Made by a program: the position numbers and the translations under genes. A stretch of 33,801 bases of DNA, taken from assembly GCA_030426845.1 (NCBI GenBank), contig JAUHXR010000063.1, positions 1-33,801 on the forward strand. Reading direction: 5' to 3'. This document shows, one piece after another, positions 1 through 33,801 of this stretch. The number at the start of each line of letters is the position of its first letter. Within the stretch, counting starts at the first letter, position 1. The notes beneath the pieces are model-generated. The model did not search any database. It was not told the DNA's origin and was given only the letters and a program-made list of their open reading frames with translations. This DNA comes from Polyangia bacterium (GTDB lineage Bacteria > Myxococcota_A > Polyangia > Polyangiales > Sandaracinaceae).

Positions 1-1281
1 CGTCAGAAGGTGAATCTTGCCAGAATCATCCCGATACGCCACCGCCACCATCTGACTAACGGGATCGAAAGTAGCGGCGATGCCGCCTTGCCGAAGGACG
101 GGAAGGTTGTTCACTTGAGGCGCGTACTCCCACAGCGGACTCCCTCCCGCCGAGGTACTCACAGAATACGCCTGAATTAGCAGAGAGGAATCAGTCTCAG
201 GTGGGTACTTCGCCTGGAACAAGAAGGCTGCCTCTGGCTCGCCAGCCTGAGTTACCGACAAATAACCAATGGCCGGACCGACTTCCCACCCGTTCGTATG
301 CAGTTGCCAGTTGTCCCCGCGAACTGCAGACGACACCTGTGTGCCGGGGGCCTGATCAATCGGCGGCGAGCCGGCGGCCCAAAGCAGCTCACCGGGTGTG
401 CTGTTCAACCCGAACCGCGCATCGATGTGCGCCGCCAGGAATGGAGGTCTCCCAGAGGAGAATGAAACTCCGTCGTCGACAGTCTCTTGCCAAGGTCGAT
501 CGCCGACGCCGTAGAAGTGGTTAGTCTCTCCGGGGTACAGCTGGGCAGCGAGGAGACCATTGAGATCATCGGGGAGCCATCCTTCATAGATCTCAGCCGG
601 GGCTCCGGGGATCTCCATCACGTTGCATCCTGGCCTGGCGCACGAGATCACATTCGCAGTCGTATCGGGATCACATATGCTGGGGTCCCAGTTGTGGCCA
701 AGCCCAAGGGCATGGCCAAGCTCATGTAGGAGATTCGGCTCGAACGGGCCGTAGCCGGGTCCGAGCTGAGTGTGGGTCCAGTCATAGCAGTCGCCGAACG
801 GCGTACTCGGACTCTGCCGGGCCCAGAATCGGGCAATGTAGATAACTGAACCGTCCGTGTGAGTGTTCGATGGTGAGTAGTACTTGGACACGCACCAGTT
901 GGGACTTGTCGGAAGGATCGAGATCGCACCGGGAATAAGACAGTTCGGATCTTCGTCGACTGTGAGGTCACAGGCGGGGAGGCTGGGTACATCGCCCGCA
1001 AAATAGAACTGGGGGTGAACCCCAATGCGGGAGCTGCTGTTGGCCATGTCGAGGGTCCACCGCACCGCATCAACCAGTTCGCTATAGTGCCACTGCGTCC
1101 CGTCCGGGTGTCTCAAGTGAGAGAGGAGATCCGGATGGATGTAGACGGGAACAGCGTCCAGGTGATACCCGATGTACTCGGTGCCGTGATGCCCGGGCAA
1201 CAGGCAGTACGAATGGGCCTTCGGGGCGGGAATAAGCGCCAGGCCAACCAAGGCGACGAGCGCAGCAGCTCTCGTATTCAT
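1..1281 (-). CDS. Secreted metzincin-type zinc metalloprotease (C-terminus outside window)
   Basis: The frame is open from the ATG at 1281 to the window edge, giving 427 residues with no stop, so the C-terminus is missing. Residues 1-24 form a signal peptide (short basic start, hydrophobic run ending KAHS). The zinc site HELGHALGLGH is at residues 186-196, the extended HExxHxxGxxH motif of metzincins, and a possible Met-turn (CNVME) follows at about 219-223. Many cysteines around the active site suggest an extracellular, disulphide-bonded enzyme. The part after residue 300 is rich in short beta-like stretches and could be a substrate-binding or propeller-like domain. It is the last visible gene of a three-gene minus-strand operon and its ATG overlaps the preceding stop as ATGA. 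Base composition is clearly lower in GC than the phage genes (36 of 60 bases in the sample 661-720). Family assignment is firm; the substrate is unknown. Confidence 0.85.
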   Translation of the reverse strand, partial: MNTRAAALVALVGLALIPAPKAHSYCLLPGHHGTEYIGYHLDAVPVYIHPDLLSHLRHPDGTQWHYSELVDAVRWTLDMANSSSRIGVHPQFYFAGDVPSLPACDLTVDEDPNCLIPGAISILPTSPNWCVSKYYSPSNTHTDGSVIYIARFWARQSPSTPFGDCYDWTHTQLGPGYGPFEPNLLHELGHALGLGHNWDPSICDPDTTANVISCARPGCNVMEIPGAPAEIYEGWLPDDLNGLLAAQLYPGETNHFYGVGDRPWQETVDDGVSFSSGRPPFLAAHIDARFGLNSTPGELLWAAGSPPIDQAPGTQVSSAVRGDNWQLHTNGWEVGPAIGYLSVTQAGEPEAAFLFQAKYPPETDSSLLIQAYSVSTSAGGSPLWEYAPQVNNLPVLRQGGIAATFDPVSQMVAVAYRDDSGKIHLLT

Positions 1282-1721
1282 CGGAAGTCGTCTCCCGTGA
1301 CGGAGACTGGAAGCGGCGATTGCAGTACCTCGAAGTGATGTTGGTTCGCCCAGCGGGGTGCGCGAACATTGAACTGGGCCAATCGGCCGAGCGGGTATCG
1401 CGCTTCGGTAGCGCGCAGATCTAGAGTTGGGTGATGCAACGTCGCGGTGGACGAATCCGAAAGTCGCAGCAGGGTGACAACGTTCTCCTCATGACCGCAG
1501 CGTGGAGCCCAGACTGAGTGCGCGACAGGAACTCCAGTGAGTTGGGTGCCGTGGCCTGTTGTTGCTGCCGATGCGGGGAGATCAGTCACATCCACGCTGG
1601 TTCCAGTCGCGGGACTATCGCGCGACTCCCTGTGGCGCGGCGCTGAAGTCCAGCACCCTGCGAGTATCACGGCGGGCAACAGGATCCAGGGGCTGGCCTG
1701 CGCGAACTGGTGCGAGAGCAT
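1278..1721 (-). CDS. Small lipoprotein of unknown function
   Basis: 147 residues. The start at 1721 is chosen because GGAG lies six bases upstream and because it gives a textbook lipoprotein signal: a hydrophobic run (WILLPAVILAGC) with lipobox LAGC and the acylated cysteine at residue 23. A longer frame from 1802 would bury the signal and overlap the upstream gene. The mature part is polar, without recognisable domains, and contains one further pair-capable cysteine (PRCGHE). The stop overlaps the ATG of the metalloprotease gene (ATGA), so the two are probably translationally coupled. It may be a partner, chaperone or inhibitor of the protease, but nothing in the sequence proves that. Confidence 0.7.
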   Translation of the reverse strand: MLSHQFAQASPWILLPAVILAGCWTSAPRHRESRDSPATGTSVDVTDLPASAATTGHGTQLTGVPVAHSVWAPRCGHEENVVTLLRLSDSSTATLHHPTLDLRATEARYPLGRLAQFNVRAPRWANQHHFEVLQSPLPVSVTGDDFR

Positions 1722-1738
1722 TCGTGACTCCGAAGACG

Positions 1739-2368
1739 CTAGAGGTACAGGCTCGCCAGTGGCAAGCCGCGGTCCGCAGTTGTGCCGGCGCCTGAAACCC
1801 AATCGTTCTCCAGAGGTGCGGTCCAGCGCAAGAGATGGAGCGATGGGTCAGAAGCGTCGGGGGCCAAGAACAAGACCTGAGGCAGGCCTTCGTCGTGCAG
1901 GATGTGACCCCCGAGCAGCGCTTTGGCGCGCGGCAGTCCACCTGGGGTCCAGCCCTCGGAATCGCAGACAGGCGCCAAAGTCATCGAGTCTCCCACGTAA
2001 CGCCAGGGCCGCGGGGCCCGCACCGTGAGCTCGCTTGGAGCGTCTTCTCCGAGTGCGTCCGTAACCGTCATGATGGCCTGGACGAAAGAGTCAACGACCA
2101 CCAGGCCATCTGCTTCGGTCAACCGCTGGGCCTCACCAAGACTGGGCTCGGTGTCCGAGCCAAACTCCGCCACAACGACCAGCCCGCCCTCGGCCCGGAC
2201 CTCAGCCGCGAAGGTGTCAAGCTCGTCTGGTCGGGTGTTATCTGCTGGGGCGATGTTTCCTCGGTAGGCAGCCTCTGTCTCAGTGCAGGAGGGTGAGCAC
2301 GAGAACGACCCCGGCAGGCTCAGCGCCAAGACAACGAGAGTTCGAACTCTCGGCAGGAGATCAAGCAT
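1739..2368 (-). CDS. Exported, possibly lipid-anchored protein of unknown function
   Basis: 209 residues from the ATG at 2368. Residues 7-23 are a basic-then-hydrophobic signal segment followed by cysteines at 24 and 28; the sequence before C24 (GSFSC) is a weak lipobox, so lipidation is uncertain. The frame is open upstream to 2476, but that extension has no signal-like start and the internal ATG matches an export signal. The mature part is acidic with the mix expected of a soluble domain; no family was recognised. It is the first gene of the operon with the lipoprotein (17 bases downstream) and the metalloprotease, so all three probably act outside the cytoplasmic membrane. Confidence 0.7.
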   Translation of the reverse strand: MLDLLPRVRTLVVLALSLPGSFSCSPSCTETEAAYRGNIAPADNTRPDELDTFAAEVRAEGGLVVVAEFGSDTEPSLGEAQRLTEADGLVVVDSFVQAIMTVTDALGEDAPSELTVRAPRPWRYVGDSMTLAPVCDSEGWTPGGLPRAKALLGGHILHDEGLPQVLFLAPDASDPSLHLLRWTAPLENDWVSGAGTTADRGLPLASLYL

Positions 2369-2489
2369 GCGGGGACATCCAGGCAGAGTGAGTGGAGCGA
2401 TCGAGGGAAAGGAGCCGCGCAACATAGCTACCTGACTTCCGGGCGCACGTCGAGGGAGGCAGACGAAGCTCGACACGCTCGTCCCGGTT

Positions 2490-2693
2490 TCACGCGTTCG
2501 CTGGCACGAACCACCCGAACATAGTGACCTCGTCTCCGTCGTCGTAGACCCAGGTGGCCGCGGAGCTCCCGGGCGGCCACCCCGACGCGGGCGACGGCGT
2601 CGCGAGCACCCAGAGCTCGAGGCGGCCGAAGCGGACCGTGGCGCTCTTGGGCGGCGGCGGTCGGGCTACCTCGCTTGCCTCGGCTGCGCTCAC
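2490..2693 (-). CDS. Hypothetical 67-residue protein
   Basis: A short frame from a GTG at 2693 with AAGG five bases upstream. Its C-terminal part (FGRLELWVLATP, then WVYDDGDEVTMFGWFVPANA) reads like a folded beta-rich protein, and its codons end mostly in G or C, unlike the exported-protein operon to its left. The frame remains open for about 18 more codons upstream of the GTG, so the true start may be earlier at a non-canonical codon, or the gene may be a remnant. No family recognised. It sits exactly where the base composition jumps. Confidence 0.4.
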   Translation of the reverse strand: MSAAEASEVARPPPPKSATVRFGRLELWVLATPSPASGWPPGSSAATWVYDDGDEVTMFGWFVPANA

Positions 2694-2868
2694 GCAAGCC
2701 TTGTAGCTGAACCGCCGGCGAGAGACCAGGTCCTCCCCTTGGGTCTAGGTCGCTCGCGCGCGTCAGCGCGAGGACGTCGCTTTAGGACTTGATGCGCCGA
2801 GGACATGGAGCCAATCAGTGTCCCGCGTTGGGCAGGCCGCACGCATCGGCGGCGCCGCGGAGGGGCGG

Positions 2869-3132
2869 ATGAGCGACAACGAAACCACCGAGATCGAGCG
2901 AGCGGCCGCGGCGGCCCTGGCGGCCGCCAACGCGTGGCGGGGCGAGCGCTGGTACGAGCCCGCGGACGTGGCGCTGACGCTCCGGCTGACCGGCGATCGC
3001 GCGCCGCGGGTCGCCGGCTGGGAGGCGCGCCTCGGCGGCGTGGAGGTCGCCGGCGCCGCGTCCGCGGAGATCGCGCTCGACGCGGTGGGCGACGTGTTCC
3101 GGGGGCTGGCCGCGAGCCGCGCGCCGCGCTGA
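2869..3132 (+). CDS. Hypothetical 87-residue acidic/Ala-rich protein
   Basis: The ATG at 2869 is preceded by GGAGGGG and is preferred over an in-frame start 17 codons earlier. The N-terminal half (TTEIERAAAAALAAANAWRG) is helical and the rest looks like an alpha-beta domain. No family recognised. It is the first plus-strand gene of the high-GC segment and is followed 98 bases later by the ribbon-helix-helix gene. It could be an early phage protein of small size; no function can be assigned. Confidence 0.6.
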   Translation: MSDNETTEIERAAAAALAAANAWRGERWYEPADVALTLRLTGDRAPRVAGWEARLGGVEVAGAASAEIALDAVGDVFRGLAASRAPR

Positions 3133-3230
3133 GCGCCCCGCCGAGCGCCGGAGCCTCGGCTCCGCCACCGAGAGTCTCGATCGCGCCCCACCGGAACGCG
3201 ACGTGCGGATCGATCCGCGAAGGAGGAGCT

Positions 3231-3791
3231 ATGGGAAAGAAGATTGACAACGCGATGGCGAAGCTCGAGGACGCGCGGCTGCCCGAGCTGCGCGCCAAGT
3301 ACGAGGAGGTGATCGGGGAGCCGACGCGGGCGCCCAACCGGACGTACCTGCTGCGTCGGATCCGCGAGGGCCTCGAGGCGCGGGAGCGGGCGTCGCGTGA
3401 GCGACGGGGCGGCCGCCGCGCCCGCTCGAGCCGCGCCGGGCGCGCGACGGAGCGCCTCAGCGAGCTCTCGGTCGCGGACCTCCAGGCCCGGTACCTCGAG
3501 GAGGTGGGCCGCGCGACGGCGAGCGTCAACAAGAACTACCTCGTGTGGAAGATCCGGATGGCGCGCGCGGGCAAGGTGCGGGTCGGGCCGGCCCGCGAGC
3601 GCAAGCACGAGCCGGGGGACACGCAGGTCGTGCCGCTCACCCTCCCGCGGGGCGCGGTCGCCGCGCTCGACGAGGTCGTCGAGCGCACGACGTTCGGCAA
3701 CCGCAGCGCCTTCCTGCGGCGCGCGATCCACGACCTGCTCCGGGGCCAGGGGTTCGCCTCTGTGGCCACCGAGCACTTCGGCGAGGCCTAG
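3231..3791 (+). CDS. Ribbon-helix-helix DNA-binding protein with two DUF2924-like repeats
   Basis: 186 residues; the ATG at 3231 follows AAGGAGGAG. Residues about 16-49 (LRAKYEEVIGEPTRAPNRTY and the following basic helix) and 79-113 (LQARYLEEVGRATASVNKNY and helix) are two copies of one helical unit. The same unit opens the DUF2924 protein encoded at 10852 (LRAEYEAVFGEPTR). Residues 131-172 (VVPLTLPRGAVAALDEVVER, then SAFLRRAIHDLL) match the strand-helix-helix layout of ribbon-helix-helix repressors. The linker is very basic. It therefore looks like a DNA-binding regulator that borrows the recombinase-associated module. It lies upstream of the amidoligase cassette, which it may regulate; that is inference from position. 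Confidence 0.75.
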   Translation: MGKKIDNAMAKLEDARLPELRAKYEEVIGEPTRAPNRTYLLRRIREGLEARERASRERRGGRRARSSRAGRATERLSELSVADLQARYLEEVGRATASVNKNYLVWKIRMARAGKVRVGPARERKHEPGDTQVVPLTLPRGAVAALDEVVERTTFGNRSAFLRRAIHDLLRGQGFASVATEHFGEA

Positions 3792-3857
3792 GGCGGGCGG
3801 CCTCGTGGAGGGCCTGTCGCGGGGGCGCTCGCGCCGCCCTCCCCGAGCGGGTGCCCG

Positions 3858-3895
3858 CCATATAACCACATGAATTGTATCTCTTTTCTCGCAGA
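3858..3895 (+). promoter_or_regulatory. AT-rich patch, candidate promoter before the amidoligase gene
   Basis: In a region that is otherwise almost free of A/T, positions 3858-3895 contain CATATAACC, GAATTGTAT and CTCTTTTCTC. It lies in the 193-base gap between the ribbon-helix-helix gene and the amidoligase. A TATAAC hexamer could serve as a -10 element, but no convincing -35 partner is present, so only a compositional signal is claimed. Confidence 0.25.
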
Positions 3896-3984
3896 CAGCC
3901 CTGGACTTCCCCGCACGCAGAGCCATGTATGGACGCGCAACGGGAACGACGCCCAACACCTTGGGATCAAAGGGAAAAGCGAGA

Positions 3985-4872
3985 ATGAAGAGCCTCCGCT
4001 TCGGGATCGAGATCGAGACGGTCGGACAGCGCCGGCGCCGGGTCGCCGAGGCGATTCAGGAGGTCGTCGGCGGGGCGGTCGTCCACGCGGGCGCCCCGGC
4101 CTGCTACGACCCCTGGGACGTCATCGCGGAGGACGGGCGCCGCTGGCGCGTGATGGCCGACTCGAGCCTGAGCGCCGGCTTCGGGCGCCAGGCCGAGGTC
4201 GTCAGCCCGATCCTCCGCTACGAGGACATCGGCACCCTGCAGCGGATCGTCCGCGCGGTCCGGCGGGCGGGGGCGAGCGTCGACCCGACTTGCGGGATCC
4301 ACGTCCACGTCGACGGCGCGCGCTTCGACGCGAAGGCGGCCTGCAACCTCATCAAGCTCGTCAACAAGCAGGAGCGGCTGATCGAGCACGCGCTCGGCAT
4401 CGACCCGCTGCGGCGCGCCAGCTACGCGCGCGGGGTCAACCAGGACTTCCTCCAGCGCATCGAGCGGGAGCGCCCGCGCGACCTCGACGCGCTCAACCGC
4501 GCCTGGTACGGCCGCCTCAACCGCGCTCCGGTCCACTACGACCAGACGCGCTACCGCGGGGTGAACCTCCACAACCTCTGGTTCCGAGGCACGGTCGAGT
4601 ACCGCTACTTCGACAGCACGCTCCACGCGGGCAAGGTCAAGGCGTACGTCCAGTTCTGCCTCGCCCTGAGCGCGAAGGCGATCCACGCGAAGCGGGCGAT
4701 CAGCGCGCCGCGCCCCTTCGACCCCGCGACCAGCAAGTACGACTTCCGGTGCTTCCTCCTGCGCCTCGGCCTGATCGGGCCGGAGTTCAAGACCGCGCGG
4801 CTGCACCTGCTCTCGCGCCTCGGCGGCTCGGCCGCGTGGAAGGGCGAGCGGCGCGACGCCCCCGCGAGCTGA
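3985..4872 (+). CDS. Amidoligase-family ATP-dependent carboxylate-amine ligase
   Basis: 295 residues from ATG 3985. The N-terminal motif FGIEIE (6-11), ADSSLS (58-63), EVVSP (71-75), GIHVHVD (104-110), [10 protein letters not shown] (189-198) and [16 protein letters not shown] (203-218) are the ordered conserved blocks of the amidoligase family (glutamine-synthetase-like fold), which joins a carboxylate to an amine through ATP. Acidic residues in the first block and the HxH pair are expected to bind metal and ATP. An in-frame ATG 20 codons upstream exists, but homologous proteins begin close to FGIEIE. The next gene, 21 bases downstream, encodes two gamma-glutamylcyclotransferase domains, a pairing described for amidoligase neighbourhoods in phages and bacteria. 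The product is presumably a peptide or amine conjugate; its identity is unknown. Confidence 0.9.
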
Positions 4873-4893
4873 CCACCCCTTGGAGAAACGACC

Positions 4894-5715
4894 ATGGAGA
4901 CCGTCACCTACTTCGCCTTCGGCTCGAACCTCGACGCGGCGCAGATGCGCCGACGCTGCCCCACCGCCGCGGCGGTCGGCCCGGCGCGGCTCACGGGCTG
5001 GGCCCTCGCGTTCGCCGGACACAGCGCCACCTGGGGCGGCGGGGTGGCCACGGTCGTGCGCGCGCCCGGCGCGTCCGTCTCGGGCCTGCTCTGGCGGCTG
5101 CCGCGCGACGAGCTCAGCCGGCTCGACGCGTACGAGGGCTACCCGCGCGCGTACGAGCGCCGGCGGCTCCTGGTGAGCGCTCTGTCCGGTCGGCGTCGCG
5201 CCTACGTGTACCTCAAGCCCGACGCGCTCCTCAGCGCGCCCGCCGCCGCGTACGTCGATCAGATCCACGACGCGTACATCGAGCACGGGTTCGATCGCGG
5301 CCCGCTGCTCGGCGCGGTCCTGCGCGCGGTCCGGGCCCGGGCCACCGTGTTCGTCTACGGGACCCTCCGCGAGGGGGAGGCGAACCATCACCTCCTCGGC
5401 GGGCGGAGGCCGACCGCGCGGGCGCGCACCGAGGCGCGCTTCCGCCTGGCCCACCTGGGGGGCTTCCCGGCGATGGTCCGCGGGGGTGGCGCGCGCGTCG
5501 TCGGCGAGACCTACGAGGTCGACGGCCGGACGCTCGCGCGGCTCGACCAGCTCGAGGGTCACCCGCGGCTCTACCGGCGCCAGCGGATCCGCCTCGAGGG
5601 CGGGGGCGACGCGCTCGCCTACTTGCTTCCCCCCGCCATGGCGGCAGGGTTCCCGACCATCCGGTCCGGGGACTGGACGGACCGTGAGGAGGATCGACGA
5701 TGCGCATCCGCTTGA
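4894..5715 (+). CDS. Tandem gamma-glutamylcyclotransferase (GGCT/AIG2-like) protein
   Basis: 273 residues, with TTGGAG upstream of the ATG. There are two complete GGCT-like domains. Domain 1 begins YFAFGSNLDAAQM (6-18) and carries LDAYEGYP (78-84 region) with E81. Domain 2 begins VFVYGTLREG (152-161) and carries LDQLEGHP with E221. The FxYGS/T-L nucleotide-like loop and the glutamate after LDxx are the binding loop and the catalytic acid in this family, and both copies keep both. The family cyclises and releases gamma-glutamyl groups from amines as pyroglutamate. Next to an amidoligase it would trim, edit or recycle the ligated product. The two domains differ (FGSNL against YGTL), so they may act on different substrates. 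Confidence 0.9.
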   Translation: METVTYFAFGSNLDAAQMRRRCPTAAAVGPARLTGWALAFAGHSATWGGGVATVVRAPGASVSGLLWRLPRDELSRLDAYEGYPRAYERRRLLVSALSGRRRAYVYLKPDALLSAPAAAYVDQIHDAYIEHGFDRGPLLGAVLRAVRARATVFVYGTLREGEANHHLLGGRRPTARARTEARFRLAHLGGFPAMVRGGGARVVGETYEVDGRTLARLDQLEGHPRLYRRQRIRLEGGGDALAYLLPPAMAAGFPTIRSGDWTDREEDRRCASA

Positions 5716-5945
5716 ACGCCGACGGCCGCGTGCTGCAGGGCACCCCAGTTCAGATCGTCCAGGCCATGCACGCGATCGCGTTCGGCGCCGACGGACTCTC
5801 GCTGAGCGAGTACATCGACTGGGCGTGTGATCACGCGGGCCGCATGATGGGCGTGCAGCTAGAGATCGCGGAGGGCGCGGACGAGGAGCGCGCGGCCGCG
5901 TTCGTCGACGCGATGATCGAGCGCGAGCTCGCCGTGCGCCTCTAG
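5700..5945 (+). CDS. Small conserved-looking protein of the amidoligase cassette
   Basis: 81 residues. GAGGAGG lies eight bases before the ATG, and the gene overlaps the end of the GGCT gene by 16 bases, so it is almost certainly cotranslated. It has a beta-hairpin-like start (MRIRLNADGRVLQGTP) and then helices (IVQAMHAIAFG, LSEYIDWACDHAGRM), and a C-terminal acidic helix. No Pfam-like family could be named. It may be the modified peptide, a carrier or an adaptor of the amidoligase system; this is inference from overlap only. Its stop codon lies in the same CTAG as the stop of the opposing kinase gene. Confidence 0.7.
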   Translation: MRIRLNADGRVLQGTPVQIVQAMHAIAFGADGLSLSEYIDWACDHAGRMMGVQLEIAEGADEERAAAFVDAMIERELAVRL

Positions 5946-7687
5946 CCTCCGCTCGACGGGCCGCGCTCTCGCGCCGCGGTCCAGCCCGCGACGGAGGCGA
6001 CCACGAGCAGGCCGACCGCGGAGGCGACCGCGCCGAGCGCGCCCAGCCGGCTCAGCGCGGGCTCCACGCCCGCCGGCAAGCCTTCCAGCGTCGCCGCGGC
6101 CAGGGCGCAGCCGATCGAGGCGCAGAGCGCGACCGCCAGCGCGCCGGCGGCGAGCGCGAGCCACGGTCGACGAGCGCGGGCGCGCCGCGGCGACGGCGTC
6201 TGGTCGTCGAGCCCGGAGAGCACAGGCAAGCGAAGGTGCCGCCTCGCCAACGGGGGCGCGGCCCGCTCGACGCGCGCGGGGGCCGCGGGCGCGCCCGCGG
6301 TCTCGACCTGCTCCATCGCCGCCCGGCCCGCGGCGGCGCGCTCGCCGATCTCGAGGACGCCGCTCTCGCGGGTCACCGGGCGCGCGAGGATCGACTCGGG
6401 GAGGTCCACCAGCGGGAGGGCGTCGCGCGTCGTCGGGATCCCTGCGGGCGCGCCCGGTGCGTCGCGTGCGACCAGCCGGGGCGCGACGCCAGCCGGAGCA
6501 GGCGCGGCGAGCGCGGCGAGCTGGTCCGCGACCGCGGCGTCCACGAGGACCTCGTCGGGGAGCGCCGGGGTGCGCGCGCCCACGTCGACGGCGCGACGTC
6601 GCGCGTCGACCCGCGCCACGACCTCCCGGCAGTCGACGCGGCCGGCGGTCACGCGCTGCTCGAGGGGCGACTGGTGGAGGCGCACGCGCGCCCCGAGCGG
6701 GCGCTGGTCGACGCCACCCCTCAGCGAGCTGAGGGCGCTCAGGACCGCGTCGGCCGACTGGAACCGCTCGTCCGGGTCCGGCTCGAGCAGGCGATCCACG
6801 ATGTCGACGAGCGCGACGAGATCGGCCTCGGGCCCCTCGCTCGAGTAGAACTCGGGCCGGAGCTCTTGGACACGCGGGCGTTCGCGGCGCTGGACCTGAC
6901 GCAGGTGGCTCTCGACCGAGGCGCCCTTGAACGCGCGTCGCGCGGTGAGCGCCTCGAAGAGCAGGGCGCCGAGGCTGAACAGATCGAGCCGTGGCCCGTA
7001 GCGGCCGCGGTCGGCGTCGGTGAGGTACTCGGGCGCCGCGTACGCGACGCGGCCCGGATGAGCGCGCGAGGCGTACAGGCCGGACGCCTCGACCGCGCGC
7101 GCGAACCCGAAGTCGATCAGGAAGGCGTCGCCGCGCACGTCGATCATCGCGTTCGCGGGGCTGACGTCTCGGTGGACGATCGGTGGGTGGCGGTAGGGCG
7201 TCGCGAGCGCGCGGCAGTCCGCGTGCGCCTCGGCGAGGGCGCCCGCGAGGTCGCGCGCGACGCCGACGACCGCCTGCCAGGAGAGCAGCTGCCGCTCGGC
7301 GCGCATCTTCCGGATGAGCTGGCCGAGCGTCATCCCGTCGATGTACGCGAACACGAGGCACATCACGCCCTCGTCGTCGCTGAGCTCCACGGCGTCCTCG
7401 AGGTGCGCGATGTTCCCGGGCGGCAGCAGCCGCAGGACGTCCGCCTCGTTCTGGAAGATCCGCCGCACCTCGCGCGGCGAGAGCTCGGAGAGCAGGAGCG
7501 GGCTCGGGATCTTGAGGCACTTCAGCCGCTCGCTCCCGCGCGGTCCAGGCGCGCTGCCGATGAAGGTGCAGGCGGTGCCGCCGTGCCCCGTCTGGGCCCG
7601 GATCCGGAACGGGCCGACCCGCTCCGGCAGCCGGTAGGGCCCGACCGCGCGCGGGCTGAACAGCCGCGACGTCGTCGAGTCCGGCAT
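5942..7687 (-). CDS. Membrane-anchored Hanks-type Ser/Thr protein kinase
   Basis: 581 residues. The kinase domain spans about 26-320: a glycine loop (GHGGTAC, 34-40), the ATP lysine in LKCLKI (K59 or K56), the alpha-C glutamate E81, the catalytic loop HRDVSPANAM (172-181), IDFGFA (191-196) and AAPE (217-220). All catalytic residues appear intact. A proline/alanine-rich linker follows, then two hydrophobic segments near residues 513-575, suggesting a C-terminal membrane anchor with little outside the membrane. It ends a minus-strand operon whose previous gene is a sigma factor, five bases away, so phosphorylation of that sigma factor or its partner is a reasonable guess. Such kinases are typical of myxobacteria and are unusual inside phage replication modules. 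Confidence 0.93.
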   Translation of the reverse strand: MPDSTTSRLFSPRAVGPYRLPERVGPFRIRAQTGHGGTACTFIGSAPGPRGSERLKCLKIPSPLLLSELSPREVRRIFQNEADVLRLLPPGNIAHLEDAVELSDDEGVMCLVFAYIDGMTLGQLIRKMRAERQLLSWQAVVGVARDLAGALAEAHADCRALATPYRHPPIVHRDVSPANAMIDVRGDAFLIDFGFARAVEASGLYASRAHPGRVAYAAPEYLTDADRGRYGPRLDLFSLGALLFEALTARRAFKGASVESHLRQVQRRERPRVQELRPEFYSSEGPEADLVALVDIVDRLLEPDPDERFQSADAVLSALSSLRGGVDQRPLGARVRLHQSPLEQRVTAGRVDCREVVARVDARRRAVDVGARTPALPDEVLVDAAVADQLAALAAPAPAGVAPRLVARDAPGAPAGIPTTRDALPLVDLPESILARPVTRESGVLEIGERAAAGRAAMEQVETAGAPAAPARVERAAPPLARRHLRLPVLSGLDDQTPSPRRARARRPWLALAAGALAVALCASIGCALAAATLEGLPAGVEPALSRLGALGAVASAVGLLVVASVAGWTAARERGPSSGG

Positions 7688-7692
7688 CGCCG

Positions 7693-8415
7693 CTACCCCG
7701 CGCTGTCTCCGTCCGCGCGGCGCGCCGCCACCGAGGAGGCGAACACGACCACGTGCTGGCGGAGCTTCTTGAAGAGCTTGTCGCGCTCGCGGAGGCGCTT
7801 CGAGCGCTCGTGGATGCCGATCGACGCCGCCGCCTCCTTGAGCGGGCGCCCCTCGATCAGCAGGGCGCGGGCGAACCGGCGCTCGTCCTCGCCCTCGAGC
7901 CTCGCGAGCGCGAAGCGCACCTTGTCTCGATCGAGCTCCGCCTGCTCACGCTGGAGGTACTGGTCCTCCGGCGACTCGAGCCCGAGCGAGCCCGTGATCA
8001 GCCCGGAGTAGAGCTGGTGGTTGAGGTGCGCGCAGAGCCCCTGGAAGCGATCCTCCAGGCTCCGGTGCTCGGTCGGGTCGAACGTCGCCGCGCTCAGCGC
8101 GGTCGCCCGCTTCCCGCGCTCGCGGCCGTGCAGCCTCCGGACGTGCGCCGCCGCCTCGTCGACGATGGCGCGGGCGACGAACGCGGCGCGGCGGCCCTCG
8201 GTGCGCCGCTCCGGAGGCAGCGCGCGCCACTCGCGCAGCCCCCGGGCCGCGCCCAGCGCGGCGGCCGCGCGCAGCTCCTCACGGTGCGCGGGATCGACCC
8301 GGTAGCGGCGCACGATGCGGCCCACCCACTCCTCGACGAAGCGCGCCTCGCGGCGCCGCTCGCGCGCCTCGTCGAGCGACGCCGGCGGTGTGCCCGTGGG
8401 GGTCGACAGCGTCAC
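7693..8415 (-). CDS. Sigma-70-family RNA polymerase sigma factor, divergent
   Basis: 240 residues from GTG 8415, which overlaps the preceding stop as GTGA. Residues about 25-95 resemble sigma region 2: a helical segment (WVGRIVRRYRVDPAHREELR, then GAARGLREW) and FVARAIVDEAAAHVRRLHGR, where region 2.3-2.4 would bind the -10 element. Residues about 165-220 end in a helix-turn-helix (PLKEAAASIG, RSKRLRERDKLFKKLR) consistent with region 4. The middle is longer than in ECF sigmas, closer to FliA/SigB-like factors. It lies between a 109-residue protein and a membrane kinase in one operon. It could redirect host polymerase to phage promoters or respond to the kinase. Divergence makes the family call probable, not certain. 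Confidence 0.75.
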   Translation of the reverse strand: MTLSTPTGTPPASLDEARERRREARFVEEWVGRIVRRYRVDPAHREELRAAAALGAARGLREWRALPPERRTEGRRAAFVARAIVDEAAAHVRRLHGRERGKRATALSAATFDPTEHRSLEDRFQGLCAHLNHQLYSGLITGSLGLESPEDQYLQREQAELDRDKVRFALARLEGEDERRFARALLIEGRPLKEAAASIGIHERSKRLRERDKLFKKLRQHVVVFASSVAARRADGDSAG

Positions 8416-8741
8416 CGCGCGCCCTCGTCGTTGCCCGTCTCCCCGCCGTAGGCGGCGGCGATCGCGGCGCGCGACTCCACGACCTCGGGGCTCGCCTCCA
8501 GGAGCGCCTCCCCGCGCGCCTGGAGCTCGGCGCGGGTGCGCTCTGAGACCTCGTCGAAGCGCTCGAGCGCGAGGGCCAGGAGCTCCTCGTCGGCCTGCGC
8601 GACCGTCAGCTCGCCCGCGCGCAGCCGCGCCTCGATCCGCTGGAGGGCCTCGCGCTCGCGCCGCGCGCGGAGCGCGTCCTCGTCGGTCGCCTCGAGCAAG
8701 GCGTCGGGGATCCTCACGGAGGCCGCGTCGTCTTCCGCCAT
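8412..8741 (-). CDS. 109-residue helical protein upstream of the sigma factor
   Basis: An acidic, strongly helical protein, likely coiled coil over residues 25-90 (repeats of Leu/Ala spaced with Arg/Glu, such as LLALALERFDEVSERTRAEL). First gene of the sigma/kinase operon, with its TGA overlapping the sigma GTG. No domain recognised. Its size, charge and position would suit an anti-sigma factor, an anti-anti-sigma partner or an adaptor, but no anti-sigma motif (such as a HxxxCxxC zinc site) is present. Confidence 0.65.
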   Translation of the reverse strand: MAEDDAASVRIPDALLEATDEDALRARREREALQRIEARLRAGELTVAQADEELLALALERFDEVSERTRAELQARGEALLEASPEVVESRAAIAAAYGGETGNDEGAR

Positions 8742-9161
8742 GGCGGGCCGAAAGCTAGGCGCCGGCGCAAGGCCGCGCCCGTAGGAACGACGCGGCCCGA
8801 GCGCCCGTCACCCGAATCCCATTTGTTTTCGTCGCCCGCGGTCGAGGCCTGGCCGCCGTTCGGGCGATCGAGGCAGATCGCCACGAAGAAAATCCGAAGA
8901 AAGAGCGAGCCCTGCGACCTCGTTCGACAGGTCTCTCGAGGGGAGCGAGAGCGTCCCGGACACTGGCACCCCCAGACACTCGCGGAGGAGGAGGAGAGCA
9001 CCGCAGAGACCGCGGGGGCGGCGCGGACGGACCACGTCCCGAGCGCCCGCCCGCGCGCTTTAGAGGATCGCCCGCGCCCACGATCGGGCGCCCACAGATG
9101 CCACTCGCGGAAGCCCACGCCCGCCCCGTCGGGACGAGCGGCCGCCATGCGGAAGAGAGCC
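8742..9161. promoter_or_regulatory. 420-base divergent intergenic region
   Basis: This gap separates the minus-strand sigma/kinase operon from the plus-strand replication genes and must hold promoters for both directions. It contains two A/T-richer patches (ATTTGTTTTC at 8821-8830 and GAAGAAAATCCGAAGAAAGA at about 8884-8903) and a short inverted repeat CTCTCG/CGAGAG at 8933-8951. I could not assign reliable -35/-10 pairs, and I see no convincing gene in it: the longer open frame through it is high-GC drift without a ribosome site. Confidence 0.45.
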
Positions 9162-10025
9162 ATGTCGCTGACGAACACCCTGTCCGCGCTGACGGCCGAG
9201 CTGCGCTCGCGACGTCACGAGGAGACCTTCAACCGGGCGCGCGCCCGGCACCCCGCGCTCGGCGAGGTCGACGACCTCCCGACCCTGCTCGACCTGCTGA
9301 CGGCGAGGCGCGAGCGCCCCTACGAGACGAGCGAGGCGCTCGCGGTCGCGTTCCTCGCCGAGCAGCAGGCCGGCACGAGCCCGCTGTGGGGCGGGCTGCT
9401 CGTGCTGCTCTGCGCGCCGATGCTGGGCGCCCTCCGCGCGAGCGTCCGCGGCGAGGCGCTGGCGAAGGACGAGCTCGAGGCGGCGATCCTCGGCCACTTC
9501 CTCGAGGTCGCGCAGGGGCACGACCTCGAGCGGACCAAGCCCGGTCACACGCTGGTCGCGCTGCGCTCCAAGACGCGCCGCGCCGTCTTCCGCGAGCTCA
9601 AGCACGCGCAGCGGGAGCAGCAGGTGGCGCCGCCGACCGATCCCGCGCTCCTGTTCGATCTGCTCGACGGGGACGCCGGGCTCGCGGGCTACCGGAGCGA
9701 CGACGCGCCGTCCGAGGCGGGCCTCGGGGAGGTGCTCGATCAGATGCGCCAGGTCTCCTTCCTGCGCGAGCGCTGCGGCGCCGCGCTCGAGGCGGAGCAG
9801 CTCGACCTGGTCGTGCACACCCAGGTCCGTGGCGGCCGCCTCTCCGACTACGTCGACGAGCGCTACCCCGACCTGCCCCCGGAGGAGCGCACCCGCACCT
9901 ACGAGCGGCTCAAGCGCCAGCACAGCCGCTCGCTCGAGGTGCTGCGCCGGGCGCTCGCGCACCTGCGTCGGCCCCGCGCCGCCGACGCGGCCGACCGCGC
10001 CGAGGACCTCGAGCACTGCGGCTGA
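9162..10025 (+). CDS. Helical protein resembling a divergent sigma factor
   Basis: 287 residues; the ATG at 9162 follows GGAAGAGAG. A hydrophobic helical core (PLWGGLLVLLCAPMLGALRA at about 74-93), a basic segment (ALRSKTRRAVFRELKHAQRE, 133-152) and a C-terminal TRTYERLKRQHSRSLEVLRRAL (245-264 region) reminiscent of the recognition helix of sigma region 4. The general order fits sigma-like proteins seen in myxobacteria, but no signature is strong enough to be sure. It opens the plus-strand DNA-metabolism run, divergent from the sigma/kinase operon, and could be a transcription regulator of that run. Confidence 0.7.
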   Translation: MSLTNTLSALTAELRSRRHEETFNRARARHPALGEVDDLPTLLDLLTARRERPYETSEALAVAFLAEQQAGTSPLWGGLLVLLCAPMLGALRASVRGEALAKDELEAAILGHFLEVAQGHDLERTKPGHTLVALRSKTRRAVFRELKHAQREQQVAPPTDPALLFDLLDGDAGLAGYRSDDAPSEAGLGEVLDQMRQVSFLRERCGAALEAEQLDLVVHTQVRGGRLSDYVDERYPDLPPEERTRTYERLKRQHSRSLEVLRRALAHLRRPRAADAADRAEDLEHCG

Positions 10026-10059
10026 TGAACGCGGCATGGCCGCAGACGGGAGAGCACGA

Positions 10060-10749
10060 GTGAGCAACGCATGGAGCCGGGCGCAGAGCCTGGCGGACAA
10101 GCACGCGAGCCAGGGCGGGATCTTCGTCCGGCTCGAGAACGACGGCGACAAGATCGTCGGCGCCTTCTGCGGCGACCCCCACGCGCGCGAGGTGATCTGG
10201 ACCGGGGAGGCCTACGAGCCGTACGACGAGGGCAACCCCGCCCACCACGGCAAGCGTCCCTCGCTCAAGGTCGCCATCAACTTCTTCGTCCCCGGGGACG
10301 GGATGAAGATCTACGAGGGCGGCACGCGCTGGTTCCAGGACCTCCTCAAGGTCCGAGAGAAGTACGGCCTCGACCGCTGGACCTTCGAGATCGAGCGCAA
10401 GGGCGCCAAGGGCGACACGAAGACGAAGTACAGCCTGCTGCCCGAAGACAAGATCGACGCGGCGCTGCGCGCGGAGATCGCGGCGGCCGAGCTCCACGAC
10501 CTCGCGGACATGATGCAGGACCAGGGCGACGCCGCGCCGGCCACCGTCTCCGAGGCGGAGGTGGAGGACTTCGCGGGCGCCCTGCGCCGGATGCCGCGCG
10601 CGGCGGTGGAGGGCTTCCTCGCCGAGCTGGGCGTGCAGCGCGTGCGCGACGTGCGCGCCAGCGACGCGGACCGCGCCCGCGCGCTGCTGCGTTCGCTCGA
10701 GTCGGCGCACGCGCCGGACAGCGCGGGCGAGGTCGACCCCTTCGCGTGA
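10060..10749 (+). CDS. Phage-type nucleic-acid-binding-like protein with acidic tail
   Basis: 229 residues from GTG 10060 (GGGAGAG upstream; an in-frame ATG lies eight codons earlier). Residues about 18-130 form a compact beta-rich domain (GGIFVRLENDGDKIVGAFCG, REVIWTG, SLKVAINFFVPG, MKIYEGGTRWFQDLLKVREK, WTFEIERKG). This pattern is familiar to me from uncharacterised early proteins of phages that may serve as ssDNA-binding proteins. Then come a helical segment and an acidic C-terminus ending GEVDPFA, which resembles the acidic, Phe-containing tail by which ssDNA-binding proteins recruit partners. Function is inferred, not proven. It is surrounded by replication and recombination genes. Confidence 0.7.
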   Translation: MSNAWSRAQSLADKHASQGGIFVRLENDGDKIVGAFCGDPHAREVIWTGEAYEPYDEGNPAHHGKRPSLKVAINFFVPGDGMKIYEGGTRWFQDLLKVREKYGLDRWTFEIERKGAKGDTKTKYSLLPEDKIDAALRAEIAAAELHDLADMMQDQGDAAPATVSEAEVEDFAGALRRMPRAAVEGFLAELGVQRVRDVRASDADRARALLRSLESAHAPDSAGEVDPFA

Positions 10750-10809
10750 GCGCGCCGGCGAGGGCCGGAAACGACTTGATGAGGGCGGCGCTCAGAGCGT
10801 CCATGCGGA

Positions 10810-10835
10810 GCCCGCCGACCATCGCGTCGGCGGGC
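10810..10835. promoter_or_regulatory. Perfect 10-bp hairpin between genes
   Basis: GCCCGCCGAC and GTCGGCGGGC are exact inverted complements around the loop CATCGC. The hairpin sits 16 bases before the GTG of the DUF2924 gene, just upstream of its ribosome site CGGAGGAG. No T-run follows, so it is more likely an attenuator, RNA-processing site or repressor site than an intrinsic terminator. Confidence 0.45.
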
Positions 10836-10851
10836 CCGAACGGAGGAGCGC

Positions 10852-11352
10852 GTGGCCAACCAGAGACGAGCGAAGCGGACCCGGGAGCGCGATCGAGTGA
10901 AGACCCTCGCCCAGCGCCTGAGCGCCCTCGGCGACATGTCGCCGGCGGAGCTGCGCGCGGAGTACGAGGCGGTGTTCGGCGAGCCGACCCGCACCCGGCA
11001 CCGGCGGTGGCTCATCAAGAAGATCGCCTGGCAGATCCAGGCCGACGCGGAGGGCGGGCTGACCGCGCGCGCGAGGGAGCGCGCCGAGGAGCTCGGGGCG
11101 AGCGCGCGGGTGCGGTGGAACCGCCCGCCGGAGGAGGCCGCGCCGGAGCGCGATCCGCGGCTGCCGAGCCCCGGGACGATCCTGCGCCGGACCTACGACG
11201 GCGCGGTCCACGAGGTGACCGTGCTCCGGCGGGGCTTCGAGTACGCGGGCAAGGAGTTCCGGAGCCTCTCGGCCGTCGCCCTCGCGATCACCGGCACGGT
11301 GTGGAACGGGCTCGTGTTCTTCGGGCTGAAGCGGCGGGGGGCCGCGTCGTGA
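10852..11352 (+). CDS. DUF2924 family protein
   Basis: 166 residues from GTG 10852 (CGGAGGAG upstream). The N-terminal unit LRAEYEAVFGEPTR...LIKKIAWQIQ (34-63) and the C-terminal beta-rich part LPSPGTILRRTYDG (104-117), EVTVLRRGFEYAGKEFRSLS (121-140), AITGTVWNGLVFFGL (145-159) are the two conserved halves of DUF2924. Members of this family are commonly encoded just upstream of serine recombinases in proteobacterial prophages and islands, as here, and may assist recombination, but their biochemical role is not established. The stop overlaps the next start as GTGA. Confidence 0.9.
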   Translation: MANQRRAKRTRERDRVKTLAQRLSALGDMSPAELRAEYEAVFGEPTRTRHRRWLIKKIAWQIQADAEGGLTARARERAEELGASARVRWNRPPEEAAPERDPRLPSPGTILRRTYDGAVHEVTVLRRGFEYAGKEFRSLSAVALAITGTVWNGLVFFGLKRRGAAS

Positions 11353-11636
11353 CGGACGCCGACGTCGACGCGGAGCCCCTCGTGCGCGCGATCCAGCGCA
11401 GCGCCGCGCGGATCGGGTGCGGCTCCGACGAGCTGGAGCTGGCGATCAGCGTCGACACCTCGCCGGTCGCGGTGTGGGTCGCCAAGCGCCACGACGTGCC
11501 GACCTCTGAGCGCGCGCTCGCGACCCGGATCGTGGTCCAGGGCTTCGGGGGGACGCCGTCGGAGGCGATCGAGGACCTGGAGCGCCGGCTCCGCGACGGC
11601 TACCCCTGGGCGGTCCGCGGAGGCGTCGGTGGCTGA
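11349..11636 (+). CDS. Hypothetical 95-residue protein
   Basis: Starts at GTG 11349, overlapping the DUF2924 stop by four bases. Composition suggests an alpha-beta fold (ELELAISVDTSPVAVWVAKR, then RALATRIVVQGFGG and the helix SEAIEDLERRLRDG). No family recognised. The double overlap with neighbours implies one polycistronic unit with the recombinase. Confidence 0.65.
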   Translation: MTDADVDAEPLVRAIQRSAARIGCGSDELELAISVDTSPVAVWVAKRHDVPTSERALATRIVVQGFGGTPSEAIEDLERRLRDGYPWAVRGGVGG

Positions 11637-11799
11637 CGACCCGTTCTTCCGCACGCGGATGGGCCAGCGCTACTACGAGCAGACGCTGCCAGAGCTGGTG
11701 CGCCAGCTGACCCGCCTCAACGACCTCCTGGAGCGCGCCCTCGCGCCCGCCCCGAGCGCGGGAGCCGACGCGCCCCCGCGCCGCGGGGCCGACTCGTGA
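11629..11799 (+). CDS. Small 56-residue protein upstream of the recombinase
   Basis: GTG start at 11629 with GGAGG five bases upstream, overlapping the previous gene by eight bases. The N-terminal half is an amphipathic helix region (RYYEQTLPELVRQLTRLNDL) and the rest is a Pro/Ala-rich tail. It ends 28 bases before the recombinase ATG. No function can be assigned; strong ribosome site, overlap and codon use support it being real. Confidence 0.6.
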   Translation: MADDPFFRTRMGQRYYEQTLPELVRQLTRLNDLLERALAPAPSAGADAPPRRGADS

Positions 11800-11827
11800 C
11801 CGCGACCGCCGCGCCGAGGGGCGCTCG

Positions 11828-13369
11828 ATGAGCCGCCGGGGGAGGGCGCGCCCGGAGGCGAAGGTGGTCCGCTGCGCGATCTACACGCGCAAGAGCGTCG
11901 CGCGCGGGCTCGAGCAGGAGTTCAACTCGCTCGACGCGCAGCGCGAGGCCTGCGCGCAGTACATCGCGAGCCAGCGGGCGGCGGGCTGGCGGGCGCTCCC
12001 CGAGAGCTACGACGACGGCGGCTTCACCGGGGCCACGCTCGAGCGGCCCGCGTTCCAGCGGCTGCTCGCCGACGTCGACGCCGGCGCGGTGGACGTCGTG
12101 GTCGTGTACAAGGTCGACCGCCTCAGCCGCTCGCTCCTCGACTTCGCCCGGGTGATGGAGCGGCTCGACAAGGCCGGCGCCTCATTCGTCGCGGTCACCC
12201 AGAACTTCAGCACCGCGGACGCGATCGGGCGGCTCACGCTGAACCTCCTGATGTCGTTCGCGGAGTTCGAGCGCGAGATGATCGGCGAGCGGACGCGCGA
12301 CAAGATCGCGGCGGCGCGCCGCCGAGGCCAGTGGACGGGCGGCGCGGCCCCGCTGGGGTACGAGATCGTCGACAAGAAGCTCGTCGCACTCGAGGCCGAG
12401 GCCGCGCTCGTGCGCGAGGTGTTCGAGCTCTACGTCGCCCACCGGTCCGCGCTGGTCGTCGCGCGCCGCCTGAACGACTCGGGGCGCCGGACCAGGCAGC
12501 GGGTGTCCTCCTCCGGCCGGCTCAAGCCGGGCCGCGAGTGGACGAAGCAGACCGTCCTCTACACGCTCCGGAACCCGCTGTACGCGGGCTGGATCCCGTA
12601 CGACGACGAGCTCTACGAGGGTCAGCACGAGGCGATCGTCGACCGCGCGGTCTTCGAGCAGGTCCGCGCGCTCCTCGCGGGCCACCGGCGCCCCGCCGAG
12701 GCGCCGCGCAACCCCGACTACGTCCTGCGGGGCCTGCTGCGCTGCGGCGGGTGCGGCGCGGCGATGACGCCCGGCTCCACCCGCAAGGGGGCGCGCCAGT
12801 ACCGCTACTACCGCTGCGTCACCCGGGACAAGCGAGGTCGGGGCGCCTGCCCGCGGGGGCCCGTCTCCGCCGAGCAGGTGGAGGCCGCCCTGGTCGACCA
12901 GCTGCGGCGCGCGGCCGCGGAGTCGCCTGACCTCCCCCGCGCGCTCGAGCGCCGCCTGCGCGAGCGCGTCGACGGAGAGCGCGCGCGCCTGGAGGCCGAG
13001 CGCGCGCAGCTCCCGGCGCGGCTCGCGCAGCTCAGGGCGGAGCGCGCGCGCGTCGCGGACGCGCTGGTGCACGCCGGGCCGCGCGGCCACGCCGCCCTCG
13101 AGGGGCGCCTCGCCGAGCTCGCGGAGGCCACCGCGGCGCAGGAGGACCGCCACGCCCACGTCGCGCGCGCGCTCGCCGCGCTCCGGGGACGGGAGATCGA
13201 GGCGCGCTGGGTCGCCGACGCGCTCGCCGACTTCGACCAGCTGTGGGCGCTCATGACAGCCGAGAACCAAGGTCGGCTGCTGCGCGCGATCATCCGCGAC
13301 GCCACGCTGACGCCGGACGGCGAGCTCGTCATGGCGATCGGGGCGCTCGTGGACGAGGAGGCCGCGTGA
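11828..13369 (+). CDS. Large serine recombinase (resolvase/invertase family integrase)
   Basis: 513 residues, GAGGGG upstream of the ATG. The catalytic domain (about 13-160) begins CAIYTRKS with nucleophile Ser23, then YDDGGFTG (61-68), VYKVDRLSRS (93-102) and EFEREMIGERTRD (146-158), holding the conserved arginines. The recombinase domain follows (GGAAPLGYEI, about 171-280), then a zinc ribbon with C306, C309, C330 and C341, and a long coiled coil to about 450. This is the layout of phage integrases that cut and join att sites by a covalent serine linkage. It lies in the middle of the window, not at an end, within an operon of small proteins. Family assignment is secure; whether it is the integrase of this element is inferred. 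Confidence 0.95.
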   Translation: MSRRGRARPEAKVVRCAIYTRKSVARGLEQEFNSLDAQREACAQYIASQRAAGWRALPESYDDGGFTGATLERPAFQRLLADVDAGAVDVVVVYKVDRLSRSLLDFARVMERLDKAGASFVAVTQNFSTADAIGRLTLNLLMSFAEFEREMIGERTRDKIAAARRRGQWTGGAAPLGYEIVDKKLVALEAEAALVREVFELYVAHRSALVVARRLNDSGRRTRQRVSSSGRLKPGREWTKQTVLYTLRNPLYAGWIPYDDELYEGQHEAIVDRAVFEQVRALLAGHRRPAEAPRNPDYVLRGLLRCGGCGAAMTPGSTRKGARQYRYYRCVTRDKRGRGACPRGPVSAEQVEAALVDQLRRAAAESPDLPRALERRLRERVDGERARLEAERAQLPARLAQLRAERARVADALVHAGPRGHAALEGRLAELAEATAAQEDRHAHVARALAALRGREIEARWVADALADFDQLWALMTAENQGRLLRAIIRDATLTPDGELVMAIGALVDEEAA

Positions 13370-13737
13370 GCGCCGGCGGCGCGGTCACGATCGTGCGCGC
13401 GCGCCTCGGCCCAGCGCCCGACCGCGCGCCCGCTGCGCCGGTGAGGCGCCCGGCGCGGGTCGCGCAGATGCTCGCGCTCGCCCACCGCATCGAGGCGCGC
13501 ATCGAGCGCGGCGAGCTCCGCGACCGCGCCCACGCCGCGGAGGTCTTCGCGCTGACGCGCGCCCGCGTCACCCAGCTCTGCGCCCTCACGCTGCTGGCGC
13601 CCGAGATCCAGGAGCAGCTCCTCTTCCTCGAGGCGGTGGACGGCGTCGAGCCGCTGAGCGAGCGCGCGCTCCGCCCGGTCGCGCGCGCCCTGTGCTGGGA
13701 GGAGCAGCGCAGGCGCTGGGGCGCGCGGAAGGCGTGA
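13366..13737 (+). CDS. Helix-turn-helix protein following the recombinase
   Basis: 123 residues from GTG 13366, overlapping the recombinase stop as GTGA. Residues about 40-85 contain a helix-turn-helix of ParB/KorB type (HAAEVFALTRARVTQLCALT) followed by LLAPEIQEQLLFLE. Short proteins of this kind commonly follow serine recombinases in phages. It likely binds DNA and may help or control recombination; the role is not known. Confidence 0.75.
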   Translation: MSAGGAVTIVRARLGPAPDRAPAAPVRRPARVAQMLALAHRIEARIERGELRDRAHAAEVFALTRARVTQLCALTLLAPEIQEQLLFLEAVDGVEPLSERALRPVARALCWEEQRRRWGARKA

Positions 13738-13788
13738 TCGCCCTCGCTCGCCTGTCCCCGTCGGCGCCGCGCGCCGCTTTGGCCCGAG

Positions 13789-13926
13789 GTGGACCCCGCC
13801 CTCCCGAGCGCGCCCGCACCGCCCGCGCCCGCCGACGACCCGCTGGACCTGCTCGCGGAGGCGCTCCTCGCGCTGCTCGTGGAGACGCGCGCGCCGGCGC
13901 CTCGGGCGAGGCCCCCGGCGCGATGA
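13789..13926 (+). CDS. Very short 45-residue protein
   Basis: GTG 13789 to TGA 13926, the last four bases being the ATGA overlap with the nuclease gene. It is Pro/Ala-rich with a central acidic helix (DDPLDLLAEALLALLVETR). The ribosome site is poor (CCGAG), so the main support is the overlap and the helix. No function assigned. Confidence 0.45.
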   Translation: MDPALPSAPAPPAPADDPLDLLAEALLALLVETRAPAPRARPPAR

Positions 13927-15245
13927 GCTTCGACTGCCCGACGTACGAGCCCGTCGCGGGCGGCCGCCGGTGCCGCGCCTACCTCTCGAACGGCGGCTGC
14001 GCCCGCGACGACCAGCTGATGTGCGTCGAGTGGCTCCGCGCCAACCCGCGGCTCTCGGGTCGGCCCGCGGCTCCGGCGACCCCCGCTCGGCTGAGCTACA
14101 CGCGCATCAGCCGCTGGGAGACGTGCCCGCGCAGCTACCGGCTCCGGTACATGGACGGGCGCGAGGCGCCGGGCGGCGAGGCCGCACAGCTGGGCAAGGC
14201 GGTGCACCGCGCGATCGAGCTCCTCGAGCTCCAGCACGTCCGCGCCGGTCGGCGCGCCACCATCGGGCGGGAGGCGGCGGTCACGGCGTGGCGCGAGGCG
14301 TCCTCAGAGCACGACCTCGTCGGCGCCGCCGCCTTCGCCGAGGGCCTCGAGCTCGTCCAGCGCTTTGTCGACGCGCAGGGAGCGCTGGACCCCGCGTCCG
14401 TGCTCGCCGTCGAGCGCCGGTTCGAGATCGAGGTCGGCGGGCGCGCGGTCGTCGGGGTGATCGATCGCGCCGACCGCCTCGACGAGGAGACGGTGGAGAT
14501 CATCGACTTCAAGACGAACCGGCTGCTGTTCACCCGGGACGACCTCGCGACGAACCTGCAGCTCTCGCTCTACGCGCTCGCGGCGCGGCGCCTCTGGCCC
14601 TGGGCGAAGGGCGTGGTGCTGACGTTCTGGATGCTCCGCCACGACGTGAAGCAGCGCACCACGCGGAGCGCCGAGGACCTCGAGGCCGCGGCCGCCTGCG
14701 TCCAGACCGTCGCGGAGCGGCTCGCGGCGGAGACGGAGTACGCGCCGCGGCCCAACCCGCTCTGCGCGTGCTGCGACTACCGGCGGGGCTGCCCCGCCTA
14801 CGCGGAGATGCTCCAGGGCAAGCACGAGCACGCGGCCGAAGACCTGGAGGACCTGGAGCAGGTGGCGCGGGAGCGCGAGGAGGTCGCCGCGCTCGCGAAG
14901 GCGCTCTACCGGCGCAAGGACGAGCTGGACAAGGCGCTCCGCGCCCGGCTCGAGCGGGAAGGCCCGCTCGTGCTCGCCGGCGCGCGGTACAGCACCTTCC
15001 GCGTCACCTCGCGGGACTACCCGCTCGAGCGCACGGTCGAGGCGCTCGCGCGCGCGACCGGGCGGCCGGCCCCCGAGCTCCGCGAGGAGCTCGCCACGGT
15101 GAGCAACGGCGCGCTCAAGGCGCTCCTGCGGCGGCTGGGCAAGGCGGGCTGGAGCCGCGCCCGGGTGAAGCTGCTCGAGGCGGAGCTCGACGCGCACGCG
15201 ACGTTGACGCACACCGACCGCCTCTGGTCGAAGGCGGTCGCGTGA
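13923..15245 (+). CDS. PD-(D/E)XK nuclease, RecB/Cas4-like, with iron-sulphur cysteines
   Basis: 440 residues from ATG 13923. Nuclease motifs in order: GKAVH (H95), GVID (D181), IIDFKT (D195, K197) and NLQLSLYALA (Q213, Y217). The cysteines C68, C281, C284 and C290 give the C-x(n)-CxxCxxxxxC spacing of the 4Fe-4S cluster of AddB, Cas4 and related nucleases. The N-terminus carries four further cysteines (5, 17, 26, 34), probably a separate zinc-binding knuckle. A long helical C-terminal region (about 300-440) may contact DNA or a partner. It should resect or trim DNA ends during phage recombination, beside the RuvC-like gene with which it overlaps by four bases. Confidence 0.9.
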   Translation: MSFDCPTYEPVAGGRRCRAYLSNGGCARDDQLMCVEWLRANPRLSGRPAAPATPARLSYTRISRWETCPRSYRLRYMDGREAPGGEAAQLGKAVHRAIELLELQHVRAGRRATIGREAAVTAWREASSEHDLVGAAAFAEGLELVQRFVDAQGALDPASVLAVERRFEIEVGGRAVVGVIDRADRLDEETVEIIDFKTNRLLFTRDDLATNLQLSLYALAARRLWPWAKGVVLTFWMLRHDVKQRTTRSAEDLEAAAACVQTVAERLAAETEYAPRPNPLCACCDYRRGCPAYAEMLQGKHEHAAEDLEDLEQVAREREEVAALAKALYRRKDELDKALRARLEREGPLVLAGARYSTFRVTSRDYPLERTVEALARATGRPAPELREELATVSNGALKALLRRLGKAGWSRARVKLLEAELDAHATLTHTDRLWSKAVA

Positions 15246-15880
15246 GCGCCGGACCGCTCGCCCCGCAGGCCGTCACGTCGGCCGACCCGGCGGCGCCGCG
15301 CGGCGTGCTCGTCCTCGGCCTGGACGCGGGCTTCCGCAACTTCGGCTGGGGCGCCGTTCGCCTTCTCCCGGGCGGCGGCGAGCGCGTCGAGGCGCTCGGG
15401 TCGATCCGCACCGAGCCGAGCAAGCGGAGGGGCCTCGTCCGCGACGACGACCAGCGCCGCGCCGCCGAGATCGCGCGGCAGCTCCTGCAGATCGCGCGGC
15501 GGCACCACCCCGCGGTCCTCTGCGCCGAGGCCCTCAGCCACGTGAACCCGAAGGGCGCCCGCATGCCGGTGTCGACGACGGTGAAGGTCGGCCGCGCCTG
15601 GGGAGAGGTCGACATGCTCGCCGAGCTGCTCGAGACCGCGCTCGTCCAGGCGTCACCCCAGGCGATCAAGCAGGCCCTCTGCGGGTCGCGCTCGGCGAGC
15701 AAGGCGCAGGTCCAGCGCGCCGTCGTCGATCGCTACCCCGAGGCGGCGGCGCTCCTCGCGAGCGTCCCGGCGGGGCGCCGCGAGCACCCCGTCGACGCCG
15801 TCGGCGCCGTCGTGGCGTCGCTCCACAGCAACGAGCTCCGGCTCGCGCGACGGCTCGGCGTCGAGCCGCCGCGCGGCTGA
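15242..15880 (+). CDS. RuvC-like Holliday-junction resolvase
   Basis: 212 residues from GTG 15242, overlapping the nuclease stop as GTGA. An RNase-H-fold nuclease with GLDAGFRNFGWG (D28), VLCAEALS (E96) and EHPVDAVGAVVASL (H182, D185), which are the four catalytic positions of RuvC. A conserved-looking KVGRAWGEVDML and QASPQAIKQAL fill the middle as in RuvC. It would cut four-way junctions in replicating or recombining phage DNA. Its N-terminus is about 20 residues longer than usual, so the true start could be nearer GVLVLGLDAG. Confidence 0.88.
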   Translation: MSAGPLAPQAVTSADPAAPRGVLVLGLDAGFRNFGWGAVRLLPGGGERVEALGSIRTEPSKRRGLVRDDDQRRAAEIARQLLQIARRHHPAVLCAEALSHVNPKGARMPVSTTVKVGRAWGEVDMLAELLETALVQASPQAIKQALCGSRSASKAQVQRAVVDRYPEAAALLASVPAGRREHPVDAVGAVVASLHSNELRLARRLGVEPPRG

Positions 15881-15913
15881 GTCAGCCCCCCCCAACCCAC
15901 GACCAGGAGCCTC

Positions 15914-15961
15914 ATGACGACGACCCGCCCCGCCCTCCCCGCCCGCGCGGACCGCCGATGA
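15914..15961 (+). CDS. 15-codon leader peptide overlapping the ParB-like start
   Basis: ATG 15914 follows a strong AGGAG, while the ParB-like ATG at 15958 has no purine-rich site in front of it. The mini-frame MTTTRPALPARADRR ends in the ATGA shared with that start. It may serve only to deliver ribosomes to the next gene by translational coupling. As a peptide it has no recognised function. Confidence 0.4.
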   Translation: MTTTRPALPARADRR

Positions 15962-16965
15962 GGATCGGCGACTACGCCGTCCACGACCTCGCCGGGCTCC
16001 TCCCGCTCATGGACGGCGAGCCGTTCGACGAGCTGGTGGCCGACGTCCGGGAGCACGGCCTCCGCGAGCCCATCGTGCTGCTGCCCGCGATCCACCGCGA
16101 CCCCGAGATGATCCTCGACGGCCGCAACCGCCTGCGCGCGTGCCTCGAGGCCGACCGGCGGCCGAGGTTCGTCTACTACCGGGGCTCCACCGACCTCGCG
16201 AGCCTCATCGAGTTCGTCCGGTCGCACAACCTGCTGCGCCGGCACCTCTCGCCGACGCAGATCGCCAACGCGGGGCTCATGTACGACGACTGGTACAGGG
16301 CGGCGGCGCGCTCGCGCATGCGCGACGGCGGCGCGGCGGGCGGGCGCTCAAGCCAGAAGGGGAGCGCAGATCTGCGCTCCCCTCGCGCCGGCAAGTCCAG
16401 CGCCGCGCTGGCCCAGGACCTCGGCGTCTCCGCGCGCACGGTCGAGAGCGTGCGGCGCGCGAGGAGGCTCGGCACCCCTGAGGTGGTCGCCGCGATGGCG
16501 GGGGGAGAGCTGTCCGCCGACACCGCCAGCGACCTCGTGCGCCTCGCGCCCGACGCGCAGGACCACGCCCTCGAGGAGGCGCGCCGCACGGGCCAGAGCG
16601 TGCGCTCGCTCGTCCGCGAGCGGCTCGCCGCGCCCGCGGGCGACACACCCTCAGACGTGCGGTCGGTGCAGGCCGCGTTCGATCGCTTCGCGGAGCTGGC
16701 CGCCGCCGCCGCCGCGGCGCTCGCCTCCGCGCGAGACGCCGCGGTGTCTGCGCGCGTAGCGGATCCCTCGATCGAGGACTCGATCCGCGCCTTCCAGACG
16801 CTGTCGGAGGGGCTGCTCCAGCGCCACCGGCCCGAGCGCCGCTGCGACCGGTGCGCGGGCGAGGGCTGCGCCCGCTGCGGCCACACCGGGTGGCTCGCGA
16901 AGGTCGCGCAGGAGGACGCGGGCCAGCGCCTCCGCCTGGTCGGCGCGTTGGGCGACGCGGAGTAG
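15958..16965 (+). CDS. ParB/Spo0J-like DNA-binding protein with a C-terminal zinc knuckle
   Basis: 335 residues. The ParB nuclease-like N-domain holds DELVADVREHGLREPIVL (24-41 region) and MILDGRNRLRAC (51-62), the conserved DGRNR box, which binds nucleotide in ParB. A linker (about 118-147) leads to a helix-turn-helix (SSAALAQDLGVSARTVESVR, 147-166). The C-terminus has CDRCAGEGCARCGHTG, a four-cysteine zinc knuckle. It could partition the element or act as a regulator or replication factor; no ParA partner is seen in the window. The linker is encoded by a perfect 26-bp palindrome. Confidence 0.82.
   Translation: MRIGDYAVHDLAGLLPLMDGEPFDELVADVREHGLREPIVLLPAIHRDPEMILDGRNRLRACLEADRRPRFVYYRGSTDLASLIEFVRSHNLLRRHLSPTQIANAGLMYDDWYRAAARSRMRDGGAAGGRSSQKGSADLRSPRAGKSSAALAQDLGVSARTVESVRRARRLGTPEVVAAMAGGELSADTASDLVRLAPDAQDHALEEARRTGQSVRSLVRERLAAPAGDTPSDVRSVQAAFDRFAELAAAAAAALASARDAAVSARVADPSIEDSIRAFQTLSEGLLQRHRPERRCDRCAGEGCARCGHTGWLAKVAQEDAGQRLRLVGALGDAE
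16358..16383. repeat. Perfect 26-bp palindrome within the ParB-like gene
   Basis: The half-site AGGGGAGCGCAGA is followed at once by its exact complement TCTGCGCTCCCCT with no spacer. It lies between the DNA codons of the ParB nucleotide domain and the helix-turn-helix. ParB-type proteins bind palindromes (parS), so a site for the protein encoded here is a natural guess, but this sequence does not match chromosomal parS and the guess is untested. Confidence 0.9.
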
Positions 16966-16971
16966 GCCTCC

Positions 16972-18504
16972 TTGCCCGCCCCGGCCCAGCCCCCCGCCGC
17001 GGCCGTGCGCCTCCGGCCGTATCAGCGCGCGGCGGTGGAGGGCGTGCGCGCCGCCGCGCGCGCCGGCGCGCGGCGCTGCCTGCTCGTCGCTCCGACGGGC
17101 AGCGGCAAGACGACCGTCGCGTCCGAGCTCATCCGGCTCGCGGTGGCGCGCGGGCGCCGCGCCCTGTTCGTCGCCCACCGCCGCGAGCTCATCGCCCAGG
17201 CCTACCAGCGCCTGCTCGACTTCGGGCTGCCCGCCTCGAGCGTCGGCGTCATCATGGCCAACGACCCGCGGCGCCGGCCGGGCGCCCACGTCCAGGTCGC
17301 CTCCATCGACACGCTGCGCGCGCGCGCCAAGCCGCGCGCGGAGCTCGTGATCGTCGACGAGTGCCACCGCGCGCTCGCCCGCTCGTACCGCGACCTCCAG
17401 GAGCACTACGCGCGCGCGGTCCACCTGGGCCTGACGGCCACGCCCTACCGCGCCGACGGCCGCGGCCTCGGCGACGCCTACGACGACCTGGTCGTCGTCA
17501 CCTCACCGCGCGCCCTCATCGCCGAGGGCTACCTCGTCGAGCCGCGCGTGTTCACCGTGCCGCCCTCGGCCCTCCCCGATCTGTCCGCGGTGCGCACCCG
17601 AGGCGGCGACTACGACAAGCGCGCGCTCGAGGACGCCGTCGATCACCGCGCCCTCGTCGGCAACCTCGTCGAGCACTGGCGCCGCCACGCCGAGGGCGTG
17701 CGCACGGTCGTCTTCGCGACCTCGGTCGCTCACAGCCGGCACATCGACGCCCGCTTCCGCGAGGCCGGCGTGGCGTCCGAGCACCTCGACGGCGCCACGC
17801 CCACCCACGAGCGCGACGCGATCCTCGCCCGCCTCGACGCGGGCGCCACCCGCGTCGTGTGCTCCGTCGGCACGCTGACCGAGGGCTGGGATCAGCCGTC
17901 GGTGAAGTGCGCCATCCTCGCGCGGCCGACCAAGTCGACGGGCCTGTACCTCCAGATGGCGGGCCGCATCCTCCGCCCATGGCGCGATCAGCCCGCGATC
18001 ATCCTCGACCACGCCGGCTGCGTCATGGAGCACGGGCTGCCCCAGCAGGACCGCGAGCACTCGCTCGAGGGCCCAAAGAAGGCGCGACGCCTGGGCGGCG
18101 GCGAGCCGCCCGCGAAGGCGTGCCCCGAGTGCTTCGCCATCGTGGCCCTCTCGGTCCGCGAGTGCCCCGCGTGCGGCGCGTCGCTCTCCGCGCCGCGCGA
18201 CGACGTGGAGGAGACCCCCGACGAGCTGGTCGAGGTCACCCTCGACGACGTGCAGCGCCTCGAGTGGGATCGGCTCCAGGCGCTGGGTGCGCTCCGCGGC
18301 TACCAGCCCGGCTGGGCCTCGCGTCGATTCAGAGAGAGGTTCGGCGGCACGCCGTCCGCTGCGCTGAGGGGATGGGTCACCCCCGCGGCCTCAACCGCAG
18401 AGCAACAGCGTCGGGTCTTCGACGCGCTCCTTGAGCAGGAGCCGAGCGCCGCGTGGGCGGCGGCGCGATTCAGAGCGGAGACAGGACTCAACGCCCCTGG
18501 GTGA
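16972..18504 (+). CDS. SF2 DEAD/DEAH-type helicase with zinc ribbon
   Basis: 510 residues from a TTG at 16972, with GGAGTAGG just upstream. Walker A APTGSGKTT (40-48), DECH box VDECHRA (128-134), GLTATPYR, and motif VI QMAGRILR (about 328-335) are intact, so an ATP-driven strand separation or DNA translocation is expected. A zinc ribbon CPECFAIVALSVRECPAC (384-401) follows, then a poorly conserved tail. It probably unwinds DNA during phage replication or branch migration with the RuvC-like protein. The final part of the gene is slightly lower in GC, running into the lower-GC insert downstream. Confidence 0.93.
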   Translation: MPAPAQPPAAAVRLRPYQRAAVEGVRAAARAGARRCLLVAPTGSGKTTVASELIRLAVARGRRALFVAHRRELIAQAYQRLLDFGLPASSVGVIMANDPRRRPGAHVQVASIDTLRARAKPRAELVIVDECHRALARSYRDLQEHYARAVHLGLTATPYRADGRGLGDAYDDLVVVTSPRALIAEGYLVEPRVFTVPPSALPDLSAVRTRGGDYDKRALEDAVDHRALVGNLVEHWRRHAEGVRTVVFATSVAHSRHIDARFREAGVASEHLDGATPTHERDAILARLDAGATRVVCSVGTLTEGWDQPSVKCAILARPTKSTGLYLQMAGRILRPWRDQPAIILDHAGCVMEHGLPQQDREHSLEGPKKARRLGGGEPPAKACPECFAIVALSVRECPACGASLSAPRDDVEETPDELVEVTLDDVQRLEWDRLQALGALRGYQPGWASRRFRERFGGTPSAALRGWVTPAASTAEQQRRVFDALLEQEPSAAWAAARFRAETGLNAPG

Positions 18505-18524
18505 GGCGCGCCGTGAGTCCCACC

Positions 18525-19313
18525 TCAACGCATCACCTTGGGGATCGTGCCGCGGTCAACGCACTGGGCGCGAAACGAACTGAGCGCGGACTCGAACGCA
18601 CCTGCGATGAACTCCCAGGGGATGACAAGTCGCTTGTAGTGCCTCACCTCGCCGGGCGCGCCGCGCACCGGACGCGAGATGTTCCGATACCAGGGCTCGG
18701 TACGCTCAGGGTGGTTCTCCAGCTCGAGGTCGCCCGATTGTTGAACCTCGTGCACATGGCAGCACCGAAACTCCTTGTAGAGGATCTGCCCGAACTGCGA
18801 CCTCTCCAGCAGCTCCCCTTTCTTGATCGCCTCGAAGGCCTCCGGGCTCGCGTGGTGGCGGAGGTGCGACTTCACGGCTGCGATCTCGGGGTCGTGGGTC
18901 CAGTCCCTCACGCGTCGGAGTCCTGGAGAGCTGGCGTCGCGAAAGGCGAACGCGGCTCGAAGCGTCGCGCCCTCGGCCGGCCATCTCTCATCCACCGCCC
19001 GCAGCAAGGTGGGAACAGACACCCTGTCGAAGCAAGGGTGTCCAGACATCTCGCGCAGGAAGCTGGAGAAGCGCTCTCGATCGGGCACCGGGGCCATCTT
19101 CCCCTTGGCCGTGCGCCGCTCGACCAGGTCGGGCTTCAAGGTCTCCGCCCAGAACCTGGCGAGGGCGTCGAGCCCAGCGGCCAGAACCAGCGAGGCCTCG
19201 GGACGAGTCGTCGGTGTCTTCGCGAGCGTCCTCGCGTTGGCGAGGCGTCGCTCAAACCAGTTGAAGAAACGCTCGTTGCGGCGCGCGATCTCATCTGCGC
19301 TCAGGTCGGCCAT
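18525..19313 (-). CDS. Lower-GC cargo gene with a HEPN-like R-x4-H motif
   Basis: 262 residues on the minus strand, from the ATG at 19313; an upstream in-frame ATG at 19448 would run into the primase gene. The sequence is helical throughout. ILYKEFRCCHVHEVQ (177-191) holds R183-x4-H188, which matches the Rx4-6H active site of HEPN ribonucleases, often found as YxxxRxxxxH near the middle of such domains. A sample of the gene (19021-19080) has 36 of 60 bases G/C, well below the flanking phage genes. Gene order is interrupted only here, between helicase and primase. A toxin or abortive-infection RNase is possible; without a homolog this remains a hint. Confidence 0.6.
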   Translation of the reverse strand: MADLSADEIARRNERFFNWFERRLANARTLAKTPTTRPEASLVLAAGLDALARFWAETLKPDLVERRTAKGKMAPVPDRERFSSFLREMSGHPCFDRVSVPTLLRAVDERWPAEGATLRAAFAFRDASSPGLRRVRDWTHDPEIAAVKSHLRHHASPEAFEAIKKGELLERSQFGQILYKEFRCCHVHEVQQSGDLELENHPERTEPWYRNISRPVRGAPGEVRHYKRLVIPWEFIAGAFESALSSFRAQCVDRGTIPKVMR

Positions 19314-19356
19314 GCGCTGACCGTGTTGGCCAAGGGCCTCGCCCGCAAGGAGGCCT

Positions 19357-22300
19357 GTGCAGTCGGGTAGCGAGCGGAGTGATAGCGCCGGCGACGAGGT
19401 GATCGCCGTGGCTCCCCACCGCGAGCTCAAGGCGTTCGACGGCGTCACCCCCGGCCGCGGCCCTGAGCTCTATCGGGTGCGCCCGCTGCGCGAGGCGCTG
19501 CTCGACACCTACGCGACCGACGCGCACCTCGTCGCCTACGTCGTCGAGGGCCGCGAGACACAGCCGCGGATCCTCAAGCGCGCGTGGGAGCTCGTCGGCG
19601 CGCCGGTCACGGTCGGCGTGTTCTTCGCCGACGTCGACGCGCCCGACCACGGGCGGTGGGACTTCGCGTTCTACGACCACCTGCTGACCGCCTTCGAGAC
19701 CCTGCCGATCCTCGCGCGCGCGGGCCTGTACCTCACGATGCACGGCGCGCGCGTCGTGCAGCCGCTCGACCGGCGGATCTCGGTCGGCGACGTCGAGCCG
19801 CTCATCGACGCCTGGCTCCACGCGCTCATCGACGCCGGCGTGCACCGGGAGGGCGTCGCGCACGTCGACCTCGCGTGCCGCGACTGGACCCGGCACTTCC
19901 GCGCGCCGCACGTGCAGCGGAGGATCCGGGGCCAGCGTCGGCGGGTGCCGTACACCTCGCCGCGAGTGGATCTGTCGCGCATGGCGCCCGTCGCGCCGCC
20001 GCGCCCGACCGCGTCGGCGCCGCCGCGCCGGCCCGCGCCAGCTCGACCGCGCCCCGCCCCTCCCTCACGCGCCGCGACGGCGCCAGGCGAGGTGCCGAGC
20101 GAGTGGGTCGACGGCGTCCGCGTGCTGGGTGACGCCTGCGCGCGCGTCCCCGACGGCCGACACGACCTGTACCTCGCGCTCGCGGGCGCGCTGATCGACA
20201 AGCGGGCGGCCCCGGCGCTGCTCCCCGCCCTGCTCGGGACCATCGCCACGCGCGCCGACGACCCGAACGTGCGCGACCGGGTGAAGTGCGGCGAGACGAC
20301 GGCGGAGCGGGCCGCCGCGGGCGTGGTCATCAAGGGCTACGGCACGCTGCGGATGAGGTGGCCCGCCATCGCGAGCGCGCTGGATGTGGCCGCCGAGTGG
20401 TCCGACAGGCCGTCGCCCGCCGCGGTCGGCACGCTCGAGGGCGCCGAGGCGGCGCTCCGCGCGCACCTCCGCGCGGCGCCGGACGGCGTGACCATCCTCG
20501 CGGCGGAGTGCGGGCTCGGGAAGACGCACGCGTTCCTCGAGGCCGCCATCGAGCGGACGCAGAGGCGTCGCCGCGAGGGCGCCGCTCGCGCGCCCCTCGA
20601 CTCCAAGACGGTCCTCTCGGTCGACAAGCACTCGCTCGCCATCCAGTGCTTCGAGCAGCTCCAGGAGGCCGACGTCCCTGCGCAGCGCCTCTTCAGCCCG
20701 GCCTCGCTGAAGGACGCCAGCGGCGATCCGGTGTGCAGGAAGCACGAGGTCGCGCGCGCGCTCGTGGCGGGCGGGCAGGCGATGCGCTGGGAGCTCTGCG
20801 AGGGGCGCGGCCTCCGGCCGTGCGAGCACCTCCGCGGCTGCGCCGCGACGCGCGGGTTCGAGGGTGACGAGGACGCGCGCGTCGTTGTCGGCGTCCACCC
20901 TCAGCTCGCGCAGCTGGCGCGCGCCGCCGGGACGACCGGGCTCCTCGGGATCGACGAGCCGCCGCCGCTCCCTCGCTCCACGACGATCACGACGGCCGAC
21001 CTCGACCTCGCGACCGCCGAGCTCGCGCGCTTCGACGGGATCTTCGCGGCGGCGCTCCGGCCCGCCCTGGGCGCGCTGTGGGCCTGGCTGCGGTACTGCC
21101 CCAGCCAGGAGCCCGTCGCCCTCCGCGCGGCCCTCTCGGCCCAGCGCTGGGGCGAGCGCGACGACGACCTCGCGTGGGCGCGGGCCGCGACCCTCCGCCA
21201 GTCCGACGACCTGGCCGAGCTCGCCGAGGCGACCGCCCACCAGGAGCGCCGCCGCCGCGGCCCGCCGCTGAAGTGGGAAGCGGTCCAGGTCGCCTCGGGC
21301 AACCCCGACTCCGCGCGGCGGATCGGGCGCGCGTCGCGCGTGCTGGAGACCCTGCGGTTCGCGCTCACGACCCCGGGCGTGGTCAAGCTCTACGCGACCG
21401 GCGACGAGGCCCCGGCCGCCGTGATCACGCACGTCGACGAGCCCCTCCGCCGCGCCCTCGCCCGCGAGGGGCGCACCGTCGTGCTCGACGCCAACGCGGA
21501 GACGAACCTCCCGCTCTACGAGCGGTCCCTCGGCTACACGCCCGAGCTCCTGCGGTTCGCCGCGCCGGACGGCGCCCCCATCGAGCGGACGCTCCTCCGG
21601 TGCAGCAAGGCGACGCGCGCAGGGTGGCGCGTGGAGGTCGATCGCTTCGACGCCGCGGGCGGCAGCTTCCGCAACGCGCTGGAGGCCGCGATCGACTGGG
21701 CGCTCGAGCGCCCAGCGGGCGCGATGGCGGTGATCACGATGAAGACCATCCGCGAGGTCCTCGAGGACTGCCTCCTCCCGGACGAGGAGCTCCCGCGCGG
21801 CCGCTACGACGGCCGACGTGGGCTCCTCAGCGCCGCGCGGGAGCACCTGGCCCCGCTCCTCCGACGCTTCCCTGGCGCGATCCTGTGGGGCCACTACGGG
21901 GCGCTGCGGGGCCTGAACGACATGGCCGACGTGGACCTCCTCGTCACGCTCGGGGACCCGCGCCCCAACGTCACCGCGACCGAGAACGACCTCGCGCTCC
22001 TCGACCTCGACGACGACACCGCGCGCCGCCGCGTGGAGCAGCTCGCGCGCGCGGAGCTCGAGCAGGCCCACGGGCGGCTGCGCGCCCCCCGCCGCGCGCG
22101 CGCCGCCCGCGCGCTGCACGTCGGCGCCCTCCGCCCCGGCGGATCGGGCTGGGCCGGCGACGTCGAGCTGCGCGAGCTGAAGGGCGGCCGACCCGGCGTC
22201 GCGCTCCGGGTCCACCCCGTGAAGGTCCGCGCCCTCGTCGAGCGCGTCGGCGGCCCCGCCGCGGCCGCCCGGATCCTCGGGCTGTCGCGCCGCTCGGTGC

Positions 22301-22410
22301 ACCGGTTCATGTCGGGCGACCGCGCGATCGATCCTGGCAAGCTGGCGACCCTGCGGGGCGCCCGGGAGGCCCCCTCCAGCGCGGGCGCCGCGTGTGACCA
22401 GAACCCTTAA
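19357..22410 (+). CDS. Archaeo-eukaryotic-type primase fused to a helicase-like ATPase
   Basis: 1017 residues from GTG 19357, after AAGGAGG (an alternative GTG at 19408 would remove 17 residues). The N-terminal domain (about 40-200) shows the AEP primase pattern: FFADVDAP with D92 and D94 for metal binding, LTMHGARV with H129, and RDWTRHFRAPHVQR (175-188). A Pro/Arg linker follows. The second half has a P-loop CGLGKTHA (384-391), a cysteine set around 475-510 (PVCRKHE, ELCEGRG, RPCEHLRGC) that may bind iron-sulphur or zinc, and a Walker B GIDEPP (about 530-535). A C-terminal helix-turn-helix (ARILGLSRRSVHRFMSGDRA) may bind the origin. It should prime and unwind DNA at the start of replication. 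Confidence 0.82.
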   Translation: MQSGSERSDSAGDEVIAVAPHRELKAFDGVTPGRGPELYRVRPLREALLDTYATDAHLVAYVVEGRETQPRILKRAWELVGAPVTVGVFFADVDAPDHGRWDFAFYDHLLTAFETLPILARAGLYLTMHGARVVQPLDRRISVGDVEPLIDAWLHALIDAGVHREGVAHVDLACRDWTRHFRAPHVQRRIRGQRRRVPYTSPRVDLSRMAPVAPPRPTASAPPRRPAPARPRPAPPSRAATAPGEVPSEWVDGVRVLGDACARVPDGRHDLYLALAGALIDKRAAPALLPALLGTIATRADDPNVRDRVKCGETTAERAAAGVVIKGYGTLRMRWPAIASALDVAAEWSDRPSPAAVGTLEGAEAALRAHLRAAPDGVTILAAECGLGKTHAFLEAAIERTQRRRREGAARAPLDSKTVLSVDKHSLAIQCFEQLQEADVPAQRLFSPASLKDASGDPVCRKHEVARALVAGGQAMRWELCEGRGLRPCEHLRGCAATRGFEGDEDARVVVGVHPQLAQLARAAGTTGLLGIDEPPPLPRSTTITTADLDLATAELARFDGIFAAALRPALGALWAWLRYCPSQEPVALRAALSAQRWGERDDDLAWARAATLRQSDDLAELAEATAHQERRRRGPPLKWEAVQVASGNPDSARRIGRASRVLETLRFALTTPGVVKLYATGDEAPAAVITHVDEPLRRALAREGRTVVLDANAETNLPLYERSLGYTPELLRFAAPDGAPIERTLLRCSKATRAGWRVEVDRFDAAGGSFRNALEAAIDWALERPAGAMAVITMKTIREVLEDCLLPDEELPRGRYDGRRGLLSAAREHLAPLLRRFPGAILWGHYGALRGLNDMADVDLLVTLGDPRPNVTATENDLALLDLDDDTARRRVEQLARAELEQAHGRLRAPRRARAARALHVGALRPGGSGWAGDVELRELKGGRPGVALRVHPVKVRALVERVGGPAAAARILGLSRRSVHRFMSGDRAIDPGKLATLRGAREAPSSAGAACDQNP

Positions 22411-22442
22411 CTGATGCTCTGAATCAAGGCTTCTGGTCACAC
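22392..22442. terminator. Long inverted repeat overlapping the primase stop codon
   Basis: GTGTGACCAGAA (22392-22403) and TTCTGGTCACAC (22431-22442) are perfect complements; after one mismatch four more pairs (CCTT/AAGG) give a 17-bp arm around a 17-base loop. The stop codon TAA lies at 22408-22410, inside the left half. No T-run follows, so it may be a Rho-independent-like terminator without U-tract, or a protein-binding site before the lipoprotein gene. Confidence 0.5.
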
Positions 22443-22497
22443 CACCGAGCCGGTCGCGGCGCGTCCCCTCCAGCAGCTCCGGCGCATTTCCGGACGC

Positions 22498-23535
22498 ATG
22501 GAACCCTCGCAGCGGCGCCGCGCCGCCACCCCGCCCACGCTGCTGGCGCTGCTCGCCGTCTCCCTCACCGGGTGCGGCTCGTGCGCCTGGACGACCGCCA
22601 CGCCCGCGGCGCCCCCCGCCCCCTACGACCTCGGGCTCCTCCCCGCGTCGCTCGGGATCGCGTGGCCCGCGCAGCCCGAGGTGGACCGCGAGGTCGCGCT
22701 CGACTCGGCCGACGACGTGGCCAACGGCTACTTCGAGTCGAACACGCGCCTCCGGATCCGCGTCGACCTGGACGAGCTGGTGATCGACGCCGACGACGTC
22801 ATCGTCGCGCCGGATCCCGGCGTCCGCGTGCGGTCGGTCCGCGTCCGGCGCGGCAACCGACGCCTCCGCTTCGAGGGCGGCCGGTACGGCGAGGTCGCCT
22901 TCGAGTCGCCGCACGTGATCAGCACGCCGAGCGGGTGGAGGAGCGAGGGGGAGATCACCGACGTCACCTTCTCGTCCGTGATCGTCCGCGGCGGCTCCTT
23001 CGGGCTCGTGGTCCGCGGGCGCCGCGTGGCCGTCCTCCACAGCGACCTCTCCTCGAGCTCGACGGCCCTCTTCGTGGGCGACACGACGCCCGTCCCGTCC
23101 AGCGACATCATCGTCGCCGACAGCGCGCTCTCGGGCGGCGGGGGCGCGGCGACGCTGGTCATCAACCAGGCCGAGCGGTCGGTGGTCGTGGACTCCTGGA
23201 TCGAGAACCACGCCACCTACGGCTACGTCATCTCCGGCGAGGCCGACGCGGCCTTCGCGCGGGGCAACACCTTCGTGGGCGGCGGCGCCTCGGTGGGCGA
23301 TCGGCCGAGCAGCCGCGTCCTGCGCGCGTGGCTCCTCGCGAACACGTTCTACCAGTCCGGCCCCCTCCTCGGCCTCGACCCCGGCCAGCTTGAGGAGCTC
23401 ACGCTCGTGGGCAACCGCGTCTACTCCGACCGCGTGCGGTGCGCGTGGTGCGCCCCGACGCCGCCCTGGTGGAACGTCGGCGCGAACTCGGTGCTCGCGT
23501 ACCGCGCGCCCCCCTCCGCCCCGGTGCGGCCCTGA
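22498..23535 (+). CDS. Beta-helix-like lipoprotein, first of a tandem pair
   Basis: 345 residues. Residues 1-25 form a lipoprotein signal (basic start, LLALLAVSLTGC) with lipobox LTGC and acylated C26. The mature part shows repeated short beta strands with spaced Val/Ile and Gly/Asn turns (GGRYGEVAFES, FGLVVRGRRVAVLHSDL, GDTTPVPSSDIIVADSAL, RGNTFVGGG, LVGNRVYSD), consistent with a right-handed parallel beta-helix. No catalytic residues were recognised. Cysteines near the end (CAWC) may form a disulphide. It has no obvious phage structural role and looks like cargo exposed on the cell surface. The downstream gene is a paralog. Confidence 0.78.
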   Translation: MEPSQRRRAATPPTLLALLAVSLTGCGSCAWTTATPAAPPAPYDLGLLPASLGIAWPAQPEVDREVALDSADDVANGYFESNTRLRIRVDLDELVIDADDVIVAPDPGVRVRSVRVRRGNRRLRFEGGRYGEVAFESPHVISTPSGWRSEGEITDVTFSSVIVRGGSFGLVVRGRRVAVLHSDLSSSSTALFVGDTTPVPSSDIIVADSALSGGGGAATLVINQAERSVVVDSWIENHATYGYVISGEADAAFARGNTFVGGGASVGDRPSSRVLRAWLLANTFYQSGPLLGLDPGQLEELTLVGNRVYSDRVRCAWCAPTPPWWNVGANSVLAYRAPPSAPVRP

Positions 23536-24590
23536 CGCGGCCGTCGCCCCGGCTGCGCTGCCTGCCCGCGCTGCTGCCCGCCGCCGCGCTGCTCCTCAGC
23601 GTCGCGCTCAGCGGGTGCCAGCAGTGCGCGAGGGTGATCCGCCCCGAGCCGCCCGAGGGCTCGGGCCCGGCCGCGCGAGAGCTCGGCGTCCTCCCCGCCG
23701 AGCTCCACGTGCGCTGGCCCCTGCGGCCCCGCGTCCGCGAGGAGGTGACCCTGGCGCCGAGCGGCGACGACCTCGTCGTGTGGGACACCCCGCTCACCCG
23801 GCTGCGCGTGCGCGACGAGGTCGAGCGGCTCGTTATCAGCGCGTCCGACGTCGAGGTCGACGTGGACGAGGGCATGTACGTCGGCGCCCTCGAGGTCGCG
23901 CCCGGGAGCCAGCGGGTGTGGATCCGCGGCGGGCGCTACGGGGAGATCGTCGTCGCCGCGCCCGAGGAGCTGAGCCCGCCGCCGCCCGAGTGGCGCGCGC
24001 CCGACATGGTCGAGGACGTGCTCATCGAGGGCGCCACGGTCGACGCGCTCCGCCCGGAGCAGATCGGGCTCCGGTTCACGGGGCGCCGCGTCGCCGTCGT
24101 GAGCAGCCGGGTCGACGCTCAGATGGCGGCCGTCTGGATCGGCGACGCGGGGCCCGTCGCCTCGGAGGACGTCATCGTCGCGGGGTGCAGCCTCCGGAGC
24201 GTCGACGACTCGACGCTCGTCGTGGTGGGCGCCGAGCGCGCCGTGATCGTCGAGAGCTGGCTCGAGAGCCCGGTGAGCGCGGCGCTCCGGATCCACGGCG
24301 AGTCGGCGGGGGTGGTGGCGACCCGCAACACCCTCGTCGGCGGCGGCGCGCAGATCGGCACCGACGCCCGCGACGCGGTCGTCGACGCCTGGTTCTGGGC
24401 GAACACCGTCTACCACTCGGCGCACACCCTGATGAACCTCGCGCCGTACCGGATCCACCGCCTCGTGCTGACGGACAACCGGGTCTACAGCGACGCGGCG
24501 ACGGCCCTCTGGGGCGGAGAGAGCCGACCGTCGTGGGTGATCGCGAACAACCGGGTGCGCCCGCACCGTCCGCCACCGGCGCGGCCGTGA
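23469..24590 (+). CDS. Beta-helix-like lipoprotein, second of a tandem pair
   Basis: 373 residues from the GTG at 23469; the start is doubtful. The protein shares GGRYGEI, GRRVAV, the GDAGPVASEDVIVAG block, NTLVGGGAQIG, WANTVY and NRVYSD with the first lipoprotein, so it is a clear paralog. The lipobox VALSGC is preceded by the hydrophobic run LPALLPAAALLL. The ideal signal start would be the CTG at 23532, which overlaps the previous stop as CTGA; the GTG gives an unusually long basic leader of about 50 residues before the cysteine. The end is followed six bases later by a hairpin. Function unknown: surface adhesin, decoy or superinfection-exclusion factor are possibilities. Confidence 0.78.
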   Translation: MERRRELGARVPRAPLRPGAALTRPSPRLRCLPALLPAAALLLSVALSGCQQCARVIRPEPPEGSGPAARELGVLPAELHVRWPLRPRVREEVTLAPSGDDLVVWDTPLTRLRVRDEVERLVISASDVEVDVDEGMYVGALEVAPGSQRVWIRGGRYGEIVVAAPEELSPPPPEWRAPDMVEDVLIEGATVDALRPEQIGLRFTGRRVAVVSSRVDAQMAAVWIGDAGPVASEDVIVAGCSLRSVDDSTLVVVGAERAVIVESWLESPVSAALRIHGESAGVVATRNTLVGGGAQIGTDARDAVVDAWFWANTVYHSAHTLMNLAPYRIHRLVLTDNRVYSDAATALWGGESRPSWVIANNRVRPHRPPPARP

Positions 24591-24596
24591 GCGGAC

Positions 24597-24661
24597 CGGG
24601 GGGGAGGGTCGGAATTCCAGCGCCCCGGCGCGGGCGCGCGGCCTTGCGACCCTCCCTCCCG
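24597..24661. terminator. Strong hairpin after the lipoprotein pair
   Basis: GGGAGGGTCG (24602-24611) pairs with CGACCCTCCC (24647-24656); the arms extend on the outer side through one G-U and four more pairs, about 15 bp in all, round a 35-base loop that can itself fold. It begins six bases after the stop codon of the second lipoprotein. No T-run follows, so termination strength is uncertain, but the position fits an end-of-operon signal. Confidence 0.45.
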
Positions 24662-24680
24662 CACTGGCCCGCTCGATTCA

Positions 24681-24694
24681 ATTGGACGTCCAAT
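24681..24694. promoter_or_regulatory. Perfect 14-bp palindrome ATTGGACGTCCAAT
   Basis: The sequence reads identically on both strands and is A/T-rich at its ends, which stands out in this GC-rich region. It lies at the start of the control region before the terminase genes, next to the GGGAC array. A dimeric repressor or activator site is likely; the binding protein is unknown. Confidence 0.5.
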
Positions 24695-24763
24695 AGCTGT
24701 CCCGCCTCCGAGGAGAAGCCGATCGATCCCGATCACTTCCGCGCGGGCGGACCAGCGGGACAG

Positions 24764-24803
24764 CGCTGGGACACGACAGGGACGCTGTCGCCGCGTCCCA
24801 GCG
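24764..24803. promoter_or_regulatory. Nested hairpin inside the GGGAC array
   Basis: CGCTGGGAC (24764-24772) pairs with GTCCCAGCG (24795-24803), and CGACA (24774-24778) pairs with TGTCG (24786-24790) inside it, with small bulges. The double stem could form in RNA or extruded DNA, and is built from the array sites themselves. Confidence 0.45.
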
Positions 24804-24840
24804 ATCGGGCGCCACGCGCGCCATCGAGAGGCGCGAGCAC

Positions 24841-24945
24841 ATGGGCACCAACGTCGTCAGCGTGAGCAAGTTCGACCTGGGACACGCGCGGGACCGCGGG
24901 GGCGCTGTCCCGCGCGTGTCCCGCCGTCGCGCGGCGGTGGCCTGA
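24841..24945 (+). CDS. Possible 34-residue protein in the terS leader
   Basis: ATG 24841 preceded by GAGAGG; the TGA is immediately followed by the terS GTG. The peptide is short and basic (ends VPRVSRRRAAVA). Because half of it is encoded by the 16-bp inverted repeat, it may be an accident of the regulatory DNA rather than a gene. If translated it would couple ribosomes to terS. Confidence 0.3.
   Translation: MGTNVVSVSKFDLGHARDRGGAVPRVSRRRAAVA
24879..24922. promoter_or_regulatory. Perfect 16-bp inverted repeat before terS
   Basis: GGGACACGCGCGGGAC (24879-24894) is exactly mirrored by GTCCCGCGCGTGTCCC (24907-24922) across a 12-base loop. It lies within the 34-codon frame at 24841 and 24 bases before the terS GTG. 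Each arm contains two array sites 11 bp apart, so four sites stand in mirror symmetry, as expected for a dimeric or ring-shaped DNA-binding protein such as a small terminase. Confidence 0.65.
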
Positions 24946-25674
24946 GTGGCCGGCGGCCCGACGCGCGGCCCCGGGCGGCCGCACCGGGGCGAGGAGCCCG
25001 ACCTCGATCAGGCCGCGCTCGACCGGCTGCTCGTGCACGGCGAGGAGACGACGACCCCGGGCGGCGAGCCCGCGCGGCGGTTCCCGAGCTACCGCGAGCT
25101 CGCCGAGCGCTTCGGGATCAGCAAGAGCCTCGTCGGGCGATACGCGCAGCAGCACGGCTGCGTCGCGCGGCGCCGCGCGGCGGCCGAGGCGCGGCAGGTG
25201 GCCGAGGCGCTGCCGGCGGAGCCCGTCGCGGACGCCGCTCCCCCGCCCGCGCCCGCGGCCACGCCGCCGGACCTCGCGCGGCGCGCGGGCGACCTCGACG
25301 GCGCGCTGCGGAGCGCGGACGACGGCCTGAGCGTCGAGCGGATCCTGCGGATGGCCGAGCGCTGGCTGGACCTCCTGGAGGAGTCCATCGACGAGGGCCG
25401 CCTGAGGCCCGACCTGGCCGACCTGGAGCGCTTCATCCGCGTCATTAAGGCGGCCAAGGAGGACGCCGACGAGCGCGCGGGGATCCCCGACGGCATGCCA
25501 ACCCTGGACGACCTCCAGCGCCTCTACGCGGAGAACGAGCGGCGCGCGCGCGAGGAGACGCCCGCGACGCAGGGGCGCCTGCCGCACGGCACGATCCCGA
25601 TCAGCTGGGTCCGGGCGAACGAACCGCAGCTCCGGGCCAAGCTGGCGGCGCTCGAGGCCCAGGGCGGCGCCTGA
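24946..25674 (+). CDS. Phage terminase small subunit (TerS)
   Basis: 242 residues from GTG 24946. Residues about 48-72 are a helix-turn-helix (SYRELAERFGISKSLVGRYA) as in TerS proteins, which bind the packaging start on the phage genome. A Pro/Ala linker and a helical oligomerisation region (about 95-175, with LSVERILRMAERWLDLLEES) follow, and the C-terminus would contact TerL. The large subunit starts directly after its stop codon, the usual order. The sequence itself is divergent, so the call rests on the helix-turn-helix, architecture and position. Confidence 0.8.
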   Translation: MAGGPTRGPGRPHRGEEPDLDQAALDRLLVHGEETTTPGGEPARRFPSYRELAERFGISKSLVGRYAQQHGCVARRRAAAEARQVAEALPAEPVADAAPPPAPAATPPDLARRAGDLDGALRSADDGLSVERILRMAERWLDLLEESIDEGRLRPDLADLERFIRVIKAAKEDADERAGIPDGMPTLDDLQRLYAENERRAREETPATQGRLPHGTIPISWVRANEPQLRAKLAALEAQGGA

Positions 25675-27303
25675 TTGCTCGCGGTCGTCAAGCGGACCGA
25701 GGCCGAGCTGCTCGCGTACTTCGGCGCGGCGTCGGCGTTCGCCACGGGCGCGCTGCGCTACGACGGCGAGCCGCTCGCGCTCGAGTCCTACCAGCGGGCG
25801 TTCCTCGACGACCGCTCCACCTTCCGCTGGATCGTGAAGGCGCGGCAGGTCGGCTTCTCGTTCCTCTTCGCGATCGAGTGCCTCATCCGCTGCCACCTGG
25901 AGCCGAACTTCACCGCGATCTGCGTCTCGTACAACCACGCCGACGCGGTCGAGAAGGTCCGGGTCGCGCGCCAGCTCTACGAGGAGCTGCCCGCGCCGTA
26001 CCGCAAGCGGCTCGTCACCGACACGCGCACCGAGCTCGAGTTCGAGACGAACAGCGGCGCGCGCCGCGGGCGCTCGCGCATCGTGTCCGTTCCGAGCAAG
26101 CCCCCGCGCGGCAAGCACGGCACCGTCTACCTCGACGAGCTCGCGCACTACCAGGACGCGCGCAAGGTCTACGCGGGCACCACCGCGGCGATCGCGCGCG
26201 CGAAGGGCCAGCTCACCGCGGCGTCGACGCCGCTGGGCCGCCGCGGGCTGTTCTGGGAGGTCTGCGCCGAGGAGCTGCGCGCGTACCCCGGGCACGCTCG
26301 ACAGGCCGTGCCGTGGTGGGTCTGCACGTTCTTCTGCGTGGACGTCGGGCGCGCGGTCGTCGAGGCGCCGCTCATGGCCACCGAAGAGCGCGTCGAGCGC
26401 TTCGGGACCGAGGCGCTGCGCCACCAGCTCGAGTCGCTCGACCTCCTCGAGTTCCAGCAGGAGTTCGAGCTGAGCTTCGTCGCGGAGCGCCTCTCGTACT
26501 TCCCGTACGACCTGATCCTCGGCTGCACCGTCGGCGAGCTCGAGCTCGCCGAGGACTGGAGCCAGGTCCCCGTCCCCACCGGTCGCCTCGTCGCCGGCTA
26601 CGACGTCGGCCGGCGCGCGCACCGCAGCGCCCTCGCGCTGTTCGAGGAGCGGCCCGGGCCGCGCTTCGTGTGCCGGGCGCTCAAGCTGTACGACGACGTC
26701 CCGTTCGAGGAGCAGAAGGCGGAGCTCCGCGGGATGCTCGAGGCGCTCCCGATCGCGCGCTTCTCGATCGACGGCAACGGCATCGGCATGAACCTCGCGG
26801 AGGACCTCGGCCGCGAGTTCCCCCAGGTCGTCACCGAGCCGTCGAGCGGGCCCGCGAAGGAGCGCTGGGCGACGGACCTCAAGATCACCCTGCAGCGCAG
26901 GGCGGTCGAGCTCCCGCGCGAGCGCGGCCTGGTCGCGGAGATCCACTCGGTCGAGCGCCGCGTGAGCTCGAGCGGGCGCGTCTCGTTCGACTCGCCCGCG
27001 ACCTCGAAGGGGCACGCCGACCGGTTCTGGGCGATCGCGATGGCCTGTCAGAAGGAGCGGCAGGCGGAGGGCGGCGAGCTGCCCACCGTCCACGCGCGCG
27101 TCGTCGGCGGCGAGCGCGCGAGCTTCGAGCGCAGCCTCGACCGGCTGATCGGCTGGTCGCAGGGCGCGACGGAGGCGACCGCAGGTGAGGCCGAAGCGCC
27201 GGCGTCTCCCCGCGCGGGGCCGAAGCGGACCGCGGCGCGCCTCCCCCCCGCCGGCGCGGTGCGGCGAGGTCGACCCAAGGGCAGAAGCGAGAGGAGGGCG
27301 TGA
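25675..27303 (+). CDS. Phage terminase large subunit (TerL)
   Basis: 542 residues from TTG 25675, placed with no gap after the terS stop. ATPase: a degenerate Walker A KARQVGFS (55-62), Walker B TVYLDELAHY (150-159, D154 E155) and coupling motif AASTPLGRRG (182-191). Nuclease: VAGYDVGRRA (D310), FSIDGNGIG (D366) and KGHADRFWAI (D449), the three acidic metal ligands of the RNase-H-like domain. The enzyme translocates DNA into the prohead and cuts it. A Pro/Arg-rich tail follows from about residue 490. The nonclassical P-loop, with Gln-Val in place of GxxG, is common in terminases of this group. The gene is followed by a small frame overlapping by one base. Confidence 0.93.
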   Translation: MLAVVKRTEAELLAYFGAASAFATGALRYDGEPLALESYQRAFLDDRSTFRWIVKARQVGFSFLFAIECLIRCHLEPNFTAICVSYNHADAVEKVRVARQLYEELPAPYRKRLVTDTRTELEFETNSGARRGRSRIVSVPSKPPRGKHGTVYLDELAHYQDARKVYAGTTAAIARAKGQLTAASTPLGRRGLFWEVCAEELRAYPGHARQAVPWWVCTFFCVDVGRAVVEAPLMATEERVERFGTEALRHQLESLDLLEFQQEFELSFVAERLSYFPYDLILGCTVGELELAEDWSQVPVPTGRLVAGYDVGRRAHRSALALFEERPGPRFVCRALKLYDDVPFEEQKAELRGMLEALPIARFSIDGNGIGMNLAEDLGREFPQVVTEPSSGPAKERWATDLKITLQRRAVELPRERGLVAEIHSVERRVSSSGRVSFDSPATSKGHADRFWAIAMACQKERQAEGGELPTVHARVVGGERASFERSLDRLIGWSQGATEATAGEAEAPASPRAGPKRTAARLPPAGAVRRGRPKGRSERRA

Positions 27304-27508
27304 TGAGGCGACGGCTGCAGGTGTTCGTGATCGCGGCCGCGGAGGGGCCGAGCGGGTCGCCGCGGCCAGCGGACGACCGCGAGGTGGAGGCGCGCACCAC
27401 CGACGCCCTCCGCGAGGCCGCGCGCGCCGCGCTCGAGGCCGACGGCTACCGAGTCCGCGCGGTCTCATTCACCCCCGACGGCCTGGTCGCCTACGTCGAG
27501 GAGCGCGG

Positions 27509-27512
<4 letters not shown>
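27303..27512 (+). CDS. Small 69-residue protein between terminase and portal
   Basis: ATG 27303, with GGAGG upstream; a GTG directly before it overlaps the terL stop. The sequence (MRRRLQVFVIAAAEG, TTDALREAARAALEADGYRV, SFTPDGLVAYVEERG) looks like a small beta-alpha-beta fold. Its end overlaps the portal start as ATGA. Such small proteins often lie between TerL and portal genes; no function is known. Confidence 0.7.
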
Positions 27513-29104
<1,592 letters not shown>

Positions 29105-29221
29105 ACGGGGACCGAGTAGCAACCAGCGTTGCGTACATGGAGAAGGAAACTCCAAGGCAATCCCGGGAATCTGCGGTACCCTTATCGACGCTCAAGCTGT
29201 GAACCAATGTGCGGAGGACTC

Positions 29222-29587
29222 GTGAGCCCCGAACAACGACGCCGCGTAGAGAGAGTCCTTACTCGGATTGCCGAGGCACATGCTCCCGACGAGATGCTAC
29301 TTGTCGAGCATGTCGTAGCGAGCTTAGAAGCGATCAACCTGGCCGAACATGAGGCCGCGCTGTCCGCGGCGCCGGAGGACGCCGCGCCTGCGGGCGGTGG
29401 GCTACTAGCCGAGCTCGCTCCGCTCGTGGACGTCGTGCTGGTACCAATCATCAAGGGTGTCGCGTCTGGCACGGCCTCAGCACTTGTGGCCGTCGCCGCA
29501 CGGGAGGCGCTTCGTCGCCACCGCGCGGATCTTCCGGCCGCGAAGCAGGACGAGATCGCGGAGACGGTGGAGCGCGAACTCGAGTAG
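29222..29587 (+). CDS. 121-residue protein of the lower-GC insert
   Basis: GTG 29222 follows GGAGGAC; the longer frame upstream lacks a ribosome site. The N-terminal half is helical and charged (QRRRVERVLTRIAEAHAPDE), and residues about 60-95 form a glycine/hydrophobic helix (LVDVVLVPIIKGVASGTASA) that could touch a membrane. The C-terminus is charged. No family recognised. It is followed 41 bases later by a membrane M48-like protease with the same lower GC, so the two likely form one unit inserted between portal and the Dam-XkdF gene. Confidence 0.6.
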   Translation: MSPEQRRRVERVLTRIAEAHAPDEMLLVEHVVASLEAINLAEHEAALSAAPEDAAPAGGGLLAELAPLVDVVLVPIIKGVASGTASALVAVAAREALRRHRADLPAAKQDEIAETVERELE

Positions 29588-29628
29588 CGGCATCGCCCCC
29601 TCCCCACGCCGGCAGGGGGACTCATAAC

Positions 29629-31503
29629 ATGAACAGTGATACCGCGCTGTCGTCCCCAATTGCGGTGGCCATGCTCGGAAGCAGCGTGGTGGCGGGGGTT
29701 GGTCTCGAGCTAGGAATAGCCCGTGCGCACGGCGAGGGCTGGGTGCTTCTCCCGCTAGGTCTCTTCGCAGCAGTCTGCGCCCTTGGCTCTTGGCTGCAGT
29801 TGCGCGCCACCCAGAGCTCAGCGCCACGATGGCTCGCGAGGGCCGTCGGCATACGCCAGCTAGCTGGCGATCCCGCTCCGGCCGTCATTCGCGAGTTCGT
29901 TGGCAACAGACTCGCAGCTCACAGCGTGACCAACGTCGGCATCGACGTTGTGGTACTTCGGAAGCCAACGAGGGTAGTAGACGCGAGCGTAGCGGATGTC
30001 CCAGGCGGCCACGCCATTGTCCTCACGCGCCCGTGCTTGAGCCTTTGGCTACAGAACAGAGCGGCATTCTGCGCACTCGTAGACCACGAGGTGGCTCATG
30101 TTCTCGCGGGTGATGCGAGGACCTATCGTTGGTTTCGGATCCTCATCCTCGCTCCACTCGTTCTACTTCCATTTCGCTTGGTCCTCGCTGTTCTCTGGCC
30201 GGCTGAGTACGGGGCGCTCCTCTCACGATTGGCGCCCGGCCTCCTGCGCTACGAAGCCGTCGGAGAGTTCACCACAATTGGGGTCTCGCAGTCCAGCGCA
30301 GTCCACCAGCATGTGGAGCAAGTGCCTGGAATCGAGATCGCGAGCAGTCTACCTCTTTCCTGGTGGCTCGTACTGTTGGTTGTCGCGCTGACATCTGGGC
30401 TCCTGCTTGCGCAGGTGTATGCGTCCTTCCGCGCATACCTGAGGACAAGAGAGTTGCTGGCCGATGCCTTCGCCCTCAAGGCTGCCCCGGACCGCCGGAT
30501 TGCGTTCGAGGCGCTCGACAGTCTCATCCAGGACAACCACGGCGACCCCGGCCGCTCTGCTGGACTTTGGCACCCACCGGTAGCGGTGAGGAGAAAGGCC
30601 CTCGCAAACTCGCGAGACGGCTCCGTACCGAACACCGCCGCCGCCGGGCTTACGTTGGCACTGATTGCCCTTGCTGTATGTCGCCTCCTGGTCCTGGACC
30701 ATGATGCGGGCCGGCCGTGGCCGACACTGGGCGCCATCCTTCCATGGATCTTCGTTTTCTCAGTCCTTCTCATATGGCCGTTTCACACATCTCTGGTTAG
30801 AGAGGTGGGTGAACGCGGCTCGCCGATACGCCATATCCGGTGGTACGGGGTTCGACGTTCAGTCAGATCCTCAGCGCTAGCGGGGGTAATCTGCGCGCTG
30901 ATTCTGGCGCCGAGATGGATTCCCGACTTGCTCTTCTGGATCTGGAATCAGAACTCCACGATCGCTCCTGTTGTCGCCACACAGATTATTGATTCTCTCA
31001 TCTGCGCCGGATCACTTGCCGCGATGGGATTGATGTCCACTGCCGCGGTGATTGGCGCAACTGTTACGTTGAGACGGGCGCCGGTAGCCATTCATCTACT
31101 CGCTTCCGGCGCGAGTCTGACTCTGGCAACTCTAGTCGTTTCAGCCGGTGTTGTAGTTGGTGTCGTCGGCCCGTACAAGGAGGCGGCCTTTGACGAGTAT
31201 CAGACACGACAGGACGCCCTGATGATCGACCGTACAGGGTTGCCCCGGTCTGTCGTGGGTAACGCGGCCCATCTTGAGGCTCCTAACTCGGGTGAGGCCT
31301 TAGCCTTGCACATGTGCCAGGTGGCAGAGCGCCGAGCGATCGCGAATGCACTTCAGGACCAGCTCTTCTGGCCACCGCTCTTCTGGGTGCATCTCGATGA
31401 GCGCTTCCTGCGCGTTCAGAACTACGTAACTTCTGACGATCCACTGGGACGTCTCGCAGAGTGCACGGAGGGCTTCTTTCAGGCCGCTACCCACCGGGAA
31501 TAG
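29629..31503 (+). CDS. Multi-pass membrane M48-family zinc metalloprotease
   Basis: 624 residues from ATG 29629 (GGGGAC upstream). The active site HEVAH is at 153-157 within ALVDHEVAHVLAGDART, and the third zinc ligand is expected in RELLADAFAL (E275, with the ExxxD pattern of M48 enzymes). About eight to ten hydrophobic segments flank the catalytic region, two before it and most after. The protein is a relative of HtpX/Ste24-like membrane proteases. A sample (30361-30420) has 35 of 60 bases G/C against 46 of 60 in the terminase gene, so it was probably acquired separately. It interrupts the head operon; it could protect the lysogen from other phages or act on envelope proteins. Its targets are unknown. 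Confidence 0.85.
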   Translation: MNSDTALSSPIAVAMLGSSVVAGVGLELGIARAHGEGWVLLPLGLFAAVCALGSWLQLRATQSSAPRWLARAVGIRQLAGDPAPAVIREFVGNRLAAHSVTNVGIDVVVLRKPTRVVDASVADVPGGHAIVLTRPCLSLWLQNRAAFCALVDHEVAHVLAGDARTYRWFRILILAPLVLLPFRLVLAVLWPAEYGALLSRLAPGLLRYEAVGEFTTIGVSQSSAVHQHVEQVPGIEIASSLPLSWWLVLLVVALTSGLLLAQVYASFRAYLRTRELLADAFALKAAPDRRIAFEALDSLIQDNHGDPGRSAGLWHPPVAVRRKALANSRDGSVPNTAAAGLTLALIALAVCRLLVLDHDAGRPWPTLGAILPWIFVFSVLLIWPFHTSLVREVGERGSPIRHIRWYGVRRSVRSSALAGVICALILAPRWIPDLLFWIWNQNSTIAPVVATQIIDSLICAGSLAAMGLMSTAAVIGATVTLRRAPVAIHLLASGASLTLATLVVSAGVVVGVVGPYKEAAFDEYQTRQDALMIDRTGLPRSVVGNAAHLEAPNSGEALALHMCQVAERRAIANALQDQLFWPPLFWVHLDERFLRVQNYVTSDDPLGRLAECTEGFFQAATHRE

Positions 31504-31693
31504 AACCGAGCTGCATGGACGAGTGGCATCGGTGGTGCCGTCATCCCGCCTGACCACCGGAACATGGGCGAGAGGGACTTCTGCGACTGCCGGATTGTAG
31601 CTCCCCGTCAGGGGCCCCCGGACAGATTGTCCCGTTCTTTGCCTCCTCGCCTTTCCTCGTCCGAGACGCCGATGCCTGTCGGCCTCGAACGAT

Positions 31694-31885
31694 ATGCCGA
31701 GGACGCACGCCCTCCTTACATCCGATCCGCTCGCGCTGGACGCCCTCCGCCGCGCGGTCCGCCGCCTCCGGCGGGGCCTCCGCTCCTGCCGGAGCCGCTG
31801 GGCCGCGCGTCGGTTCAGCGCCGCGCTCGCGCACGCGGCCGACCACGCGACGACGCTCCGCTTCCCCGAGGACCCGCGCCGATGA
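31694..31885 (+). CDS. Small basic 63-residue protein before the Dam-XkdF gene
   Basis: ATG 31694 to TGA 31885, overlapping the next ATG by four bases. High-GC codons return here after the lower-GC insert. The protein is strongly basic and helical (LRRAVRRLRRGLRSCRSRWA). It has no strong ribosome site. The coupling overlap is the main support; no function assigned. Confidence 0.45.
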   Translation: MPRTHALLTSDPLALDALRRAVRRLRRGLRSCRSRWAARRFSAALAHAADHATTLRFPEDPRR

Positions 31886-33222
31886 GCGCGACCCTTGACG
31901 CGGCGCTCGCGCGCGCCCGGCTCGTCCTGGACGTCGCCTCGCGCGGCCCGATCGCCAAGACGATCTTCGCCAGCCCGGCGGGCAAGAAGCGGCTCGCGAA
32001 GCGGCTCGTGGCGATGCTTCCGGCGCACTCGACGTACGTCGAGCCGTTCGCGGGCTCCGCCGCGGTGCTCTTCGAGAAGGAGCCGTCCAGCGTCGAGGCG
32101 ATCAACGACGCGGACGCCGACATCGCGGAGGCGTACCGGCTCATCAAGCGGCTCAACCCGAGGAAGCTCGAGCGCCTCCGCCGGATGCGGTGGACCGGCG
32201 ACGAGGCGACGTACAAGCGGGTCTACTCCTCGAGCCCGAGCGGGGAGCTGGAGCGGCTGCACCGCTTCCTCTACCTCGCGACCTTCAGCTACGGGAAGCT
32301 CCGGGGGTCGTCGTTCAACCCCGGCTCCGCGGGCAAGGAGTCGCGCACGATGGCGCGGCTCGAGCAGAGCGCGCCGCGGCTCGCGAAGGTGCGCGTGCAC
32401 TCGGGCGACTACCTGAAGGTGGTCAAGCGCTACGACGGCGCGGGCACCGCGTTCTTCTTCGACCCGCCGTACGCCGGCTACGACGTCAACGTCGGCGAGT
32501 CGAGGTTCGACGAGGAGCGCTTCTACGAGGTGCTCAAGGGCCTCCGCGGGGAGTTCCTGCTGACCTACGGCATCCGCGGGAAGCTGCCCGGCCTCCTCAA
32601 GGGGTCGGGCTTCCACATCCAGCGCGTGCGCACGCCGCGCGGCATCCGATCGATGCGCGGGGTCGGCGGCTCGAGCGTCCTGACGCAGCTCGTCGTCACG
32701 AACTACGCGCCGCCGACCCGGAAGGACGGCTGGCTCGAGCCGTGGGACGGACAGCTCGAGCTCGGCGACCACGTCCCGACGGTCGGCCCGTCCACCACGA
32801 CGGAGGGCGCCTTCGCCAAGTCGATCCCGCTCCTCAAGGGCGCGGACCCCGCGGACGAGCGGTTCGTGTTCGGGGTGGTGCTCGAGCCGGAGACGGTGGA
32901 CGCGCAGGGCGACGTCTACTCAGCCGACGAGGTCCGCAAGGCCGCGCACCGCTTCATGGAGGAGTACCGCGGCCTCGGCCTCCAGCATCAGCTCCGGGTC
33001 AACGACCAGGTGAAGATCCTCGAGAGCTTCATCGCCCCCGTGGACTTCGGCGTCGGCGACGTGGCCGTCAAGAAGGGCACATGGCTCCTCGCGGTGCGCG
33101 TGCTGTCCGACGCGCTGTGGGCGCGGGTCGCCGAGGGCAGCCTCACCGGCTTCTCGATCGGCGGCTCGGCGCGGAAGGTGCCGGAGCCCACCGCGCGCCG
33201 GGAGGCCGAGGGCGCGGCGTGA
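31882..33222 (+). CDS. DNA adenine methylase fused to XkdF-like prohead protease
   Basis: 446 residues. N-terminal half (about 20-280): a D12-class (Dam-type) adenine-N6 methyltransferase with the AdoMet loop YVEPFAGSAAVLF (52-64) and catalytic FFDPPYAG (192-199). C-terminal half (about 325-430): the XkdF/peptidase S78-like capsid protease, with FVFGVVLEPETVDAQGDVYS (328-347), H369 in GLQHQ and S425 in LTGFSIGGSA, likely the catalytic pair. The methylase would mark the phage genome, for example against host restriction, and the protease cleaves head proteins during maturation. The joining of both in one chain right after the portal genes is notable. There is no stop or frameshift between them. 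Activity of each half is inferred from motifs. Confidence 0.88.
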   Translation: MSATLDAALARARLVLDVASRGPIAKTIFASPAGKKRLAKRLVAMLPAHSTYVEPFAGSAAVLFEKEPSSVEAINDADADIAEAYRLIKRLNPRKLERLRRMRWTGDEATYKRVYSSSPSGELERLHRFLYLATFSYGKLRGSSFNPGSAGKESRTMARLEQSAPRLAKVRVHSGDYLKVVKRYDGAGTAFFFDPPYAGYDVNVGESRFDEERFYEVLKGLRGEFLLTYGIRGKLPGLLKGSGFHIQRVRTPRGIRSMRGVGGSSVLTQLVVTNYAPPTRKDGWLEPWDGQLELGDHVPTVGPSTTTEGAFAKSIPLLKGADPADERFVFGVVLEPETVDAQGDVYSADEVRKAAHRFMEEYRGLGLQHQLRVNDQVKILESFIAPVDFGVGDVAVKKGTWLLAVRVLSDALWARVAEGSLTGFSIGGSARKVPEPTARREAEGAA

Positions 33223-33801
33223 GCGCGCGCGATCGGGGCGTCCACCGGCTGATCGAGATCGTCGTCGAGGAGGTGAGCCTCGTCGACCGCGCGGCCAACA
33301 ACCACCGCTTCCTGATCGTGAAGCGCGCCGAGGGAGAGAGCGACCACGCCATGGCAGATCTGAACGAGACCCACGACGACGACGAGCTCGACGACGACGA
33401 CCCGTCGCCAGAGGGCGCCCCTGCGGCGACGCCCGCGCTGGAGGTCGCGACCAAGGCGCTCGCCGCGCTCACCGACGCGGTCGAGGCGCTGGGGGCGGGC
33501 GCGCAGGACGCAGGGGCCGTGTCGAAGGTGTCGGGCGAGCTCCGCGCCGCGGCCGACGACCTGGCCAGGCTCGCGGGCGCCCCGCCCGCCGAGGACCCCG
33601 CCGCGCGCGACGACGCGAGCGCGCTGGAGTCGGTCCGGGCGTCGCTCACGCAGGTCCGCGAGCTGCTCAGCCACCGGCAGCGGGCGCGCCGGCGCGAGGA
33701 TCTCGTGGCGAGCGAGGCCGACGCCCTGACGGAGGTGGCCACCCATGAGCACCTGGCCGTGCTGCGCCGCGAGCTCAACGGCCTGGTCGCCGCCTGGCAC
33801 C
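33219..33801 (+). CDS. Phage head protein downstream of the protease (partial, open at window end)
   Basis: From GTG 33219, overlapping the previous TGA as GTGA, open for 194 codons to the edge. It begins VHRLIEIVVEEVSLVDRAAN, which matches the IxEVSLVDxAAN segment usually found near the start of prohead proteases and XkdF-like proteins, then an acidic stretch (HDDDELDDDDPSPEG) and a long Ala/Leu-rich coiled coil. This is the look of a scaffold or of a head protein with a cleaved N-terminus. The real C-terminus and therefore family are outside the window. Confidence 0.7.
   Translation, partial: MSARDRGVHRLIEIVVEEVSLVDRAANNHRFLIVKRAEGESDHAMADLNETHDDDELDDDDPSPEGAPAATPALEVATKALAALTDAVEALGAGAQDAGAVSKVSGELRAAADDLARLAGAPPAEDPAARDDASALESVRASLTQVRELLSHRQRARRREDLVASEADALTEVATHEHLAVLRRELNGLVAAWH

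Follow-up and report, generated by a model that had tools for sequence, protein, structure and literature searches.

A prophage-borne amidoligase, two fused GGCT domains and a conserved small protein: a candidate gamma-glutamyl modification cassette in a myxobacterium

The window, by which the whole analysed stretch of DNA is meant, is a 33.8 kb contig from a 9.4-Mb myxobacterial genome. It is the left part of a prophage, as indicated by its terminase, portal and methyltransferase-head protease genes together with exonuclease, helicase, ParB-like and serine recombinase genes. A preliminary description of this DNA had centred on an amidoligase, a double-domain GGCT protein and a small overlapping protein as a possible undescribed modification system; the prophage location was absent from it. 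The features discussed here are the following.

3231..3791, + strand: upstream neighbour, DUF2924-like and ribbon-helix-helix protein (DUF2924 E=1.5e-6, RHH_1 E=0.002, both just below the cut-off)
3985..4872, + strand: Amidoligase_2 (PF12224), carboxylate-amine ligase of predicted GS/GCS-like fold, 295 aa (PF12224, phrog_2443, AF2 model)
4894-5715, + strand: fused GGCT-A and GGCT-B protein, 273 aa (PF06094, 150.7 bits, two stretches)
4894..5328, + strand: GGCT-A domain, N half, YGSN type, human GGCT-like (phrog_2520; PDB 2i5t/3cry human GGCT; FGSNL motif)
5332..5715, + strand: GGCT-B domain, C half, YGTL type, GGACT/YtfP-like (PF06094 best stretch 152-262; YGTL motif)
5700..5945, + strand: SMALL, conserved 81-aa protein, function unassigned (homologs in the same position; AF2 pLDDT 91)
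25675..27303, + strand: terminase large subunit (phrog_22646 E=1e-112, terminase PHROGs)
27509..29104, + strand: portal protein (phrog_12 E=4.7e-31, scanned as 27185-29104)
31882..33222, + strand: DNA methyltransferase and head maturation protease (phrog_13242 E=2.5e-195, phrog_3017 E=3e-38, phrog_56 E=9e-37; scanned as 31564-33222)

The first gene of the cassette belongs to the Amidoligase_2 family. In a profile search its ORF matched PF12224 with E=2e-56 and 192 bits (cut-off 22) over positions 2-244 of the 245 in the profile, which is the full domain, and a PHROG search matched it to phrog_2443 'amidoligase enzyme' (E=3e-80). Residues E9, E11, E71, H106, H108, N194, E205 and R207 are invariant in an alignment of 25 diverse homologs, and the motifs are thus complete, as had been claimed; all of these except N194 presumably form the metal/ATP site, judging from the fold. 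Among solved structures, YbdK (Z 13.4, 236 aligned) is the nearest to the AF2 model (pLDDT 94), followed by plant glutamate-cysteine ligase (Z 13.2, 250 aligned), while glutamine synthetases and Dop/PafA score lower (Z 10-11); Foldseek alone listed GS and Dop. The enzyme is accordingly predicted to have a GS/GCS-like fold with conserved acidic and histidine residues. A sequence search against PDB sequences gave no significant match, and we know of no activity for this clade of PF12224. Glutamate-cysteine ligases couple the gamma-carboxyl of glutamate to an amine, producing gamma-glutamyl amides. The second PF12224 copy in the same genome (G000:C98) is a separate gene, around which no cassette genes were detected.

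The second gene encodes two GGCT domains in tandem, both with intact active-site motifs, in agreement with the preliminary description. The nearest solved relative of the GGCT-A half is human GGCT (PDB 2i5t/3cry), and those of the GGCT-B half are E. coli YtfP (PDB 1xhs) and human GGACT (PDB 3jub). When the halves are aligned to each other, as the preliminary description had proposed, they share 41% identity over 64 aa (E=1e-9). The catalytic Glu lies in 'DAYEGYP' in GGCT-A and in 'DQLEGHP' in GGCT-B. Among the collected loci, the substrate-loop motif is kept in 104 of 106 GGCT-A and 49 of 50 GGCT-B domains, and the context of the catalytic Glu in 103/106 and 47/50, respectively. This retention suggests that both domains are under pressure to remain active, and the degeneration of catalytic residues in homologs that had been considered at the outset was not found. 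GGCT enzymes require a gamma-glutamyl amide as substrate and cyclise its glutamyl group, opening the bond.

The double-domain architecture, singled out earlier as worth attention, turns out to be a local fusion that joins two genes normally standing apart. GGCT-A and GGCT-B are encoded by separate adjoining genes in nearly all collected loci and are fused in three only: the window and the viral contigs L158 (3124-3942) and L241 (7145-7972). The fusion may have more than one origin. Two GGCT-like domains in one protein are also known from Bacillus subtilis YkqA (PDB 2qik), where the domain order is opposite; to our knowledge, YkqA does not occur beside an amidoligase.

The third gene, SMALL, is the 81-residue ORF at 5700-5945, which shares 16 bases with the GGCT ORF (5700-5715), as first noted, and is preceded by a ribosome-binding-like GAGGAGG. 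SMALL is a real gene and no chance ORF, since homologs are found in the same position in dozens of genomes and viral contigs. Its median dN/dS is about 0.31 against 0.29 for the amidoligase, rough values given that dS is unreliable at this GC. Pfam, PHROG and NCBIfam returned no significant family, tblastn found no SMALL in named phages or plasmids, and an HMM search found none in LUZ24, RIO-1 or three Firmicutes phages. No mention of SMALL was met in the available excerpts of the literature on phage amidoligase cassettes, nor in the family libraries searched. SMALL is therefore a conserved and apparently undescribed component, whereas the described phage cassettes already hold amidoligase and GGCT. 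The earlier notion of an undescribed modification system thus holds in part: the cassette is conserved and includes SMALL, for which no description was found, but phage cassettes of amidoligase and GGCT, some with GATase and ATP-grasp, are published, and those of LUZ24 and RIO-1 are annotated (excerpts of PMC5498523, PMC3890496 and PMC11318856).

An alignment of 26 diverse members of SMALL contains two invariant residues, G14 and Y38, and two nearly invariant ones, V20 and M23; the C-terminus is variable and no Lys, Asp, Glu or Gln is invariant. The AF2 model is compact, with a beta hairpin, three helices and a short final strand, and has no convincing PDB match (Foldseek best E 1.1, VIA best Z 3.0). 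These features bear on the suggestion that the small protein is itself the target, a Pup-like tag or precursor peptide that the amidoligase joins to other molecules. Such a role would suit a short dedicated protein whose gene overlaps that of the GGCT, and PafA and Dop of the Pup system resemble the cassette in pairing carboxylate-amine chemistry on a GS-like fold with a small partner protein. Pup, though, is a small disordered modifier with a conserved C-terminal Gly-Gly-Glu/Gln, whereas the C-terminus of SMALL varies and the protein is predicted with confidence to be folded. Furthermore, a homologous domain stands N-terminal to DUF5049 in Desulfobacterota-type loci, where its C-terminus is not free. 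SMALL is hence probably neither Pup-like nor an obvious precursor peptide, and a role as target or tag appears quite improbable, although a variable lysine or the N-terminus might still be modified. An accessory or adaptor role fits the modelled fold better.

To assess conservation of the cassette, homologs of the amidoligase were gathered from same-order and same-phylum genomes, from named bacterial genomes and from viral contigs, and each locus was scored with profiles for four domains; genes in relatives were called by a simple script. Loci were chosen by similarity to the window amidoligase and include near-duplicates, so the counts are descriptive and do not represent independent events. 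SMALL is present in 32 of the 40 loci with both GGCT-A and GGCT-B near the amidoligase, normally directly after GGCT-B, and absent from the other eight. The three-gene order is therefore conserved, and the absence of the small protein beside homologous amidoligases, named beforehand as evidence against the system, was not the finding. Loci with the amidoligase, two GGCTs and SMALL include Myxococcus xanthus, Corallococcus, Archangium and several viral contigs.

A second arrangement, in Desulfobacterota, Phycisphaerae, Anaerolineae and other hosts, runs from the amidoligase to SMALL or a SMALL-like domain, in many cases fused to DUF5049, next to a class-II glutamine amidotransferase (GATase, PF13522) and finally, often, to GGCT-B. 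Both GGCT and class-II glutamine amidotransferase are enzymes that open gamma-glutamyl amides, and one or the other lies near the amidoligase in 159 of 178 loci. A first count suggested that the two exclude each other. This was rejected when lower thresholds recovered both in 16/178 loci, and it is also contradicted by Desulfobacterota-type loci that hold GATase and a divergent GGCT-B. The SMALL-like domain is present in most GATase-type loci, so that SMALL, considering also its frequency in two-GGCT loci, tracks the cassette whichever cleaving enzyme is used. In the Desulfobacterota/Planctomycetota-type cassette of myovirus prophages (L098, L170), the genes are amidoligase, SMALL-DUF5049, GATase_6 and GGCT-B. 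The amidoligase is of the same clade as in the window (55-58% identity) and adjoins SMALL or a SMALL-like domain, but unlike in the window a class-II glutamine amidotransferase replaces GGCT-A and SMALL is fused or adjacent to DUF5049.

DUF5049 (PF16468) is fused C-terminal to the SMALL domain, between amidoligase and glutamine amidotransferase, in L097, L098 and similar Desulfobacterota/Phycisphaerae loci, whereas L170 encodes SMALL and DUF5049 as two split genes (8978-9400 and 9357-9674). Some Firmicutes-type phages have a stand-alone DUF5049 close to an amidoligase, which, together with the fusion, makes it probable that the domain is part of the same system. Another conserved family of 60-115 aa lies inside or just after the Myxococcota cassette in 18 loci, for example L035:9365-9709 (-) and L037:12802-13101 (+); it has no credible family match and was not seen in the window.

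Many Firmicutes phages encode the amidoligase with GGCT-A alone, and GGCT-A with SMALL in the absence of GGCT-B occurs in five loci across all hosts. In a sample of the phylum, 15 of 379 genomes encode SMALL: in six, an amidoligase and a GGCT share the locus with it; in another five, GGCT-B adjoins SMALL, several of these loci lying at contig ends or being degraded; and in four, neither amidoligase nor GGCT was seen at SMALL.

Within the window, the left 2.5 kb looks from its sequence like host DNA, one ORF there having a weak (35%) homolog in a different genome from this family, and the cassette therefore seems to lie near the left border of the prophage. The DUF2924-like family upstream recurs in 28 cassette loci (Myxococcota cassettes). 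The contig ends within the head genes. For G043, a relative from the same order, and for Desulfosarcina widdelii, 20-35 kb upstream of the cassette were read. In both, head-related, sheath, tube, baseplate and tail-fibre-like (DUF4815 or similar) genes, several assigned by eye, lead to the cassette, and a terminase-like gene lies in the region of D. widdelii. Moreover, DUF4815 is found near the amidoligase in 27 loci and its Myxococcota counterpart in 18. Where read, the cassette thus typically closes a late region of myovirus-like type, just downstream of tail-fibre genes. A capsid-less contractile injection system was considered for Desulfosarcina, in which a sheath gene is close to the cassette and the sole PF05065 capsid is megabases distant. 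It was rejected on account of terminase-like, methyltransferase-protease and other head-module-like genes in the region (by eye); carriers of this type look like ordinary myovirus prophages.

Other genes of the window are recorded here as observations. A convergent operon (5942-8741, -) encodes a Ser/Thr protein kinase (PF00069 E=4e-23) and two further proteins, one of 240 aa that is possibly sigma-like and one of 109 aa; it overlaps the stop end of SMALL by 4 bases and is not conserved beside the cassette elsewhere. In the replication region, a 1003-aa ORF (19399-22410, +) has only a weak YdaS-like C-terminal match and no PHROG match. Just before the terminase genes, two tandem paralogous ORFs (22498-23535 and 23439-24590, +; 38% identity over 315 aa, E=4e-56) have lipoprotein-like starts and a repeat or beta-helix look, the second having no match in Pfam.

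Related phage cassettes have been described. Those of phiEco32, RIO-1, LUZ24 and other phages combine an amidoligase with GGCT, GATase and ATP-grasp, and were proposed to change peptidoglycan against superinfection (PMC5498523, PMC3890496, in the excerpts available). Like the window, this 'peptidoglycan modification' cassette (RIO-1 gp8-gp14; LUZ24 gp16-gp22) is phage-borne and has a PF12224 amidoligase beside a GGCT, which in LUZ24 and RIO-1 is of the B type shared with the window (72-74 bits against the GGCT-B profile). The amidoligases are only distantly similar to that of the window (20 and 8 bits). These cassettes hold a RimK-like ATP-grasp, a class-II glutamine amidotransferase and, besides the amidoligase, a second COOH-NH2 ligase; none of these turned up in the window as searched, which has a second GGCT and SMALL instead. 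A six-frame search of the window, on a contig lacking the rest of the prophage, gave no match to a GATase profile built from relatives; likewise, no RimK-like ATP-grasp or second COOH-NH2 ligase is among the called genes scanned, the prophage being cut by the contig end. Prophages of Clostridium clostridioforme and Terrisporobacter carry amidoligase and GGCT pairs (PMC11318856, PMC11253131, in part). This temperate-phage pair of Firmicutes (phrog_2443 and phrog_2520), also found in Ca. Heliusvirales, shares the amidoligase family at about 35-43% identity and the downstream GGCT-A type, but unlike the window it usually has a single GGCT and often a second amidoligase, and SMALL is rare.

By analogy, the cassette could alter peptide cross-links of host peptidoglycan or another surface structure and so block the adsorption of competing phages, the published interpretation of related amidoligase/GGCT/GATase cassettes (PMC5498523, PMC11318856, PMC11253131, as excerpted). 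An N-acetylmuramoyl-L-alanine amidase-family gene a few genes upstream in two Myxococcota relatives read in detail would agree with such a role. In those excerpts, however, superinfection exclusion is itself predicted from gene content, and the cassettes concerned contain GATase, ATP-grasp and a second ligase, none of which was found in the window as searched; in addition, inspection of the three window proteins revealed no obvious signal peptide. Superinfection exclusion is possible but unlikely here.

The favoured reading is instead a gamma-glutamyl 'write and erase' module carried by the prophage, in which SMALL is a dedicated accessory protein, a proposal about evenly poised between right and wrong. 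Its observed basis is the set of genes and their conserved order, the intact active-site motifs, the fold as predicted and the location in a prophage; glutamate as the donor, the acceptor, the direction, the shared transcript and the role of SMALL are inferred. A gamma-glutamyl writer and eraser is the simplest reading given the GCL-like fold, the chemistry of GGCTs and the catalytic residues kept in both: the gamma-glutamyl amide that a GGCT needs is what a GCL-like amidoligase would make. The amidoligase would spend ATP to activate a side-chain carboxyl, that of glutamate or of a glutamyl peptide, and link it to an amine acceptor; the donor could also be another carboxylate, and in GATase versions the amine could be ammonia. 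The GGCT domains would strip gamma-glutamyl groups as 5-oxoproline, GGCT-B as the GGACT type acting on gamma-glutamyl amines and GGCT-A as the type acting on gamma-glutamyl amino acids or short peptides. Together, the ligase and its one or two erasers or trimmers would install, trim or reverse a modification. SMALL, made from the same transcript, would be a non-catalytic substrate adaptor or enzyme partner. Its absence from eight of the 40 two-GGCT loci, the three Firmicutes phages, LUZ24 and RIO-1 indicates that the chemistry does not need it everywhere, and the SMALL genes of the phylum sample that stand apart from any amidoligase count against the partnership. The acceptor would probably be made or reached late in infection, since the cassette follows tail-fibre genes in relatives; the host envelope and proteins of the tail or baseplate are the candidates.

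Alternatively, the same enzymes could serve small-molecule metabolism as an auxiliary metabolic function, with gamma-glutamyl-polyamines or amino acids made and recycled for nitrogen or redox metabolism of the host. GGCTs of other organisms do act on small gamma-glutamyl compounds, and for Phage-ZRK32 a role of its amidoligase/GGCT/GATase genes in nitrogen metabolism has been put forward (PMC10945688, in part). Yet a conserved accessory protein and a tail-fibre neighbourhood are odd for a free metabolite pathway, and to destroy gamma-glutamyl compounds as soon as they are made would be futile unless the two steps took place at different times, leaving metabolism a rather unlikely explanation.

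A narrower form of the write-and-erase proposal makes SMALL, alone or fused to DUF5049, a specificity subunit that would present a protein of the tail fibre or baseplate to the amidoligase for gamma-glutamylation, with GGCT or GATase editing the mark. In this specific form it is a long shot; if true, temperate phages from several phyla would share a system that gamma-glutamylates virion proteins reversibly and has an adaptor of its own. Amidoligase/GGCT cassettes of phages have been annotated for more than 15 years. The position after tail-fibre genes makes virion proteins a testable target beside the idea of superinfection exclusion. SMALL offers a concrete handle on the substrate: it recurs beside the amidoligase in hosts that include Myxococcota, Desulfobacterota and Planctomycetota, and it persists when the cleaving enzyme switches from GGCT to glutamine amidotransferase.

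Follow-up and report, generated by a model that had tools for sequence, protein, structure and literature searches.

In the Thermus thermophilus HB27 megaplasmid, ParBm binds a 14-bp palindrome, parSm, that is situated inside parBm itself, as demonstrated by EMSA, and the parBm gene alone gives rise to foci in E. coli (PMC4409726). The locus described here resembles this system in that a palindrome within a ParB coding sequence is the target, in our case inferred, of the encoded ParB. However, parSm is short (14 bp), has a GC-rich core, belongs to a true parAB operon with a ParA and is a single case for which co-variation has not been described, whereas the present family consists of orphan prophage ParB proteins whose palindromes reach 26 bp, have an AATT or GATC core and occur family-wide. 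Bacillus subtilis spo0J also carries a parS site within its own coding sequence, but the chromosome holds several near-identical 16-bp sites of this kind for a conserved ParB, and the one in spo0J does not evolve with each individual protein. In ParB and Noc, residues of the helix-turn-helix (HTH) set the bases bound in a short palindrome, and swaps of a few residues switch the specificity (PMC7383237), although the parS and NBS sites are dispersed over the chromosome and, unlike those of the present family, are unlinked to the helix codons. KorB of plasmid RK2, a ParB-fold repressor with clamp activity (PMC11790492), is a structural match of our 335-residue model and shares its ParB fold, but has many operator sites on its plasmid rather than a single intragenic one; to our knowledge, no case is known in which the sole KorB operator lies inside korB. 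Lambda O, a phage DNA-binding protein, has its binding sites within the linker-coding part of the O gene, as an internal origin; these, however, are iterons with an AT-rich origin, and O is a replication initiator of unrelated fold.

The window (the whole stretch of DNA analysed, 33,801 nucleotides) is a prophage, with genes for a large serine recombinase, a PD-(D/E)XK exonuclease, a helicase, a terminase and a portal protein. The features relevant to the analysis are as follows.

11828-13369: large serine recombinase.
13692-15245: PD-(D/E)XK exonuclease.
Upstream neighbour of the ParB-like gene: open reading frame that looks RuvC-like by eye only; a family search gave no match.
15958-16965, + strand: gene for an orphan ParB-fold DNA-binding protein of 335 residues (Spo0J 1vz0 profile, PHROG and Foldseek matches).
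15958-16293, + strand: ParB-type N-domain with the motifs DGRNR and NLLRRHL (invariant columns; pLDDT about 82-98 per 10-residue block).
16294-16395, + strand: linker containing the palindrome (codons of residues 134-142; pLDDT 49-70 in the blocks covering residues 121-150 and below 50 at 138-142).
16358-16383, no strand: perfect 26-bp palindrome, inferred to be the cognate site that the encoded protein binds.
16396-16422, + strand: first helix of the HTH, residues 147-155 (AlphaFold2 model).
16432-16470, + strand: recognition helix, residues 159-171 (AlphaFold2 model), with A159, R160, E163 and S164 as specificity residues by co-variation.
16972-18504, + strand, downstream of the ParB-like gene: ResIII/DEAD helicase (Pfam ResIII, E 1e-28; PHROG DNA helicase, E 3e-98).
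25675-27303: terminase.
About 27521-29104: portal protein.

The 335-residue protein matches the Spo0J 1vz0 profile (E 5e-8) and the PHROG 'ParB-like partition protein' (E 3e-13), and a Foldseek search with its AlphaFold2 model (mean pLDDT 80) returns Spo0J as the best hit (E 3e-8), followed by ParB, Noc and KorB. Its scores fall short of the curated cut-offs for TIGR00180 and PF02195, and the protein is best described as a divergent member of the ParB fold, for which the profile and Foldseek matches satisfy the criterion of a ParB-type N-domain. Within this domain, DGRNR and NLLRRHL are the putative equivalents of the ParB nucleotide-binding boxes, and the residues DGRNR and N..RRH are invariant across 56 divergent proteins; sequence is reported not to predict which nucleotide is bound (PMC12704722). 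The residues encoded by the palindrome are predicted by the model to fall in a disordered linker between the N-domain and the HTH. A ParA-binding motif, [LFI]G[KR]G[LFI] as defined in PMC12704722, is absent from the 335-residue sequence, and the window open reading frames that were scanned yielded no ParA, the immediate neighbours being the RuvC-like-looking frame and the helicase. On both grounds, the suggestion in the initial annotation that the palindrome might serve partition proper is unsupported.

Several further features of the region were noted. By eye, a 15-codon open reading frame can be read at window positions 15914-15961, and the overlap of its TGA with the ATG of the ParB-like gene (ATGA) suggests translational coupling. 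The C-terminus of the ParB-like protein (window 16843-16884) carries a zinc-finger-like CDRCAGEGCARCGHTGW motif, where many relatives have a methyltransferase instead. Elsewhere in the prophage region, an amidoligase gene (PF12224) adjoins a gamma-glutamyl cyclotransferase-like GGACT gene (PF06094) at window 3925-5715.

The palindrome itself, AGGGGAGCGCAGATCTGCGCTCCCCT, is perfect over 26 bp, has no spacer and is translated as K-G-S-A-D-L-R-S-P (K134-P142). It is the longest perfect palindrome in the window, the runners-up measuring 22 and 20 bp. Base composition predicts 0.006 palindromes of this length per window, and only 1 of 200 first-order Markov sequences contained one at least as long. 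Because the locally rare codons GCA (0.02), GAT (0.09) and CCT (0.07) are used, a perfect 26-bp palindrome has a probability of only ~1e-6 once the peptide and local codon frequencies are taken as given. The claims of the initial annotation that a perfect 26-bp palindrome lies in a ParB-like gene, and that it is unlikely by chance, both held. Its proposed check for other copies in the host returned none: within the 9.4-Mb genome there is no second copy of AGGGGAGCGCAGATCTGCGCTCCCCT, the best other sites differ from its central 20 bp by 3 mismatches, and the possibility that AGGGGAGCGCAGATCTGCGCTCCCCT is one of a set of dispersed host copies was rejected accordingly. The terminase gene contains a perfect 22-bp palindrome of its own, TCGGCGAGCTCGAGCTCGCCGA (window 26531-26552), which is GC-rich and possibly due to chance.

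Single-sequence searches of genome and viral contigs found no relatives of the gene, but alignment-based scans of GTDB genomes and IMG/VR did, yielding 203 sequences that form 131 clusters at 75% identity. Palindromes at the same place were first seen in distant relatives from the same phylum (L008, AGCGCAGATCTGCGCT; L006, CGGCAAATTTGCCG; L011, GTCGGCAAATTTGCCGAC, the last in a different reading phase), and homologues of 25-40% identity often possess one in the corresponding part of the linker, its length reaching 26 bp. An inverted repeat scoring at least 9 is present in the linker in 64 of the 131 clusters, compared with 1 of 131 and 0 of 129 for stretches of equal length upstream and downstream, respectively, in the same open reading frames. 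Across 2.16 Mb of flanking sequence, 36 perfect palindromes of at least 22 bp lie in a ParB-like linker as against 5 elsewhere, one of which lies in another ParB linker missed by the filter; shuffled sequence contained no palindromes of at least 22 bp. About half of the clusters, including Pseudomonas plasmid and Streptomyces members, lack a strong linker palindrome.

What is conserved is not the peptide. Although SANL or SADL occupies the place of the palindrome in several homologues, as would be expected if a protein motif, GSA(N/D)LRSP, were conserved and the palindrome were a by-product of codon choice, the peptides beneath the linker palindromes vary (SANL, SADL, AQICA, GKFA, PIGG, SIDA, ISTP), the arm sequences differ and all three reading phases are used, which argues that the encoded peptide is not the object of conservation. 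The codon-choice explanation is all but excluded: AQICA, GKFA, PIGG and SIDA in other phases are still encoded by palindromes, the low probability given the peptide speaks against it, and the linker is a low-confidence part of the model. A peptide-driven origin is thus refuted by the phase changes among homologues. The initial annotation had held that its reading would fall if homologous genes lacked the palindrome while keeping the protein sequence; this is not what is observed, as the palindrome is kept while the peptide changes.

Three groups of linkers or loci depart from the common pattern. Plasmids of Pseudomonas and Azotobacter (L405-L422), whose ParB-like gene has no linker palindrome, carry several dispersed GCAAATTTGC sites, most of which extend to CGCAAATTTGCG, far above a reversed-pattern control; in three of these plasmids one GCAAATTTGC site lies ~1.3 kb upstream of the ParB-like gene. 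Linker palindromes longer than 26 bp were observed in L275 and L357 (38 bp, AATTGGAAGGTTTGCCAAATTTGGCAAACCTTCCAATT, and 32 bp, AATCGCAGGTGGCAAATTTGCCACCTGCGATT, respectively). The linker of a Kitasatospora homologue (L132) holds a long imperfect inverted repeat with 28-nt arms and a 3-nt loop, unlike the AATT-centred palindromes.

The extent of the element was estimated from a symmetry profile of the 64 palindromes with an intact centre, in which positions 1-7, counted outwards from the centre, are inflated by the selection threshold. Arm symmetry is 0.80, 0.86, 0.80 and 0.94 at positions 8-11 and 0.67 and 0.56 at positions 12-13, and falls to the background value of 0.2 at position 14, which defines an element of 22-26 bp. 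The consensus core is GCAAATTTGC, with variants containing CAATTG, GAATTC or GATC. In 100 loci (0.69 Mb), the locus's own core recurs only twice (L168 and L260, with 1 mismatch each), equal to a scrambled symmetric control; from this level of recurrence, and in the absence of binding data, it is inferred that the protein generally has one strong nearby site, inside its own gene.

Strong evidence on what the palindrome is for comes from a correspondence between its bases and the residues of the HTH encoded immediately after it. This HTH follows the pattern L.V[SG]-x1-x2-x3-V-x4-x5-A, in which x1, x2, x4 and x5 of the window protein are A159, R160, E163 and S164. Mutual information between palindrome positions and residue columns, evaluated against shuffles, links position 3 to x5 (z 13), positions 4 and 5 to x2 (z 11 and 12), position 6 to x4 (z 15) and position 7 to x1 (z 8), the overall range for positions 3-7 with these four residues being z 7-15. 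The top columns are unchanged when the whole DNA-binding-domain alignment is used, and position 8 is additionally associated (z about 5) with a residue at the beginning of the first helix, where Q accompanies T in 33 of 37 cases. Shared ancestry does not account for these values, since N-domain columns average about 0 and reach z 4.3 at most. Together with the predicted helices, and again without binding data, this co-variation meets the criterion of a central HTH that reads a palindrome.

The pairings amount to a code. Arginine at x5 goes with C at position 3 (CAATTG) in 16 of 16 cases and arginine at x2 with C at position 4 in 52 of 52, while x4 and position 6 pair as R-G (16/17), A-T (12/12), E-C (11/12) and Q-C (6/7). 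When mapped on a tree of N-domain sequences alone, the states 'x5 = R' and 'position 3 = C' undergo 14 changes each, always in concert, so that by this tree the CAATTG/arginine pairing appears to have arisen through about 14 independent co-switches. When relatives with at least 60% N-domain identity are left out, the code predicts position 3 with an accuracy of 0.92 (0.71 for the majority base) and position 6 with an accuracy of 0.81 (0.47 for the majority base), and is barely better than the majority base at positions 4, 5 and 7. For the window protein, it gives A, C, G and C at positions 3-6, which are the bases observed; the G at position 7 is not predicted. The host's second, different ParB-like gene (L006; contig C531, 25931-26620) carries a separate palindrome, CGGCAAATTTGCCG, in the equivalent position; its helix, SERSVRHA, accompanies AAACGGC, and all five positions agree with the tallies.

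Proteins with nearly the same HTH (L229, L232 and L245) retain the bases at positions 3-5(7), while their outer arms differ yet remain symmetric. The occurrence of different palindromes behind near-identical HTHs was considered as evidence against an operator, an objection that was overturned when the positions held in common proved to be the ones assigned to the helix residues held in common. Positions 10-13 are symmetric without any residue having been identified that would account for them, which, with the differing outer arms, still counts against the assignment.

Two explanations that do not invoke the encoded protein can be judged against these data. Template switching, as a mutational process, or a mobile palindromic element might leave functionless palindromes, and the palindrome does differ wholesale between close relatives, in which linker and palindrome are swapped together. 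Such processes do not, however, predict a fixed place combined with rarity elsewhere in the same phages, or base-residue co-variation with ~14 independent co-switches, and as the sole explanation they are very improbable; it remains possible that they help the outer arms to stay symmetric. Alternatively, the palindrome could act as an RNA hairpin in the messenger, as a pause, an RNase III site or a translational control element, in keeping with the perfect arms of variable sequence and the unpaired A-rich loops of some members. This, too, is regarded as very unlikely, as internal arm mismatches comprise 12 A.C/C.A against only 2 G.T/T.G, so that wobble pairs on the sense strand are not favoured, and a hairpin does not predict co-variation of its bases with HTH residues.

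The observations are best explained if the ParB-like protein binds, as its cognate DNA site, the palindrome within its own gene. The symmetry of the palindrome, its fixed place without conservation of peptide or base, its near-uniqueness in the flanking sequence and the residue-base code are shown by computation; physical binding and its use are inferred. The identification is considered very likely on the strength of the co-variation and of the EMSA-tested Thermus precedent (PMC4409726), no binding data being available here, and the initial annotation's view, in which the encoded protein binds here, is to that extent strongly supported. In the proposed mechanism, a dimer would read both half-sites with its recognition helices, S164 contacting position 3 from the centre, R160 positions 4-5, E163 position 6 and A159 position 7. 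Only in the linker would the gene be free to adopt any codons, and the palindrome lies 48 bp upstream of the recognition-helix codons, a closeness that may mean that recombination rarely parts the two; given a free linker so close to the helix codons, specificity and target may be expected to evolve and recombine as one unit.

As to use, two roles are likeliest, alone or together: negative autoregulation, in which the bound protein would stop its own gene or operon from being transcribed, and a function as the single parS-like loading site of the element, at which an NTP-dependent ParB clamp would load. These two are not separated by the present evidence and both may hold, so that the autoregulatory role offered by the initial annotation remains undecided against clamp loading, while its overall reading was essentially right.

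A stronger form of the loading hypothesis holds that an NTP-dependent clamp spreads from the palindrome and tags the DNA for a fused methyltransferase, a neighbouring helicase or condensation, with autoregulation as a by-product. In its favour are the ParB fold with its invariant nucleotide-box residues, the presence of practically one site per locus, as with parS, and the downstream DNA methyltransferase motifs (DPPW or PPY) in 41 of 82 palindrome-bearing clusters. Against it stand the missing ParA-binding motif, the lack of a ParA among the window open reading frames scanned, and the fact that KilA-N and Rha proteins, which are not ParB clamps, are encoded by genes arranged alike. The last point means that a clamp cannot be the general reason for the arrangement, and on balance this hypothesis is slightly disfavoured.

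The KilA-N and Rha cases came to light in an exact-pattern scan of IMG/VR for AGCGCARATYTGCGCT, which returned 47 stretches, mostly in unrelated genes and, by our own estimate, at about the number expected by chance. Phage genes of both families have a palindrome at one place in each family. In Rha (L423-L502), the intragenic palindrome lies at about +136-139 nt, counted from where the matched region starts; its position 5 pairs with residue 30 (D-G 18/18, N-T 16/16, H-C 9/10), the base changing 18 times and the residue 22 times on a tree computed without either, its position 7 pairs with residue 29 (K-G 13/13, D-C 12/12) and its position 4 co-varies with residue 33. In KilA-N (L503-L582 and L075), the palindromes lie at about +142-207 nt and have the cores GGAATTCC, GCAAATTTGC or CTCATATGAG; position 7 pairs with residue 35 (R-G 17/18) and position 5 co-varies with residues 38 and 41. 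The co-variation in these two families should be taken as a strong lead and not as an established result, the sets being smaller and more closely related than the ParB-like set. Autoregulation through blocked transcription would fit all three families that have the arrangement.

Single ParB genes with an internal site were already known; what is new is that a helix-site code extends across a whole family and that two unrelated phage families, KilA-N and Rha, show the same pattern. No report of family-wide intragenic sites was found in the literature searched (open-licence PMC papers only), and the ParB-fold survey that names orphan phage ParB proteins (PMC12704722) contains neither 'palindrom' nor 'intragenic' in its text. 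On a bolder reading, which we consider likely, the unrelated orphan ParB-like, KilA-N and Rha families share a design rule, whereby each gene carries within its coding sequence the palindromic target of its product, near the codons of the recognition helix. If this is true, specificity and site would constitute an inseparable cassette that is self-regulated, or self-addressed, wherever phage recombination lands it.

Each gene in effect records the target of its own product, so that sequence alone supplies both members of a protein-DNA specificity pair for hundreds of uncharacterised phage proteins. The family thereby provides a natural data set for the HTH recognition code, in which binding and specificity swaps are directly testable, as well as a concrete handle on the many orphan phage ParB-fold proteins of unknown function (PMC12704722), and it suggests a general strategy by which mobile elements avoid separating a regulator from its operator.

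Follow-up and report, generated by a model that had tools for sequence, protein, structure and literature searches.

Iteron origins of phages are located inside the initiator gene in the lambda O type and in the replisome organizers of Gram-positive phages, and they consist of short repeats about one helical turn apart that run in both direct and inverted orientation. In phages with a P4-type primase-helicase, the origin and a cis region follow the alpha gene on its downstream side. The array of GGGAC boxes described here resembles the lambda O-type and replisome-organizer origins in the length, spacing and mixed orientation of its repeats. However, unlike the lambda O-type origins, it lies outside the replication genes, in the gap that precedes terS, and it has no evident AT-rich tract beside it. 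The array also differs from the P4 type in its word and in its distance from the primase-helicase gene, from which it is separated by 2.3 kb and two genes. The pac site of phage SPP1, which spans promoters and the start of terS and contains direct repeats (PMC4737164), may be regarded as the best-known positional analogue of the array. Direct repeats lie just upstream of terS in SPP1 and SF6 as they do here, and in SPP1/SF6 they are also found at the terS start (PMC4737164). Unlike the SPP1/SF6 repeats, the boxes of the array are short, numerous and strictly phased, and the likeness is a positional one that implies no TerS kinship.

The window, which is the whole stretch of DNA analysed, is a contig of 33,801 nucleotides from a GC-rich genome of 9.4 Mb in 538 contigs, whose size, GC content and relatives point to a probably myxobacterium-like lineage. 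From ~11.8 kb rightward the contig consists of a prophage, and it ends inside the head module, so that the element is incomplete. The prophage is ordered as serine integrase, exonuclease/RuvC, ParB-like protein, helicase, 1017-residue protein, two beta-helix genes, the gap with the array, TerS, TerL, portal and head genes. Its features up to the large terminase subunit are as follows.

11828-13369, serine integrase
13692-15245, exonuclease
13970-15880, RuvC-like gene in an overlapping frame
15958..16965, plus strand, ParB-like/HTH protein of 335 aa (phrog_4715, 3.4e-13), an alternative candidate binder of the array
16972..18504, plus strand, superfamily 2 helicase of 510 aa (phrog_16, 2.7e-98; ResIII; Helicase_C)
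19357..22410, plus strand, apparent primase-helicase of 1017 aa with a C-terminal HTH, a candidate binder of the array
22392..22442, inverted repeat with 17-nt arms (94%) and the word GTGTGACC, which runs across the primase-helicase stop
22498-23535 and 23439-24590, two beta-helix-like paralogues (38% identity; fold by sequence reading)
24591..24945, gap of 355 bp between the second beta-helix gene and terS, with the whole array inside and no long ORF
24597..24661, G+C-rich inverted repeat with 18-nt arms (89%) that closely follows the preceding gene and resembles a terminator but lacks a T run
24841..24945, plus strand, 34-aa ORF with coding-like third-position GC (31/34) that holds the right half of the array
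24946..25674, plus strand, TerS homologue of 242 aa (phrog_32085 of unknown function, 7.8e-28; phrog_1206 terminase small subunit, 0.0039)
25675..27303, plus strand, TerL of 542 aa (Terminase_6N, Terminase_6C, phrog_5713 and others), followed by the portal gene

The terminator scan did not detect the inverted repeat at 24597..24661. A perfect 14-bp palindrome (ATTGGACGTCCAAT) occupies 24681-24694, directly before the first box and at the least GC-rich spot of the gap. The 34-aa ORF is in frame with terS and ends directly before it, with a single TGA between the two, and it may encode a leader peptide or represent a small gene. The first beta-helix-like gene (22498-23535) has a lipoprotein-like signal, and the pair, placed between the replication module and the array, is possibly cargo.

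From motifs and weak profile matches, the 1017-residue protein appears to be a primase-helicase that carries an HTH at its C terminus. The motifs GLGKT and IDEPP and an N-terminal DxD/HG/DWTRHFR pattern are invariant in three aligned homologues from viral contigs, and the profile matches are to DEAD (0.029) and to a YdaS-like HTH (0.0014). All of the homologous primase-helicase genes carry a long inverted repeat at the 3' end, each of unlike sequence (L307 9043-9136; L308 5946-5999; L309 9050-9101; L049 by eye). The corresponding repeat of the prophage at 22392-22442 could be a competing origin candidate or simply a terminator. No GGGAC array was found with the primase-helicase homologues (41-43% identity).

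The array itself was first noticed in a preliminary description as nine GGGAC copies upstream of the terminase genes, in exact 11-bp groups and mirror-image placement. Each of these observations holds. In a count over the 33.8-kb contig, nine GGGAC boxes fall within 24699-24922, all of them where they had been placed (plus strand at 24757, 24768, 24779, 24879 and 24890; minus strand at 24699, 24795, 24907 and 24918), and 57 further boxes are spread over the remaining 33.6 kb. The boxes are arranged in four blocks.

24699..24703, minus strand, box 1, a single box facing box 2, with which (24757) it forms an 18-nt inverted repeat (83%)
24757..24783, plus strand, three boxes in exact 11-bp steps (24757, 24768, 24779)
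24795..24799, minus strand, box 5, facing box 3 (CGCTGGGAC / GTCCCAGCG)
24879..24922, both strands, four-box dyad GGGAC-N6-GGGAC, 12-bp centre, GTCCC-N6-GTCCC, with 20-nt arms that are 95% complementary

The exact grouping takes the form of four same-strand pairs at 11 bp (24757/24768, 24768/24779, 24879/24890 and 24907/24918), and no other such pair exists anywhere in the 33.8-kb contig. The mirror-image placement corresponds to three inverted repeats, with 18-nt arms at 24688-24705/24755-24772 (83%), 12-nt arms at 24764-24775/24792-24803 and 20-nt arms at 24879-24898/24903-24922 (95%). Together, these repeats take in every box except that at 24779, which sits inside the second repeat. Six of the nine boxes continue with A as the sixth base. 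A tandem or codon repeat artefact is ruled out by the 6-bp spacers, which differ, and by two control words that behave quite differently in the search of viral contigs presented below.

Can such an array arise by chance from base composition? When the 66 GGGAC sites of the contig were placed at random, nine of them fell within 224 bp in 0 of 20,000 trials. When nine sites are taken as given for that stretch, the probability of four 11-bp pairs is 2e-5, and that of four pairs at any spacing from 6 to 29 is 1.1e-4. In a scan of every 5-mer at every spacing of 7-13 bp, the array is the most extreme phased cluster of the contig, and only one of 200 third-order Markov sequences contained a matching cluster (corrected P ~0.005-0.01). 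GGGAC is rarer in the whole contig than in shuffles (66 observed versus 119 predicted). Random placement, the 5-mer scan and the Markov sequences thus rule out chance from composition as the source of the array, in line with the preliminary description, which had considered composition alone insufficient. A similar density elsewhere in the element would have spoken against that description, and no GGGAC spacing or density comparable with that of the array occurs elsewhere in the contig. Throughout the 9.4-Mb host genome, GGGAC-N6-GGGAC is found 29 times against an average of ~36 per gap length (936 over 26 gap lengths), and four of the 29 occurrences are the array. The 11-bp spacing is not enriched, which rules out a genome-wide host regulatory word. 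Among 188 genomes of the phylum, the dyad GGGAC-N6-GGGAC-N(6-25)-GTCCC-N6-GTCCC is found in the array and at one other place, inside a chromosomal coding gene. From its phasing, its dyads and its uniqueness, the array is predicted to be, very probably, the docking site of a phage protein.

Similar arrays are found in other phages. The four-box dyad was found in 13 viral contigs, several of which have boxes inside replisome-organizer-like genes, and a search of viral contigs for three GGGACA words with free gaps of 2-9 returned at least 120 loci. Among the matches listed, 59 of 120 GGGACA arrays have spacings that are all 9-12 bp and not all multiples of three. In the same search with control words, only 7 of 119 arrays of the reversed word ACAGGG and 9 of 119 arrays of GGTTCA have such spacings, and codon-multiple repeats dominate. 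The Fisher values (1e-14 against ACAGGG and 3e-13 against GGTTCA) overstate independence owing to kinship among the GGGACA loci, about ten of which belong to one pelagiphage-like group; without this group, 49 of 110 GGGACA arrays among the matches listed are still phased. Most of the phased arrays are located within replication genes or immediately at their 3' side. Proteins encoded no more than 1.2 kb from them are rich in replication families, including AAA_25 (22 of 108), Prim-Pol (6) and DnaB_C (3), as well as PriCT_1/2, VapE-like, Phage_rep_org_N and DnaD-like loader families, whereas the top family near the control arrays, a set unfiltered for spacing, is collagen-like (16 of 108), with AAA_25 and DnaB_C at 2 each. 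Many GGGACA arrays resemble initiator-gene origins in that they lie inside replisome-organizer or DnaD-like genes and in all codon frames. Within 13 ORFs the boxes occupy each of the three frames (42, 30 and 20), which points to selection on the DNA word and not on the peptide.

In Salicola phage CGphi29, the GGGAC cluster starts no more than 20 bp from the primase stop. Orthologous primases are followed at their 3' side by arrays of other words, GGTTCA/TGAACC in Alteromonas phage PB15 (L313 ~5000-5200) and GGTACA/TGTACC in Idiomarinaceae phage 1N2-2 (L314 ~5010-5210). These loci resemble the P4 type in having two-direction repeats 3' of the primase-helicase gene, and their differing words are as would be expected of iterons that change together with the initiator. 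Elsewhere, initiators of several unrelated families are encoded near GGGACA arrays, and the common word therefore points to no single binder. The array of the prophage shares the characters of the phased GGGACA-type arrays, namely at least three boxes on one strand at 9-12 bp steps without codon locking, through its non-coding boxes 24757/24768/24779, and it also has facing opposite-strand boxes that form a dyad (24879-24922). It is neither contained in a replication gene nor placed directly 3' of one, and this is also true of the arrays of the pelagiphage-like subgroup.

We tentatively suggest, as a possibility well below an even chance, that phased GGGACA arrays represent a cis-element that is widespread in phages, is common to unrelated replication modules and in some lineages, this one included, stands before the terminase genes. 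Such an element would go back either to a single small DNA-binding protein that has escaped notice until now or to repeated convergence on one word, and it would perhaps link the start of replication with the start of packaging. A literature search brought up no account of phage GGGACA arrays, which is weak evidence of novelty given that subscription papers were mostly outside its coverage; a host motif, GGGACAG(N)15TGTCCC, is on record for Bifidobacterium animalis (PMC5217627). GGGACA boxes one helix turn apart and out of codon register provide a searchable signature that marks replication regions in very different phages. If this signature holds, phage origins would become predictable from sequence, and a GGGACA-reading protein would become a directly testable question.

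A parallel on the terminase side is provided by marine contigs related to pelagiphage HTVC023P (GC 0.33-0.38), which share with the prophage the GGGACA word, the 11-bp step, the facing box and the place upstream of terS. Their array consists of two GGTGTCCC copies, ~60 bp, three GGTGTCCC copies at 11 bp and then a facing GGGACACC. It is located ~80-125 bp upstream of terS in five contigs (L074, L075, L083, L112 and L116) or of another gene, and in L111 the gene after the array sits directly before terS. After the array, a conserved TATA-like element lies ~20 bp before the gene start. One of the contigs, L083, also resembles the prophage in having a ParB-like gene upstream, along with a DNA polymerase gene. 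Cultured HTVC023P has repeated CTAGGAAA boxes in the terS gap (L318 ~5670-5780), where its relatives have GGGACA. Unlike the prophage, however, these are AT-rich marine phages with an unrelated TerS, and no kinship was detectable between the pelagiphage-like TerS and that of the prophage.

What is the biological function of the array? We favour the view that it is the iteron cluster of the prophage replication origin, because GGGACA arrays are biased to replication genes across phages; this prediction, drawn from sequence features and comparison, falls only a little short of an even chance. Consistent with an origin, the boxes show exact 11-bp phasing on both strands together with dyads, they form a single site in the element, and the replication module lies upstream with only the two paralogous beta-helix genes intervening. 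At such an origin, a phage-encoded initiator would bind successive GGGAC boxes, the first candidate being the 1017-residue primase-helicase with its C-terminal HTH and the second the ParB-like/HTH protein. Boxes 11 bp apart would lie on one helix face, and the bound subunits could stack side by side. The two facing sets of boxes could then give rise to a two-sided complex at the dyads, and the helicase would be loaded there. We infer the binding of a protein, the identity of that binder and the start of replication at the array. However, the 2.3 kb between the primase-helicase gene and the array, which sets the prophage apart from CGphi29 and several other loci, argues against an origin, as does the inverted repeat of a different word that the primase-helicase gene has at its own 3' end. 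The lack of a GGGAC array in the primase-helicase homologues and the variety of initiator families near GGGACA arrays elsewhere also count against it. The gap contains no clear AT-rich unwinding element, with a short less GC-rich stretch at ~24675-24700, and the GC skew shows no sharp switch.

The preliminary description had offered packaging recognition, iterons and an operator as explanations. The terminase location and the non-random phasing on which it drew stand, the comparison tilts the choice toward iterons, and the pelagiphage-like group keeps pac and operator alive. These three functions could overlap, with the HTH of the 1017-residue protein, the ParB-like protein and TerS as candidate binders, and the array is a concrete candidate origin-or-packaging site for a poorly known prophage group of a GC-rich, apparently myxobacterium-like host. 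As a pac or cos-linked site, the array would be bound by TerS at its phased boxes, and TerL would cut nearby to start packaging. A pac site is expected at or just upstream of terS, and the array ends at 24922, 24 bp before the terS start codon at 24946. The N-terminal segment of TerS is HTH-like by sequence reading and weakly matches phrog_664, a DNA binding protein (0.02), and the GGGACA arrays upstream of terS or another gene in the unrelated pelagiphage-like group add to this case. Nonetheless, we consider packaging recognition rather unlikely. TerL relatives of 55-59% identity occur within the order as well as in one IMG/VR contig, and their TerS, where found, is 29-30% identical over most of the protein; upstream of these TerS relatives, there is neither an array nor a gap, and terS directly follows another gene. 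The array is thus not a property of this terminase family, and a conserved pac of the family is ruled out. A generic scan of the TerS relatives revealed no phased words of their own at comparable strength. A closer TerL relative (L040, 91% identity) is left out of this comparison because its contig starts inside terL, and neither TerS nor the primase-helicase was found in that genome. GGGACA triplets in the genomes of terminase relatives, in the three cases viewed, have a tRNA-like stretch nearby or belong to repetitive coding sequence, with no sign of a phage replication region. Moreover, a word common to the prophage and the pelagiphages would be a coincidence under packaging recognition given that their TerS proteins are not detectably related, and GGGACA arrays elsewhere lie mostly at replication genes. 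The TerS DNA-binding domain of SF6/SPP1 showed little preference for the repeats (PMC4737164).

An operator or promoter of the late operon, at which a phage activator or repressor would bind the boxes and control terS and the genes after it, is doubtful to a similar degree. The array stands at the early/late gene boundary after a terminator-like inverted repeat, and the TATA-like element that follows the pelagiphage-like array before the gene also suits an operator. However, regulators usually have several sites, and the array is a single cluster in the 22 kb of prophage on the contig, whose right end is cut off. In addition, a promoter scan that is ill-suited to GC-rich hosts found no sigma-70-like promoter, and the right half of the array lies inside the 34-aa ORF and would hence be downstream of any promoter serving that ORF. 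The dyads could also act as RNA by folding in the terS leader mRNA and controlling translation or termination. As RNA, the region gives a better fold than shuffles do (z = -3.8) because of the inverted repeats in the array, the hairpin with 20-nt arms ends 24 nt upstream of the terS start, and the 34-aa ORF is a possible leader peptide. We nevertheless regard an RNA element as highly improbable: a hairpin does not require exact 11-bp phasing of direct repeats, and other phages show like phasing both within genes and on their 3' side.

Farther into the head module, a gene for an M48 peptidase is located in a lower-GC island at ~29000-31500 (0.60-0.65 versus 0.75), possibly a recent insertion or cargo. 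Near the right end of the contig, the ORF at 31564-33222 joins a D12-type adenine methyltransferase domain to an XkdF-like head protease domain.

Follow-up and report, generated by a model that had tools for sequence, protein, structure and literature searches.

A probably foreign gene pair with an M48-type metalloprotease in the place of a MuF gene: candidate defence cargo in a prophage head operon

The question raised by this locus is how two genes of low GC content, one of them encoding an M48-type metalloprotease, came to stand in the head operon of a prophage, and what they might do there. The stretch of DNA analysed, referred to here as the window, comprises 33,801 nucleotides and is an entire contig (C112) of a draft genome of 9.4 Mb. 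Its prophage encodes a large serine recombinase and a helicase, followed by genes for the terminase and the portal protein, then by the block at issue and a gene that joins a D12 methyltransferase to an XkdF-type protease (Table 1). A preliminary description had named the downstream neighbour a protease gene, which is right for one of its domains but misses the fusion to a methyltransferase. An alternative start of the fusion gene at 31564 is probably unused, since the GC3 upstream of 31891 in frame is 0.69 and the similarity of relatives begins only at the position of 31894. In some relatives of the fusion gene (L036, L037) the methyltransferase occurs in tandem duplicate copies. The 63-aa frame ahead of the fusion gene gave no match to the small frame found at that place in relatives. 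A matching capsid gene is located on contig C330 of the same genome (G000), whose long open frames we read as contractile-tail genes from the sequences themselves rather than by family search. The ends of C112 and C330 share no overlap, and their junction was deduced from the gene order of relatives.

Several other genes of the prophage and its surroundings deserve mention. On C330, a second lower-GC gene of the same prophage (L090:8263-9369, 368 aa), on the strand opposite to the tail genes, has a borderline HNH_5 match (27.3 bits against a cut-off of 27.5) and is probably another moron. The left contig end (window 1-2500) is also low in GC and contains a minus-strand gene of 427 aa with a sub-threshold matrixin match and a codon usage as foreign as that of the protease pair. 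Near the left end of the prophage (window 3925-7687), Amidoligase_2 is encoded at 3925-4872 and, on the minus strand, a protein kinase at 5942-7687.

Table 1. Features of the head operon and of the low-GC block within it (positions in the window).
Feature	Position	Strand	Basis or remark
Terminase large subunit	25675..27303	+	Terminase_6N/6C, PHROG terminase
Portal protein	27509..29104	+	Phage_portal/portal_PBSX
Low-GC leader ahead of the pair	29105..29221	+	sequence
121-aa helical protein	29222..29587	+	GTG start, GGAGG upstream; no known family
624-aa polytopic M48-type metalloprotease	29629..31503	+	ATG start; PF01435, motifs, hydrophobic segments
Low-GC trailer of the block	31504..31693		weak terminator-like stem 31620-31632, at chance level
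Reading frame, 63 aa	31694..31885	+	phage-like composition, GC3 0.91; overlaps next start
D12 adenine methyltransferase fused to XkdF-type head protease	31891..33222	+	PF02086, PF14550, phrog_13242

The lower GC content claimed for some 2.6 kb between the two phage genes (29105-31693) was borne out at 0.62 against 0.73. Across 29000-31700 the GC falls from about 0.72 to 0.57-0.66, and a two-changepoint fit over 25675-33801 delimits a block of 28995-31729 with a GC of 0.622 versus 0.728, gaining 46.6 in log-likelihood where 200 triplet shuffles reached 8.2 at most. All 285 overlapping 2.4-kb segments, taken from six contigs sampled in this genome and from the second prophage contig, exceed the GC of the block (minimum 0.681). 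In codon usage the two block genes lie at distances of 1.77 and 1.98, compared to 0.54-0.72 for ten phage genes, and the longest open frame in the block spans 716 codons, compared to a maximum of 443 among 1000 Markov simulations. Both genes are arranged in tandem on the plus strand, the one for the 121-aa protein first, with 41 bases between them. A promoter scan of the block found no sigma-70-like promoter for the pair, its terminator-like sites are at chance level, and no repeats pairing the block edges were found.

The edges were located, as had been proposed, by comparison with relatives. In IMG/VR, 17 relatives of the methyltransferase-protease gene were found, and several genomes of the same phylum have relatives as well; the comparison set consisted of the window and 28 other stretches. 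Homology ends in the portal C-terminus (about 29086) and returns at the methyltransferase start (31891), so that the exchanged stretch covers about 29087-31890. A MuF-like gene stands between portal and methyltransferase in all 13 loci with both flanks (L019-L025, L027-L029, L032, L036, L039) and the protease pair in none of them; the same genes with matching GC in all relatives, which would have spoken against a foreign origin, were thus not what was found. Five loci with the methyltransferase side only (L026, L031, L038, L048, L097) carry MuF upstream and two with the portal side only (L092, L095) carry it downstream. No MuF was seen at eight loci, among which L030 has 352 bp upstream, the methyltransferases of L033-L035 reach only 34-36 percent, L037 and L050 have little or other sequence upstream before the contig end, and in L091 and L096 the contig ends at the portal or close to it. 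The MuF-like identity follows from matches to a PHROG minor head protein, with Pfam Mu F below threshold (23.6 versus 29.6 bits). In Rhizobium phage RHph_I4, too, a protein that is annotated for head morphogenesis and matches MuF (at 37403) comes after the portal gene (35107-36420).

The block had been described as an insert, and a foreign block is indeed present, but it has displaced three things that relatives carry: the tail of the portal, a small gene and MuF. A simple insertion into an unchanged operon is ruled out, as relatives have MuF and a longer portal there. The portal protein ends 9 residues past TLAGIQ here and about 70-110 residues past TLAGI(Q) in the ten relatives compared. A MuF model built from six relatives found no MuF in the window or elsewhere in the genome, and neither did an earlier search up to E 10; the same model detected MuF in G010, G043, G033, G241 and G374 at E 1.3e-16 or better as positive controls and gave weak scores only in G105. 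On the evidence of the shortened portal and of a MuF model that is blank in this genome and matches in relatives, the block is read as a replacement for the end of the portal, for MuF, for the small frame overlapping the methyltransferase start and for the small gene with cysteines that relatives usually have. Relocation of MuF within the genome was not found with these positive controls, while a gap between contigs of the draft could still hide it. Foreign composition between conserved phage genes together with absence from relatives is what characterizes a moron, and the moron reading put forward earlier agrees with the defence-like or resistance genes found at this place in other relatives. 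Taken together, it is very probable that the block is of foreign origin and has replaced phage genes. It is most improbable that two sequences were wrongly joined here: the draft, judged here from the assembly itself, consists of 538 contigs with a contamination of 1.88 percent and changes composition at both block ends, but the contig that encloses the block measures 33.8 kb, the M48 gene occurs as a single copy in the genome, and both edges are close to gene ends, at a site of variation among relatives.

What the exchange means for the phage can be approached through MuF-type proteins studied elsewhere. Gp7 of SPP1 is required for efficient infection according to the title of a reference cited in PMC5576092, and a TP901-1 mutant in a gp7-like gene was suggested to assemble full virions, with a defect that was not efficiently complemented, in the accessible part of PMC4493119. 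From these two cases, the phage studied here may assemble yet infect poorly. The loss of portal tail and MuF would also fit a decayed prophage that was grounded by this loss and into which the pair merely recombined as passenger DNA. We consider this distinctly unlikely, as the reading frames of the pair and of the phage genes beside it are open, and long open frames are also present for capsid and tail on C330.

In this prophage family, the stretch from MuF to the methyltransferase is, to judge from its contents in relatives, an accessory slot. Measured at 18 loci, the two genes lie between 144 and 2958 bp apart. In L022, the slot holds a minus-strand gene matching PADLOC HEC-07 candidates (3.2e-27), flanked by a 128-nt direct repeat (2936-3063 and 4635-4762, 88 percent) of the MuF end that suggests how cargo enters; a literature search found no paper joining HEC-07 with PADLOC. 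Other slots contain a reverse transcriptase gene, group II intron-like by eye (L038:6159-8243), a 387-aa minus-strand gene without a family (L039), two minus-strand frames without a family (L019) and a gene of 273 aa whose match to ParB-type proteins is weak (L032). After MuF in L095 (1-3025) follow genes for MerB, for a protein with an HMA domain and for a MerA-like oxidoreductase, which together are probably a mercury-resistance set; in L037 (9664-10659) a sigma-54 activator adjoins the methyltransferase. L095 and L037 are the two ends of one 109-kb contig, both in the slot and without overlap, so that the Mer genes are only putative neighbours of the methyltransferase in L037. Between portal and MuF, L027 carries a glycosyltransferase (Pfam GT4-conflict, 26.4 against a cut-off of 26) that is conserved in L028 and L029. 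Downstream of MuF, the cargo of relatives is mostly on the opposite strand, whereas the protease pair runs along the head operon. In the literature, MuF comes immediately after the portal and MuF toxins are described from temperate phages (available text of PMC5576092), so accessory functions are known from this position.

The larger protein had been taken for a membrane M48 protease, and its assignment to M48 is supported. It matches the Pfam M48 model (PF01435) with 27.4 bits at a cut-off of 20.3 (23.8 bits against the M48 model in the genome search), and the residues singled out for mutation, H153 and E154, fall in a HEVAH motif (153-157) followed by ELLAD (275-279) and HPP (at 315), so that both HExxH and the downstream glutamate ligand are present. 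A simple hydropathy scan gives about nine hydrophobic regions; an AlphaFold model made without an alignment has a mean pLDDT of 40. Most likely the protein would sit in the inner membrane and cut protein through its M48 zinc site. It shares with peptidases of the HtpX/Ste24 type the HExxH, the ExxAD third-ligand motif, the HP motif and hydrophobic segments around the catalytic part, but differs in its weak score, and its length of 624 aa, with a C-terminal extension and several additional hydrophobic segments. Pfam gives no family beyond M48, NCBIfam, PHROGs and PADLOC give none, and a PDB sequence search returned 0 matches at E up to 1.

Relatives of the 624-aa protein were sought, together with those of its partner, in a few hundred sampled genomes and by exact-pattern scans, which would miss distant relatives. 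The 624-aa protein had no relative in 50,697 phage records, in 72,556 plasmid records or in IMG/VR, where the first step was an exact-pattern scan; sets of 56 and 282 genomes gave its own match and nothing else. Among 183 genomes of the order, there were besides its own match six weak partial matches (E 0.001-0.008), with an HExxH string in some long frame at three of the six loci. A search of genome contigs yielded first nothing and then one distant M48 protein in an Omnitrophica bin, whose upstream gene is, by eye, unlike the 121-aa protein. No paper on an M48 metalloprotease as a prophage moron was found in a literature search. Membrane M48 proteases generally carry their site within a polytopic protein, as this one does, which would also suit lysogenic conversion of the host envelope: an HtpX-like protease would serve quality control or alter the surface, the small protein would be its adaptor, and the role would not be specifically antiviral. 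This is unlikely in our view, as the other M48 genes of the genome score better against the model and phmmer found no similarity between the 624-aa protein and the frames of 21 loci (20 M48 loci of this genome and relatives, and L094).

The 121-aa protein has a single hydrophobic segment (residues 59-77 in the hydropathy scan) and an all-helical model of low confidence (mean pLDDT 52). It has no match in Pfam, NCBIfam, PHROGs or PADLOC, and no relatives besides its own match in 377 genomes, nor any in IMG/VR or plasmids. Adjacent genes with the small partner first could form a toxin-immunity or toxin-antitoxin pair, in which one protein harms cells and the other neutralises it, stabilising the prophage or discriminating against kin without the pair. 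Toxin-immunity loci are carried by Myxococcus prophages according to the accessible part of a review (PMC10047993), and the two frames in the slot of L019 could be seen in the same way, but neither protein matches known toxin or immunity families and a polytopic protease of 624 aa is unlike the usual compact toxins, which makes such a pair improbable.

Among known systems, the Lit protease of prophage e14 is a prophage-borne HExxH protease that excludes other phages; the block protein shares this setting and motif but matches only M48, with no Lit family in the Pfam scan. Pfam, which holds an EACC1 model, gives no family for the small protein and only M48 for the large one. EACC1, a two-gene membrane conflict system, resembles the pair in its small 5' gene with one membrane segment and its larger protease gene, but its second protein bears a caspase domain instead of M48 in the text available (PMC7159879). 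In RRDM of EPEC, a functional defence island, an M48 metallopeptidase gene is carried alongside anti-phage genes within a mobile region. It belongs to a set of seven genes in that island, together with type I R-M and DarTG and without an assigned share in the accessible part of the report (PMC12255303), whereas the block has only the small partner. MuF polymorphic toxins, as outlined in the same available text (PMC5576092), share the position directly after the portal and an accessory function riding on the head module, but have MuF N-terminal to the toxin, while here the MuF gene is gone from window and genome, not extended. Neither RRDM nor EACC1 is a family match to the pair.

In the mechanism that we infer, from membrane location and pairing of the proteins through proteolysis to defence, the 121-aa helical protein, encoded just upstream, would keep the inner-membrane protease silent or trigger it; infection by another phage or membrane damage would free the protease, which would cleave a host or phage protein through its M48 zinc site, stopping the infection and protecting the lysogen. 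The defence or envelope-acting role suggested at the outset is plausible. The pair is most likely moron cargo that serves defence or exclusion by means of a membrane protease, and the swap may have grounded the prophage that carries it. As a whole, this explanation of foreign replacement by a lysogen-protecting protease pair is the one we favour, if tentatively, and the defence role with its division into regulator and effector is doubtful enough to be offered as a suggestion. A toxin-immunity pair, conversion of the envelope and passenger DNA are to be taken seriously as rivals. The foreign composition and codon usage, the presence of MuF and absence of the pair in the 13 loci, the loss of MuF here, the variable slot with HEC-07, reverse transcriptase, Mer and GT4-conflict genes, the intact M48 motifs and the RRDM precedent argue for it. 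Against it, the PADLOC 2023 system models gave 0 families for both proteins, conservation of the pair as a unit is not demonstrable as no relatives were found, the cargo of relatives is mostly on the opposite strand, and the scan gave no promoter-like site for the pair. The pair could instead be expressed late, in the direction of the head operon, and stand in for the ejection-type protein MuF, acting at the membrane in lysis, packaging or entry or excluding other phages during virion production; this seems very unlikely, and if true it would be an effector module replacing MuF and not fused to it.

Beyond the protease pair, a protease candidate for which no relatives were found, the slot between MuF and the methyltransferase-protease gene is a place to seek undescribed defence genes within a prophage family that is represented among IMG/VR contigs and in genomes from the phylum of the window. 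Here the cargo displaced a minor head gene, which makes it testable whether the gain of cargo grounds the phage.
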